Assembly (NCBI GenBank): GCA_012729115.1 | Contig: JAAYDR010000033.1 | Coordinates: 1-45,829, forward strand | Source of the DNA: Clostridiales bacterium | GTDB lineage: Bacteria; Bacillota; Clostridia; Christensenellales; Aristaeellaceae | Direction of reading: 5' to 3' | DNA length: 45,829 nucleotides | Part shown: positions 1 through 45,829 of the stretch, piece by piece | How positions within the stretch are numbered: the first letter of the stretch is position 1 | Layout: every line of letters begins with the position of its first letter | Made by a program: the position numbers and the translations under genes | The notes under the pieces: generated by a model | What the model saw: only the letters and a program-made list of their open reading frames with translations | The model's database searches: none | What the model was told of the DNA's origin: nothing

Positions 1-677
1 GGGAAGACTTCCACTGGGAGGAGATTCTGAAAGATGCGGATTGGTTCCATTTCACCGGCATCACCCCGGCATTGGGGGGGCAGCTTCCCGAGATCTGCCT
101 GGACGCGTTGAAGGCCTGCCGGGATTTGGGCATCAAGACCAGTTGCGACCTCAATTACAGGGGCAAGCTCTGGACACGGGAGAGGGCAGGCCAGGTGATG
201 GCCGAGCTTATGCCCTATGTTAATGTCTGCATCGCCAACGAGGAGGACGCCGCCGATGTATTTGGCATCCGTGCGGCCAACACCGATGTTACCGGCGGTA
301 AGCTGGATCGGGAGGGATACATCGACGTTGCCCGGCAGCTTAGCGACCGCTTCCATTTTGAGAAGGTGGCCATCACCCTGCGTGGCAGCATCTCCGCCAA
401 TGACAACGACTGGGCAGGTATGCTCTATTCGGAGGGCCAGGCGTATTTCTCCCCCAATTACCGCATCCACATCGTAGACCGGGTGGGTGGCGGTGACAGC
501 TTTGGCGGCGGCCTCATCCACTCCCTGCTAAAGGGCTTTGAGCCACAGCAAGCCATCAACTATGCGGTGGCGGCCAGCTGCCTGAAGCACACCATCGAAG
601 GCGATTTCAACCAGGTCTCGGAGAGCGATGTTCTGGGTCTGGCAGGGGGAAATGCCACAGGACGGGTACAGCGCTAA
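1..677 (+). CDS. kdgK: PfkB-family sugar kinase, 2-keto-3-deoxygluconate kinase-like (5' truncated)
   Basis: The reading frame is open from the window edge (first full codon at base 3) to TAA at 675-677, so only the C-terminal 224 or so residues are present. The PfkB C-terminal signature DRVGGGDSFGGGL (bases about 474-515) contains the glycine-rich anion hole and the catalytic Asp (the D of GGGDSF). DLNYRGKLW and the N-E-E-D segment after it are typical of KDG kinases, which phosphorylate 2-dehydro-3-deoxygluconate at O6 using ATP in the cytoplasm, in hexuronate and Entner-Doudoroff breakdown. The family call is firm. Substrate is inferred from resemblance, because the substrate-binding N-terminus lies outside the window. 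Another PfkB ketose kinase remains possible. No terminator that would act on this strand is visible before the converging gene. Confidence 0.85.
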   Translation, partial: EDFHWEEILKDADWFHFTGITPALGGQLPEICLDALKACRDLGIKTSCDLNYRGKLWTRERAGQVMAELMPYVNVCIANEEDAADVFGIRAANTDVTGGKLDREGYIDVARQLSDRFHFEKVAITLRGSISANDNDWAGMLYSEGQAYFSPNYRIHIVDRVGGGDSFGGGLIHSLLKGFEPQQAINYAVAASCLKHTIEGDFNQVSESDVLGLAGGNATGRVQR

Positions 678-760
678 GGAACAGCAATTGACTGGGTGCA
701 CATGATCAGGGTATCCTCCTCATAAATATGAGCGCATGACTTTTGTGCCTGTGCTTAAAA

Positions 761-799
761 CCACCAGCCGCTGCATGGATGCATTGTAGCGGCCGGTGG
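761..799 (-). terminator. Intrinsic terminator of the collagen-like gene
   Basis: Read on the minus strand, a 12-bp stem (CCACCGGCCGCT pairing with AGCGGCTGGTGG, one G-U pair) is followed by TTTTAAG at 760-754. The loop contains a smaller TGCAT/ATGCA pairing. It lies about 85 bases beyond the stop codon of the collagen-like gene. On the plus strand no T tract follows, so it should not act on the PfkB gene. Confidence 0.6.
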
Positions 800-881
800 C
801 ATATAAGGAGAGTCAGGGTTCAAATCCTCGCATGCAATGGGGACTACAACCCAGTGTCAGGAGGCATTTTAGGGGAGGGCG

Positions 882-1826
882 TCAGGGGATGGTTAGGAAG
901 ACTGTAACCGCAACGCCGTTACTCAATGCACCCACACCTGTACTGGTGATGATTTGCACTGATAAAAGCGTCCCTTCGGTTACGGCGACACTCCCGGTTC
1001 CGATGCCGGTGCAACCGGGTTCCTCCGAAGTATTTGGCCCTTCCACCACTGCGGATATACCTGTGGTTGTTGGATCATCCCATCCACAAGGGCTTGTAAA
1101 AATGGTTGCCGTAACCGTATCGCCTTCATCGATCGAGTTATCCCGAATATTGACAACCAGCCCAACGATGGTTGCATTTACCGGCAAGACCACACTGCTT
1201 CTTGTAAATTGGGATGCAGAGGAGGAGGTTCCAAGCCCGAGCCAGCCCCCACTGCTGATGGATTGATCGGTTGCCAAATAGATCGTTGAGCCGCCGGGAC
1301 CGATGGCTCCTGTCGCTCCTGTCGCACCGGTCGCTCCTGTCGCACCAGTCGCTCCTGTCGCACCGGTAGCCCCAGTCGCACCGGTAGCTCCAGTTGCTCC
1401 TGTGGCTCCGGTAGGCCCCGTGGCTCCTGTGGCTCCGGTAGGTCCTGTAGCTCCGGTGGCTCCGGTAGTCCCAGTGGCTCCAGTAGCCCCAGTAATCCCG
1501 GTAGGTCCTGTAGCTCCGGTAGCCCCAGTGGGCCCGGTGGGTCCAGTAGGTCCTGCGATGCCTTGAGGACCTTGCAGCCCCTGGGGACCTTGAGGACCCT
1601 GCGCTCCCTGGGGCCCTTGAGGCCCAATGGGCCCCTGAGGCCCGGTGGGACCTGTAGGACCGCGAGCTCCGGTCGGTCCGGGAGGACAAGGTCTGCAGCA
1701 TGGGTTGCAGCATGGGTTACATCCGCTTTGGGCGATATCCGATTGGATCGCAAAGTCGTGATCCATGTCAAAGAAGACGCCATTGTTTTGGTCGCGGCAA
1801 TTGTGCTCTGAATTTCCTAGAGTCAT
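882..1826 (-). CDS. BclA/BclB-like collagen-repeat exosporium protein
   Basis: This 314-residue protein has three parts. The N-terminal 48 or so residues end in a cysteine-proline cluster ([15 protein letters not shown]). About 43 uninterrupted Gly-X-Y triplets follow (residues about 50-178), mostly GPT, GAT and GPQ. The C-terminal globular region of about 135 residues resembles the BclB-type C-terminal domain of exosporium filament proteins. Such proteins trimerise as collagen-like triple helices on the spore surface, with Thr residues that can carry sugars. There is no signal peptide, as usual for proteins assembled in the mother cell. ATG at 1826 is preferred over the in-frame GTG at 1835, because that GTG lies inside the ribosome site GAGGTG. 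A possible sigma-K promoter lies upstream. The role is inferred from architecture; other bacterial collagen-like proteins share the repeat. Confidence 0.85.
1293..1679 (-). repeat. Gly-X-Y coding tandem repeat (9-bp units)
   Basis: This tract encodes the collagen-like triplets. The plus strand shows degenerate 9-base periodicity, and the 1303-1400 end is nearly homogeneous (11 consecutive GAT triplets). That end would be prone to slippage and length variation between strains. The 1560-1680 end is more varied (GPQ, GAQ, GLQ, GIA). Confidence 0.9.
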
Positions 1827-1862
1827 GTCCTTCACCTCGGGGAAATGAATAGGGTACCATTA

Positions 1863-1889
1863 CAAGGTATGCCAATAAACCTGAATGGT
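1863..1889 (-). promoter_or_regulatory. Possible sigma-K-type promoter of the collagen-like gene
   Basis: On the minus strand, AC (1889-1888), a 16-base spacer and CATACCTTG (1871-1863) match the late mother-cell sigma-K pattern (AC, about 17 bases, CATANNNTA) except for the last base. Transcription would start near 1856, leaving a leader of about 30 bases with the GAGGTG ribosome site. This fits expression of an exosporium protein, but the motif is short and could arise by chance. Confidence 0.35.
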
Positions 1890-1928
1890 GTGTGACAGGA
1901 CGGGATGCCTCCTTAACCCGCACACCAC

Positions 1929-1959
1929 TTGACAGCGACAGGTGTTTCTCTGTTACAAT
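1929..1959 (+). promoter_or_regulatory. Sigma-A-like promoter of the CDGSH gene
   Basis: A perfect -35 box TTGACA (1929-1934) and TACAAT (1954-1959) are separated by 19 bases, slightly long. The ribosome site AGAAAGAAG and ATG at 1998 follow. Confidence 0.5.
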
Positions 1960-1997
1960 GGATCAACTGGCAATTATTAACAGAAAGAAGAGCGTGC

Positions 1998-2711
1998 ATG
2001 AGCGGGAAACAGATCAGGATCACAGCCGGCGGGCCGTATGTGGTAAGCGGTGGCGTGCCCCTGGATGAGCAGGTGATGGTGGACAGGGACGATCACCGGG
2101 AGTATGAGGCGGGCAGCACATTTGAGGTGGGGGAGGAATATGCCCTCTGCCGATGCGGCCATTCGAAGAATCCTCCCTTTTGCGACGGAGCCCACAATGA
2201 TGTTTCCTTTTGCGGGAGTGAAACCGCCAGCCGTGCCCCTTATGATAGGAGAGCCCGTATCTATCGGGGTGAAACATTGGATCTGTTTGATGACGGACGC
2301 TGTGCCTTTGCCCGGTTTTGTCATAGGCGACATGGCAGTGCCTGGAGCCTTACCGAGGAATCCGATATTCCCCTCCTTCGGGAGGAGGCCATTCGGGCTG
2401 CCTCAGACTGTCCTACGGGACGGCTGGTCCAGCATGACAAGACCGATGGTTATCGGGAGATTGAGCCTGATTTTAAGCCTTCTATTTCCATTCTACAGGA
2501 CCCGGGCAGGGGAGTCAGCGGACCTTTATATGTGAAGGGACGCATTCCCCTGATTGGCACGGACGGCGTTCCCTATGAGACGCGCAACCGCTATGCATTG
2601 TGCCGATGCGGTGTATCCAAGGAGATGCCTTTTTGTGATGCCATGCATGTGAACATGGGGTACCGGGACGGTTTGGAGGATGACAAGTCCACAGGAAAGG
2701 GCAGGGAATAA
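1998..2711 (+). CDS. Double CDGSH-type iron-sulfur protein with a central divergent ferredoxin-like domain
   Basis: This 237-residue cytoplasmic protein has two CDGSH zinc-finger-like motifs. The first is CRCGHSKNPPFCDGAH (residues about 50-65). The second is CRCGVSKEMPFCDAMH (about 200-215), which keeps the C-X-C-X8-C-X3-H spacing that ligates a [2Fe-2S] cluster with three Cys and one His. Between them, a segment containing CAFARFCHRRHGSAW and a later DCPTGRL resembles the divergent mono-cluster Fe-S domain often fused to CDGSH domains. Electron transfer or redox sensing is likely, but the partner is unknown. ATG at 1998 is chosen because AGAAAGAAG lies 7 bases upstream. An upstream in-frame TTG at 1929 would fall in the -35 box. 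It appears to be a single-gene unit, ending inside its own terminator. Confidence 0.85.
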   Translation: MSGKQIRITAGGPYVVSGGVPLDEQVMVDRDDHREYEAGSTFEVGEEYALCRCGHSKNPPFCDGAHNDVSFCGSETASRAPYDRRARIYRGETLDLFDDGRCAFARFCHRRHGSAWSLTEESDIPLLREEAIRAASDCPTGRLVQHDKTDGYREIEPDFKPSISILQDPGRGVSGPLYVKGRIPLIGTDGVPYETRNRYALCRCGVSKEMPFCDAMHVNMGYRDGLEDDKSTGKGRE

Positions 2712-2737
2712 TCCCCGCCCTTTCCTGTGGATTTTTA
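2689..2737 (+). terminator. Strong intrinsic terminator overlapping the CDGSH stop codon
   Basis: A perfect 14-bp stem (2689-2702 with 2717-2730) is followed by ATTTTTAA. The stop codon TAA at 2709-2711 lies in the loop. Confidence 0.92.
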
Positions 2738-2798
2738 ACTGTGCTGGGTATTGACGGCAGAACTTATTTTGGGTCACCCACTCTGGGGAGGGGGTAGC

Positions 2799-2975
2799 TT
2801 AGGGATCTCCCCGGGTCAGGTTTTGAGCATAGTCCTCCAGACTGGCAAAACTGTTAATGGTTCCTGAGCGGGTGGTCAGTTGCTCCTGGATATAGTCCGG
2901 CAGGTTGCTGAAATACCGCCTGGCATCCACGTTGTCCCGGAGCAGGGCTTGCAGACTCGTATACTTTTTATTCAC
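2799..2975 (-). CDS. Small conserved-looking hypothetical protein (58 aa)
   Basis: This short soluble protein has a helix-rich body containing ALLRDNVDARRYFSNLP, then DYIQEQLTTR, and ends SLEDYAQNLTRGDP. I recall similar anonymous small proteins with a YF-LPDY-QE core in Clostridia, but I cannot assign a function. GTG at 2975 is chosen because the ribosome site GGGAGGTG (2989-2982) ends 6 bases upstream. The longer alternative GTG at 2984 lies inside that ribosome site. A CATACTA hexamer-plus-one upstream resembles a forespore promoter. It is divergent from the glycosyltransferase gene. Confidence 0.65.
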   Translation of the reverse strand: MNKKYTSLQALLRDNVDARRYFSNLPDYIQEQLTTRSGTINSFASLEDYAQNLTRGDP

Positions 2976-2994
2976 ATTTCTCACCTCCCTGTTT

Positions 2995-3024
2995 TAGTAT
3001 GGGCTGAAAGAACGAAATTCATCA
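2995..3024 (-). promoter_or_regulatory. Possible forespore (sigma-G/F-like) promoter of the 58-aa gene
   Basis: On the minus strand, TGATGA (3024-3019), a 17-base spacer and CATACTA (3001-2995) resemble the sigma-G pattern (TGAATA, 17-18 bases, CATACTA). The -10 box is exact and the -35 box matches 4 of 6. The predicted start near 2988 would fall within the ribosome site, which weakens the call. Confidence 0.25.
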
Positions 3025-3067
3025 ACAAATGAAATCGAAAGTTCGGACTGCTGCCTTTTCCGTCCGT

Positions 3068-3096
3068 TTGACAAAAAGCGATGGGAATGGTATGAT
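3068..3096 (+). promoter_or_regulatory. Sigma-A promoter of the glycosyltransferase operon
   Basis: TTGACA (3068-3073), a 17-base spacer and TATGAT (3091-3096) give a near-perfect vegetative promoter. The ribosome site AAGGGGAGG (3135-3143) and the gene start follow. Confidence 0.82.
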
Positions 3097-3148
3097 TCGC
3101 TAAGAAAATCAAGGCTTTTCCTAAAGATGCGCCCAAGGGGAGGTACCA

Positions 3149-4087
3149 ATGAAGGTAGCGGTATTAATTCCTTGCTATAACGAAAGCAAGACCATCGCAA
3201 AGGTGGTTGCGGATTTCCGTGCGCAGCTTCCCCAGGCGGAGATCTACGTATACGACAACAACTCCACCGACGGTACCGACGAGATCGCCCGTAAGGCGGG
3301 GGCCATTGTGCGCTATGAGTACCGCCAGGGTAAGGGCAACGTAATTCGCTCCATGTTTCGGGATATCGAGGCAGACTGCTACCTGATGATCGATGGGGAT
3401 GACACCTACCCGGCAGCCAACGCCCCCGAGATGGTGGATTGGGTGCTGAACCGCCAGGCGGATATGGTGGTGGGTGACCGTCTCTCCGCTACCTATTTTA
3501 CCGAAAACAAGCGCCCCTTTCATAACCTGGGTAACCGGCTCGTGAGACGCTTGGTCAATAGCATCTTCAAGGGTGATATCTCCGACATCATGACCGGTTA
3601 CCGGGCCTTCAGCTATCAGTTTGTCAAGAGCTTTCCAGTGCTCTCCAAGGGTTTTGAGATCGAGACCGAAATGACCATCCACGCCCTGGACAAGAACCTG
3701 TTTGTGAAAAGCGTGCCCGTGGATTACCGGGACAGGCCCCAGGACAGTCCAAGCAAGCTGAACACCTACACCGACGGCTTGAAGGTTCTCAGAACCATTG
3801 CAAGGTTGTACAAGGAATACAGACCCCTGTCTTTTTTTGGGCTGTTTGCCGCTATATTTGCCGGAGCAGGGATCGGTCTATTTATCCCTGTTCTGGTGGA
3901 GTTTGCCAAGACCGGCCTGGTGCCCCGCTTTCCTACGCTCATCGTGGCCTCGGTGCTGTGGGTGCTGTCGCTATTGATGCTCGTCTGCGGCTTGGTTTTG
4001 GACACGGTAGCCCGGAAACACCGCCAGCAGTTTGAGGTTGATCTGAATCTGCTGCGCCTTCTCAGGCAACGCAACCGGGAGAAATAG
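3149..4087 (+). CDS. GT2-family membrane glycosyltransferase (dolichol/undecaprenyl-phosphate sugar transferase type)
   Basis: This 312-residue protein has a GT-A fold start (VLIPCYNESKTIAKVV, residues 3-18). DNNSTDGT near residue 37 and the metal-binding MIDGDDTYP near 80-89 follow. MTGYRAFS and a KGFEIETEMTIHA segment are typical of polyprenyl-phosphate mannose/glucose transferases. Two transmembrane helices at about residues 225-250 and 262-288 anchor it. It probably transfers a sugar from an NDP-sugar to a polyprenyl phosphate at the inner membrane face, making a lipid-linked donor. The next gene encodes a polytopic membrane protein 21 bases downstream, which could be the transferase that uses this donor. 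The sugar is unknown. Start ATG 3149 has an excellent ribosome site 5 bases upstream. Confidence 0.88.
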   Translation: MKVAVLIPCYNESKTIAKVVADFRAQLPQAEIYVYDNNSTDGTDEIARKAGAIVRYEYRQGKGNVIRSMFRDIEADCYLMIDGDDTYPAANAPEMVDWVLNRQADMVVGDRLSATYFTENKRPFHNLGNRLVRRLVNSIFKGDISDIMTGYRAFSYQFVKSFPVLSKGFEIETEMTIHALDKNLFVKSVPVDYRDRPQDSPSKLNTYTDGLKVLRTIARLYKEYRPLSFFGLFAAIFAGAGIGLFIPVLVEFAKTGLVPRFPTLIVASVLWVLSLLMLVCGLVLDTVARKHRQQFEVDLNLLRLLRQRNREK

Positions 4088-4108
4088 GCCCATGGGTCAG
4101 GAGGGGTT

Positions 4109-6046
4109 GTGTTGAAAACTACAAAAAACCTGTCACGGAAGAGGAGTCTCCCTTCCTGGGCTTCGGTGCTCCTGTGCGCCGCCGCAGGCATGGCCTGCGC
4201 CATGGCCTTTGTGATGGCTCAGAGCGGGTACGTGGGCCTAAGCCTCCCCCCCGCTGCTTCTACCAGCTATCTGTGGACGGCTCTGGGAGTCTGCTTTGGC
4301 TGGCTCCTATGGCAGGCCTGGGGTAAAGCTGGCAGAAGGCCGGGTTTGGCTGCCCTGGGTTTTGGCTTGCTTTTTGGCCTGGTCAATTCTCTGGGTACAA
4401 CCCTGTTTGCTTATGACACCTGGGCGTCCTTGGGGAACCTGCCGGGCTTGGCTTTGGCCGTATTGAGGGTTCTGGGCCAGGGCTTGCCCATGGCTGCTGC
4501 CATTACTTTGGTGGACAGGGCTTTGCAGGGGGGCTTGCTGATCCGGGCCACAGCGGGTCTTCAGGGAGATCCGGGTACCAGTCGCAGCATCCCACCGCCC
4601 GCTGAGTTCTCCCAGGGGAGGCTAATCCGTCTTCGTACTTTTGTCAAAGCACACCCTACTTTGGCTTATGCTCTGCTGTTCCTGCTGGCTTGGAGCCCCT
4701 ACCTGCTGGTGTTCTTTCCCGGCACCCTCAGTTGGGACATGGGGGAGATGCTGGCGCAGTACTTTGGCCTGCGGGAGATGGGCACCTGGCATCCTGTGTT
4801 CACTACCTGGGTGCTCGGGGTCTGTTTCCAGGTGGGCAGGCTGTTTCACAGCGATAACCTGGGTACCTTGCTCTTTATGCTGATGCAGAGTGTGGTCTTG
4901 GCTTTCTCCATGGGCTATGCCATGACCTGCCTGGGTCATCTCCGCCCAAAGCGCTGGGTTCGGCTGACCGTTTTGGCTTTTTATACCTTGATCCCCATCT
5001 GGGGCAGTTATGCCCAATTTGTATGCAAGGATACCCTCTACACCGCCATGGTGTTGTTGATGACCCTTCAGACCCTCCGGATCCTTCGGGACACCAACCC
5101 CATGGGAATGGGCGGTCTTCTTTTATACGCGTTATCGGCCCTGCTTTGCTGCCTCCTGCGCAACAACGGCCTGTATATCGCTTTGCCCACAGCCTTGCTG
5201 GCCGTGCTCTTTGGGACTCGGGGCCGGCAGCGGTTGCGCTTGGGGGGCGTATTGGCCGGTGCGATGGCTTTGGCCCTTGGCTTTTCCGGCCTGCTGCTGC
5301 CCAGCCTGGGCATCCGGGATCAGCAGGCCAGTGGCCTTTATTCCGTCTGCTTTCAGCAGAGTGCCCGGGTGCTTCGGGATCACAGACAGGAGGTAACCTC
5401 AGAGGAATATGACGCGATCGACCAGGTTTTGGACGCGGTCAACCTGCCCACACTTTATGAGCCCTGGATTTCGGACCCGGTGAAGTATACCTTCAGGCTA
5501 TTCGGCCAGGGCGCGGTGGAAAAGGCCGCCCTCCGGAGTTATCAGAAAGCCTGGTTCCAGATGCTTGCCAAATACCCCCTCACTTACCTGGAGGCCTTTG
5601 TGGCAGGCAACAGCGCTTATTATGCTTTTTTGCCCAAGTTGGAGGGAGCTACTTATAACAACCAGGCAGGGAATCGCTTTGTCTTTGAAATGCATCCCCA
5701 GATTTCCACCAACCTTGGTGTACACACCGCCTATGTGATGCCCGGCAAGCTCCGGGACCTGACGGCGATTCTTGCCCGTGGTTTCCGGCATATACCGGGC
5801 CTGTCCCTTCTGTATTGCTGCGCCTTTTACACCTGGCTGCTTGTGGCGGCGGGGGTAAGCCTGGGGCGGCAGCGGCGCTGGCGGGACCTGATCGCCTTCG
5901 TTCCGGCTCTGCTGAGCTTCGCTACCTGTCTCCTCTCGCCGGTGAACGACTATTTCCGCTATTACCTGCCCATAGTAGCCGTGGTGCCCATTTTACTGGC
6001 GTTTGCCGCTCATGCCGGTGAAAAAATGCCGGATCAGCCAAAATAA
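4109..6046 (+). CDS. DUF6020-type polytopic membrane protein, probable envelope glycosyltransferase
   Basis: This 645-residue protein has many hydrophobic segments, grouped as about four N-terminal helices and a larger set from residue 190 on. After a transmembrane segment comes FFPGTLSWDMGEML, then GTWHPVFTTWVLG. This PG-x-S-x-D ... HP arrangement is, to my recollection, the mark of the DUF6020 family, which resembles GT-C-type polyprenyl-phosphate-sugar-dependent transferases. A long extracytoplasmic stretch (about 425-560) precedes the last helices. Placement directly after a polyprenyl-phosphate transferase suggests the two work together to decorate an envelope polymer or protein. The start is GTG 4109 or TTG 4112; the ribosome site AGGAGGGG at 4099-4106 is better spaced for TTG. 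Confidence 0.75.
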   Translation: MLKTTKNLSRKRSLPSWASVLLCAAAGMACAMAFVMAQSGYVGLSLPPAASTSYLWTALGVCFGWLLWQAWGKAGRRPGLAALGFGLLFGLVNSLGTTLFAYDTWASLGNLPGLALAVLRVLGQGLPMAAAITLVDRALQGGLLIRATAGLQGDPGTSRSIPPPAEFSQGRLIRLRTFVKAHPTLAYALLFLLAWSPYLLVFFPGTLSWDMGEMLAQYFGLREMGTWHPVFTTWVLGVCFQVGRLFHSDNLGTLLFMLMQSVVLAFSMGYAMTCLGHLRPKRWVRLTVLAFYTLIPIWGSYAQFVCKDTLYTAMVLLMTLQTLRILRDTNPMGMGGLLLYALSALLCCLLRNNGLYIALPTALLAVLFGTRGRQRLRLGGVLAGAMALALGFSGLLLPSLGIRDQQASGLYSVCFQQSARVLRDHRQEVTSEEYDAIDQVLDAVNLPTLYEPWISDPVKYTFRLFGQGAVEKAALRSYQKAWFQMLAKYPLTYLEAFVAGNSAYYAFLPKLEGATYNNQAGNRFVFEMHPQISTNLGVHTAYVMPGKLRDLTAILARGFRHIPGLSLLYCCAFYTWLLVAAGVSLGRQRRWRDLIAFVPALLSFATCLLSPVNDYFRYYLPIVAVVPILLAFAAHAGEKMPDQPK

Positions 6047-6077
6047 CGCAGCAATCATGGAGGAAGGGGTTCCAAAC

Positions 6078-6449
6078 ATGAATCAAACCACCCTGAAGCA
6101 GGAAATCCAACAGGTATATACCTTGGCGGACAGCCATTGCTCCCTGCCTGCACTCATGGATGCCATTTGTGGAGTGCTCCAGCGCCATCCCCAGGAGTTG
6201 GCTCATCTCACCCATTCCTACCGTCTGGTATCCACCGACACAGGCTATACCCTCGCCTTCGGCTTGACGGAGGGCGTCTATGTCCGTCTTCCTGAGGGAC
6301 AGGCTGTGGACGTTGAGGTCATCGGAAAGGAGCAGAACCTTCTCGCTGTTTTTCAGCGCAAGGTCGCCCCTCTTTCCGCCCTTCTTCTGGGCCGTCTTAA
6401 GCTCAAGGGTGACAAGTCTGCTTTGATGAAATTGGCGGAGTTTCTGTAA
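6078..6449 (+). CDS. SCP2-like (sterol carrier protein 2 fold) small protein
   Basis: This is a 123-residue soluble protein. Its C-terminal part, LLLGRLKLKGDKSALMKLAEFL as split over residues 102-123, matches the typical end of SCP2 lipid-binding domains, where a G-x-L-K-x-x-G-D segment precedes the last helix. Bacterial single-domain SCP2 proteins probably bind a lipid or acyl-CoA, but the ligand here is unknown. ATG 6078 is preferred because GGAGGAAGGGG lies about 9 bases upstream. An in-frame ATG at 6057 lacks such a site. It follows the DUF6020 gene by 31 bases and probably shares its transcript. Confidence 0.7.
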   Translation: MNQTTLKQEIQQVYTLADSHCSLPALMDAICGVLQRHPQELAHLTHSYRLVSTDTGYTLAFGLTEGVYVRLPEGQAVDVEVIGKEQNLLAVFQRKVAPLSALLLGRLKLKGDKSALMKLAEFL

Positions 6450-6471
6450 AGTGAAGCTTTGGGGGCTCCGC

Positions 6472-6494
6472 ATGGACCCCAATCAAGGGTCCAT
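6472..6494. other. 8-bp inverted repeat between convergent genes
   Basis: ATGGACCC and GGGTCCAT are separated by 7 bases and cover the mfd stop codon (6483-6485). No T tract follows on either strand, so it is at best a weak, possibly Rho-linked or processing-related, end signal for the convergent SCP2-like and mfd genes. Confidence 0.3.
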
Positions 6495-9400
6495 CCCTGA
6501 TGGGACTGCGTTGCTTTCGGTGTCATGGCACTCTTCTTTGGGTTGATCCTTCTGCTTCTCCAGTACATTTTTCAGCAATTTATCAAACACAGACAGCGCT
6601 GCGGCCAGGGCCTCCAGAGGGGAGAGCCCCGGCTGTTTCACAATCAGCTCCAGAACCTTCTTGCCCCCAAAGACCAGGCGGCTGTCCGTCTTTGCCAGAG
6701 CGTCAAACAACAGCTGTGGGTCGGGCATTTGCTTTTCATCCAGCTTCAGGTGTATCCCGTCGGGCCGCAGGGCCAGGTGGCTGCCTCCCAGGCGGCGGGT
6801 GATGGCCCGCAGATGGGCGATGTTCATAAGGTTTTCCACAACAGGGGGAACGTCTCCAAAGCGGTCGATCAGCTCGTCCTGGATATCCAGGTGGGCCTGG
6901 CTGCTGTCAATCATGGCGATGCGCTTATAGATCTCCACCCGCAGCAGCTCCTGGGAGATGTAGTCCTCCGGCAGATAGGCATCCACAGACAGCTCGATGC
7001 GCGTATCCAGCTCGGGTTCCTCTTGAATGCCCTGGACCTCGCTTACGGCCTGCTCCAACAGCTTTAGGTACATATCATACCCCACAGCGCTGAGATGACC
7101 ATGTTGCTGAGGGCCCAGCACATCGCCTGCCCCGCGGATTTCCAGATCCCGCATGGCGATCCGGTACCCGGCACCAAACTCCGTAAATTCCCGGATGGCA
7201 GACAGGCGCTTCTCAGCTGTTTCAGAGAGCAGCTTGTTCTGGCGGGTGGTAAAATAAGCATAGGCCTGCTTGTTGCTGCGGCCTACTCTTCCGCGAATCT
7301 GGTAGAGTTGGGAGAGGCCGAAGCGGTCTGCGTCAAAAACAATCAATGTGTTGGCCTCGGGAACATCCAGACCGCTTTCAATGATGGTGGTACACAGCAG
7401 AATATCATACGCCCCAGCGTAGAAATCCAGCATCACGTCCTCCAGGGCGCTTTCCTTCATTTGTCCGTGAGCGATGCCAATGCGTGCCTGGGGGACGAGG
7501 GATTTCAGCCGGGCGTACATCTGCTCAATGGAGCGGACCCGGTTGTAGAGGAAATATACCTGTCCGCCCCGGGCCAGCTCTCGCTGAATTGCATCCCTGA
7601 GGATGCCGTCGTCATACTCTATCACATAGGTTTTCACCGGAAGCCGCTCCTCCGGAGGGGTTTCCAGCAAGCTCATATCCCGGATACCGGCCATGCTCAT
7701 GTGAAGGGTCCGGGGGATGGGGGTGGCACTTAAGGTGAGCACATCTACCCGGGTTTTCATGTGCTTGATGCGTTCCTTGTGGTTTACCCCAAAGCGGTGC
7801 TCCTCATCCACAATCAACAGCCCCAGGTCCTTAAACTCCACATCCTTTGCCAGCAGCCTGTGGGTGCCAACGATCAGATCAATCTTTCCTGACTTAAGCC
7901 CTGTCAGGATGTCCTTTTGCTCCTTGGCGGAGCGGAAACGGGAGAGCATTTCAGCGGTAACCGGAAAGCCGGAGAAGCGCTTTTTGATGGTGTGAAAGTG
8001 CTGCTGTACCAGGATGGTAGTGGGGGCCAAAATAGCCACCTGCTTGCCCTCGATCACGGCTTTGAAGGCTGCTCGCAGGGCCACCTCCGTCTTGCCGTAC
8101 CCCACGTCTCCGCACAAGAGCCGGTCCATGTTGCGGTTGCTTTCCATGTCCGCTTCGATGTCGGCCACGCTTTGTTCCTGGTCGGCGGTAAGTTCATAAG
8201 GGAACACGTCCTCAAACTCGCGCTGCCAGGGGGTGTCCTTGCTGAAAGAGTAGCCTGTGAGCTGGCGGCGCTTCGCGTACAGTTCCGCAAGGTCAAAAGC
8301 CAGGGCCTTCAGGCCCGCCTTCACCTTGCTCTTTTGCCGTTGCCACTCTGCGCCGCCCAGGCGATTCAACTTGGGCGGGCTGTGTTCGGCCCCGATAAAC
8401 TTCTGCACCCGGTCAAACTGATCCGTGGGGACGTAGAGTTTGTCATTTCCCGCGAAATGGATCAGCAGGTAGTCCCTCTTGGCATCATCTCCAGACACCT
8501 GGACAATGCCCTGATACAGACCCACCCCGTGGAAGTCGTGAACCACATAGTCTCCGGGGGTCAAGTCGGTGAAGGAGGCAATCCTTTCCCCGGCCTTTTG
8601 TTTTTTTCGTGCCCGCTGATAGGCTGTGCCGTACAGATCGGAATCCGCAATTATGCACAACCCTGCCCGGAGCCGCAAAAAACCCTTGCTGTAGGATACG
8701 GGCAGCAGCATGGTTTCTCCGGCGATCAGATTGCCGTCCAGGGAGTCGGCATACACGCTGGGTGCCCCAAAATCCGCCAAAGCCTTTTGCAGCCGTCTGC
8801 CGCGGTTTTCACCGCCGGTTAGAATCACGATGGCACAGCCCTTTTCACGCCAGACTGCCAGGTCCTTGCACAGGGGCTCCAAGCGGCTTTGATAAGGCAT
8901 AACGGGTTCGGAGGGAAATTCAACGGCTCCTTGCGCCCCCAGTTGTCCCAGTCCCTTCGTCAGATCGGACAGGGCAAGGCGGGGATAGCCCTCCAGTTCG
9001 GTGAGCGCCTGGGCATAGGTTAACAACAGCCCCTCCTGGGCCACAGCGGCGTCTCCCCGACGGCGGGCCTCGGAAAACTCCTGCTGGAAGGCATCCAACC
9101 GGGCTTGGGCCCTGGCCGGGTATTGCTCCGGTTGCTGGCACACGAGAATGGGGCTCTCCAGATAAGAGAGAAGGGAGGTGGTTTCCTCACATAGCACGGT
9201 CATCCACATGGCGCCGTTGCGCAGGGGATGGCCGGAGCGCACGTGGGCGATGTCGTCTGCGTGACGCTGGCGCAAGAGAGCCATGGCGGAGGGGGTATCG
9301 GCGGGGGCAGCAGCCTCCATCGCGCCCTTGTCTGCGCCGGCAGCGGTAGGGGCTGCGTGGCTTGTATGACCGGCCGGATGATCCGTCGGTGCTTTGCCCT

Positions 9401-10301
9401 CTTTTTCGTCCGGGAGTTCCTCCAGGGAATCCAGACGGGCCAAAAAATCCTCCAGGGAGGGAAGCTGATCCAGTTCCTCCAGGGAGTCATCCAAAGGTTT
9501 CATTGAGATGGGAGTTTTCTGGGTGGGGGATTCCCGGCGATGGGGGGGCACAGGATCATCGCCTGGCTCCGAAAGGGCCTTTTCCAGCCTGTCCGCTGCT
9601 GCTTTAGGATCGGTGATCAGTCCTTCTGAGGCAGGGGGAATGCGAATGGATCTAAGCCGTCCGGTACTGCGCTGACTGATGCAATCAAAGGTGCGGATGT
9701 TGTCCACCTGGGTATCGAAGAACTCAATACGCACAGCTTCCGGCAGAGTGGGGGGGAATACGTCTACAATGCTGCCCCGCATGGCGCATTGGCCTCGGCC
9801 TTCCACCATGGCCACCCTTTCGTATCCCGCACGCAGCAGGCCGTCCATCAGCTTATCAGGCGGGAATTCGGCACCCTCCGCCAGGGTGAGGATGGCGCTG
9901 CGAAAAACATCAGCGGGCAGACATCGGTCCATCAGGGCCTCGATGGGTAGACAAAGCACCCGCACCTTGTTTTCTGCAAGGGCAAACAGAGCGGTCAGCC
10001 TCTGCCAGGTACTCTCCTGGCTGGCGGCGGCACGGCTGAATAGCAACTCCCTGGGAGGAAGCATGGCAAAACCGTCCCCCAAAAGGCGGCTCAGGTCCTG
10101 GGCCTGCCTCCCGGCGATCAGTTCCGTGGGGGCGAGGAGCACCACAGGCCTTGAGGTACGATGTGCCAGGGCGGCAGCTAAAAAGGCCCGCTCTCCTTCG
10201 GCTACCCCTGTAACCGCCAAACTGCCGGCCGTCTTCGCGTGGTCCAGGATGGCCTCAAAGGCGGACTGGGAGTGATAGGCAGTAAAAAGGCCTTCATTCA
10301 T
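6483..10301 (-). CDS. mfd: Transcription-repair coupling factor Mfd
   Basis: This 1272-residue superfamily 2 DNA translocase removes RNA polymerase stalled at DNA lesions and recruits UvrA. The order is standard: a UvrB-like N-terminal module, an RNA-polymerase-interacting domain (DYVVHDFHGVGLYQG near 587), helicase motif I CGDVGYGKTEVALRAAF (near 733), motif II DEEHRFG (near 830), motifs V-VI (ESGLDVPEANTLIV, QIRGRVGRS) and the C-terminal TRCF domain. A linker at about residues 245-345 is unusual. It is acidic, Pro/Ala-rich and low in complexity, making the protein about 100 residues longer than typical homologues. The start ATG 10301 has AAAGGAGG upstream and overlaps the end of pth by 8 bases, indicating translational coupling. 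Confidence 0.97.
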   Translation of the reverse strand: MNEGLFTAYHSQSAFEAILDHAKTAGSLAVTGVAEGERAFLAAALAHRTSRPVVLLAPTELIAGRQAQDLSRLLGDGFAMLPPRELLFSRAAASQESTWQRLTALFALAENKVRVLCLPIEALMDRCLPADVFRSAILTLAEGAEFPPDKLMDGLLRAGYERVAMVEGRGQCAMRGSIVDVFPPTLPEAVRIEFFDTQVDNIRTFDCISQRSTGRLRSIRIPPASEGLITDPKAAADRLEKALSEPGDDPVPPHRRESPTQKTPISMKPLDDSLEELDQLPSLEDFLARLDSLEELPDEKEGKAPTDHPAGHTSHAAPTAAGADKGAMEAAAPADTPSAMALLRQRHADDIAHVRSGHPLRNGAMWMTVLCEETTSLLSYLESPILVCQQPEQYPARAQARLDAFQQEFSEARRRGDAAVAQEGLLLTYAQALTELEGYPRLALSDLTKGLGQLGAQGAVEFPSEPVMPYQSRLEPLCKDLAVWREKGCAIVILTGGENRGRRLQKALADFGAPSVYADSLDGNLIAGETMLLPVSYSKGFLRLRAGLCIIADSDLYGTAYQRARKKQKAGERIASFTDLTPGDYVVHDFHGVGLYQGIVQVSGDDAKRDYLLIHFAGNDKLYVPTDQFDRVQKFIGAEHSPPKLNRLGGAEWQRQKSKVKAGLKALAFDLAELYAKRRQLTGYSFSKDTPWQREFEDVFPYELTADQEQSVADIEADMESNRNMDRLLCGDVGYGKTEVALRAAFKAVIEGKQVAILAPTTILVQQHFHTIKKRFSGFPVTAEMLSRFRSAKEQKDILTGLKSGKIDLIVGTHRLLAKDVEFKDLGLLIVDEEHRFGVNHKERIKHMKTRVDVLTLSATPIPRTLHMSMAGIRDMSLLETPPEERLPVKTYVIEYDDGILRDAIQRELARGGQVYFLYNRVRSIEQMYARLKSLVPQARIGIAHGQMKESALEDVMLDFYAGAYDILLCTTIIESGLDVPEANTLIVFDADRFGLSQLYQIRGRVGRSNKQAYAYFTTRQNKLLSETAEKRLSAIREFTEFGAGYRIAMRDLEIRGAGDVLGPQQHGHLSAVGYDMYLKLLEQAVSEVQGIQEEPELDTRIELSVDAYLPEDYISQELLRVEIYKRIAMIDSSQAHLDIQDELIDRFGDVPPVVENLMNIAHLRAITRRLGGSHLALRPDGIHLKLDEKQMPDPQLLFDALAKTDSRLVFGGKKVLELIVKQPGLSPLEALAAALSVFDKLLKNVLEKQKDQPKEECHDTESNAVPSGMDP

Positions 10302-10971
10302 GGGCGGCCTCCTTTGTAGCAGCAGGTTTCACACTTGACTCACGGGCCAAAGGCGTCTCACCGGAGGCTCCGCCGGGGGTAACCTGCTTGGGTTTTCTGG
10401 TATTGTACTTCATCATGGCACTCTCAATGCCGTTTTTCAGAAATTCAATAACCGCATCGGCGGCCTGGTTGTAGGCGTCAAAGGCCACCTGGCGTTCCTC
10501 AGGGGTCTGGTAATGGCTGAGGACCCAGTCGGCCAGGTCCCATTCCTCACCCTTGCCGCCGATGCCCACACGGATGCGGGGGAAATTCGTGGCGGCGATC
10601 TCCTGGATAATGCTGCGCATGCCATTGTGGGTACCTGCGCTTCCATCCTTGCGGATGCGCAGGGTGCCGGGAGGAAGATCCACATCGTCGTAGATCACCA
10701 GCAGGCGCTCCGCAGGCACATGATACCAGCGCATGAGCGCGGAAACAGCCTCGCCGCTTGCGTTCATGTAGGTCTGGGGGGCGGCCAGCACCACCTTGTG
10801 CCCTTCAAAGAGGAGTTCACCGATCAAAGCCCTGTGGCGGAGTTTCTTGACCGGGCACTGGAGCTTTCCTGCCAGCAAAGACAGCACATCAAAGCCTACA
10901 TTGTGGCGGGTGTGTTCGTATTTGGGGCCGGGATTGCCAAGGCCGACAATCAGGGTGGTGGGGGTGGGCAT
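10294..10971 (-). CDS. pth: Peptidyl-tRNA hydrolase
   Basis: This 225-residue cytoplasmic enzyme frees tRNA from peptidyl-tRNA dropped by ribosomes. Conserved elements are LIVGLGNPGPKYEHTRHNVGF (catalytic His in the RHN motif), the NASG asparagine near residue 70, and YDDVDLPPG with its Asp. GSAGTHNGMRSI and FPRIRVGIG complete the active-site region. ATG 10971 is chosen because the conserved fold begins 7 residues later and AGGAGG lies 11 bases upstream; the frame extends further but without family similarity. The last 35 or so residues (after KYNTRKPK) form a polar, Ala/Pro/Lys-rich tail not usual for the family. The gene overlaps mfd by 8 bases. Confidence 0.97.
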   Translation of the reverse strand: MPTPTTLIVGLGNPGPKYEHTRHNVGFDVLSLLAGKLQCPVKKLRHRALIGELLFEGHKVVLAAPQTYMNASGEAVSALMRWYHVPAERLLVIYDDVDLPPGTLRIRKDGSAGTHNGMRSIIQEIAATNFPRIRVGIGGKGEEWDLADWVLSHYQTPEERQVAFDAYNQAADAVIEFLKNGIESAMMKYNTRKPKQVTPGGASGETPLARESSVKPAATKEAAHE

Positions 10972-11014
10972 GCAGACATGATCCTCCTGGATGGAATCTT
11001 TGCAGACAGCTTTT

Positions 11015-11038
11015 GCGGAGATGGCATGCCACCTCCGC
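11015..11038. repeat. Near-perfect 24-bp palindrome in the pth leader
   Basis: GCGGAG-A-TGGCA is followed directly by TGCCA-C-CTCCGC, an inverted repeat with a single mismatched pair and no spacer. It lies between the predicted pth promoter and the pth ribosome site, so it would be transcribed. It could be a protein-binding operator or fold as an RNA hairpin. Confidence 0.55.
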
Positions 11039-11051
11039 TGGAACAAGCTTT

Positions 11052-11060
11052 ATCATAACA
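11052..11060 (-). promoter_or_regulatory. Extended -10 promoter of pth-mfd
   Basis: On the minus strand TGT-TATGAT (11060-11052) forms an extended -10 element. The -35 region 17 bases upstream reads TTTCTC and is weak, as tolerated by extended -10 promoters. Confidence 0.45.
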
Positions 11061-11125
11061 TAAAAGTCGGCAGAGAGAAAGGGAAGAATTGGGCAAACTC
11101 CTGCTTCAACGCGCGAAACGCGGCC

Positions 11126-11842
11126 TTAGCCTTTCGCATCCACCCCCAGCACCACGGGGGTACTGCGGTACCCGATGCCCATGCGATCGATGCCCATGTC
11201 GATGAGTTCCAGAAAATGCTCCCGGGTGCGGATGCCCCCCGAGCCTTTGATCTTGCAGCGGCCCCGGGCAGCGTCCATCATCACCCGGATGACCTGGGGG
11301 GTAGCCCCGTCGCCTTTTCCGCCGGTGAAGAAACCGGTGGAGGTTTTTACAAAGTCGGCTCCTGCAAGGCAGGCAACGTCGGTGGCTTTGGCCACCTCAT
11401 CCAGGGTGAGAGCGTCGGTCTCAAAGATGACCTTCAGCAGTGCGCCGTACCGGTGGGCAACATCGGCCACTGCGCGGATGTCCTGTCCCACTTCATCCCA
11501 CATTCCACTGCGGATCCACCCATAATTGGCAACAATGTCCAGGTCCTCGATGTCCCCAGGGCGGCAGATTTCCTCTGCCTGTTGTACCTTGGAGACTGTC
11601 TGGGACAGGCCGAAGGGAAAATCACAAACCACGCAAAGGCCGGTCTTTGTATCCTTGCACAGCGGACGGGCCAGGGGAAGGGAAGAAGGGTTGATACAGA
11701 CTGTTTTACAGCCGAAGTCAATGCCTTCCTGAACGTACTTGCGAATTTCGTTTTGCGTAAATTCGGGTTTGAGAACGGATTGATCGATATAAGCCGCGAG
11801 TTCCTGTACCGTCATTTCGGATGCCTTCTTGGTGGGTTTCAT
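11126..11842 (-). CDS. deoC: Deoxyribose-phosphate aldolase
   Basis: This 238-residue class I aldolase cleaves 2-deoxyribose 5-phosphate to glyceraldehyde 3-phosphate and acetaldehyde, in deoxynucleoside breakdown. The Schiff-base lysine lies in ADFVKTSTGF (near residue 163) and the second conserved lysine in KIKGSGGIRT (near 197). LKVIFETDAL carries the conserved Glu/Asp region. The N-terminus (IDQSVLKPEFTQNEI) fits the family, although the usual D-H-T after the first Asp reads D-Q-S here. Start ATG 11842 has AAGGAGG 8 bases upstream. It appears to be a single-gene unit, divergent from the ROK/oxidoreductase operon. Confidence 0.94.
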   Translation of the reverse strand: MKPTKKASEMTVQELAAYIDQSVLKPEFTQNEIRKYVQEGIDFGCKTVCINPSSLPLARPLCKDTKTGLCVVCDFPFGLSQTVSKVQQAEEICRPGDIEDLDIVANYGWIRSGMWDEVGQDIRAVADVAHRYGALLKVIFETDALTLDEVAKATDVACLAGADFVKTSTGFFTGGKGDGATPQVIRVMMDAARGRCKIKGSGGIRTREHFLELIDMGIDRMGIGYRSTPVVLGVDAKG

Positions 11843-11892
11843 AGCGATGGCCTCCTTGCCAGATTCAGAATGGTTTTTTGTGAACTACCTGT

Positions 11893-11921
11893 ATCATACC
11901 GGAAGCGAGCTCTGAATGCAA
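11893..11921 (-). promoter_or_regulatory. Sigma-A promoter of deoC
   Basis: On the minus strand TTGCAT (11921-11916), a 17-base spacer and TATGAT (11898-11893) lie about 50 bases upstream of the start codon. Confidence 0.72.
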
Positions 11922-11952
11922 GGGAAGTGTGAAACGATTTGCGAAATAACGA

Positions 11953-11981
11953 TTGACTTTGAAAGATGATGACGGTAATAT
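11953..11981 (+). promoter_or_regulatory. Sigma-A promoter of the ROK/oxidoreductase/TIM-barrel operon
   Basis: TTGACT (11953-11958), a 17-base spacer and TAATAT (11976-11981) lie 31 bases from the deoC -35 box, so the two promoters are divergent. The leader of about 85 bases holds a 5-bp hairpin, CCCGG/CCGGG, at 11999-12013. Confidence 0.7.
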
Positions 11982-12072
11982 GTACTATAGACAGATCGCC
12001 CGGCGATACCGGGACGAGATAGCCAACAATGGGAAGAAAAGTATCCATCTTGTATGACGAGGAGCCTCTTGT

Positions 12073-13023
12073 ATGCGATATTATCTGGGGATTGATCTGG
12101 GTGGCACCAACATTGTGGCGGGCGTGATGGACGAAGGGTATCAGTTGGTGAGCAAGGGCCACCGCCCAACAAACCTGAAGCGGAGCGCGCCGGAGATCAT
12201 AGCGGACATGGCGGTAGCCGCCAGGGAGGCCCTCTCCCTGGCAGGGCTTACGGAGGGGGATGTGTCCTACGTGGGCATCGGCGTGCCCAGTACTGTACAT
12301 CCTGAAACACGCAGGGTGATCTTTGCCAATAACCTGGGCTGGAAGGACCTGGACGTGATCAGCGAGTTCCAGAAAAGCTGGGATATCCCTGTTTTTATTG
12401 GTAATGACGCCGACTGTGCAGCCCTTGGGGAGTGCCTGGCTGGAGCAGGGCAGGAGTATGATTCCATTTTGATGCTGACTCTGGGCACCGGTGTGGGCGG
12501 CGGCATTGTACTCAACAAGAAACTGTTTCTGGGCGGCAACGGCTTTGGCATTGAGCCGGGGCATACGCTGTTGGTGCAGGACGGTTTTTTGTGCACCTGC
12601 GGTCAAAGAGGCTGTCTGGAGGCCTATGCCTCGGTAACGGCTTTGATCCGCCAGAGCATCGATATGATGATGGTGTATCCCGGGAGTCTGATGTGGGAGG
12701 AATGCGGCGGGGATCTGAATCGGGTGGAGGGCCGCACGGCCTTTACCGCCGCCAGACGGGGGGATATGGCTGCAAAACAGGTGGTGGATCAATACGTCCA
12801 TCATCTGGCAGCCGGAATCGCCAGCATGGTAACCTTCCTGCGGCCCCAGGCGGTTATCATCGGAGGAGGGGTCAGCAATGCCGGGGAGTTTTTGCTGGAA
12901 CCCCTCAGGCAGCAGACATACCCGGCCATTTATGCCAATGATCTCATCGAGCCACCGCCCATTCTCCAGGCACGGCTTGGGAATGATGCCGGTGTCATCG
13001 GCGCGGCTCTTCTGGGTCTGTAA
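12073..13023 (+). CDS. ROK-family sugar kinase (glucokinase-like)
   Basis: This 316-residue cytoplasmic kinase has the phosphate-binding DLGGTNIVAGV at residues 7-17 and catalytic Asp in IGNDADCAALGE near 112-120. TLGTGVGGGIVLN follows, and the ROK zinc motif CTCGQRGCLEAY is at 174-185. The segment before the zinc motif reads GIEPGHTLL rather than the usual G-E-x-G-H, a modest divergence. There is no N-terminal winged helix, so it is a kinase and not a ROK repressor. It heads the operon with two oxidoreductases and three TIM-barrel proteins, so it probably phosphorylates the hexose or hexose analogue they handle or release. AGGAG lies 8 bases before the ATG. Confidence 0.88.
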   Translation: MRYYLGIDLGGTNIVAGVMDEGYQLVSKGHRPTNLKRSAPEIIADMAVAAREALSLAGLTEGDVSYVGIGVPSTVHPETRRVIFANNLGWKDLDVISEFQKSWDIPVFIGNDADCAALGECLAGAGQEYDSILMLTLGTGVGGGIVLNKKLFLGGNGFGIEPGHTLLVQDGFLCTCGQRGCLEAYASVTALIRQSIDMMMVYPGSLMWEECGGDLNRVEGRTAFTAARRGDMAAKQVVDQYVHHLAAGIASMVTFLRPQAVIIGGGVSNAGEFLLEPLRQQTYPAIYANDLIEPPPILQARLGNDAGVIGAALLGL

Positions 13024-13056
13024 ACGGTAGCCAATCATATCGAAAGGAGCGTCCCC

Positions 13057-14172
13057 ATGCTGAATGAACAGGAACTGATTAGGAGCCTTGAACAGGCTAC
13101 GCTGCCCCAACTGCCCCGCAAGATGGATTACGCCATCGGTTGCGTGGGTGCGGGCTTTATCATGGCAGATTGCCAATTGAAGGCTTACCGGGATATCGGC
13201 CTTAACCCCATCGGTATCACCTCCCTGAGCATGGAGAAAAGCCGGGAGGTGGCCAAACGCTATGACCTCCCCAAGGTGTATCCCGGCTGGAAGGAGCTGC
13301 TGGAGGACGAACAGGTGGAAATCCTGGACATTGCCGTGCCTCCGGACGTGCAGCTGGACATTGTCCGCTATGCGGTCAGGCAGAAGCACATCAAGGGTAT
13401 ACTCTGTCAAAAGCCCGTGGCCATGTCGCTGGAGGGCGCCCGGGAAATTGCCCGTTTGGGAGAGGAAGCTGGAATCCCCATCGCCATCAACAGCAACATG
13501 CGCTATGACCAGAGCATGCGGGCTTTAAAACGCGCGCTGGATTTGGACGTGCTGGGGGAGCCGGTATTGGCTACCATTGAGATGCGGGCCATTCCCCATT
13601 GGCAGGAGTTTTTAAAGCAGTATCCTGTGCTTGAGATTTACAGCATGGGCATCCATCATGTGGACATATTCCGTTACCTGTTCGGAGATCCGGCCAAGAT
13701 CACAGCCGTATGCCGAACGGACCCGCGCACGAAGTTCGCGCACAGGGACGGCATTGTACAGTTTACTTATCAATATGACAATGACTTGATGGCCACGAGC
13801 CTGGACGACGTGTGGGCTTGGCCGGAAGCACCTGCTGAAAAGGACATCTACATCAAATGGCGCGTGGAGGGTACCAAGGGGATGGCCACGGGCACCATTG
13901 GCTGGCCCCTTTATCCCAAGCATGAGCCCAGCACCCTGCGGCTCACCAGCAGAGACTATCCGGGCGGTTGGATCCAGCCGCAATGGACAACTGCCTGGTT
14001 CCCCGACGCCTTCCAGGGAACCATGACCAGCCTGCTCAGGGCTGTAGAGAACAGCGAAATGCCGGAGATCTCCGCCCAGGACAACATCCGCACCATTGCT
14101 TGCGTGGAGGCCTGTTATGCTTCCATCCGGGAGGAGCGCACCGTTCGCCTGGAGGAAATTCTGGAAAGATAG
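13057..14172 (+). CDS. Gfo/Idh/MocA-family NAD(P)-dependent oxidoreductase (first of two)
   Basis: This 371-residue protein starts with about 25 extra residues before the Rossmann strand IGCVGAGFIMADCQL. The family E-K-P motif reads CQKPVAM, with Gln replacing Glu but the catalytic Lys retained. The second conserved element, YSMGIHHVDIFRYLFG, supplies a conserved His/Asp pair. The family oxidises a sugar, inositol or sugar-derivative hydroxyl with a tightly bound or exchanging nicotinamide cofactor. The substrate cannot be read from sequence. It lies 33 bases after the ROK kinase with its own ribosome site (GAAAGGAG). Pairing with a second Gfo/Idh/MocA protein and TIM-barrel proteins suggests oxidation at C3 of a sugar ring followed by isomerisation or elimination (inference). 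Confidence 0.85.
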   Translation: MLNEQELIRSLEQATLPQLPRKMDYAIGCVGAGFIMADCQLKAYRDIGLNPIGITSLSMEKSREVAKRYDLPKVYPGWKELLEDEQVEILDIAVPPDVQLDIVRYAVRQKHIKGILCQKPVAMSLEGAREIARLGEEAGIPIAINSNMRYDQSMRALKRALDLDVLGEPVLATIEMRAIPHWQEFLKQYPVLEIYSMGIHHVDIFRYLFGDPAKITAVCRTDPRTKFAHRDGIVQFTYQYDNDLMATSLDDVWAWPEAPAEKDIYIKWRVEGTKGMATGTIGWPLYPKHEPSTLRLTSRDYPGGWIQPQWTTAWFPDAFQGTMTSLLRAVENSEMPEISAQDNIRTIACVEACYASIREERTVRLEEILER

Positions 14173-14244
14173 GCATCTTCCGGTTTGCTTCGTCACTTTG
14201 GCAGGAGAAATGAACCCGATAAAAAGAGAAAGGGGAATCATCAT

Positions 14245-15390
14245 ATGTCCAGGAAATTTCGAACAGGTATCGTCGGAGTCGGTTTTATCGGAGCTGTCCA
14301 TATTGAGCAGCTGCGCCGGTTGGGGAATGTGGAGGTGGTGGCCCTGACGGACAGCGTGGACGCGCAAAAAAAGGCGGATGCGCTGCATGTACCCAAGGGA
14401 TATGCGGACTATCGCCAAATGATCGATCAGGAAAACTTGGACTGTGTCCATGTATGCACACCCAACAGCACCCACTTTGAGATTGCCATGTACGCCCTGG
14501 ATAAAGGCGTCAACGTGCTGTGTGAAAAGCCCCTGGCCACCACCCCTGAGGAGGCGGAGGCTCTGCTGGCCCGTGCCAGGGAGAAAAAGCTGATCCACGC
14601 CATGAACCTCAACTGCCGCTTCTATCCCATTGCATACCAGATGCGGGAGATGGTTCGCAGCGGAGAAGTGGGTGACATCTTCACCATCCATGGCGGGTAT
14701 CATCAGGACTGGCTGTTTTATGACACGGATTACAACTGGCGGCTGGAGCCCGCACTGTCGGGCGACTCCCGGGCCTTTGCGGACATTGGCTCCCACTGGA
14801 TTGACCTGGTGGAGTTTATCACAGGGTTGCATGTGGTGGAGGTCATGGCAGACTTTGAGACCTTCCACAAGACCCGCAAAAAACCCCTGAAAGCTGTGGA
14901 CACCTATTCCGGCATGAAACTGAGGCCCGAGGATTATCAGGAGGTTCCCATCCAAACCGAGGACTACGCTGCCGTGCTGTTCCATTTTGACAATGGGGCC
15001 CACTGCTGCTGCCACATCACCCAGGTCTTTGCCGGGCGCAAGAACCAGATGGTTCTCTCCATCGCGGGAAGTAAAAACTCTCTGCACTGGGACAGTGAAG
15101 CTTCCAACGAGGTCTGGATTGGGCGGCGGGATCGGGACAACGGACAGCTGGTCAAGGATCCCTCCATTTTAATGCCCAAAACCGCTGGTGTGGTCAGTTA
15201 TCCCGGCGGCCACGTGGAGGGCTTTGCCGATACCTTCAAGCAGAATTTCAAGCAGATCTACAAAGCCATCGAGTTGGGCGATGCCACAAGCCTTGATTTT
15301 GCAAACTTTGCAGACGGTCTCCGGGAAATGAGGCTGTGCGAGAAGATCGTGCAAAGCGCTAAGGAACGCCGCTGGGTGAGCGTGGAATAG
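14245..15390 (+). CDS. Gfo/Idh/MocA-family NAD(P)-dependent oxidoreductase (second of two)
   Basis: This 381-residue protein has the Rossmann motif GIVGVGFIGAVH at residues 8-19 and the canonical catalytic motif NVLCEKPLAT near 93-102. DIGSHWIDLVEF near 192-203 carries the conserved His and Asp. It is clearly distinct in sequence from the preceding oxidoreductase, so the pair is not a recent duplication. It may catalyse the reverse redox step, or act on the product of its partner. ATG 14245 is chosen because AGAAAGGGG lies 9 bases upstream and the Rossmann fold starts right after. The longer frame from 14185 has no homologous sequence. Confidence 0.86.
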   Translation: MSRKFRTGIVGVGFIGAVHIEQLRRLGNVEVVALTDSVDAQKKADALHVPKGYADYRQMIDQENLDCVHVCTPNSTHFEIAMYALDKGVNVLCEKPLATTPEEAEALLARAREKKLIHAMNLNCRFYPIAYQMREMVRSGEVGDIFTIHGGYHQDWLFYDTDYNWRLEPALSGDSRAFADIGSHWIDLVEFITGLHVVEVMADFETFHKTRKKPLKAVDTYSGMKLRPEDYQEVPIQTEDYAAVLFHFDNGAHCCCHITQVFAGRKNQMVLSIAGSKNSLHWDSEASNEVWIGRRDRDNGQLVKDPSILMPKTAGVVSYPGGHVEGFADTFKQNFKQIYKAIELGDATSLDFANFADGLREMRLCEKIVQSAKERRWVSVE

Positions 15391-15424
15391 GCGCTTGCTG
15401 ATTCCTGGCAGAAAGAGGATGCAG

Positions 15425-16309
15425 ATGTTGAAGATCGGTACATTGGCGGATTGGTTTGGCCTGGGCCCTCTGGAAGGGATCCGGGCGTCCCGGCGCTGCG
15501 GGGCGCAGGGAGTGCAGCTTTATGCCTGGAACGAATTGAACCCCATGACCATCAGCGACAGTATGGTTCAGCAGCTGCGCGCTACCACTAAAGAACAGGA
15601 ACAGGAGATCACCGCCCTGTGCGGTGAACTGGGCGAGATTGCCCCTGGGGGGCAAGGCCTGGAGATTGCTGCCGAAAACCCGCCCAAGGTGGAGTATTTA
15701 AAGCGGGTCATGGATCTGGCCGCGCAACTGGATTGCCGTGTGGTCACCAGCCATATCGGGATCATCCCCCAGGAGGAGAATGGCGAACGCTACGAGGCGA
15801 TGCTAAGCAGCTGCCGGGAGCTGGGCGAATACGCGGCCAGGCAGAACTGTTGGTTTGCCATTGAGACTGGACCTGAACCCATCACCAGGCTCAGCCGGTT
15901 TGTAGATGCCTGCGGAGGCCGGGTGGCCATCAACTATGATCCCGCCAACCTGGTGATGGTGACTGCGGACGATGAGGTGCAGGGAGTTTTGCACGCCGGC
16001 AAACGGATTGTCCACACCCATGCCAAGGATGGGGTGCTTAAGCAGTACGTTGGACCTGAAAAGGTATACCGCGCTTTTGCCCAGGGAGGCATCGAAGCGC
16101 TCCAGGATATGCCCAGGTATTTCTCAGAAACCCCGCTGGGAAAGGGAGCAGTGCGCTGGGTGCCCTATGTGCAGGCGCTGATGGACGTGGGATACGACGG
16201 GTATCTGACCATCGAGCGGGAAGTCAGCAAAGACGCGGCTTCCGATATTATCCAGGCTGTTCTTTTCTTGAAGGAAATTATAGAAAAAGTAAGACAGGGG
16301 AAGGAGTAG
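15425..16309 (+). CDS. TIM-barrel sugar isomerase/epimerase-like protein (AP-endonuclease-2 fold), first of three
   Basis: This 294-residue protein belongs to the xylose-isomerase-like TIM-barrel superfamily. Likely divalent-metal ligands sit at the expected strand ends: Glu in FAIETGPEP, Asp in INYDPANLVM, His in IVHTHAKDG and Glu in YLTIERE. Relatives include sugar 3-epimerases, inosose dehydratases and hydroxypyruvate isomerases, so the exact reaction is open. ATG 15425 is chosen because AGAAAGAGG ends 6 bases upstream. ATG 15419 would abut that site. It is the fourth gene of the operon, 34 bases after the second oxidoreductase. Confidence 0.82.
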   Translation: MLKIGTLADWFGLGPLEGIRASRRCGAQGVQLYAWNELNPMTISDSMVQQLRATTKEQEQEITALCGELGEIAPGGQGLEIAAENPPKVEYLKRVMDLAAQLDCRVVTSHIGIIPQEENGERYEAMLSSCRELGEYAARQNCWFAIETGPEPITRLSRFVDACGGRVAINYDPANLVMVTADDEVQGVLHAGKRIVHTHAKDGVLKQYVGPEKVYRAFAQGGIEALQDMPRYFSETPLGKGAVRWVPYVQALMDVGYDGYLTIEREVSKDAASDIIQAVLFLKEIIEKVRQGKE

Positions 16310-16315
16310 GAGCCA

Positions 16316-17230
16316 ATGATGAAACTGGGACTTGTTTCAGCAATTTTGCCTGACTTTACCTTTGAACAGGTGATCGACTATGCCGCCAGCGTGGGGTTTT
16401 CTTGCGTGGAGGTTTGTTGCTGGCCCAAGGGGAAGGCAGCCCGCCGCTATGCCGGGATTACCCACATCGACGTGGACGGCCTCACGAGGGAGCGAATGGA
16501 TGCCTACCTTCAGTATGCCAAAGAGAGGGGCGTAGCCATCAGCTCCCTGGGGTACTATCCCAACCCGATGGATGCCGATCCCGAAACCCGCAGAGTAGCT
16601 GCCGAGCATCTGTCCGCGCTGATTGACGTGTCCGCCGAGATGGGCGTGAACATGGTCACTACCTTCATCGGCAAGGACAAGCGCAAGACGGTGGAGGAAA
16701 ACCTGGAACTGTACGAGGAGATTTGGACACCCATCATCCGTCATGCGGAAGAGAAAAAGGTACGCATCGGCATTGAGAACTGCCCGATGTACTACACCAA
16801 GGACGAGTTCCCAGGCGGCAACAATCTGGCCTCCACCCCCTACATCTGGAAGGAGATGTTCCGCCGCATCCCTTCGGATTATCTGGGCCTGAACTTCGAT
16901 CCATCCCACCCTTATCTGCTGATGTCGGATTATATCCAGCCGTTGTACGATTTCAAGGACAAGATCTTCCATGTCCACTTCAAGGATATTAAAATCTACC
17001 GGGACAAGCTCAATGAATACGGAGCATTCTCCTATCCCTCCCTGTGGCACTCGCCTAAACTTCCAGGTCTGGGAGGCGTGGATTTTGCTGCCTTCTGTTC
17101 CGCCCTCAACGACATCCGCTACAACGGGTACGCCTGCATCGAGGTGGAAGATCGGGCCTTTGAGAGCTCCATTGAAGATGTGAAAAAGGGCATCGAGCAG
17201 AGCTACCGGTATATGCGGCAATTCATGTAA
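16316..17230 (+). CDS. TIM-barrel sugar isomerase/epimerase-like protein, second of three
   Basis: This 304-residue xylose-isomerase-like TIM barrel has putative metal ligands Glu in IGIENCPMYY, Asp in LNFDPSHPYL, His in IFHVHFKDIK and Glu in ACIEVED. The PGGNNLASTPYIWKEMF segment after the first ligand, and the DPSH motif, mark a subgroup distinct from the first barrel protein. I associate this pattern with sugar isomerase/epimerases found beside Gfo/Idh/MocA proteins in glycoside- and inositol-handling clusters, but no reaction can be assigned from sequence. The gap to the previous gene is only 6 bases, which implies coupled translation. Start ATG 16316 or the adjacent ATG 16319. Confidence 0.83.
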   Translation: MMKLGLVSAILPDFTFEQVIDYAASVGFSCVEVCCWPKGKAARRYAGITHIDVDGLTRERMDAYLQYAKERGVAISSLGYYPNPMDADPETRRVAAEHLSALIDVSAEMGVNMVTTFIGKDKRKTVEENLELYEEIWTPIIRHAEEKKVRIGIENCPMYYTKDEFPGGNNLASTPYIWKEMFRRIPSDYLGLNFDPSHPYLLMSDYIQPLYDFKDKIFHVHFKDIKIYRDKLNEYGAFSYPSLWHSPKLPGLGGVDFAAFCSALNDIRYNGYACIEVEDRAFESSIEDVKKGIEQSYRYMRQFM

Positions 17231-17263
17231 GGATCTGTTCATGGAAATGTGAGGAGGCATTGT

Positions 17264-18166
17264 ATGCTCAGTGTGGGAATATTTACCGGGTATTACCCCT
17301 ATGAAGTGGACGAGGTGATCCGCCGCATCAAGGCCAGCGATTTCAACTGTGTCCAGTTGGACGTTTCCTTCAAGGACTGCGATGCCGCCAAGGGCCAGCT
17401 GACGAAGGAGAAGGCCATCGAAATCCGCAGCAAGCTGCGGGATGCAAACCTGCCTGTGGTGTGCGTGTCTGCCTACACCAACTTCATCCATCCCGACCCC
17501 CAGAAACGGCGCAGGAACATCGAATACCTGAAAAGCATGATTCGCTTTGCAAGGGATCTGGGCTGCACCTATGTTGCCAGCGAAACCGGCACCTACAATG
17601 AGGAAAGCGACTGGGTCTGGGATGATCGCAACGGCACGGAGGCCGTCTATCAGGAAACCCTCCAGGTCGTTAAGGAGATTGTGGCCTGTGCGGAAGATAA
17701 CGGCGTTACCTTCCTGATTGAAAACTATGTCAACAATGTGATCGGCTCAGTGGCTCAGGTGAAGCGCTTGTTTGAGGATGCGAACTCATCCGCTTTGGGC
17801 TTGCTCTGCGATCCCACAAACTACTTTGACGAAACCAACATTGATCATGTGGACGAAACCCTCCGCCTGATCTTTGACGAACTGGCGCCCTTTATGAAAG
17901 TAGCTCATGCCAAGGACTGCAAGCGTACCACCGATTACTCGGAGAAGCACGCCGATATTGATGCGGATGAGTCTCACACCTTCCGGGGTGCGGGCGGCGT
18001 TGAGTTGCCCGCCTGCGGTCTGGGGGTGCTCAACTATCCGCTGTACGTGGAACTTCTGGCAAAGCATCACCCCAACATGCCCATCATCATCGAGCATTTG
18101 GATGAGTCTGATATTCCAAGGGCCAAGGGGTTCCTGGACGGGGTGCTGAAGAAAGTGGGAGTGTAA
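17264..18166 (+). CDS. TIM-barrel sugar isomerase/epimerase-like protein, third of three
   Basis: This 300-residue member of the same superfamily has likely metal ligands Glu in FLIENYVNN, Asp in LLCDPTNYFD, His in VAHAKDCK and Glu in IIIEHLDESD. The C-K-R-T insert and a longer loop before HTFRGAGGVELP distinguish it from its two neighbours. Three non-identical barrels in one operon suggest successive steps, such as epimerisation, elimination and isomerisation, not redundancy (inference). ATG 17264 is chosen because GAGGAGG lies 6 bases upstream. An in-frame GTG at 17249 precedes that ribosome site and is rejected. It is the last gene before a hairpin terminator. Confidence 0.82.
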   Translation: MLSVGIFTGYYPYEVDEVIRRIKASDFNCVQLDVSFKDCDAAKGQLTKEKAIEIRSKLRDANLPVVCVSAYTNFIHPDPQKRRRNIEYLKSMIRFARDLGCTYVASETGTYNEESDWVWDDRNGTEAVYQETLQVVKEIVACAEDNGVTFLIENYVNNVIGSVAQVKRLFEDANSSALGLLCDPTNYFDETNIDHVDETLRLIFDELAPFMKVAHAKDCKRTTDYSEKHADIDADESHTFRGAGGVELPACGLGVLNYPLYVELLAKHHPNMPIIIEHLDESDIPRAKGFLDGVLKKVGV

Positions 18167-18181
18167 CCTGAAGACGCATAG

Positions 18182-18215
18182 CGGCCCTGCTTCGTGAAAG
18201 CAGGGCCGTATATTA
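18182..18215 (+). terminator. Terminator of the ROK/oxidoreductase operon
   Basis: An 11-bp perfect stem (18182-18192 with 18198-18208) and a 5-base loop are followed by the AT-rich TATATTAT and not a pure T tract. It lies between convergent genes. Orientation favours the plus-strand operon. Confidence 0.7.
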
Positions 18216-18237
18216 TGTGGTCACAGGGCAGCCAAAG

Positions 18238-19128
18238 TTATCTTGTCTTTAATGCTGCCAAAACCTCTTCGTAGCCGGGAATGGAGGGAGCAGCGCCGGG
18301 GCGGGTCACCGCGATGGAGGCCGCCATGGATGCAGTGCGCAGCGCCTGGGGAATCGATTCTCCCCGGGCGATGGAAGCCAGGTAGTACCCGGTAAAGGTA
18401 TCTCCTGCCGCCGTGGTATCCACAGGCTCCACAGGGAAGATCGGTTGGTGGTACATCTCTCCTCCATCCAGGCAGATGGAGCCTTCTGCGCCTAAAGTAA
18501 GCACAATCTGCGCCTCGGGGTATTTTTGTCCTAGCGTGGCAAGAATGTTCCGGGGTTCCTGTTTGCCGGTGAGCTCATATCCTTCCACTTCATTGAGAAT
18601 CCACAGGTCCACCAGTTCCCCGGGGAGATCCCTCAATGTGCTGCTGATGGGGGAAGGGTTGAGGGCCACCTGCATGCCTTTTGTTTTGGCTGCGCGGATG
18701 ATATAAGGAAGATCATTGACCTCATTTTGAAGCAGCAGCAGATCCCCCCGGGAGAAGGGGGCCAGCATTCGGTCCAGTTCTTCCCGGGTGTTTTCCTGAT
18801 TGGCTCCGCCATGGATGATGATGCAGTTTTGCCCGGCCGGGTCCACCTGGATCACGGCTGTACCGGTAGCAGTACCGTTTTGAGCCAGGTGCGTGGTGTC
18901 CACGCAGGCCTCCCGCAGCAATTCCACCAGAAACTGGCCGTCCGGGCCTACCTTCCCACCGTGATAGACATTTGCCTTGGCCCGTCCCAGTGCCACGGAC
19001 TGATTCAGGCCCTTGCCTCCCGCGAAGCGCCGCAGGGAGGTGGAGGCGATGGTTTCGCCGGTACGGACAAAATGCTCGACGGAGTAGACCAGATCAATGT
19101 TCAGAGAACCATAATTGAGGATCTTCAC
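18238..19128 (-). CDS. rbsK: PfkB-family ribokinase
   Basis: This 296-residue kinase has the ribokinase N-terminal pattern YGSLNIDLVYSV, then RRFAGGKGLNQSVAL (sugar-binding GGKG-x-N) and the C-terminal signature PVDTTAAGDTFTGYY, with catalytic Asp in AAGDTF. It probably phosphorylates ribose or a similar pentose at O5, feeding the pentose phosphate pathway. It starts with GTG (19126-19128); AGGAG lies about 11 bases upstream. It sits 47 bases after wbpE on the same strand, so it may be read from the wbp transcript, although the pathway link is not evident. deoC lies nearby but on a separate transcript. Another sugar, such as deoxyribose, is possible. Confidence 0.88.
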   Translation of the reverse strand: MKILNYGSLNIDLVYSVEHFVRTGETIASTSLRRFAGGKGLNQSVALGRAKANVYHGGKVGPDGQFLVELLREACVDTTHLAQNGTATGTAVIQVDPAGQNCIIIHGGANQENTREELDRMLAPFSRGDLLLLQNEVNDLPYIIRAAKTKGMQVALNPSPISSTLRDLPGELVDLWILNEVEGYELTGKQEPRNILATLGQKYPEAQIVLTLGAEGSICLDGGEMYHQPIFPVEPVDTTAAGDTFTGYYLASIARGESIPQALRTASMAASIAVTRPGAAPSIPGYEEVLAALKTR

Positions 19129-19175
19129 AGTGAGAACACTCCTATTTAGTGCTTCTGCTTCATCATGCCCATGGG

Positions 19176-20312
19176 TTATTTCATAAAAAATGCCTTGATC
19201 CCTTGGACCACCTTGCGTATCTCATCCTCCGTCAAGTAGGGATGCATGGGCAAGGACAACACCTTTTGCGTCACATCCAGGGTGTGGGGGAATAAGCGGT
19301 CCTCAAAGCCGATGCATGCATAAGCCGCCTGCTGATGAATCCCCCGAGGGTAATAGACCATGGTGGGGATCCCCTGTTCCTTCAAATGCTTGCGTAGTTC
19401 TTCCCGCTCCTGGGAGTCTTTCAGCTGAATGCTGTATTGTGCCCAGGAGCAGCGGTGCCCCTCCGGCACATAGGGGGTTACCAACACTCCGGTCAGCTCC
19501 CTGGTATATGCCTCTGCCACACGGTTTAGGGCATCCAGCTCGTAGCGGGTGAAGGCCTCCAGTTTGGGCAGGAGGATGGCGGCCTGGAGGGTGTCCAAGC
19601 GGGAGTTCATGCCGATTAAGCGGTTGTCGTACTTGTCCTCCGGGGAACGGCCTTGGGCCCTAAGAGACCGGAGCAGGAGATCCTCTTCCTTGCTGTCGGT
19701 GAAAACCGCGCCCCCATCCCCATAGCACCCCAGGGGTTTGGGGGGGAAGAAGGAGGTAGTGGCAGCCCGGCCAAAGGAGCAGGCGCGCCTTTCCCCGATG
19801 CTGCCTCCAAAGCCCTGGGCAGCGTCCTCCAGTACGAGGAGGCCGTGCTTTTGTGCAATGGCTTCAATTTGGGGATAGTCGGCGGGCAGTCCAAAGAGAT
19901 CCACAGCGATGATTACCCGGGGTCTTAGCTTGCCTTCCCGTTGAACTCGCAGGATGGCCTCCTCCAGAGCATCCGGAGAGATATTGAAGGTTCGTGGGTT
20001 GATGTCCACGGGGATTGCTGCAGCACCAAGCACCGATGCACTGCCCGCCGAGGCGAAATAGGTGAAATCAGAGGTAAATACCGCATCCCCAGCCCCGATC
20101 CCCCAAGCCATCAGTACCAACGTCAGCGCGTCCGTTCCATTGGCACAGGAAATGCAGTGTTTGCGACCCGCAAAGGCCGCAAGTTTGTCTTCCAGGTCAG
20201 CCACTTGTTCTCCCAGTATGAAATGCCCTTTGGCAATCACATCGGCGATCGCCGCGTCGATTTCCTTTTGCAGCGCCCTGTACTGGGCCCCCAGATCATG
20301 AAATTCCATCAT
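19176..20312 (-). CDS. wbpE: DegT/DnrJ/EryC1-family aminotransferase, WbpE-like
   Basis: This 378-residue PLP enzyme has SCANGTDALTLVL near residues 54-66 (phosphate-binding G-T-D-A), EDAAQGFG (cofactor Asp) and the PLP lysine in FFPPKPLGCYGDGGA near residue 191. LGMN-type RLDTLQAAILLPKL follows. WbpE-type enzymes aminate UDP-3-keto-GlcNAcA at C3 using glutamate. The assignment rests on the adjacent WbpA-, WbpB- and WbpD-like genes as much as on sequence, because DegT-family enzymes share these motifs. Its ATG overlaps the wbpD stop (ATGA at 20309-20312), and a second ATG follows directly. AAGGAAG lies upstream. It is the last biosynthetic gene of the set. Confidence 0.87.
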   Translation of the reverse strand: MMEFHDLGAQYRALQKEIDAAIADVIAKGHFILGEQVADLEDKLAAFAGRKHCISCANGTDALTLVLMAWGIGAGDAVFTSDFTYFASAGSASVLGAAAIPVDINPRTFNISPDALEEAILRVQREGKLRPRVIIAVDLFGLPADYPQIEAIAQKHGLLVLEDAAQGFGGSIGERRACSFGRAATTSFFPPKPLGCYGDGGAVFTDSKEEDLLLRSLRAQGRSPEDKYDNRLIGMNSRLDTLQAAILLPKLEAFTRYELDALNRVAEAYTRELTGVLVTPYVPEGHRCSWAQYSIQLKDSQEREELRKHLKEQGIPTMVYYPRGIHQQAAYACIGFEDRLFPHTLDVTQKVLSLPMHPYLTEDEIRKVVQGIKAFFMK

Positions 20313-20869
20313 TCCACTTCCTTCAGCCCGTTTCCGCTGGATTCAAAAGTGCGGCCACAGGCATCACAAATCATGCCATGGAGCCGCTCCCCGCATGTAC
20401 AGACAAAGCCCGACGGTCGTGCGGGGATGCCAAGCATCAGCACATGGTCGGGCACAGAGACAGTCACCAATGCGCCTGCGCCGATCATGGCATTGCGCCC
20501 GATGGTGTTGCCGCAGACGATGGTGGCGTTGGCTCCAATCGTAGCCCCATCCAGCACACGGGTGGGCACGAAATTCTCTCGCCCTTTGGGGTACTTGGCT
20601 CTGGGGGTCAGGTCGTTGGTGAACACGCAGGAGGGGCCGCAAAACACGTCGTTCCCCAGGCTGACTCCCTCATAAATGCTTACGTTATTCTGCAATTTGC
20701 ACCCGTCCCCGACAGTCACATGGCTTCCAATATACACGTTTTGACCCAGGCGGCAGTTTCGGCCCAGGATGGAGTCCTGTTGGATGTGGCAGAAATGCCA
20801 GATCTGGGTGCCATCTCCAATCTGCACGTTCTCATCCACATAGGAGCTGGGGTGGATAAACACGCTCAC
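20309..20869 (-). CDS. wbpD: Left-handed beta-helix N-acetyltransferase, WbpD-like
   Basis: This 186-residue trimeric hexapeptide-repeat acyltransferase begins VFIHPSSYVDENVQIGDGTQIWHFCHI and continues through repeated I/V-G-x-x-x-x units (residues about 5-150). The H-F-C-H-I segment and FTNDLTPRAK contain residues usual in WbpD/WlbB enzymes, which acetylate the C3 amine of UDP-GlcNAc3NA to give UDP-2,3-diacetamido-2,3-dideoxy-glucuronate. The C-terminus carries CTCGERLHGMICDACG, a four-cysteine zinc-ribbon-like knuckle. GTG 20869 is chosen because it overlaps the wbpB stop as GTGA, and GGGAGG lies 8 bases upstream. The longer ATG frame would overlap wbpB by 40 bases. Confidence 0.88.
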   Translation of the reverse strand: MSVFIHPSSYVDENVQIGDGTQIWHFCHIQQDSILGRNCRLGQNVYIGSHVTVGDGCKLQNNVSIYEGVSLGNDVFCGPSCVFTNDLTPRAKYPKGRENFVPTRVLDGATIGANATIVCGNTIGRNAMIGAGALVTVSVPDHVLMLGIPARPSGFVCTCGERLHGMICDACGRTFESSGNGLKEVE

Positions 20870-21966
20870 CGCCCAAACCTCCCTTGAAAGTCCGTGGTGG
20901 CGCAATCGGAAAGGGGCAGGTTCACAGGCTGGCCCCGTTGGGCGGATAGATAGATGGCAAGCACCAGTTCGACAGCACGCAGCCCGGACTCACCGTCGAT
21001 ATAAGGGAGGCGGTTCTGAAGGATGGCCTGGGCCATGTCCGCATACAGGGGTGTATGCCCAAAGCCATAGACGTTGGGTGGGTCCTCCTTGAACTCCATA
21101 ATAATGGTGGCCGGGTCTCCCCTGCCATCCCGGAAATCCCATTCTTCAATCCTGTTGACGCTCTTGCCACCGGCCTTGACAGTGCCGTTCTCCCCAAATA
21201 TGTACAAGGTTTCCTCCAGGTTGTGGGGGAAAATGTTGGTGGTTCCCTCGATGAGGCCATAGGCTCCGCCAGCAAACTTCACCAAAGCCAAGCCCAGGTC
21301 TTCGGCCTGGATGTAGGGATGTTCCAGGTTGTCCGTATAAGCCATGACCTGGGTGACTTCGTCTCCCATCATCCAGCGCAGCAGGTCGATGTTATGGATG
21401 CACTGATTCATCAGCGCACCGCCGTCCTGTGCCCAGGTTCCCCGCCAGGGTGCCTGGGCATAGTATTCCTTGCCCCGACTCCACCGGATATGGGCGGCCC
21501 CGTGAAGCATCCGGCCAAAGCGGTTTTCCTCCACAGCAGTGCGGATCTTTTGAATGGATTTGTTGAAGCGGTTCTGGTGACAGGCGCACAGTTTGACTCC
21601 CTTTTCACGGGCAGCGGCAATCAGGGCCCGTCCATCTGCCATGCACAGGGCCAGGGGCTTTTCGATAATCACATGACAGCCTGCCGCGATGCAATCCAAA
21701 CCGATAGCCGCATGCTTGCCGCTCTCAGTGGCGACGGCCACCAGATCGGGTTTTACCTGGGAAAGCATCTGCGCGTAATCCTCATAGCGGAGCACCAAGG
21801 CGCGCTGCGCTGGGGGAACATGGGAAAGAACATCCTCCATCCTTCCAGGAATCAGGTCACACACAGCGGTAAGCTCGAGCGTGTCCGCGTTTTTCAGGAC
21901 GGCCGCAATGTGGTTGGACGCAATCCGTCCGCAGCCAATCAACGCATACCGAAGCTTATGCTCCAT
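20866..21966 (-). CDS. wbpB: Gfo/Idh/MocA-family UDP-GlcNAcA 3-dehydrogenase, WbpB-like
   Basis: This 366-residue oxidoreductase has the Rossmann motif ALIGCGRIASNHI at residues 7-19 and the catalytic VIIEKPLAL near 97-105. HQNRFNKSIQKIR and GGALMNQCIHNIDLLRWMMG (conserved His/Asp) are typical of WbpB/WlbA. In that pathway it oxidises C3 of UDP-GlcNAc uronate with NAD, often recycling cofactor through 2-oxoglutarate. The call is supported by position directly after wbpA and overlapping wbpD. ATG 21966 has AAAGGAG 7 bases upstream; the longer frame adds 17 residues without family similarity. Confidence 0.88.
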   Translation of the reverse strand: MEHKLRYALIGCGRIASNHIAAVLKNADTLELTAVCDLIPGRMEDVLSHVPPAQRALVLRYEDYAQMLSQVKPDLVAVATESGKHAAIGLDCIAAGCHVIIEKPLALCMADGRALIAAAREKGVKLCACHQNRFNKSIQKIRTAVEENRFGRMLHGAAHIRWSRGKEYYAQAPWRGTWAQDGGALMNQCIHNIDLLRWMMGDEVTQVMAYTDNLEHPYIQAEDLGLALVKFAGGAYGLIEGTTNIFPHNLEETLYIFGENGTVKAGGKSVNRIEEWDFRDGRGDPATIIMEFKEDPPNVYGFGHTPLYADMAQAILQNRLPYIDGESGLRAVELVLAIYLSAQRGQPVNLPLSDCATTDFQGRFGR

Positions 21967-21985
21967 GGGAAGGCTCCTTTCGCGC

Positions 21986-23293
21986 TTAGAGCAATCGGAT
22001 ATTCTGTCGATGCTCAACGCTCTTCATGGCGTTCTTGGTGTCCAGGACCAGGGGCGCGTGCAGCGCCACCAGGTTGTAATCTACGGTGGTATGAGCAGTG
22101 GTTACCATGACCAGGTCAACCCCCTCTACAACATCGGCAGTGAGGGCGGGAATGCTGCGGTACATCTTGCCATTCCAGGGGAATTCCGAGACGTAGGGGT
22201 CATAGAAGCTGACCTCTGCGCCCAGGGCTTCCAGGGCTTCCATCACACGGATGGCCGGGCTCTCCCGGAAATCGTCAATGTCCTGCTTGTAGGCTATGCC
22301 CAGCATCAGTACTTTAGCTCCGTTAATGGCCTTCCGCTGTTCATTCAGAGCCCGCATGGCCCGCTGGGCGCAATACTCAGGCATCCGGTCGTTGATAATC
22401 ATGCTGCTCTCAATCATGGATGTGTGGAAACCAAACTCCCGGGCCTTCCAGCTCAGGTAATAGGGGTCCAGGGGGATGCAGTGGCCGCCCAGGCCGGGGC
22501 CGGGGTAAAAGGCCTGGAAGCCGTAAGGCTTGGTCTTGGCGGCGTCGATGACCTCCCAGATGTTGATGCCCATTCGGTCGCAGAGGATCGCCAGCTCATT
22601 GATGAGGCCAATGTTTACGTTCCGGTAGGTGTTTTCCAGGATCTTTTCCATCTCTGCAATGGCGGGAGAGCTGACCCGGTGCACCGGAGCCTCCAGCACC
22701 GCTTCGTACAGAGTGGCGGCGATGTCCGTGCATTGGGGGGTGATTCCACCCACTACTTTGGGGGTGTTTTTGGTTTTATAGATGGCATTGCCCGGGTCAA
22801 CCCGCTCCGGTGAAAAGGCCAGAAAAAAATCCTCCCCGCAGACAAGGCCGGATTGCTCCAGGATCGGCTTGATGAGTTCCTCCGTTGTGCCTGGGTAAGT
22901 GGTGGACTCCAGCACCACCAGCATGTCCTTGTGCAGATGGGGCATGATGCTTTCCGTGGAGGCACGGACATAGCTGATGTCGGGCTGCTGGTGTTCGTCC
23001 AGAGGGGTAGGCACGGCAATACATACACAGTCGCAGGAGGCTACGGAAGCAAAATCCGTGGTGGCCGTCAGATAGCCGCTTTTCACCACGCTCGCCAAAT
23101 CCGCATTGACTACGTCGCCAATGTAATTATGCCCTTGGTTGACCAATTCAACCTTCTGGGATTGGACATCAAAACCGATTACATGAAAACCTGCCTTGGC
23201 TTTTTCCACAGCCAGGGGCAGACCCACGTATCCCAATCCCACAACGCCCAGCGTGACAGCCCTTTCCTTAATCCTTTGTTTCAACGTAGACAT
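21986..23293 (-). CDS. wbpA: UDP-N-acetylglucosamine 6-dehydrogenase, WbpA-like
   Basis: This 435-residue UDP-sugar dehydrogenase has the NAD motif GVVGLGYVGLPLAVEKAKAG (residues 14-33) and VCIAVPTPLDEHQQPD. ESTTYPGTTEEL and FSPERVDPGN follow, and the catalytic Cys lies in LGGHCIPLDPYYL near residue 268. The sequence groups with WbpA/TviB-type enzymes, which oxidise C6 of UDP-GlcNAc to the uronic acid in two NAD-dependent steps; oxidation of UDP-ManNAc or UDP-GalNAc cannot be excluded. ATG 23293 is preferred because AAAAGGAG lies 8 bases upstream. The open frame running 71 codons further covers the promoter region. It is the first gene of the wbp set. Confidence 0.92.
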   Translation of the reverse strand: MSTLKQRIKERAVTLGVVGLGYVGLPLAVEKAKAGFHVIGFDVQSQKVELVNQGHNYIGDVVNADLASVVKSGYLTATTDFASVASCDCVCIAVPTPLDEHQQPDISYVRASTESIMPHLHKDMLVVLESTTYPGTTEELIKPILEQSGLVCGEDFFLAFSPERVDPGNAIYKTKNTPKVVGGITPQCTDIAATLYEAVLEAPVHRVSSPAIAEMEKILENTYRNVNIGLINELAILCDRMGINIWEVIDAAKTKPYGFQAFYPGPGLGGHCIPLDPYYLSWKAREFGFHTSMIESSMIINDRMPEYCAQRAMRALNEQRKAINGAKVLMLGIAYKQDIDDFRESPAIRVMEALEALGAEVSFYDPYVSEFPWNGKMYRSIPALTADVVEGVDLVMVTTAHTTVDYNLVALHAPLVLDTKNAMKSVEHRQNIRLL

Positions 23294-23371
23294 AATTTCG
23301 ACTCCTTTTAAATGGGATTCCGCTGGGCAAAAGAGGGGAAGCAAGCGGAATCGTGGCATTTCGACCTGTGT

Positions 23372-23401
23372 ATCATACTCCATTTGGGAAGGAAATGTCA
23401 A
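23372..23401 (-). promoter_or_regulatory. Sigma-A promoter of the wbp operon
   Basis: On the minus strand TTGACA (23401-23396), an 18-base spacer and TATGAT (23377-23372) precede wbpA by about 80 bases. Confidence 0.75.
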
Positions 23402-23410
23402 TTCCGGTAA

Positions 23411-23430
23411 TGACACGTGTCTTGACACGT
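23411..23430. promoter_or_regulatory. Candidate operator: direct repeat TGACACGT x2 with an embedded palindrome
   Basis: TGACACGT occurs at 23411-23418 and 23423-23430 (12-base period). The first copy is part of the perfect 10-bp palindrome GACACGTGTC (23412-23421). The repeats overlap the -35 box of the plus-strand promoter and lie 10 bases upstream of the wbp -35 box, well placed for one regulator to act on both divergent units. No known regulator is assigned. Confidence 0.4.
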
Positions 23431-23449
23431 CAGGGGAGGGGTGTATACT
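23422..23449 (+). promoter_or_regulatory. Sigma-A promoter of the small solenoid-protein gene
   Basis: TTGACA (23422-23427), a 16-base spacer and TATACT (23444-23449) place the transcript start near 23456. Confidence 0.7.
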
Positions 23450-23492
23450 GATAAAAACGAGCAAGATGAATAAATTAAAGAGGTGGCTGATG

Positions 23493-23999
23493 ATGGTTGA
23501 GATCACCCAGTGGACACCTGAGGAAGAGCAACGCTTGCGCGATCAAAGTAGCCGTCTGACGCAGGTGGAAATCCGGGAGTTTGTAAACAGACTTGCGGGA
23601 CGTTCCAATGCGGAAGCCTTTGAGGCATTGCAACTCCTCTATTTTCGTTCGGATGCCTTTGGGGATGTTTATCCCTATTTCGACGACTTTGCGGAGCTTA
23701 TGGAAAGCAAGAATTCCTATCACCGAAGCCGGGGCCTCTTTCTGCTGTCCATCAATGCCAAATGGGATGAGGAGGGAAAGCTGGACCGGATTATTGACCG
23801 CTTTCTGTCCCACGCGGAGGATGAGAAAGCGATTACCGCCAGACAGTGCCTCCACTCCTTGGCCAATATCATTCCCTGCAAGCCGCAGCTTAAGGACACT
23901 ATTAGGGCAAAGTTAACGAATTTGGATCTGTCCCGGCAATCTGAGAATATGAAGCCCCTGGTGATGAAGGACACCTTGCGCATCCTTGACCTGTTGTGA
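23493..23999 (+). CDS. Small helical (HEAT/ARM-like) protein of the clostridial 'SufBD protein' type
   Basis: This 168-residue soluble, helix-rich protein has repeated helical pairs, e.g. AFEALQLLYFRSDAFGDVYPYFDDFAELM followed at about 30-35 residue spacing by similar units (each quoted in part). The stretch SYHRSRGLFLLSINAKWDEEGK and TARQCLHSLANIIPCKP look familiar from short clostridial proteins that databases often label SufBD protein. They lack the SufB/SufD beta-helix, so that name is probably misleading. A scaffold or adaptor role is possible; function is unknown. Start ATG 23493 (or 23490) fits the ribosome site AAAGAGGTGG. It is transcribed away from the wbp operon and towards the spore-coat pair. 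Confidence 0.7.
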   Translation: MVEITQWTPEEEQRLRDQSSRLTQVEIREFVNRLAGRSNAEAFEALQLLYFRSDAFGDVYPYFDDFAELMESKNSYHRSRGLFLLSINAKWDEEGKLDRIIDRFLSHAEDEKAITARQCLHSLANIIPCKPQLKDTIRAKLTNLDLSRQSENMKPLVMKDTLRILDLL

Positions 24000-24026
24000 T
24001 AAAGAGCAAGCGGGTCGCTTTTCTGG

Positions 24027-24055
24027 GAATAGGACACCTGCCAAGGGGCTACAAT
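24027..24055 (+). promoter_or_regulatory. Possible sigma-E-type sporulation promoter of the CotF-like pair
   Basis: GAATAGG (24027-24033), a 14-base spacer and GCTACAAT (24048-24055) approximate the mother-cell sigma-E pattern (KMATATT, 13-15 bases, CATACAMT). The -10 box matches 6 of 8. It precedes the first coat gene by 18 bases. This is a motif-level call only. Confidence 0.3.
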
Positions 24056-24073
24056 AGCCCTGGAGGTGATGAT

Positions 24074-24247
24074 ATGAGTCCCAAGGAACTCATGTATCTG
24101 GAGGATGCCCTAGGGCACGAGAAGTTTTTAAAGACTCAATGTGAGCAGGCGGCCCAGGCCCTGATGGATCCGGAGCTGAAAAGTTTCGTCCAGCAACTTG
24201 CCAATACCCATAACCAGCTCTTTCAACAACTGTACCGGGCCATCTAG
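24074..24247 (+). CDS. Short CotF-associated protein (57 aa), putative spore coat component
   Basis: The reading is MSPKELMYLEDALGHEKFLK, then a second helix containing AAQALMDPELKSFVQQLANTH. It forms a two-helix ferritin-like half-bundle with an E-D-x-x-x-x-E pattern, typical of small proteins encoded next to coat F proteins in Clostridia. ATG 24074 is fixed by an ideal GGAGGTGATG ribosome site. The frame is open upstream, but that part covers the promoter. It is 12 bases from the CotF-like gene, so they form one transcript. Spore-coat membership is inferred from the partner. Confidence 0.68.
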   Translation: MSPKELMYLEDALGHEKFLKTQCEQAAQALMDPELKSFVQQLANTHNQLFQQLYRAI

Positions 24248-24259
24248 GGAGGAAAAGCC

Positions 24260-24511
24260 ATGAATGATCAAAACATAATGGAAAACCTGCTCCAGACCAC
24301 CAAGGGTGCTTGCGAGCTGTACATGCATGGCACCATCGAATCCGCAACGCAAAACGTACATAACGCTTTTAACGGAGCGCTCAGGGAGAGCCTGTGCATG
24401 CAGGACGGCATCTACCAGAAAATGTCCCAGAAGGGCTGGTACCCCATGCAGCAGGCAGAGCAACAAAAAATTACCGCTGTGAAGAACAAGTTCTCCACGG
24501 GAATGCAGTAA
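24260..24511 (+). CDS. Spore coat protein, CotF family
   Basis: This 83-residue helical protein contains NIMENLLQTTKGACELYMHG, then a helix NAFNGALRESLCMQDGIYQKM and the ending GWYPMQQAEQQKI. The G-W-Y-P motif followed by a Q-rich helix is characteristic of the Coat F domain, found in spore coat proteins deposited in the mother cell. It is shorter than Bacillus CotF, as usual for clostridial forms. The ribosome site GGGAGG lies 7 bases before ATG. A strong terminator follows 40 bases after the stop codon. Confidence 0.82.
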   Translation: MNDQNIMENLLQTTKGACELYMHGTIESATQNVHNAFNGALRESLCMQDGIYQKMSQKGWYPMQQAEQQKITAVKNKFSTGMQ

Positions 24512-24551
24512 ACGGCGCGCAGCAAACACCGGTTTCTCTCAAGGATACAAG

Positions 24552-24593
24552 GCCAACGCGGGAGGTAAACAACACCCCCCGCGTTGGCTTTTT
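24552..24593 (+). terminator. Strong intrinsic terminator after the CotF-like gene
   Basis: A perfect 11-bp GC-rich stem (GCCAACGCGGG at 24552-24562 with its complement at 24578-24588) is followed by TTTTT. Confidence 0.93.
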
Positions 24594-24609
24594 GGTCCCA
24601 TTCACTGCT

Positions 24610-26505
24610 CTACCCTTTGTCCCTGGAGGCCCGGGAGACCCCCCTGGGTTTTGTGCCGTCTTCCCGGCCTGCGCGGCCCATCTTTCGGCCAGTTGTGCGC
24701 TGACCGCCTCGGAAGGGCTCTTCTCCCGGAGGGATCAACGCCTTCTTCCCAAATCCAATCAAATCTTCTCGGCCGCTCAGGCGAAGGGCTTGCCGGATCA
24801 GAGATCGGTTTTTCGGATTTTTCCATTGCAGCAGCGCCCGCTGCATTGCTTTTTCCTGAGGGGTTTTGGCCACATAGATCGGCTTCATGGTGCGGGGATC
24901 CAGTTCAGTATAATACATGCAGGTACTCAGTGTGCCCGGGGTGGGATAGAAGTCCTGGACCTGCTCGGGCTGCTGGCCGCTGTCACGCAGGTATTCCGCC
25001 AGTAGTACCGCGTCCTGCAGGGTGCTGCCGGGATGGCTGCTCATCAGGTAGGGTACCAGATACTGCTTCAGACCCAGCCTTGTGTTCACGGCTTCATAGC
25101 GCTGCACAAATCGCTCATACACTTCCCGGCCTGGCTTGCCCATCATGGCAAGCACCTGGGGGGATATGTGCTCCGGGGCAACTTTGAGCTGCCCGCTGAT
25201 GTGGTGTCGGCACAGATCCATGAAGAAGCTGGGGTCCGGATCTGCCATAAGGTAGTCATACCGAAGGCCCGAGCGTATAAATACCTTTTTTATTTTAGGA
25301 AGCCGGCGCATTTTCCGCAGCAGCTCGATCAGTTCCCTGTGGCTGACCTTCAGGTTTTTGCAGGGCTGGGGATAGAGACACTGCTTGTGTTTGCACGTGC
25401 CGCTTTTAAGCTGCTTGTCGCAGGCGGGGGAACGGAAGTTGGCGGTGGGGCCTCCTACGTCGTGGATATAGCCCTTGAAATCAGGGAAACCGGTAAGTAA
25501 TTTTGCTTCCGCAAGAAGGGACGCCTCACTGCGGGAGGACACCACCCGCCCCTGATGGAAAGTCAAGGCGCAGAAGCTGCAACCACCAAAGCAGCCTCGC
25601 ACGGCAGACAGGGAGAAACGGACCTCCTGCAGAGCGGGCACGCCGCCCTGGCTGTCATAGGCAGGGTGGGCCGACCGTGTATAGGGCAAGGCGTAGACCC
25701 GATCCAGCTCCTCCCTGCCAAGGGGTGGCGCGGGTGGGTTTTGCACCAGATAACGCTGGGAGTCCTGCTCCTGACACAGAACCTGACCCCGGATCGCATC
25801 CTGTTGCTCATATTCCGTCATAAAGGCCTGGGCATAGGATTGCTTGCTTTGGGTCACTTCCCTGTGGGAAGGCAGCAAGATGGCGCCTTGCGGAGGCTCC
25901 TTGGCCATGTAGCAGCATCCCTTAAGGGCGGGTAGCTCAGAGGGAGGCATGCCCCGACGGATCCAGTCGGCGCATGCGAGCACTGTGTTCTCCCCCATGC
26001 CGTACAAGAGAAGTGTGGCAGCGGAGTCCACCAGAATGCTGCGGCGCACCTTGTCATCCCAATAGTCATAATGGGAAAAACGCCGCAAAGAGGCCTCCAC
26101 ACCGCCAATCAGGATGGGCATGCCGGGATAGGCCTGATGGATTCGGTTGCAGTAAACGGTGGTGGCCCGGTCCGGGCGCAGGCCCGCCTTCCCGCCGGGG
26201 GCATAGGCATCCTCGCTACGGCGCTTTTTCGCTGCTGTGTAATGGTTCACCATGCTGTCAATCACCCCGGAGGTAACCAGAAAACCCAGACGGGGTTTGC
26301 CAAATCGTTTAAAATCCTCGGGAGAATGGTAATCGGGCAGGCAAAGCATGGCCACCCGGTAGCCTGCCGCCTCCAGCACCCGGCTGATGATGGCCTGCCC
26401 AAAGGAGGGGTGGTCCACATAGGCTTCCCCCACTAAAAATACAAAGTCAGGGGCATCCCAGCCCCGCTTTTCACATTCCTCACGGTTCACCGGCAAAAAA
26501 TCCAT
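24610..26505 (-). CDS. ygiQ: YgiQ-family (UPF0313) radical SAM protein
   Basis: This 631-residue protein begins MDFLPVNREECEKRGWDAPDFVFLVGEAYVDHPSFG (in part), the typical YgiQ N-terminus with a B12-binding-like region. The radical SAM cluster motif is VRGCFGGCSFCALTFHQGR near residue 305 (C-x3-C-x2-C). GGPTANFRSPACDKQ and the LKVAPEHISPQVLAMMGKPG segment, plus the C-terminal YPTPGTLSTCMYYTELDP, match the whole family. The reaction is unknown; some radical SAM relatives modify RNA or proteins. The last 35 residues are a basic Arg/Gly-rich tail. ATG 26505 has AAAGGATGG upstream. It appears to be monocistronic, with its own extended -10 promoter. Confidence 0.94.
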   Translation of the reverse strand: MDFLPVNREECEKRGWDAPDFVFLVGEAYVDHPSFGQAIISRVLEAAGYRVAMLCLPDYHSPEDFKRFGKPRLGFLVTSGVIDSMVNHYTAAKKRRSEDAYAPGGKAGLRPDRATTVYCNRIHQAYPGMPILIGGVEASLRRFSHYDYWDDKVRRSILVDSAATLLLYGMGENTVLACADWIRRGMPPSELPALKGCCYMAKEPPQGAILLPSHREVTQSKQSYAQAFMTEYEQQDAIRGQVLCQEQDSQRYLVQNPPAPPLGREELDRVYALPYTRSAHPAYDSQGGVPALQEVRFSLSAVRGCFGGCSFCALTFHQGRVVSSRSEASLLAEAKLLTGFPDFKGYIHDVGGPTANFRSPACDKQLKSGTCKHKQCLYPQPCKNLKVSHRELIELLRKMRRLPKIKKVFIRSGLRYDYLMADPDPSFFMDLCRHHISGQLKVAPEHISPQVLAMMGKPGREVYERFVQRYEAVNTRLGLKQYLVPYLMSSHPGSTLQDAVLLAEYLRDSGQQPEQVQDFYPTPGTLSTCMYYTELDPRTMKPIYVAKTPQEKAMQRALLQWKNPKNRSLIRQALRLSGREDLIGFGKKALIPPGEEPFRGGQRTTGRKMGRAGREDGTKPRGVSRASRDKG

Positions 26506-26547
26506 GGGCCCATCCTTTCGGGAACCGGCGGAGCCGCTCCCCAAGGC

Positions 26548-26576
26548 ATTATACCATAGATCCACCGTGAGGGGAA
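26548..26576 (-). promoter_or_regulatory. Extended -10 promoter of ygiQ
   Basis: On the minus strand TGG-TATAAT (26556-26548) has a consensus hexamer with the extended TG. The -35 TTCCCC (26576-26571) at 17 bases is weak. Confidence 0.55.
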
Positions 26577-26586
26577 CGATGGACAG

Positions 26587-29500
26587 TTACCCCATTGGTT
26601 CCGTTACCCGAATGGGAAATGTCGCCTCATGAATTCGCCCGTCATCCACCAGCAGGAGCCTTCCCTCCTTGAGTTGCTGCCCGTCTGCCATGGGGAAAGG
26701 GCATTCCTTGGTAGCATGCAAGTGATAGGTGGCACTGCCGTAGCGGTAGGTTAGCGTGAGGCTGTCCCAGCCCTCGGGCAGGCAGGGACGCAGCCGCAGG
26801 GAATTGCCAATTTTTTGGAATCCGAAAAGCTGCTCCAGCACTGTGTAATAAAGCCAGGAAGCGCTGCCGGTGTACCAGGTCCAACCGCCCCGGCCTCGTT
26901 GCTGAGGATGGCTGTAGATATCCGCTGCCATCACGTAAGGCTCTACCCGATAGCGGTTGGCTTGCTGTCGGGTAAGGGCGTGGTTGATGGGCAGGCAGGC
27001 CAGGACCAACTCCCAGGCCTGGGCGTCGTTGCCCAGCTGGTGCATGGCCGCTACGGCCCAAGGCACTACATGGGTGTATTGGCCGCCGTTTTCCCGGATG
27101 CCGGGCAGGTATCCGGCGATGTAACCCGGTTGTTCCAATCCGTTGAACGGTGGTGTAAACAGCTTCAAAATGCCGATGTCCCGCTCATAGAGCATCCGCC
27201 ACACATGGTCCATAGCCAGGGCGCTGCGTTCCCTGGATACGCCGCACAGCACAGCCCAGCACTGGGGCAGGGCATCGATGCGGCATTCGCTGCTTGCGCA
27301 GCCGCCCAGAACCTCGCCGTCGTCATACCAGGCCCGCAGGTACCAGGATCCGTCCCAGGCATGCTGGTCAATCATCTGCAATACCTTGTGTCTCCGCTGA
27401 GACAGGGTTTTGGCGGATTCCTTGTCCACATAGGGCAGCATACGGCGGATTACCTCACAGTAGAACATGCCCAACCACACGCTTTCGCCGTTCTCACCCC
27501 CCACGGCGTTCATACCGTCGTTCCAGTCCCCGCCACCCATTAATGGCAGGCCGTGAGGGCCAAAGCCAACATGCTCGATGGCCTTCAGACAATGTTGCAG
27601 CAGGGGTTCGGCCAGTTCTGATACATCGGGTTCGCCCATGCTTTCATGCTGGTTTTCCTTGAGGGGTTCTCCCTTCAGATAGGGCACGGGAACCTGCAGG
27701 ATGCCTCCGTCTCCTGTAACTTGCACATACAATGCCGTCACAAAGGGCAGAAACAGCAGATCGTCGGAAATCCGGGTGCGCACCCCATGGCGGGGAGGAT
27801 GCCACCAGTGCTGCACATCTCCTTCCTCAAACTGGTGGGCTGCGCAGAGCAGCAGATGCCCACGTACGGTCTGGGGATCGGTGTAAAGCAAGGAGAGCAT
27901 ATCCTGAAGCTGATCCCGGAAACCATAGGCACCTCCGGCCTGGTAGAAGCCTGCCCTGGAGAAGAGCCGGGCGGCCCGTACCTGGTATGGCAGCCAACGG
28001 TTAAGCATCAGAGAAAGGGCCGTTCCGGGAAGGTCAACCTGCAGCCCGCCCAGCTGCTGCTCCCAGAAGAGCTTCACCCGGTGCAGGCGCTGGCTGCCAC
28101 CCTCCGCAGTGAGGACACCCAGGGCTGCATCCACTGTCTCTCTGCTGGGCGCAAAGCCTATGGCGAAGGTAAAGACTTGGGTTTCTCCGGGCCTGAGCAA
28201 AAAGGTGTGACTGAGAACCCCCACGTTGCCCATATCCGAAGGCAAAGCGTCCGAGGAGCTCAGCGCCAGGGGGGCGATGCCCACCAACCCCTGGAAAGCA
28301 CCGGAGGACATGGTGGTGGAAAGGGTGGGGGCAGGATCCGTCATGGCCATACAGGCCACGCCCTGGGACACTGGGTTTTGCGCGTAGATTACCCCGTTGT
28401 CCCTGTAGGTGGCGGTGAGCTGCTCCTCTGAGGGGTGGTTGCTCATGGCAAAGATACAGGTGTAAAAAAGCTGCAGGGGGCGTTCCACTACGTCATCGTT
28501 TTTCAAATGCAGCACCCGGATGCCCAGGGGCAGCTCCTCATCGCTAAAGCAGACCAGCTTCTGAGCGATGCCGTAGCCGTGGCTTTCGTAGGTGGTGAAG
28601 CCAGGGGAGTGGGTGATCTGGCAATGCTGGTTCTGTCCCAGAGGCCAGCGAGTCACGGACCACAGCAGACGGTTGGATTTGTCCTTGAGGAAGAAGTTTT
28701 CCTCTCCATAGGAGGAGACACTGTCATTGGGCCAGCGGGTCAGCCGGGTTTTGTGGCTGTTGTGTGCGTAGGTGAATACCAACCCGCTTTCCGCAGCCAG
28801 GCTGCCGAAGGTGGAGGAAGCCAGTACATTGCTCCAGGGACCGGGGGTGTTCTTGCCGGGTGGGAGGATGATCACATAATCCCCCAGGTCCCGTGAGAAC
28901 CCGCCGTAGCCGTTGTCAAACAGCAGCTCTTCCGCATCGGGTGGAAACTGCTTCCAGGCTCCGGATGGCTTGGGGTCCTCCAGACTCTGAGGCTTGACGC
29001 TGGTAAGAAGCGCTTTGAGCTGGTCCAGGATGCCACCCTTGCTGGTACGGAGCACCAGACGGGCACAGCTGACCAGCAGGGTAAAAATCTCCGTGGAGAG
29101 GCTTTGTCTCTCCAACAGGTGCAGGCCTCCATCCTTGCCGATCAGTTCCCGGCTGTGGCTGGATTGGATCAGATCGCTTAGCATATCCCGCAGAGGATGC
29201 GCATAACCAGCCGCTTGGTCGCTGAGGACGATCAAATCAAACCATAGCCCCTTCATGCGATAATAGGCGTGCGCTTTGAGCAGCTGCCGTATCAGGCTCA
29301 AATCCTGGGCGTCTTCGCAAATCGCCAGCAGAATGGGCAGATCGCCGCTGACACTCAGTCCCCACAATTCCCTGAGTGGCAAAGCCCCGGGATGAACCCC
29401 CACGGACTGATGTGGCTGGCCGGTGTAACATAGGCTGCCGCACAACCGGGAGATGGTGTTGTGCAGGGTTGCGTCCAACCCTAGATAACGGGCGGACACC

Positions 29501-32500
29501 AGCCCCTGGGTGTGGGCCAGTTCGTAAACTTTCAACGCGCTCTCCGGCAGGGCGTATCGCTCAGCCAGGGCCGCGGGGGTATCCTGGGGGGCGGCCAGCA
29601 GGGTGGCGAAGATAAACTGCACCTGTCCTCCGGCAGGCAGGACAAATTGAGCCCGCAGGCTGGCGCAAGGCTCGATCACTGCCCCCACAACGTCCCCCAT
29701 GGCACTGATGGAGATTTCCAGGGAACGGGGGGCATAGATGGTGCTGCCTCTGCCAATGAACAGGCTGCGGTCCGTCTGTACCTGGCAGCCGTTCAGGGCG
29801 CTGTCCGTGCCCATGGTATGCATCAGACGCAGGGATTCCTGCCCTGCTTTTCTCGGACGGCGCACAGCCATCACGCCATATCTGCCTATTCGGGTCGTTT
29901 CCACGAACAGGTTCTGGAAGGCGGGATGAGCCGCATCATCCCTTTGAGAAGCCAGGGCCAGTTCCAGGTAGCTGCATACCTCCATCATTCTTTCGGCGGA
30001 GGATTCATTTTTTAAGGTTAGGTGATGGAGTACGGTGCCGTCCAGGGGATTCACAAAGATCCGCAGGGTGGATTCCACATGAAAGCGGCTGCGTACAAAA
30101 ACCGCTTGAGCGGTCTGAAACTCCGTAAATCCCTCCAACATCGGGTCCGTAGCAAACCAATGCATCCCCGACTGGGAATCCCGTAGGTAGATCCGCATAC
30201 CGCTGGGGATGCGGCATTGCTCCCGAAAACGGGTGATCATGATGCCGTCCCGGCTGATATATCCGCCTCCCTGAGCGTCAATCAGCAGGGTGGTGCCATT
30301 GCCGTGAAGAATGTGGGCATCGATGGGAAAGGACAGGGGATATGCGCGCCGTTGACTGTGCAGCGGGTCATAGGCAGGCTCCATGGAGGCCCGTTTCAGG
30401 GGATGCCGGATGATACCCTTGCCCTGCCGTGATTTTTCTTCCAGCAAAAGCGCGTAGGCCTGGGATCTGGGCAGGTCATAAAAGAGCCGGGCTATGTAGT
30501 TGTCCTGGAGGGCATTGCACAGGGCGGCCAGAATCATTCCCTGATGATGGGCCATGTGGCTGCGTACAATGCGGAAATCATGATTCTGGCCGATGCGCTG
30601 CTTGTGAAAATCCGCTGCTTCAAAGAATCCCAGGGGCCCTTCCATGCCCAGGGCTTTCATCGTTTGCAGATTACGGAAGACCCGCCGGCTGTCCAGCGGC
30701 AGGGAGAGAATGGAGGCATAGGGAGCGATAACATCCTGGCTTTTGGTGGGATCCAGCGCCAAAGAGGGGATACCGAAGGCCTTGTATTGGTAGTACAGGT
30801 TGGGGTCAAAAGCGTAGTAACCGCTTTCGCTGATGCCAAAGGCACCATGGAGACGGTGTCGCTGCTGCTCCCGCAGAGCCTGGAGGCAGGCATGGTACAG
30901 CAGGGTTCCCTTTACGGGGGGTAAAAAAAGCAGGGGCATCATGTACTCAAACATGGTACCGCTGTAGCTCACCAGCGTTTGCCCCCTCGTCGTGCGGGTC
31001 ATGCCCCGGCCCAGCCGGTACCAGTGTTTCACCGGCACGGCCCCTGTACAGACGGCTACAAAGCTTAGCAGCCGGGACTCGCTGGCCAGCAGGTCGTAGT
31101 GGCTGAGAGGATCGAGAGGTTTTTCCGGATGGAGTCCAATAAAGAAGAGTTCCGCATCAGGGTCGTACAGCCTGTCAAAGGGCATGGCGTAGGCCAAGGC
31201 ATCCAGCCGGGCGCTGAGCTCGTGATTGGAGGGGGAGAGTTTGGGGAAGAGGGTACGAACGCCCTGAGCGCAGCACAGCAGACAGATCGCCAGGTTGCCG
31301 CTGTCAATGGAGGAAACAAACAGCGGGCGCAGGGGCGTCAGGCTGCGGGTATCATACCAGTTGTAGAAGTGTGAATCCCATTTGGGAAGGGACTCCAATA
31401 CGTCCAAGGTGAGGGCAATGCGCTTTGCCATATCATCCGGAGGAATCAGGCCCAGTTTCTCGGCGGCCACCAGGGAGACCAGATACAGCCCGATATTGGT
31501 GGGGGAGGTTCTATGGGAAACGCCTTTGTTGGGCTCAATCTGCACGTTGTCGGGGGGTAAAAAATGCTCCTCCTCCGTAACTACAGTGTCAAAGAAAAGC
31601 CAGGTAGAGCTGGCCAGTCGTTTGAGTTCCTCCCGCATAAAATCCGTCATGTATTGAGGTTGGCGATAAGGCTGTTCCCAAGCCGGAAGGAAAATAAGAA
31701 ACAGGGTCCAAAGCCCTCCCAGGGCGATGCCAAGGGGGAACAGGGGGCTTATAAGCACCGATAGGCCGATGAGGACCAAACCTGCGCCCATGTTTATATA
31801 GAAGAACTGCATGGAGGGGGTTGCGGTAGGTTTGCTGAGCTGAGCGGCGGTGGTCCATTGCAGCAGGTGTCGTCTGGAGACAAACAGTCGCCACAAGGTG
31901 CGCACAATGGCGTCCAACTGCATGATGGCTTCGCAGGGGAGCATCAAAAGCCTGGTGGCCATGGTGCCCAACGTAGCCATGCTCATGGGAAAGAGAGGAA
32001 CCAGTTCGGCTGCAAGAAGCGCCCACAGGAGCAGCAATGGCATGCGAAGAGCCACGGCGCAGAGGATCAGCAGCAGCCTTGCCGGGTTTATCAGGCTGCG
32101 CAGAAGGTTCTGCCAGATCTTGTGCTTCGCGATAGCATCCAGCCCTGCCTTGGGGGCACGGCCCTGGGTGGGGAGGTAGGGAAACACATAGGGTAGAAGC
32201 TGCCAGTCTCCCCGGGTCCAGCGGTGCAGCCGCATGAGGAAACCTTTGAAAGTGGCTGGCTGCCCGTCGTAGAGGGTAATGTCGCTGCTAACCGAGCAGC
32301 CGGTCACCTCCCCCTCCAGCAGGTCATGGCTCAATATAGCGCCGGGGATCAGTTTGCCCTCGGTGCCCTGTAAAAAGTTCCTGGGATCGATGATTCCTTT
32401 GCCCACAAAGGAGCCTCTGCCGTACAAATCCTGCATCAGGTCCGAGGACAGGGCATTGTACGGGTCAGAGCCCCCCTGCCCGCCTAAAAACAGGGATAGA

Positions 32501-34431
32501 TAGCTTCCCACGGTATGGGTGGCCACCTCCATGCGGGGTTGGAGGATGCTGACCCCCCGCATGGTCCCCTGGTGTTCCATCCGCTGCTGGAGAGGGTGCT
32601 GCATCGCGCCAATCATGCGAAGGGCGCTGCCTGGAGGCAGGATGGTATCGCTGTCCAGTGTGATCACATAGCGATAATGGCCCTGGAGCGCGGAGCGGGG
32701 GCAGGAGCAATAGGTGAAGGTGTCCTCAATGGGCCTGCCATCAATGATGCGCAGCAAGGTCTCCAAACCGCCCCGTTTGCGCTCCCGGCTCATAAAGACA
32801 CTGTCCCGGGCATTGAAGGTTCTGGCACGCTGCATGTACAGAAAGGTGTGGCCGCTGTCCTCGGCCAGCGCTTGTACCGCCGTGGCGGCTGTGGACACAA
32901 TGTCTTCGTCGGTGTTTAGGGTGCCGGTGAGGCTGTCCTGGTAGTCCCCAAGGAGGAGGAAGTGTAATCGCGGGTCGGGGTTGGCCTGATGCAGCACAGA
33001 CAGGTGCTTGATCATGGCCAGGGCATGTTCCTTATCGGTGAGCAGCGTGGGACATACCACCAGGGTTTGCTGATCCCCGCTCAACTGTTCTATCAGAAGA
33101 CGGGGAACCATTTTGGGCCTGATCCACCGCTGACACAGCCTGGCAGCAAGCTGCTGGAAGGGATACAGGGTCACAACCCCCAGCGGCAGGAGAAGAAAAG
33201 GGGACATGCCCCAGAGAAAAGGAAGGCCCATCGCTATGAGAAACACCAGCCAGCAGGCGGCCCGATACAGGCTGATGGCGTGGGCAATGGCGTAGAGATA
33301 GACTTTTGATAATGGAGACTGGGCATTGAGATGTTCAAAGAGAGCCGCTCGCCCTTTGTCCAGCAGGTAGTATCCCACATGGGACTCCAGGCTGTCTGTG
33401 CCGCTACTGGTGAGGGAAAGGATGGCGGAGCAGACGCTCAGTTCCTTCCGACCCGTCAGGCGGCTGATATGGACCACCCGGCTGCGGTAGTAGGAACGGC
33501 TTTCCGCATCCATCAGGGGGTAGATGCTGTCATGCATCAGTTCGTCATGAACCAGGCTCATGTTTTCGCAAAGCTTGTGCCAAGGCAGGTTGGCAACGAC
33601 CCTCAGCGATGTGATGGCATTGCCCACCCACAGTCTGTTCTCCGTTTGCCGGTCATGCTCCAGTTGCGCGACTTGCTCAGTCTGGTGGTTCAAAGAGGCG
33701 ATGTGCTTGTCCAGCCAAGCCACGGCTATGGGTTCCTCACTGGTGCGCAGAAGGGATAGGAGCCGCTCCAAAAAGGTGGTGCTGTGCTTGCAGGACTCAA
33801 AGCGGCGCATGGCGGCAGCCTCATGCTTCTGCTGCAGTTCCTTGGTGAAAAGCTCTGCCGCTCCCCATTCCTGTTGCTGTTGAGTGCACAGCAGGATCAT
33901 CTCGTGCAGAACGCTTAGCAGGGCGGCCTTCAGGGCCAAGGGAAGACAGTTGATCTCATCAACAGTCATGGGTTCCCGCTGCTGCCAGGCGGACACGGCT
34001 TTTTGTAGGGTTTCCACCTGCAGATCCGCGTTGCTGTGGCCGATCAATTCCTTGGCAAAACGGAAGATTCGGACCTCTCCTCCGCTATCCCTGGGAAGCA
34101 AGGGCGAACCTTTGAGCTCAATTTCCAAGGAGGCCGTCATCTCCTGCAGAAAGCGGCCATTGTCGCTAAGCCAGCCGGCAGCGGGCAACAGCTCCTCCTG
34201 GGGATAGCGGTTCAGGACGCTGACAGAGCGAAGCAGGGTCTGCTGCATCCGGGCAGGAATGTGAATACGGCCTTGACCCCGCTGGGTACCACGGGTGGCC
34301 AAGGCGCTGATGTGTGCAATGAGATCATCCTCCAGCAAAACATCCCGATAGGAGACGATGGGCTGCTTGCGCACACCCTTTGCCAGCAGGAACAGGATTG
34401 CGAGGCCAAAAACCGAGACGATCCATTGCAT
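26587..34431 (-). CDS. Cyclic beta-1,2-glucan synthase-like giant enzyme (NdvB/ChvB family)
   Basis: This 2614-residue membrane protein has the NdvB/ChvB module order: an N-terminal helix (residues 2-20), then a GT84 transferase with VITLDSDTILPPG near 592 and RLHRWTRGDWQLLPY near 737. Several transmembrane helices (about 760-960) precede a glucoamylase-like domain starting near 980. Two GH94-type sugar-binding regions follow, and a C-terminal GH94 phosphorylase domain has GGGDWNDGMNAVGG near 2303 holding the catalytic Asp. Such enzymes build beta-1,2-glucan from UDP-glucose and cyclise or trim it by phosphorolysis. In Gram-positives the product may be linear or linked to the wall. ATG 34431 has GGAGG 8 bases upstream. 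It is the third gene after two secreted proteins. Confidence 0.92.
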   Translation of the reverse strand: MQWIVSVFGLAILFLLAKGVRKQPIVSYRDVLLEDDLIAHISALATRGTQRGQGRIHIPARMQQTLLRSVSVLNRYPQEELLPAAGWLSDNGRFLQEMTASLEIELKGSPLLPRDSGGEVRIFRFAKELIGHSNADLQVETLQKAVSAWQQREPMTVDEINCLPLALKAALLSVLHEMILLCTQQQQEWGAAELFTKELQQKHEAAAMRRFESCKHSTTFLERLLSLLRTSEEPIAVAWLDKHIASLNHQTEQVAQLEHDRQTENRLWVGNAITSLRVVANLPWHKLCENMSLVHDELMHDSIYPLMDAESRSYYRSRVVHISRLTGRKELSVCSAILSLTSSGTDSLESHVGYYLLDKGRAALFEHLNAQSPLSKVYLYAIAHAISLYRAACWLVFLIAMGLPFLWGMSPFLLLPLGVVTLYPFQQLAARLCQRWIRPKMVPRLLIEQLSGDQQTLVVCPTLLTDKEHALAMIKHLSVLHQANPDPRLHFLLLGDYQDSLTGTLNTDEDIVSTAATAVQALAEDSGHTFLYMQRARTFNARDSVFMSRERKRGGLETLLRIIDGRPIEDTFTYCSCPRSALQGHYRYVITLDSDTILPPGSALRMIGAMQHPLQQRMEHQGTMRGVSILQPRMEVATHTVGSYLSLFLGGQGGSDPYNALSSDLMQDLYGRGSFVGKGIIDPRNFLQGTEGKLIPGAILSHDLLEGEVTGCSVSSDITLYDGQPATFKGFLMRLHRWTRGDWQLLPYVFPYLPTQGRAPKAGLDAIAKHKIWQNLLRSLINPARLLLILCAVALRMPLLLLWALLAAELVPLFPMSMATLGTMATRLLMLPCEAIMQLDAIVRTLWRLFVSRRHLLQWTTAAQLSKPTATPSMQFFYINMGAGLVLIGLSVLISPLFPLGIALGGLWTLFLIFLPAWEQPYRQPQYMTDFMREELKRLASSTWLFFDTVVTEEEHFLPPDNVQIEPNKGVSHRTSPTNIGLYLVSLVAAEKLGLIPPDDMAKRIALTLDVLESLPKWDSHFYNWYDTRSLTPLRPLFVSSIDSGNLAICLLCCAQGVRTLFPKLSPSNHELSARLDALAYAMPFDRLYDPDAELFFIGLHPEKPLDPLSHYDLLASESRLLSFVAVCTGAVPVKHWYRLGRGMTRTTRGQTLVSYSGTMFEYMMPLLFLPPVKGTLLYHACLQALREQQRHRLHGAFGISESGYYAFDPNLYYQYKAFGIPSLALDPTKSQDVIAPYASILSLPLDSRRVFRNLQTMKALGMEGPLGFFEAADFHKQRIGQNHDFRIVRSHMAHHQGMILAALCNALQDNYIARLFYDLPRSQAYALLLEEKSRQGKGIIRHPLKRASMEPAYDPLHSQRRAYPLSFPIDAHILHGNGTTLLIDAQGGGYISRDGIMITRFREQCRIPSGMRIYLRDSQSGMHWFATDPMLEGFTEFQTAQAVFVRSRFHVESTLRIFVNPLDGTVLHHLTLKNESSAERMMEVCSYLELALASQRDDAAHPAFQNLFVETTRIGRYGVMAVRRPRKAGQESLRLMHTMGTDSALNGCQVQTDRSLFIGRGSTIYAPRSLEISISAMGDVVGAVIEPCASLRAQFVLPAGGQVQFIFATLLAAPQDTPAALAERYALPESALKVYELAHTQGLVSARYLGLDATLHNTISRLCGSLCYTGQPHQSVGVHPGALPLRELWGLSVSGDLPILLAICEDAQDLSLIRQLLKAHAYYRMKGLWFDLIVLSDQAAGYAHPLRDMLSDLIQSSHSRELIGKDGGLHLLERQSLSTEIFTLLVSCARLVLRTSKGGILDQLKALLTSVKPQSLEDPKPSGAWKQFPPDAEELLFDNGYGGFSRDLGDYVIILPPGKNTPGPWSNVLASSTFGSLAAESGLVFTYAHNSHKTRLTRWPNDSVSSYGEENFFLKDKSNRLLWSVTRWPLGQNQHCQITHSPGFTTYESHGYGIAQKLVCFSDEELPLGIRVLHLKNDDVVERPLQLFYTCIFAMSNHPSEEQLTATYRDNGVIYAQNPVSQGVACMAMTDPAPTLSTTMSSGAFQGLVGIAPLALSSSDALPSDMGNVGVLSHTFLLRPGETQVFTFAIGFAPSRETVDAALGVLTAEGGSQRLHRVKLFWEQQLGGLQVDLPGTALSLMLNRWLPYQVRAARLFSRAGFYQAGGAYGFRDQLQDMLSLLYTDPQTVRGHLLLCAAHQFEEGDVQHWWHPPRHGVRTRISDDLLFLPFVTALYVQVTGDGGILQVPVPYLKGEPLKENQHESMGEPDVSELAEPLLQHCLKAIEHVGFGPHGLPLMGGGDWNDGMNAVGGENGESVWLGMFYCEVIRRMLPYVDKESAKTLSQRRHKVLQMIDQHAWDGSWYLRAWYDDGEVLGGCASSECRIDALPQCWAVLCGVSRERSALAMDHVWRMLYERDIGILKLFTPPFNGLEQPGYIAGYLPGIRENGGQYTHVVPWAVAAMHQLGNDAQAWELVLACLPINHALTRQQANRYRVEPYVMAADIYSHPQQRGRGGWTWYTGSASWLYYTVLEQLFGFQKIGNSLRLRPCLPEGWDSLTLTYRYGSATYHLHATKECPFPMADGQQLKEGRLLLVDDGRIHEATFPIRVTEPMG

Positions 34432-34545
34432 TGCGCAAACCTCCGCTATTGTGTGCGGGTAGTGTGCGCAAAGGCTTGGTTTTGCATGCATGCCGACAAA
34501 GGCGACAGAAGGCTGTGAAACGGTTGTGAAATGCGGAAAGTTCTC

Positions 34546-36069
34546 TTATTCCACAGACGCAAACATGATCAGCTCAAAACAGGGGTAACTGGCATTGCTT
34601 TCGTCTTCCTCGCTGGGCAGGGACATGCCAACGCAGGTGCCGTACATCCATACCTGAGTACCTACCGCTATGGAGGGTTCCTCGTTGCAAGTCACCAGAA
34701 TCACGCTTCTGTACTCCGAGCCCTGCCGAGTGAGGGCCATCTGGGCAATATATTCATCACCGGCCTTGGTGACATTCATGAGATAACATTTATAACCCAT
34801 GATCCGGCCTTCGTAACCTTCGATCTTTTTAATCAGTGTTTTATACCCTGGCTTGATGGCCTGGCTTTTCAAGTTCTTGATAATATCCTCCTGGGACCAT
34901 TTCCGGGTAAAGCTGTGAACGATGCGCCGGTCCGCCAGCCCGGACTTGGAAAAGACCAATACCAGGTCATAGGTTCCCTCGGTGGATGTATCCAGATCGA
35001 TCTTGAATTTTCCCGCTGTCGTCACCCTTTTGTTCATCACAGGCTCATTATTGACAAACACCTGGATGGAGGCCCCCGGTTCGGAGGTTCCCAGCAAGGT
35101 CAGTTCGGGGCCGGTCACTACCTCAGGCAAAGGTGTGGTGAGATTGACAGTGAGCAGCGTGTGCTGATAGGTCACGGGGAAGGCAAGTTCCTTCACGTCC
35201 TCGCCCATGTACTCCGCTGTAATGGTGATCATAAAGACCCCTTCTTTGGGCAGCTTGACGGGGAGTTTAAATTTTCCGGAGGAGCCCACCTCCGCTTCCA
35301 CCAAAGTGGGGGTAGGGGAACTGAGGCCCATGATCACAGCGGTCAGTTTCACGTCCTTGGCGGCAGTACCCTCGATGACGAATTCGGAACGGTTGGTCTC
35401 TTCGGGAGGCTCTTGAGTGATGTTGATCTTGGCGCTGGCGGCAGGGGGAAGGGGCAGTACCTCCGCAAAGTGGAAGCTGTTCCAAATTTTGTTCAGTGCC
35501 GAATTGTCTTTGTTGGTGATGGCGCGGCCATATACCTGCATGTCAAAGGTAATCTCATACCCGTTGCGGATGGTGCGGCGCATCAGGCCTCGGTGCAGGA
35601 TCTCTCCGCCTTCCCGCTTTATGTATCGAAGAATGAGGAAGCGGCCTTCTCCAGTGTTCTTCCAATTGGAGCTGGAAAAGTCATACCCCAGGTCAAGATA
35701 TTCATTTTTGGGGAAATGGGCCAGGCGGTAGCTTGCCCGGATGGTATCCTCCTGCTGGTTGATGTCAAAGACGTTTTGGGATTGCTCCGACTGCAGGGCG
35801 GTGAGTTCCATGCAGGCATCATAAGCCGGCGTCCAGCATTGCACAAGAACCCCTCGTTTGATGAAATCGTTGGACACGTCCTCAACGGAAAGCCCGCGGG
35901 ATTCCAGCCAATCCGCATTCCCCTGCAGGTTGCTGCCGGTGAGCACGATGTAACTGTCCGGTATCTCCACTGTAGCATACAGCGCGTCAAACAAATGGGT
36001 TTGCGCATAGGCTCCGGAGCACAGGAGTACCAGGCACAAAACCAATACGGCAAAGAGGAGCTTTCGCAT
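34546..36069 (-). CDS. Secreted multidomain protein with Ig-like repeats and a C-terminal OB-like domain (downstream member of pair)
   Basis: This 507-residue protein has a clear signal peptide (MRKLLFAVLVLCLVLLCSGAYA, cleaved after AYA) and no lipobox. An alpha/beta N-terminal domain of about 180 residues precedes two beta-sandwich Ig-like domains (about 195-290 and 295-385), each rich in G-x-F-K-x-x-x-x-L strands. The C-terminal 115 residues, starting YKTLIKKIEGYEGRIMGYK, resemble an OB-fold and parallel the end of the upstream secreted protein. No catalytic motif or sorting signal is recognised. It probably acts at the cell surface. ATG 36069 has AAAGGATGG upstream. The gap to the previous gene is 28 bases and to the glucan synthase 114 bases with no terminator, so one operon is likely. 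Confidence 0.68.
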   Translation of the reverse strand: MRKLLFAVLVLCLVLLCSGAYAQTHLFDALYATVEIPDSYIVLTGSNLQGNADWLESRGLSVEDVSNDFIKRGVLVQCWTPAYDACMELTALQSEQSQNVFDINQQEDTIRASYRLAHFPKNEYLDLGYDFSSSNWKNTGEGRFLILRYIKREGGEILHRGLMRRTIRNGYEITFDMQVYGRAITNKDNSALNKIWNSFHFAEVLPLPPAASAKINITQEPPEETNRSEFVIEGTAAKDVKLTAVIMGLSSPTPTLVEAEVGSSGKFKLPVKLPKEGVFMITITAEYMGEDVKELAFPVTYQHTLLTVNLTTPLPEVVTGPELTLLGTSEPGASIQVFVNNEPVMNKRVTTAGKFKIDLDTSTEGTYDLVLVFSKSGLADRRIVHSFTRKWSQEDIIKNLKSQAIKPGYKTLIKKIEGYEGRIMGYKCYLMNVTKAGDEYIAQMALTRQGSEYRSVILVTCNEEPSIAVGTQVWMYGTCVGMSLPSEEDESNASYPCFELIMFASVE

Positions 36070-36097
36070 GGCGGCACCATCCTTTGTGGTCGTGGTC

Positions 36098-37585
36098 TTA
36101 CGGGATCAGGGAGGTCAAGGTCAGGGAAGGGAATTCTCCGGAGAGCCATGGACTTTCAACGGATTGCATCTTACCGGTCAGGACTCCCAGCAGGTCTGCC
36201 TCCTGACCCAGATGAATGTCCAGCAAGTCCGGACAGAGGCAGGCGATGGTTTCTCCTTCGTCCATCGTGAGTAAAAACAGAGGTTGGCCTTCCAGGTTGG
36301 CCAAGGCCGCCACTGTTCCCCGGTAACGGACAGTACGGCCCTGATATGCGGAAGGCTTCTTCATCAACTGGGCAAAGGTTACGCTCTTGATGCGGTCACT
36401 CAGGGTATAAAGCTCAAGGGAGTCGCCTATCGTACGAAAGAAGCTAAGGGGCATATCGATCCTGTGATAACCGGGAGAGAGGCAGCGCAGAGTGAAGTTG
36501 TTTTCGCCCAGTTTACTCAGCGCCAGTCTGTAGTGGAAGCGCCCGTCCTGATCGACAGGAATCAAATCATTGCCGTTGCGGCGGATAAGTTGTACCTTGG
36601 AGCCGGGCAGGGTGACCCCCTCCAGGATGACGTGGTCCGCTGTTACGGTCCCGGTGGTCCGGGACAGCACAAGGGGGGAGAGCTGCCAGTCGATAACTAG
36701 GGAGCAGCTGGCGGTAGAAACCCCTCCATCCTGGGAAGCAATGACCGTAAGTTCGTTTGGCATATCCGGGTCAAGGGTTTTCATGGTGAAGGTGAACCTG
36801 CCGTTTTCATCTGCTTGAAAACGGGAGGAAGTGCGACCGTTGAGGGTATATTTCAAAGATGCCCTGGGGGCGGTGATGCCGGAAACCTCATGGAGGGTAG
36901 TGCCCAGCACCGCTGGGATGGGGGAGAGTTCCAAGGGAGGACCATCGGTTTGATAGGCCACCGGGGCCATTTGATCCGTCAGTGGAGCTGTCTTTGGCAG
37001 GGCCAGTGTATTCTCCTGAACAAGTTCCTGGGGAGGACCTTTTGCGGCACCCAGCTGAAGAAGTCGCTTGGCAACGGAGACCAGGATATCCTCATCTGCG
37101 GAAGTAGGGGCACGGCCAAACACATCGGTTTGAAGGGCGTATCCCTTGCCCAGATACTGGGTACAGAGGGACAGGGTGGTAAGGAGGGGGTTTTTTTCCA
37201 TATGGTCAGGCGTTGATCGAAAAAAAGTAAATCCGGGCAGGCTACTTTGCTGACCATGGGAATCATTCGCGTAGAAAGCATCGCCAGGCGCATCGAATAT
37301 GCGCAATGACACCTGAGTTCCCTGGCGGGTGAGGATGATGCAATAAAGCTGGTCATGCTCCATGGCGGCGCGGATGGCGGCCTCATCGGCACCCAGCAGG
37401 GCAAGGGCTTCGGGCGGGACGTCATCCCGGGTGACGCATACTTCCCCTTGGGCGGGATAATACCGGAGGCCCACCTCCTCCAGGGGAACAACCTGCGAAG
37501 CATGCGCCCGAGGAGATAAGCCCAGCAAGGCGGTTAAACTCAGGAGACAAAGTACTTTTATTTGATTGGAGCGGCAACGAACCAC
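36098..37585 (-). CDS. Secreted multidomain protein with Ig-like repeats and a C-terminal OB-like domain (upstream member of pair)
   Basis: This 495-residue protein has a signal peptide (hydrophobic KVLCLLSLTALLGLS, cleavage near AHA-S). The mature part has an N-terminal domain of about 185 residues, two Ig-like beta-sandwich domains (about 230-315 and 320-400) and a C-terminal OB-like region starting TFAQLMKKPSAYQGRTVRY. The Y-x-G-R-x-x-x-Y-x-G pattern there is shared with the next gene, indicating common descent with strong divergence. It contains no recognised active site. It starts with GTG (37583-37585), with GAGAGGGG 7 bases upstream. It is the first gene of the operon, preceded by a strong sigma-A promoter. 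A role in handling or sensing the surface glucan is only inferred from position. Confidence 0.68.
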   Translation of the reverse strand: MVRCRSNQIKVLCLLSLTALLGLSPRAHASQVVPLEEVGLRYYPAQGEVCVTRDDVPPEALALLGADEAAIRAAMEHDQLYCIILTRQGTQVSLRIFDAPGDAFYANDSHGQQSSLPGFTFFRSTPDHMEKNPLLTTLSLCTQYLGKGYALQTDVFGRAPTSADEDILVSVAKRLLQLGAAKGPPQELVQENTLALPKTAPLTDQMAPVAYQTDGPPLELSPIPAVLGTTLHEVSGITAPRASLKYTLNGRTSSRFQADENGRFTFTMKTLDPDMPNELTVIASQDGGVSTASCSLVIDWQLSPLVLSRTTGTVTADHVILEGVTLPGSKVQLIRRNGNDLIPVDQDGRFHYRLALSKLGENNFTLRCLSPGYHRIDMPLSFFRTIGDSLELYTLSDRIKSVTFAQLMKKPSAYQGRTVRYRGTVAALANLEGQPLFLLTMDEGETIACLCPDLLDIHLGQEADLLGVLTGKMQSVESPWLSGEFPSLTLTSLIP

Positions 37586-37642
37586 ATCTAGGCCCCTCTC
37601 CCATGGATTTCCATGAATCGCTGTTGGACAACGCTACCATTG

Positions 37643-37671
37643 ATTGTACCACAGGGGATATCCCGGTGCAA
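37643..37671 (-). promoter_or_regulatory. Sigma-A promoter of the secreted-protein/glucan-synthase operon
   Basis: On the minus strand TTGCAC (37671-37666), a 17-base spacer and TACAAT (37648-37643) lie about 60 bases before the GTG start. Confidence 0.7.
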
Positions 37672-37767
37672 GGAGATGGTGTAATATCTTCCCCTGTAAC
37701 TCGTCAATCCGGTTTTCAGCCCCCTTCCGCGGGCGAAGCGAGAATTCGCGGATGGGGTCTTTGTCAC

Positions 37768-37795
37768 TTGACGGTTTAACAAAATCGCCTATAAT
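37768..37795 (+). promoter_or_regulatory. Sigma-A promoter of the TSCPD/miaA unit
   Basis: TTGACG (37768-37773), a 16-base spacer and perfect TATAAT (37790-37795) lie 42 bases before the TSCPD gene. Confidence 0.78.
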
Positions 37796-37836
37796 TCATA
37801 AAGAACCTTTCATGACGCATGTTGGAGGCATACCGC

Positions 37837-38103
37837 ATGAGACATCACTACAGGACCAAGGGCACCTGCTCCAGCAATATCAGCTTTGATCTGAAGGAGA
37901 ATAAGATCTACAATGTCACCTTTGTGGATGGCTGCTCCGGTAATCTCCAGGCTTTGGGCAAGCTGGTGGAGGGCATGACCCTGGAGGAGTTGGAAGAGAG
38001 GCTGAGCGGTATCCATTGTGGGCCCAGGCCTACCTCCTGCGCAGATCAGCTGTGCAAGGCCGTACGCCGTGCCTATGAGGAGGAAAGGGGAGGCGGGGAA
38101 TAG
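37837..38103 (+). CDS. TSCPD-domain protein (TIGR03905 type)
   Basis: This 88-residue protein reads RTKGTCSSNISFDLKENKIYNVTFVDGC (in part), then GNLQALGKLVEGMT and IHCGPRPTSCADQLCKAV. The C-G-x-x-x-T-S-C-x-D-Q-L pattern is the TSCPD motif also found at the end of some vitamin-B12-dependent ribonucleotide reductases. Stand-alone forms are uncharacterised. Four conserved cysteines suggest metal or redox chemistry. ATG 37837 has GGAGG 9 bases upstream; the frame opens a little earlier (37819), inside the leader. miaA follows after 37 bases and is probably co-transcribed. Confidence 0.82.
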   Translation: MRHHYRTKGTCSSNISFDLKENKIYNVTFVDGCSGNLQALGKLVEGMTLEELEERLSGIHCGPRPTSCADQLCKAVRRAYEEERGGGE

Positions 38104-38140
38104 CCCCTGTGTCCCCTCAAACTAAAGGAGCGTGAACCCC

Positions 38141-39070
38141 ATGGAGACGTTGCCCAAAATCATTGTGGTGGCCGGCACCAATGCCTCCGGCAAAAGCGGC
38201 TTGGGGGTGGAATTGGCAAAACGCTATCATGGGGAAATTATCTCCGCCGACTCCAGGCAGGTGTTTCAGGGTTTGAACCTGGGAAGCGGCAAGATCACCT
38301 GGGAGGAGATGCAAGGGGTACCCCACCATCTGCTGGATGTTTGCCCGCCAGGGGCCTTTTTTTCCATGGCGGACTTTCAGCGCCTGGCTTATAAGGCCAT
38401 TGATGGGATCCTCTCCCGGGGTAGGCTGCCATTCCTTGTGGGCGGTACAGGACTGTACATCGCTTCCGTTGTGGAGGGCTATGAACTTTGCGGCAGCATG
38501 CCGGACATGGCATACCGGCGGGAGTTGGAGCAGCTTTCCACGGAGGCCCTGTATGCGCTGCTGATGGAAAGGCTGCCGGAGGCGGAAGTGGATCGCCACA
38601 ACCGCAACCGGGTGATGCGCCTTTTGGAGCGCATTCATGATGCGGATTTTCATCCTCAGGGGAAGGCACCCCGGTATGACTCCCTGCGGCTGGGCGTGAC
38701 CTGGGATAGACGGGAACTGGAGCAGCGGATTGCAGAGCGCTTGAAAAGACGGTTGGATGAAGGGATGCTTGACGAGGTTCAGGGTCTGCTGGACAGAGGC
38801 GTGAGCCGGGAGTTCCTGCTGAAGCTGGGGTTGGAGTATCGCTTTCTTACACAATTTCTCACCGGTGAGATCCAAAGCCGGGAGGAGATGGAGCGGTTGC
38901 TGTTTATCGCCATCCGTCAGTTCGCCAAGCGGCAGATGACCTGGTTTCGCCGGGACAAGGAAATGCACTGGCTGGATATGACGGCTGACCCCCTGGAGCA
39001 AGCCTGCCGCCATATCGATCGTTTCCTGGAGGCGAAAGCGGTGCAATCTGGCTGTTTCCACAAGGGATGA
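38141..39070 (+). CDS. miaA: tRNA dimethylallyltransferase
   Basis: This 309-residue enzyme adds an isopentenyl group to N6 of A37 in tRNAs reading UNN codons. The P-loop VVAGTNASGKSGLG (residues 8-21) and EIISADSRQVFQGLNLGSGK are present, as are GVPHHLLDVCPPG, LPFLVGGTGLYI and the later RHNRNRVMRLLERI region (reads DRHNRNRVM). FAKRQMTWFRRD marks the tRNA-contacting C-terminus. GTNASGKS and LNLGSGKIT differ from the usual GPTASGKT and MDIGTAKP, so this is a divergent branch. ATG 38141 is chosen because AAAGGAG is 10 bases upstream. GTG 38132 would lie only 1 base from it. Confidence 0.93.
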   Translation: METLPKIIVVAGTNASGKSGLGVELAKRYHGEIISADSRQVFQGLNLGSGKITWEEMQGVPHHLLDVCPPGAFFSMADFQRLAYKAIDGILSRGRLPFLVGGTGLYIASVVEGYELCGSMPDMAYRRELEQLSTEALYALLMERLPEAEVDRHNRNRVMRLLERIHDADFHPQGKAPRYDSLRLGVTWDRRELEQRIAERLKRRLDEGMLDEVQGLLDRGVSREFLLKLGLEYRFLTQFLTGEIQSREEMERLLFIAIRQFAKRQMTWFRRDKEMHWLDMTADPLEQACRHIDRFLEAKAVQSGCFHKG

Positions 39071-39083
39071 ACTGTGCTATAAT
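39055..39083 (+). promoter_or_regulatory. Extended -10 promoter of the capD-tadA-hprK-asnS operon
   Basis: TGC-TATAAT (39075-39083) is an extended -10 element with a consensus hexamer. TTTCCA (39055-39060) lies 17 bases upstream as a fair -35. It overlaps the miaA 3' end. Confidence 0.65.
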
Positions 39084-39123
39084 TATTTCGTATGCGTTAC
39101 ACATCAGATAGGGGGACTGCCCT

Positions 39124-41070
39124 ATGACATCCTGGAAACCCAAGATGAATCAAACCCTGCGCACGGCAGTGTGGCTGCTTGTGGACGCCGCGCTGGTGAA
39201 TTTGGCGATGATTTTGGCACAGCAGCTTCGCTTTGATGTTTCCATCCCTCAGGTGTTCTTCCAGCGGTATGTAAACATCATCCCCGTGATGACGCTTTTG
39301 TGCCTTCTCTCCTTCTGGGGATTTGGCCTGTATAAAAACATGTGGCAGTATGCCTCGGCCGATGCCGTGGTGCAAATTGCCGTCTCCACGCTGGTTGGCG
39401 CATTGGGAACCTACGGCTATTCCCTTGTGATGCACTCCATCACCCGGCCGGAAAACTATCATCTGCTTCATCGCACGGTGTATTTGCTCTTTTGGATTCT
39501 GCTCACCATCATTATCGGGGGCTCCAGGCTGGCTTATCGGGTCATCCTCACCAGCGGCAAGGGCCAGCGCGGGCAGGGAAAGGCTCCAAGCCGCAGGGTC
39601 ATGATTATCGGCGCGGGCTGGGCAGGGGCCAATGTGGTTCGGGAGATGCAAAGCGGCCGCTATGGAGACGCCACTCCCATCGTGGTGGTGGATGATGATC
39701 CCAATCGCGCCGGGTCCAAGCTCAAGGGGGTACCCGTCGTCAGCGGCACGGGGAACATCCTCCGTCTGGCCTCAGATTATCAGATCGATGAAATCATTAT
39801 CGCCATTGCCACCCCCAACGGCGAGATGCGGCCCTTGGTGGAGAAGTGCCTGGCCACAGGTTGCCGGGTGCGCAGGGTCTCCTCCCTGCAGGAGGTCAGC
39901 GGAGGTGGCGCAAGCGCGTCGGCTGCCCTGCGGGACATTAACATTGGAGATCTGCTCGGACGCCCCGAGAAACAGATGGATATGGTGCAGGTGGCAGCGG
40001 TGTTCCGGGACAAGACCGTGCTGATTACCGGCGGCGGCGGTTCCATCGGCGGCGAGTTGTGCGGCCAGATTTTGGCCTTTGAGCCCAAGCAGATCGTGCT
40101 CTTTGACATCAGCGAAAACTACATGTACGATCTGTTCTTCCAACTTCAGGAGCAATACCAGAAGAATTTGCGGGACAAGCTCTTCCTGCGGGTTGGTTCC
40201 GTCCGGGACCCGGAGCGGCTTAACGAAGTCTTTTCGGAGTTTTCACCGGAAATCGTGCTCCATGCCGCTGCCCACAAGCACGTACCTCTGATGGAGGACT
40301 GCCCGAGCCAGGCTGTGAAGAACAACGTTTTTGGCACCTATTTGACCGCCAAAACCGCCATGGAGCATGGGGTAAGCCGTTTTGTGCTGATCTCCACGGA
40401 CAAGGCGGTAAATCCCACCAATATCATGGGAGCCACCAAGCGCCTGGCAGAGATGGTCATCGAAGCCCTGAACCAGGAGAACAAGACAGAATTTACCGCC
40501 GTACGCTTTGGGAATGTGCTGGGCTCCCATGGCAGCGTGGTACCGCTCTTTGAGCGGCAGATTCGTGCCGGCGGTCCCATCACGTTAACCCATCCGGAAA
40601 TCATCCGCTATTTCATGACGATTCCCGAAGCTGCTGCGCTGGTGCTTCAGGCCGCTTCCATTGCCAAGGGTGGCGAGATCTTCGTACTGGACATGGGTCA
40701 ACCGGTGAAGATCCGCGATTTGGCAGAGCGGATGATACAGCTGTATGCCTCCCAAAGCGGGCAGAAGATCGACATTGTCTATACGGGCTTGCGTCCGGGA
40801 GAAAAACTCTATGAGGAATTGCTCACGGACGACGAGGGCATCATGGGCACGCAGAGAGAGAAGATCTTCATCGCCAAGCCGGAGGTCGTAAACAGAGAGA
40901 GTATGGAAGCCATGCTGGCCACCCTGCAGGCCTGCCTAGACGAGGGCGGGGACATGCGGGCCTGCCTGCATTCCGTGCTGCCAACCTTCCTGGAGCCCGA
41001 GGAAGTCAACCGCCGGGCGGAGGCCGAGCATCGGCTGGATGTGGTAGCCGCCGACGCGGCGGGAGCCTGA
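39124..41070 (+). CDS. CapD/PglF-type membrane NDP-sugar 4,6-dehydratase
   Basis: This 648-residue protein has four N-terminal transmembrane helices (residues about 10-115) and a first Rossmann domain with IIGAGWAGANVVREM near 160. A second catalytic SDR domain has VLITGGGGSIGGELCGQI near 299-316. Catalytic residues sit in LISTDKAVNPTNIMGATKRLAE (near 421-440, quoted here as a family motif split by the S-T-D-K and M-x3-K elements); Met replaces the Tyr of classical SDR enzymes, as in WbpM and PglF. These enzymes convert UDP-GlcNAc to the UDP-4-keto-6-deoxy sugar, the first step to bacillosamine, FucNAc or QuiNAc. The substrate is inferred. The downstream genes are housekeeping, so its partners are elsewhere. 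The ribosome site AGGGGGA precedes ATG 39124. Confidence 0.9.
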   Translation: MTSWKPKMNQTLRTAVWLLVDAALVNLAMILAQQLRFDVSIPQVFFQRYVNIIPVMTLLCLLSFWGFGLYKNMWQYASADAVVQIAVSTLVGALGTYGYSLVMHSITRPENYHLLHRTVYLLFWILLTIIIGGSRLAYRVILTSGKGQRGQGKAPSRRVMIIGAGWAGANVVREMQSGRYGDATPIVVVDDDPNRAGSKLKGVPVVSGTGNILRLASDYQIDEIIIAIATPNGEMRPLVEKCLATGCRVRRVSSLQEVSGGGASASAALRDINIGDLLGRPEKQMDMVQVAAVFRDKTVLITGGGGSIGGELCGQILAFEPKQIVLFDISENYMYDLFFQLQEQYQKNLRDKLFLRVGSVRDPERLNEVFSEFSPEIVLHAAAHKHVPLMEDCPSQAVKNNVFGTYLTAKTAMEHGVSRFVLISTDKAVNPTNIMGATKRLAEMVIEALNQENKTEFTAVRFGNVLGSHGSVVPLFERQIRAGGPITLTHPEIIRYFMTIPEAAALVLQAASIAKGGEIFVLDMGQPVKIRDLAERMIQLYASQSGQKIDIVYTGLRPGEKLYEELLTDDEGIMGTQREKIFIAKPEVVNRESMEAMLATLQACLDEGGDMRACLHSVLPTFLEPEEVNRRAEAEHRLDVVAADAAGA

Positions 41071-41071
41071 T

Positions 41072-41551
41072 ATGGCTGAGCCCCTGGACCATGAAGCCTG
41101 CATGCGCATGGCGCTGGATCTGGCCCGTCAGGCCGGCCTGCACGGAGATATCCCCGTGGGCGCTGTGGTGATTCATCAGGGGAAGGTCATCGCCATGGCT
41201 TGCAACCGCAGGGAAGCGGACCAGGACCCCACGGCACATGCGGAAATCCTGGCCCTCCGGGATGCGGCCAAAGCCCTTGGAAGGCGCAGACTATCCGACT
41301 GCATCCTGTATGTAACGCTCGAGCCATGCCCCATGTGCGCCGGAGCCATGGTGATGTCCTCCCTGGGCCGATGCTATTTCGCCGCCAGGGATGAGCGCCA
41401 GGGCTGCGCCGAAAGCATATACGCCCTCACCCAGGACCCGGCCTTTTTCCACCGGTTGCCCTGTGTGGGTGGCCTGTTGGAGGATGAAGCCCGGGAACTA
41501 TTGAGGAACTTTTTTGAACAAAAGCGAACCCACAAAGGAGAACCTTCGTGA
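41072..41551 (+). CDS. tadA: tRNA-specific adenosine deaminase
   Basis: This 159-residue cytoplasmic enzyme deaminates A34 to inosine in tRNA-Arg(ACG). The zinc-binding motif is THAEILALRDA with catalytic Glu (residues 55-65) and the second motif is LEPCPMCAGAM (near 83-93), giving the H-A-E ... P-C-x2-C signature. The C-terminus (HRLPCVGGLLEDEARELLRNFFEQKR) matches TadA. It starts one base after the capD stop codon and ends overlapping the next gene by 4 bases (GTGA at 41548-41551). The internal order makes it part of the capD-asnS transcript. Confidence 0.95.
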   Translation: MAEPLDHEACMRMALDLARQAGLHGDIPVGAVVIHQGKVIAMACNRREADQDPTAHAEILALRDAAKALGRRRLSDCILYVTLEPCPMCAGAMVMSSLGRCYFAARDERQGCAESIYALTQDPAFFHRLPCVGGLLEDEARELLRNFFEQKRTHKGEPS

Positions 41552-42351
41552 TCATTGATACCATTGTAACGGATATGGACGATACCCTGTTCACCCAGGA
41601 AGGGACGATCAGCGATTTTTCCCTGGAGGTCATGCGGGAATGCGCCCGGCGGGGGATTCGGGTGATCCCCAACAGCGGCCGGGCGCAGGCCAGCATGGAG
41701 CCCTTCATGCGGCAGCTGAATACCGGACTGCCCTATATCGCCTGCAACGGCGCGCAACTGGTCAACGCGGATCACACCGTCATGGAGGAGCTGTTTATGC
41801 CGGCACCCCTGGCCCGGGAGGTCTGCGCCTTTTGGGAAGGGGAGGGCATTTATGTCCAGGCTTACCGGGGCAATGCCGTTTATTACAGCAGGGAGAGCAT
41901 CTCCAGCCGGGAATATACGAGATCCTCGGGCCTTGAAGGGGTACAGGTGGGGGATTTGACTACATTCCTTACCTTTGATACTCCCAAGCTCCTGGCAATC
42001 GCCGAGCCGGAAAAAATCGCCCGGCTATACCGGATTTCCAGAGAGCGCTTTGGAGAGCGTCTGGTGTTTTCCATCAGCAAGCCCAACTATTGCGAGGCCA
42101 CCCCTCTGGGCGGTACCAAGGGGGAAGCGCTCATACGGCTGGCAGAGCGGGTGGGGATTTTGCCGGAAAGGACCATGGTCTTTGGTGACAGCCTCAACGA
42201 TCTGAGTATGTTCAGCTTTACCCCCTACAGCGTGGCCATGGGCAATGGCCGGGAGGAGGTCAAGCAGGCAGCCCGCTTTGTTTGCGGACCCAACAGTGTG
42301 GACGGCATGGCGCGTTTTGTGAAGGAACGGGTTTTATGCCCGCTGGCCTAA
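41548..42351 (+). CDS. Cof-type HAD-IIB hydrolase (phosphatase)
   Basis: This 267-residue protein has HAD motif I TDMDDTLFTQEG (nucleophile Asp 9 and acid/base Asp 11), motif II in VIPNSGRA, the Lys of GGTKGEAL (motif III region) and motif IV FGDSLNDLSMF. The cap domain between residues about 85 and 185 is of the C2B type. Such phosphatases act on sugar phosphates, phosphoinositols or flavin precursors, and specificity cannot be read. It begins with GTG in a GTGA overlap with tadA; AAAGGAG lies 7 bases upstream. hprK follows 9 bases later. Confidence 0.88.
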   Translation: MIIDTIVTDMDDTLFTQEGTISDFSLEVMRECARRGIRVIPNSGRAQASMEPFMRQLNTGLPYIACNGAQLVNADHTVMEELFMPAPLAREVCAFWEGEGIYVQAYRGNAVYYSRESISSREYTRSSGLEGVQVGDLTTFLTFDTPKLLAIAEPEKIARLYRISRERFGERLVFSISKPNYCEATPLGGTKGEALIRLAERVGILPERTMVFGDSLNDLSMFSFTPYSVAMGNGREEVKQAARFVCGPNSVDGMARFVKERVLCPLA

Positions 42352-42360
42352 GGAGGAAGC

Positions 42361-43290
42361 ATGTTCATTCGCTATGAGGATTTCGTCAGCAAGCTGGAGC
42401 TGAAGGTGTTAAGCCCGACCACCAGGCAGGAGATGGACATTCACACAGCGGATCTGAATCGTCCGGGAATGCAGTTCTGCGGATTTTACGAGTATTTTGC
42501 TTTTGAACGGCCGCAGGTCATCGGAAAGATGGAGATGACGTATCTGGAGTCCCTGGACGCCTGTGCCCGGGACAGTGTGCTGGAGCGATTCATGAGCTAC
42601 CATCCACCCTGCGTCATCGTCAGCTGGGAGATGAACCCGCCCCGGGAACTGCTGGCCCAGGCCAGGGCTCAGGATATCCCCGTGTTTCAAAGCAAGCTGA
42701 AAACCACCAAGTTTTCCTCCCAGGCTATCACGTACCTAAACCGCTGCCTTGCCCCCCGCATCACCCAGCACGGGGTGCTGGTGGATGTATATGGTGTGGG
42801 GGTGCTGCTTACCGGGGAAAGCGGCGTGGGCAAAAGTGAGGCGGCCTTGGAGCTGGTCAAGCGGGGGCACCAGTTGGTGGCGGACGATGTGGTGGACATC
42901 TGCCGGGTGGCCGATGACCGGCTGATTGGCGAGGCCCCGGAGATGGTGCGCCATTTCATGGAGATCCGAGGGATCGGCATCATTGACATCCGGGCCATGT
43001 ACGGGGTAGGCTCCGTCATCATCAGCAAATCCATCGATATGGTAATCCATATGGAGAAGTGGGATTCCAACAAGGAGTATGACCGGCTTGGGCTTACGGA
43101 GGAAACCGTGACGATCCTGGAGGTGGAGGTGCCCTACCAGATCATGCCCGTACGTCCGGGACGCAATCTGGCCATTATCATTGAGGTGGCGGCGCGCAAC
43201 TTGGGCCTCAAGCGCTTGGGTTACAGCGCGGCCCACGAGTTGGACCGTCGTCTGAATGAAATGATCGCACAAAGCAAGGGCAACACATAA
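42361..43290 (+). CDS. hprK: HPr kinase/phosphorylase
   Basis: This 309-residue bifunctional enzyme phosphorylates and dephosphorylates Ser46 of HPr (and Crh) and so controls carbon catabolite repression in low-G+C Gram-positives. The P-loop is LTGESGVGKSEAALEL near residues 150-165. HQLVADDVVDI follows, with the HprK signature MEIRGIGIIDIRAMYG near 200-215 and the C-terminal PVRPGRNLAIIIEVAARN. All catalytic residues I can place (G-K-S, the D-D pair, the E of EIRG) are present. The ribosome site AAGGAGG lies 4 bases before ATG. It sits directly before a ROK kinase, consistent with sugar sensing. Confidence 0.96.
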   Translation: MFIRYEDFVSKLELKVLSPTTRQEMDIHTADLNRPGMQFCGFYEYFAFERPQVIGKMEMTYLESLDACARDSVLERFMSYHPPCVIVSWEMNPPRELLAQARAQDIPVFQSKLKTTKFSSQAITYLNRCLAPRITQHGVLVDVYGVGVLLTGESGVGKSEAALELVKRGHQLVADDVVDICRVADDRLIGEAPEMVRHFMEIRGIGIIDIRAMYGVGSVIISKSIDMVIHMEKWDSNKEYDRLGLTEETVTILEVEVPYQIMPVRPGRNLAIIIEVAARNLGLKRLGYSAAHELDRRLNEMIAQSKGNT

Positions 43291-43308
43291 GACGTGGGGG
43301 ACAAAGCC

Positions 43309-44277
43309 ATGGTATACGTAGGCATCGATGTGGGGGGCACGGGTATCAAGGTTGGGATCACCGATGAAACGGGAGCTATCCTAAACCAGGGCGAGGTGCC
43401 CACCCTGGTGGGCAGGCCTTATCCGGAGATCATCCGGGATATGGGGCAGTGCATGCTTGCGGTACTGCGGGAAAGCGGCTATCAGGAGCGGGACGTAGGC
43501 TCTATCGGCGTAGGCATTCCCGGGGCGGCGGACAACCGCAATGGGAAGGTGATCTTCTGCACCAATATGGGCTGGAGCAACGTGCCGCTCAGGGATGAGC
43601 TGCAAAAATACTTGAACAAGCCAGTTTATATCGGCAACGACGCCACCCTGGCGGGCTTTGCGGAGAGCCTGTGCTGCGTCAGCGCGGGATGCCACAGCAG
43701 CGTATTCATGACCCTGGGAACCGGGGTTGGCAGCGGCATCGTGATTGACGGAAAGCCCTGGGACGGATTTCATAGTGTGGGCGGTGAACTGGGGCATATT
43801 CCCATGGACATTGGCGGAGAGCCCTGCTCCTGCGGGAACCATGGCTGCCTGGAGAGGTATTGTAGCGCGACGGCTGTGATCCGTATGGGCAGGCAGGCTA
43901 TGCAGCTTCATCCCGAAAGCATGATCCACGAGTTGTGCGGAGGCGATCCGGAGAAGCTCAATGCAAAGATGGTCTTTGATGCAGCCAAGGAAGGCGACGA
44001 TGTTGCCATGAAGATTTTTCACCGCTATGTGGACTACATGTGCAAGGCGGTGTACATCATCATCGCTTTTCTGGATCCGGAGATGATCGTGCTGGGAGGC
44101 GGAATCAGCAAGGCGGGGAGCTTTCTGCTGGACGCTATCCGGGCGCGCATTCCCCGTTATTTGTTGTTTAAAACCTTGCCCTACTCCCGGGTGGAAATCG
44201 CTAAGCTGGGGGCGCAAGCGGGGATGATTGGGGCCGCGATGTTGGGCAAGCAGAGCATGGAGGAGGCGAAGGTATGA
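43309..44277 (+). CDS. ROK-family glucokinase (second ROK kinase)
   Basis: This 322-residue kinase has phosphate motif [13 protein letters not shown] at residues 5-17 and the catalytic Asp in [11 protein letters not shown] near 108-116. [29 protein letters not shown] and the zinc motif [15 protein letters not shown] near 173-187 follow. Unlike the 12.07 kb ROK protein it keeps the canonical G-E-x-G-H. Glucose is the likely substrate. ATG 43309 has GTGGGGG 8 bases upstream; the earlier in-frame GTG (43294) lies within that site. It overlaps asnS by the ATGA at 44274-44277. Position after hprK suggests co-expression of glucose phosphorylation and catabolite control. Confidence 0.9.
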
Positions 44278-45668
44278 AGGATCAGACCATCAAAACGCTC
44301 TTTGAGACAGAGATGACCCAGGGCATACCCCAGATGAGCGTGTCCGGTTGGGTGCGCACCGTGAGGGACAGCAAGGCCTTTGGGTTTATGGAGCTAAACG
44401 ACGGAACCTATTTCAGAAACCTGCAAATCGTCCTGGAGGACAAAAGGACGGAGGACTTCGCAAAAGCGCTGAAAATCAGCCAGGGAAGCGCCGTCCGCGT
44501 TACCGGAGAGCTGGTACTGACTCCGGGGATGAAGCAGCCCTTTGAACTGAAGGCGGACCGGGTCGAGTTGGTGGGAGACTGTGAAGCAGACTATCCCCTG
44601 CAAAAAAAGCGCCACTCCTTTGAGTTTTTGCGGACCATCGCCCATTTGCGGCCGCGAACCAATACCTTCTATGCGGTCTTTCGCATTCGCTCCCTGGCTG
44701 CGCAGATTTTGCACGCCTTCTTTGCCCGCCGGGGCTTTGTCTACGTCCATACCCCCATCATCACCGCCAGCGATGCTGAAGGCGCGGGGGAGATGTTTCA
44801 GGTAACCACCCTGGACATGGAGAACCCGCCCCGTACGCAGGAGGGCACGGTGGATTACGGGGAGGACTTTTTTGGCAAACACGCCAACCTTACCGTCAGC
44901 GGTCAGTTGAACGTGGAGAGCTACTGCATGGCTTTCCGTAACGTCTATACCTTTGGTCCCACCTTCCGGGCAGAAAAGAGCAACACCCCCCGCCATGCCG
45001 CCGAGTTCTGGATGCTGGAGCCGGAGATCGCCTTTGCGGACCTGTTTGACGACATGCAATTGGCCGAGGATATGCTTAAGGACGTGATCCAGAGGATTCT
45101 GGAGCAGGCTCCCGAGGAAATGGGTTTCCTGGACAGCTTTGTGGACAAGGGCCTGATTAACCGCCTGCAAGGCATTGTCAGCAGCGGTTTTGCCCGTTGT
45201 ACCTATACGGACGCCATCAGGATCCTGGAAGCCAGCGGCCAGCCTTTTGAGTATCCGGTGAAATGGGGCGTGGATCTTCAGACCGAGCATGAGCGCTACC
45301 TGACCGAGAAACATTTTGGCCGCCCCGTGTTTGTGTACAACTACCCCAAGGACATCAAAGCTTTTTATATGCGCCTCAATGACGACGGCAAGACTGTGGC
45401 AGCCACTGACCTGCTGGTGCCCGGCATCGGTGAGTTGATCGGCGGTAGCCAGCGGGAGGAGCGGCTGGACATGCTTGCGCATCGTATGGAAGAGTTGGGC
45501 ATGGATCCTGCCGGGTACGACTGGTACCTGGACAGCCGCCGTTATGGCGGCACTCCCCATGCCGGCTTTGGCCTGGGATTTGAGCGCCTTGTCATGTACC
45601 TCACCGGCATGCAGAATATTCGGGATGTATTGCCCTTCCCCAGAACGACCGGAAGCGCCGAATTTTAG
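44274..45668 (+). CDS. asnS: Asparaginyl-tRNA synthetase
   Basis: This 464-residue class IIb synthetase has an N-terminal OB-fold anticodon-binding domain ([23 protein letters not shown] near 21-43, in part). A catalytic core follows with [16 protein letters not shown], motif 2 in [20 protein letters not shown] and motif 3 [16 protein letters not shown] (near 424-439). The ending [11 protein letters not shown] is shared with AsnRS and AspRS. The AEFWMLEPE sequence and full length (463-466 is typical) favour AsnRS. It charges tRNA-Asn with asparagine, so the cell need not rely on the amidotransferase route for Asn-tRNA. It is the last gene of the capD-asnS transcript; AGGAGGCGAAG lies before ATG 44274. 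Confidence 0.96.
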
Positions 45669-45706
45669 AAGCGGGAACATAGCGCTGCATCCCAGCCAAC
45701 GCAGGG

Positions 45707-45747
45707 GGCTGTAGCAAAACACAAAACTTGCTACAGCCTCTTTTTTC
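45707..45747 (+). terminator. Strong intrinsic terminator after asnS
   Basis: A perfect 11-bp stem (GGCTGTAGCAA at 45707-45717 with TTGCTACAGCC at 45728-45738) and a 10-base loop are followed by TCTTTTTTC. The stem resembles the GGGGCTGT ends of some insertion sequences, but no transposase or mate is in the window. The remaining 80 bases to the window edge are AT-rich, and I see nothing else in them. Confidence 0.9.
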
Positions 45748-45829
45748 ACTGAGATTTGGCGTTCGTTTCGTAGTTAAAGGGTCATTATCATCCAGAAATC
45801 ATGATTTTATCCTAAACATTGGCACCCCA

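Follow-up and report, generated by a model that had tools for sequence, protein, structure and literature searches.

A candidate keto-sugar conversion operon with a widespread dehydrogenase-barrel gene pair in a Clostridiales bacterium

Results

Six clustered genes of a Clostridiales bacterium (Aristaeellaceae) appear to form a keto-hexose conversion operon, whose products would oxidise, rearrange, reduce and finally phosphorylate a sugar; on sequence grounds, we hold this reading with moderate confidence. The genes lie in the window, i.e., the whole 45,829 nt stretch that was analysed (contig JAAYDR010000033.1, assembly GCA_012729115.1). We assign the end of the pathway with some confidence; its first, uncharacterised enzyme pair is widespread in bacteria. 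Homology and gene context back the protein identities, the conserved linkage, the LgdC type of the second oxidoreductase (GFO2), the probable hydratase lineage of the second barrel (B2) and the missing eliminase histidine, and we infer the position of oxidation, the direction of each step, the substrate, and the roles of B1, B3 and DeoC. A search of the open-access literature for such an operon found nothing similar in print.

11126–11842, minus strand, divergent from the operon: deoC-like gene for a DERA-type class I aldolase (TIGR00126)
11953–11981, plus strand: promoter-like site TTGACT-17-TAATAT (consensus match only)
12073–13023, plus strand: ROK sugar kinase, glucokinase-like (PF00480, 233.6 bits)
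13057–14172, plus strand: GFO1, Gfo/Idh/MocA dehydrogenase with a fixed Q-K-P (Pfam GFO_IDH_MocA)
14245–15390, plus strand: GFO2, predicted LgdC-type Gfo/Idh/MocA enzyme, glucose 3-dehydrogenase / 3-keto-glucose reductase (Pfam GFO_IDH_MocA; identity and clade with LgdC)
15419–16309, plus strand: B1, xylose-isomerase-like barrel (Pfam AP_endonuc_2)
16316–17230, plus strand: B2, barrel of the putative 2-hydroxy-3-keto-glucal hydratase lineage (Pfam AP_endonuc_2; profile matches)
17264–18166, plus strand: B3, barrel and near-constant partner of GFO1 (Pfam AP_endonuc_2; gene context)
18181–18209, plus strand: terminator-like hairpin between converging genes (consensus match only)
18238–19128, minus strand: ribokinase-like kinase of the PfkB type, convergent with the operon (TIGR02152, 215 bits, below the cut-off of 299.65)

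The six genes (12073–18166, all on the plus strand) were confirmed as real, and the initial annotation was right that they are co-directional and tightly spaced, with gaps of 33, 72, 28, 6 and 33 nt, so that neither a transporter gene nor one for a glycoside hydrolase could fit between them. Pfam matches over the curated cut-offs comprise one ROK, two GFO_IDH_MocA and three AP_endonuc_2 proteins, and each of the six is its own orthologue group, in keeping with the earlier suggestion that every protein probably performs a step of its own. The single promoter and closing hairpin that had been described do exist as sites. However, the promoter-like site matches the consensus at 9/12 positions and is one of 8 in the region against 4.5 ± 2.3 in shuffled sequence, which is not a clear enrichment, and the hairpin (12 pairs, 8 of them G-C), while the richest in G-C pairs among 12 terminator-like sites (8.6 ± 3.0 expected), has a weak T-tail; given this weak enrichment and weak tail, both are consensus matches only. 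Since the ribokinase-like gene ends on the opposite strand at 18238, the hairpin may serve both genes. That kinase is linked to the operon weakly, as a possible accessory; PfkB and DeoC genes stand beside GFO1 and B3 in 3/52 loci (L084, L086, L090).

The back end of the route is the most readily assigned. GFO2 is 42% identical to LgdC over its full length, and in a tree the two form one clade (support 100/100) apart from LgdA, LgdC itself having been assigned, like LgdB1 and LgdB2 (locus L125), by size and gene context rather than by a curated model. GFO2, whose E-K-P is kept in 8/8 rows (7 distinct genes, L015 and L022 being one locus), falls with the LgdC-type glucose 3-dehydrogenases / 3-keto-glucose reductases. 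The kinase had been expected to capture a hexose, and by sequence it is indeed glucokinase-like: it scores 238.6 bits against ROK_glcA_fam (TIGR00744), just under the cut-off of 260.35, and its best PDB match is the glucokinase 3vgk (E = 4e-52).

Two elements had escaped the initial annotation: deoC, which lies outside its coordinates, and, on another contig of the genome (C50), a locus that probably encodes a transporter. The deoC-like product passes TIGR00126 (173.8 bits, cut-off 117.3) and keeps the motifs K-[T/S]-S-T-G and K-[G/A]-S-G in 7/7 sequences, the window's own included; we take these to be the DERA active-site lysine regions. An orthologue (67%) sits between GFO2 and ROK in L022, while members of another DERA-like subfamily (33–36%) directly precede GFO1 in L065, L068, L070 and L105 and lie near it in L062. 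The divergent deoC gene belongs with the six genes of the operon. On C50, an ABC transporter comprising a substrate-binding protein, an ATPase and two permeases is 65–75% identical to one that precedes GFO1-B3-ROK in L071, which makes it a candidate transporter for the operon.

GFO1 adjoins B3 in 47/52 loci by clustering (48 by locus listing), and the pair stays together across several phyla, in Treponema, Clostridia, Paenibacillus, Bacteroidia, Chloroflexi and Rhizobiaceae alike. Genes at these loci were called with a codon-usage picker, longest-ORF picking being misled by antisense ORFs; the picker was visibly poor at L021, L047, L049, L094 and L107, and the 52-locus counts are those after leaving out L094 and L107. 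The Q-K-P in GFO1 had been singled out as a peculiarity; it is present, but as a family trait, being found in 54/54 sequences (window's own included) and in the nearest solved structure, 5uhw, on whose substrate a search of the open-access literature returned nothing useful. B3 has only remote kin among characterised proteins, with Art22 as its best PDB profile match (2.9e-7), and its putative metal set is E153/D183/H215/E277 (AF2 pLDDT 88.8).

The surroundings of the pair are varied. Mutarotase-type genes accompany it in 18/52 loci (aldose 1-epimerase) and 2/52 (RbsD), and an ABC gene that we take by sequence resemblance to be of the RbsA type in 11/52; the plasmid locus L114 carries a sugar ABC transporter of a different type. 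The labels CUT2, ABC-2, RbsA, activase and ManA likewise come, for neighbours with no model cited, from sequence resemblance or from BLAST to our own gene clusters. In 19/52 loci, all of Paenibacillus or Cohnella, B3 is followed by a desaturase-family gene and a Rieske ferredoxin gene (one example of each was run against Pfam), and in L116 a desaturase 54% identical to the one at GFO1 loci precedes a ferredoxin annotated as MocE family. A putative creatininase-like gene occurs in 8/52 loci. UroD-like genes occur in 9/52, counting cluster C8 alone and not C29, whose example had no Pfam match; the C8 example passes Pfam UroD (58.3, cut-off 23.9) and, with 43.6 of 235.4, does not come near the cut-off of the MtaA/CmuA methyltransferase model. 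A literature search on the glycyl-radical/pentitol topic returned nothing relevant in open access.

GFO2, B1 or B2 lie near GFO1-B3 in only 9/52 loci. Because GFO1-B3 mostly lacks these neighbours and B2 accompanies different Gfo genes at other sites, the two are not mutually dependent. All six genes nevertheless recur within 7.1 kb in four other species (L065, L070, L105 and L068, the last with B2 cut by the contig end), bearing out the conserved co-occurrence at issue since the initial annotation and indicating that the unit is more than chance. As the divergent block persists there with a changed gene order, the linkage has outlived rearrangement. In Treponema (L062), GFO1, B3, GFO2, B2 and a DeoC gene lie within 6.1 kb.

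The three barrels do differ at their metal sites, as had been claimed, with ETG in B1, ENC in B2 and ENY in B3 at beta-5. B1 has a putative metal set of E149/D174/H201/E266 (AF2 pLDDT 91.9; closest fold 3tva) and a paralogue on contig C61 (114 bits). The profile of B2 matches 8ro4, a 2-hydroxy-3-keto-glucal hydratase by its PDB title, at E = 1e-10, and LgdB2 at 96.7 bits, so that among characterised enzymes B2 appears nearest to this hydratase lineage. Hydratase function is not thereby proven, since B2 has E-N-C where LgdB2 has E-M-H and its best solved relative, 2zds (1.5e-21), whose title assigns no function, scores above 8ro4. B2 adjoins GFO2/LgdC-type genes in five loci (L022, L062, L126, L158, L159), and in the C-glycoside clusters of L130 and L157 it has a Gfo gene as its direct neighbour and CGDB/DgpC-like genes close by. 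As the genome also encodes a second LgdB2-like barrel (C26) and a second enzyme of the LgdC-like kind (C72), those of the operon may act on other substrates.

According to PMC8563793 and PMC10628242, a histidine two residues past the beta-5 metal ligand is essential in OGE, where its replacement abolishes activity, and is implicated in CGE. This residue was found in 0/17 B1 rows, 0/17 B2 rows (14 distinct genes, with L010/L017, L013/L020 and L016/L023 counted twice) and 0/48 B3 sequences. The CGDB subunit (PF19906) had no match over the cut-off of 27.6 in the whole genome (best 12.3 bits, E 0.31). All three barrels keep the E/D/H/E metal set without the histidine, like the 3-keto 4-epimerase YcjR (EPL). 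Known 3-keto-glycoside eliminases carry a catalytic histidine that none of these barrels possesses, so elimination inside the operon, as initially proposed, is doubtful; the chemistry of an epimerase, tautomerase or hydratase fits better.

Discussion

The operon is best read as a new version of known 3-keto-sugar pathways. GFO1, dependent on NAD, would oxidise a ring hydroxyl, most likely at C3, of an imported substrate of monosaccharide size. In B3, and probably B1 too, a divalent metal held by E/D/H/E would polarise the ketone and allow protons to shift at the adjacent carbon, giving epimerisation or tautomerisation. B2 would then hydrate a 2-hydroxy-3-keto-glycal, or supply 3-keto-glucose in some other way, GFO2 would reduce the 3-keto-sugar to a hexose (probably glucose) and ROK would phosphorylate it. 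As GFO2 would spend the NADH formed by GFO1, the route would be redox-neutral. The probable role of the deoC product is to process a two-carbon-cleavable by-product or to serve a parallel branch for 2-deoxy-sugars. Some orthologues have neighbours that we take to be NanE-, NagB- and, by resemblance, ManA-like genes, and the substrate could thus be an amino sugar rather than glucose.

In PMC7676230 and PMC10066097, the levoglucosan system LgdA-LgdB1-LgdB2-LgdC, like the operon, combines two Gfo/Idh/MocA enzymes with PF01261 barrels, and its clusters include a ribose-type ABC sugar transporter, as does C50. The operon's GFO2 falls with LgdC and its B2 seems to be a distant relative of the LgdB2/hydratase type, but it has three barrels, plus ROK and deoC. 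It is not a levoglucosan operon: LgdA is absent (NF052479, 49.1 bits for GFO1 and 160.5 for GFO2, cut-off 650), as is an HxH eliminase (HPH in LgdB1). The DgpA/DgpBC (CGE) and AtOGE plus AtHYD systems, as described in PMC8563793 and PMC10628242, have in common with its predicted route C3 oxidation, metal-dependent barrels and a hydratase and reductase back end; the absence of CGDB over the cut-off in the genome and of the catalytic histidine in the barrels sets it apart and led us to reject a C-glycoside operon. In organisation it resembles E. coli YcjQRS, annotated as D-guloside 3-dehydrogenase, 3-dehydro-D-guloside 4-epimerase and D-glucoside 3-dehydrogenase, where two dehydrogenases surround an epimerising barrel without the eliminase histidine to oxidise, epimerise and reduce. 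However, the Gfo profiles give no match to YcjQ, and YcjR (13.4, 4.3 and 5.2 bits to B1, B2 and B3) and YcjS (51.8 to GFO1, 96.9 to GFO2) are not orthologues of operon proteins. The Caulobacter lactose / 3-ketogalactose genes (PMC9007349), also among the closest known systems, differ in their front end of LacABC and a DUF1080 hydrolase.

The initial proposal of an oxidise-and-eliminate pathway is upheld in its 3-keto-sugar chemistry, by the grouping of GFO2 with LgdC and the B2 profile match, and in being distinct from inositol catabolism, but not in its elimination step. Elimination would survive in a non-hydrolytic glycoside cleavage in which the 3-keto-glycoside formed by GFO1 would lose its aglycone through elimination by B3 or B1, with a base other than histidine, and B2, GFO2 and ROK would hydrate, reduce and phosphorylate the remainder. 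B2-GFO2-ROK is the back end that such a route needs, B2 orthologues occur in two C-glycoside clusters, and barrels elsewhere in the genome with E-M-H (C26) and Q-N-H (C50) could be the eliminase. We nonetheless consider this unlikely, given the uniformly missing histidine, the missing CGDB subunit and the RbsA-type and mutarotase-type neighbours of GFO1-B3, which fit monosaccharides, although the L114 transporter is of another type.

Somewhat less likely still is catabolism of cyclitols or O-methyl-cyclitols (pinitol, ononitol or inosamine type), with GFO1 and B3 as relatives of rhizopine moc enzymes acting on a demethylated cyclitol. According to PMC10107442, mocC and mocDEF act in rhizopine catabolism, in which, as in the operon, a Gfo enzyme is joined by a barrel. 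The desaturase and ferredoxin genes of Paenibacillus and Cohnella (MocD/MocE-like), the L116 arrangement, the creatininase-like genes and weak IolG/IolE similarity favour this idea, but no mocDE-like gene is present in the operon, and the frequent aldose 1-epimerase and occasional RbsD point to a sugar that has an anomeric carbon. Every inositol model stays far under its cut-off (IolG 76.9 and 113.9 of 355; IolE 22.1 and 48.2 of 290; IolO 42.7 and 23.9 of 300). The least probable alternative is that the six genes are loosely assembled paralogues under shared regulation, each serving one of several unrelated sugars rather than all forming one pathway; the genome has 21 AP_endonuc_2 matches, and GFO1-B3 and B2-GFO2 do occur apart, but the six-gene block persists in four further species despite its changed order.

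More speculatively, and as a tentative proposal only, GFO1-B3 might lie at the heart of a cross-phylum pathway, so far undescribed, for a monosaccharide that is rare or O-methylated, making and rearranging a keto-sugar independently of the histidine. It would plug into interchangeable modules: a MocDE-type oxygenase pair in Paenibacillus/Cohnella; in anaerobes, a protein of methyltransferase type that resembles UroD/MtaA; and, in genomes of the window's type, the GFO2-B1-B2-ROK block leading to hexose phosphate, where DeoC and a glycyl radical enzyme would serve a 2-deoxy-sugar branch.

PF01261 barrels are commonly found beside Gfo/Idh/MocA genes, and their annotation usually goes no further than 'sugar phosphate isomerase/epimerase'. 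The presence or absence of a histidine two residues past the beta-5 ligand offers a simple first test to tell which barrels of operons like this one are eliminases and which are not. As a back end of characterised type (an LgdC-like reductase and a putative hydratase-lineage barrel) is adjacent in some genomes, the GFO1-B3 front end is directly testable with purified proteins.

Operon layout and genomic setting

The operon most likely directs the oxidation, rearrangement, reduction and phosphorylation of a hexose-type substrate. Its six genes (ROK, GFO1, GFO2, B1, B2 and B3) all lie on the forward strand with spacers of 6-72 nt, and Pfam assigned one to the ROK kinases, two to the Gfo/Idh/MocA oxidoreductases and three to the xylose-isomerase-like barrels, confirming the close-packed, co-directional set of the initial annotation. 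The single promoter and closing hairpin also proposed there are present as consensus matches, but this region is not clearly richer in sites of either kind than shuffled DNA. The window is a complete contig (C8) of a 3.15 Mb genome in 124 contigs, and contains the following features:

11126-11842, reverse: deoC, a DERA-type aldolase gene, upstream of the operon and divergent
12073-18166, forward: the six-gene operon
18238-19128, reverse: ribokinase-like (PfkB) gene, downstream and convergent
19176-23383, reverse: DegT aminotransferase, hexapeptide transferase, Gfo/Idh/MocA and UDP-sugar dehydrogenase genes, which look like nucleotide-sugar biosynthesis, presumably of the di-N-acetylated uronic acid type
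26587-34431, reverse: protein of 2614 aa carrying GH94 and glucoamylase-like domains, which we take to resemble cyclic beta-glucan synthases
43294-44277, forward: second ROK kinase, 38% identical to that of the operon

Conservation of the gene block

Close to the source organism, GFO1 and B3 are rare. At the E-values used, each was found only in the source genome within the 60-genome sets (the source and 59 relatives), and GFO1 in two of 391 class genomes, the source included. B2 orthologues occurred in 8 of 60 genomes and 6 of 321 class genomes, and B1 relatives in 13 of 60, again counting the source. A two-sequence GFO1 profile searched against 84,980 species, with one genome each, returned 53 loci, and 52 GFO1 loci were kept after gene calling (51 of the 53, plus L045). 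Clustering placed B3 in 47 of these 52, and the gene listing of L079 raised this to 48; of the remaining four, L072 stops right past GFO1, and no B3 was seen in L106, L108 or L111.

The initial annotation had named gene-neighbourhood conservation as a check, and all six genes were indeed found together, within 6.5-7.1 kb, in three Lachnospiraceae loci (L065, L068 and L070, with B2 of L068 truncated by the contig end) and one of Oscillospiraceae (L105). These are arranged as divergent arms, B2-B1-GFO2 and deoC-GFO1-B3-ROK. A Treponema locus (L062) holds GFO1-B3-GFO2-B2 and deoC inside 6.1 kb, and L022 has the order B2-GFO2-deoC-ROK. The full set in four loci, together with the altered orders of L062 and L022, indicates that linkage has been kept despite rearrangement, and the presence of deoC in all of these loci makes it part of the gene group. 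The L022 deoC is 67% identical to that of the window; those of the four full loci and L062 belong to a different subfamily (33-36% identity).

Orthologues of the window deoC (72-77%) were also observed in three class genomes (L056, L057 and L058), alongside an ABC transporter of the ribose type, a PfkB kinase and an 801-802-aa glycyl radical enzyme, the L056 copy of which scored 766.1 bits against TIGR01774 (cut-off 678.2). With an activase-like gene in the deoC clusters of L056 and L058, these loci look like systems for dehydrating a polyol or sugar to a 2-deoxyaldose, followed by the kinase and DERA.

Chemistry of the barrels

An oxidise-and-eliminate route had been suggested initially. According to PMC8563793 and PMC10628242, the proposed base of known eliminases is a His two residues past the beta-5 metal ligand (H132-x-H134 in the O-glycoside eliminase AtOGE, E147-x-H149 in the C-glycoside deglycosidase CGE), and the AtOGE H134A substitution abolished activity. 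The same three-residue site reads HPH in LgdB1 and EMH in LgdB2 of the levoglucosan pathway, and EIH in barrels from a Klebsiella plasmid and Enterococcus raffinosus. In the operon groups it reads ETG in B1 (17/17), ENC in B2 (all but one of 17 rows, the exception having EGC; the rows represent 14 distinct genes) and, in B3, ENY (46/48, ETY twice). The distinct metal-site contexts attributed to the three barrels thus hold, whereas the missing His in all three groups argues against elimination by any of them. As the alignment also shows the E/D/H/E metal set retained in each group, and the epimerase YcjR of Escherichia coli has EPL, B1, B2 and B3 look more like epimerases, tautomerases or hydratases than known eliminases, an argument that depends on a single alignment position among divergent barrels.

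The source genome could instead carry an eliminase off the operon, judging by two barrels on other contigs: one on C26 (368 bits against LgdB2) with E-M-H at beta-5, and one on C50 with Q-N-H (read by eye). The C50 barrel is 79% identical to that of L071, and the C50 transporter (binding protein, ATPase and two permeases) 65-75% identical to its L071 counterpart; in L071 the matching barrel and transporter immediately precede GFO1-B3-ROK. C50 also carries NanE-, glycyl-radical-enzyme-, activase- and NagB-like genes and an ABC-2-like set, its glycyl radical enzyme scoring 307.1 bits, under the subfamily cut-off of 678.2. A NanE-like epimerase and this second glycyl radical enzyme family were seen beside GFO1-B3 or its transporter in L063, L067, L069, L105 and C50.

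GFO2 and B2

GFO2 shares 42% full-length identity with the LgdC of a levoglucosan cluster in genome G707. The LgdA of that cluster exceeds its curated cut-off (758.5 vs 650 bits), and LgdB1, LgdB2 and LgdC were assigned from size and arrangement, following PMC7676230 and PMC10066097 (LgdB1 ~275 aa, LgdB2 ~325 aa, LgdC 43 kDa). In a 34-row tree, GFO2, LgdC and an enzyme from contig C72 of the source genome formed one clade (100/100), apart from the LgdA clade (99/95). LgdC converts 3-keto-glucose to glucose in B. smithii (PMC7676230). The C72 enzyme (locus L134, 535-3693; 260 bits to LgdC) lies beside two further barrels, possibly another 3-keto-sugar module of the same genome.

Against the PDB, the B2 profile matched 2zds (1.5e-21, no function assigned), MJ1311 (3.9e-12) and then 8ro4 (1e-10), titled a 2-hydroxy-3-keto-glucal hydratase; LgdB2 scored 96.7 bits against the same profile. 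A GFO2/LgdC-type gene adjoins the B2 orthologue in L022, L062, L126, L158 and L159. On the E. raffinosus plasmid the order is Gfo, E-I-H barrel, C-glycoside deglycosidase beta subunit (CGDB; 119.7 bits, cut-off 27.6), Gfo, B2, ROK, and in class genome G301, 7.2 kb separate B2 from a CGDB gene, CGDB occurring in only 3 of the 321 class genomes (B2 in 6). In both of these settings B2 stands out as the candidate hydratase for the step after elimination. Against such a role, B2 lacks the His present in LgdB2, and its orthologues in L017-L020, L023 and L160 are accompanied by different Gfo genes or lie close to transporters.

The GFO1-B3 pair

Profile matches in the PDB yielded no close characterised relative of GFO1 or B3. 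The best solved match of GFO1 was 5uhw (2.8e-33), where the alignment likewise shows Q-K-P. This motif, singled out initially as standing in place of E-K-P, is present but is no lone oddity, being invariant in 54 of 54 GFO1-family sequences. B3 best matched Art22 (2.9e-7), and its AF2 model (pLDDT 88.8) resembles 5tnv, 2zds, UlaE, 3tva and 8ro4, with YcjR, annotated in databases as a 3-keto-glucoside 4-epimerase, at rank 23; since many folds of the superfamily match about equally, the fold does not decide the B3 reaction.

Among the 52 GFO1 loci, a desaturase with a Rieske ferredoxin was found in 19 (all Paenibacillus or Cohnella), an aldose 1-epimerase in 18 and a UroD-like protein in 9, with Pfam run on one example of each. 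DeoC occurs in 10, an RbsA-type ABC gene in 11 and ROK in 11 by cluster, L063 being a twelfth in the gene listing. The desaturase and UroD-like protein co-occur in none of the 52, an exclusion that reflects few independent events because all 19 desaturase loci come from one bacterial family. These 19 lie between L073 and L110, and some also contain aldo/keto reductase-like and creatininase-like genes; the desaturase and ferredoxin beside GFO1-B3 possibly form an O-demethylation cluster. In the two Rhizobiaceae plasmids examined, the genes after GFO1-B3 encode a member of the aldose 1-epimerase family and an SDR.

Place among 3-keto-sugar pathways

The literature searches made, all in one open-access library, listed no counterpart of the complete gene block. 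GFO2, B2 and ROK most likely form the end section of the route, from 3-keto-glucose to glucose-6-phosphate, and the operon is a variant of the known 3-keto-sugar pathways rather than a separate category.
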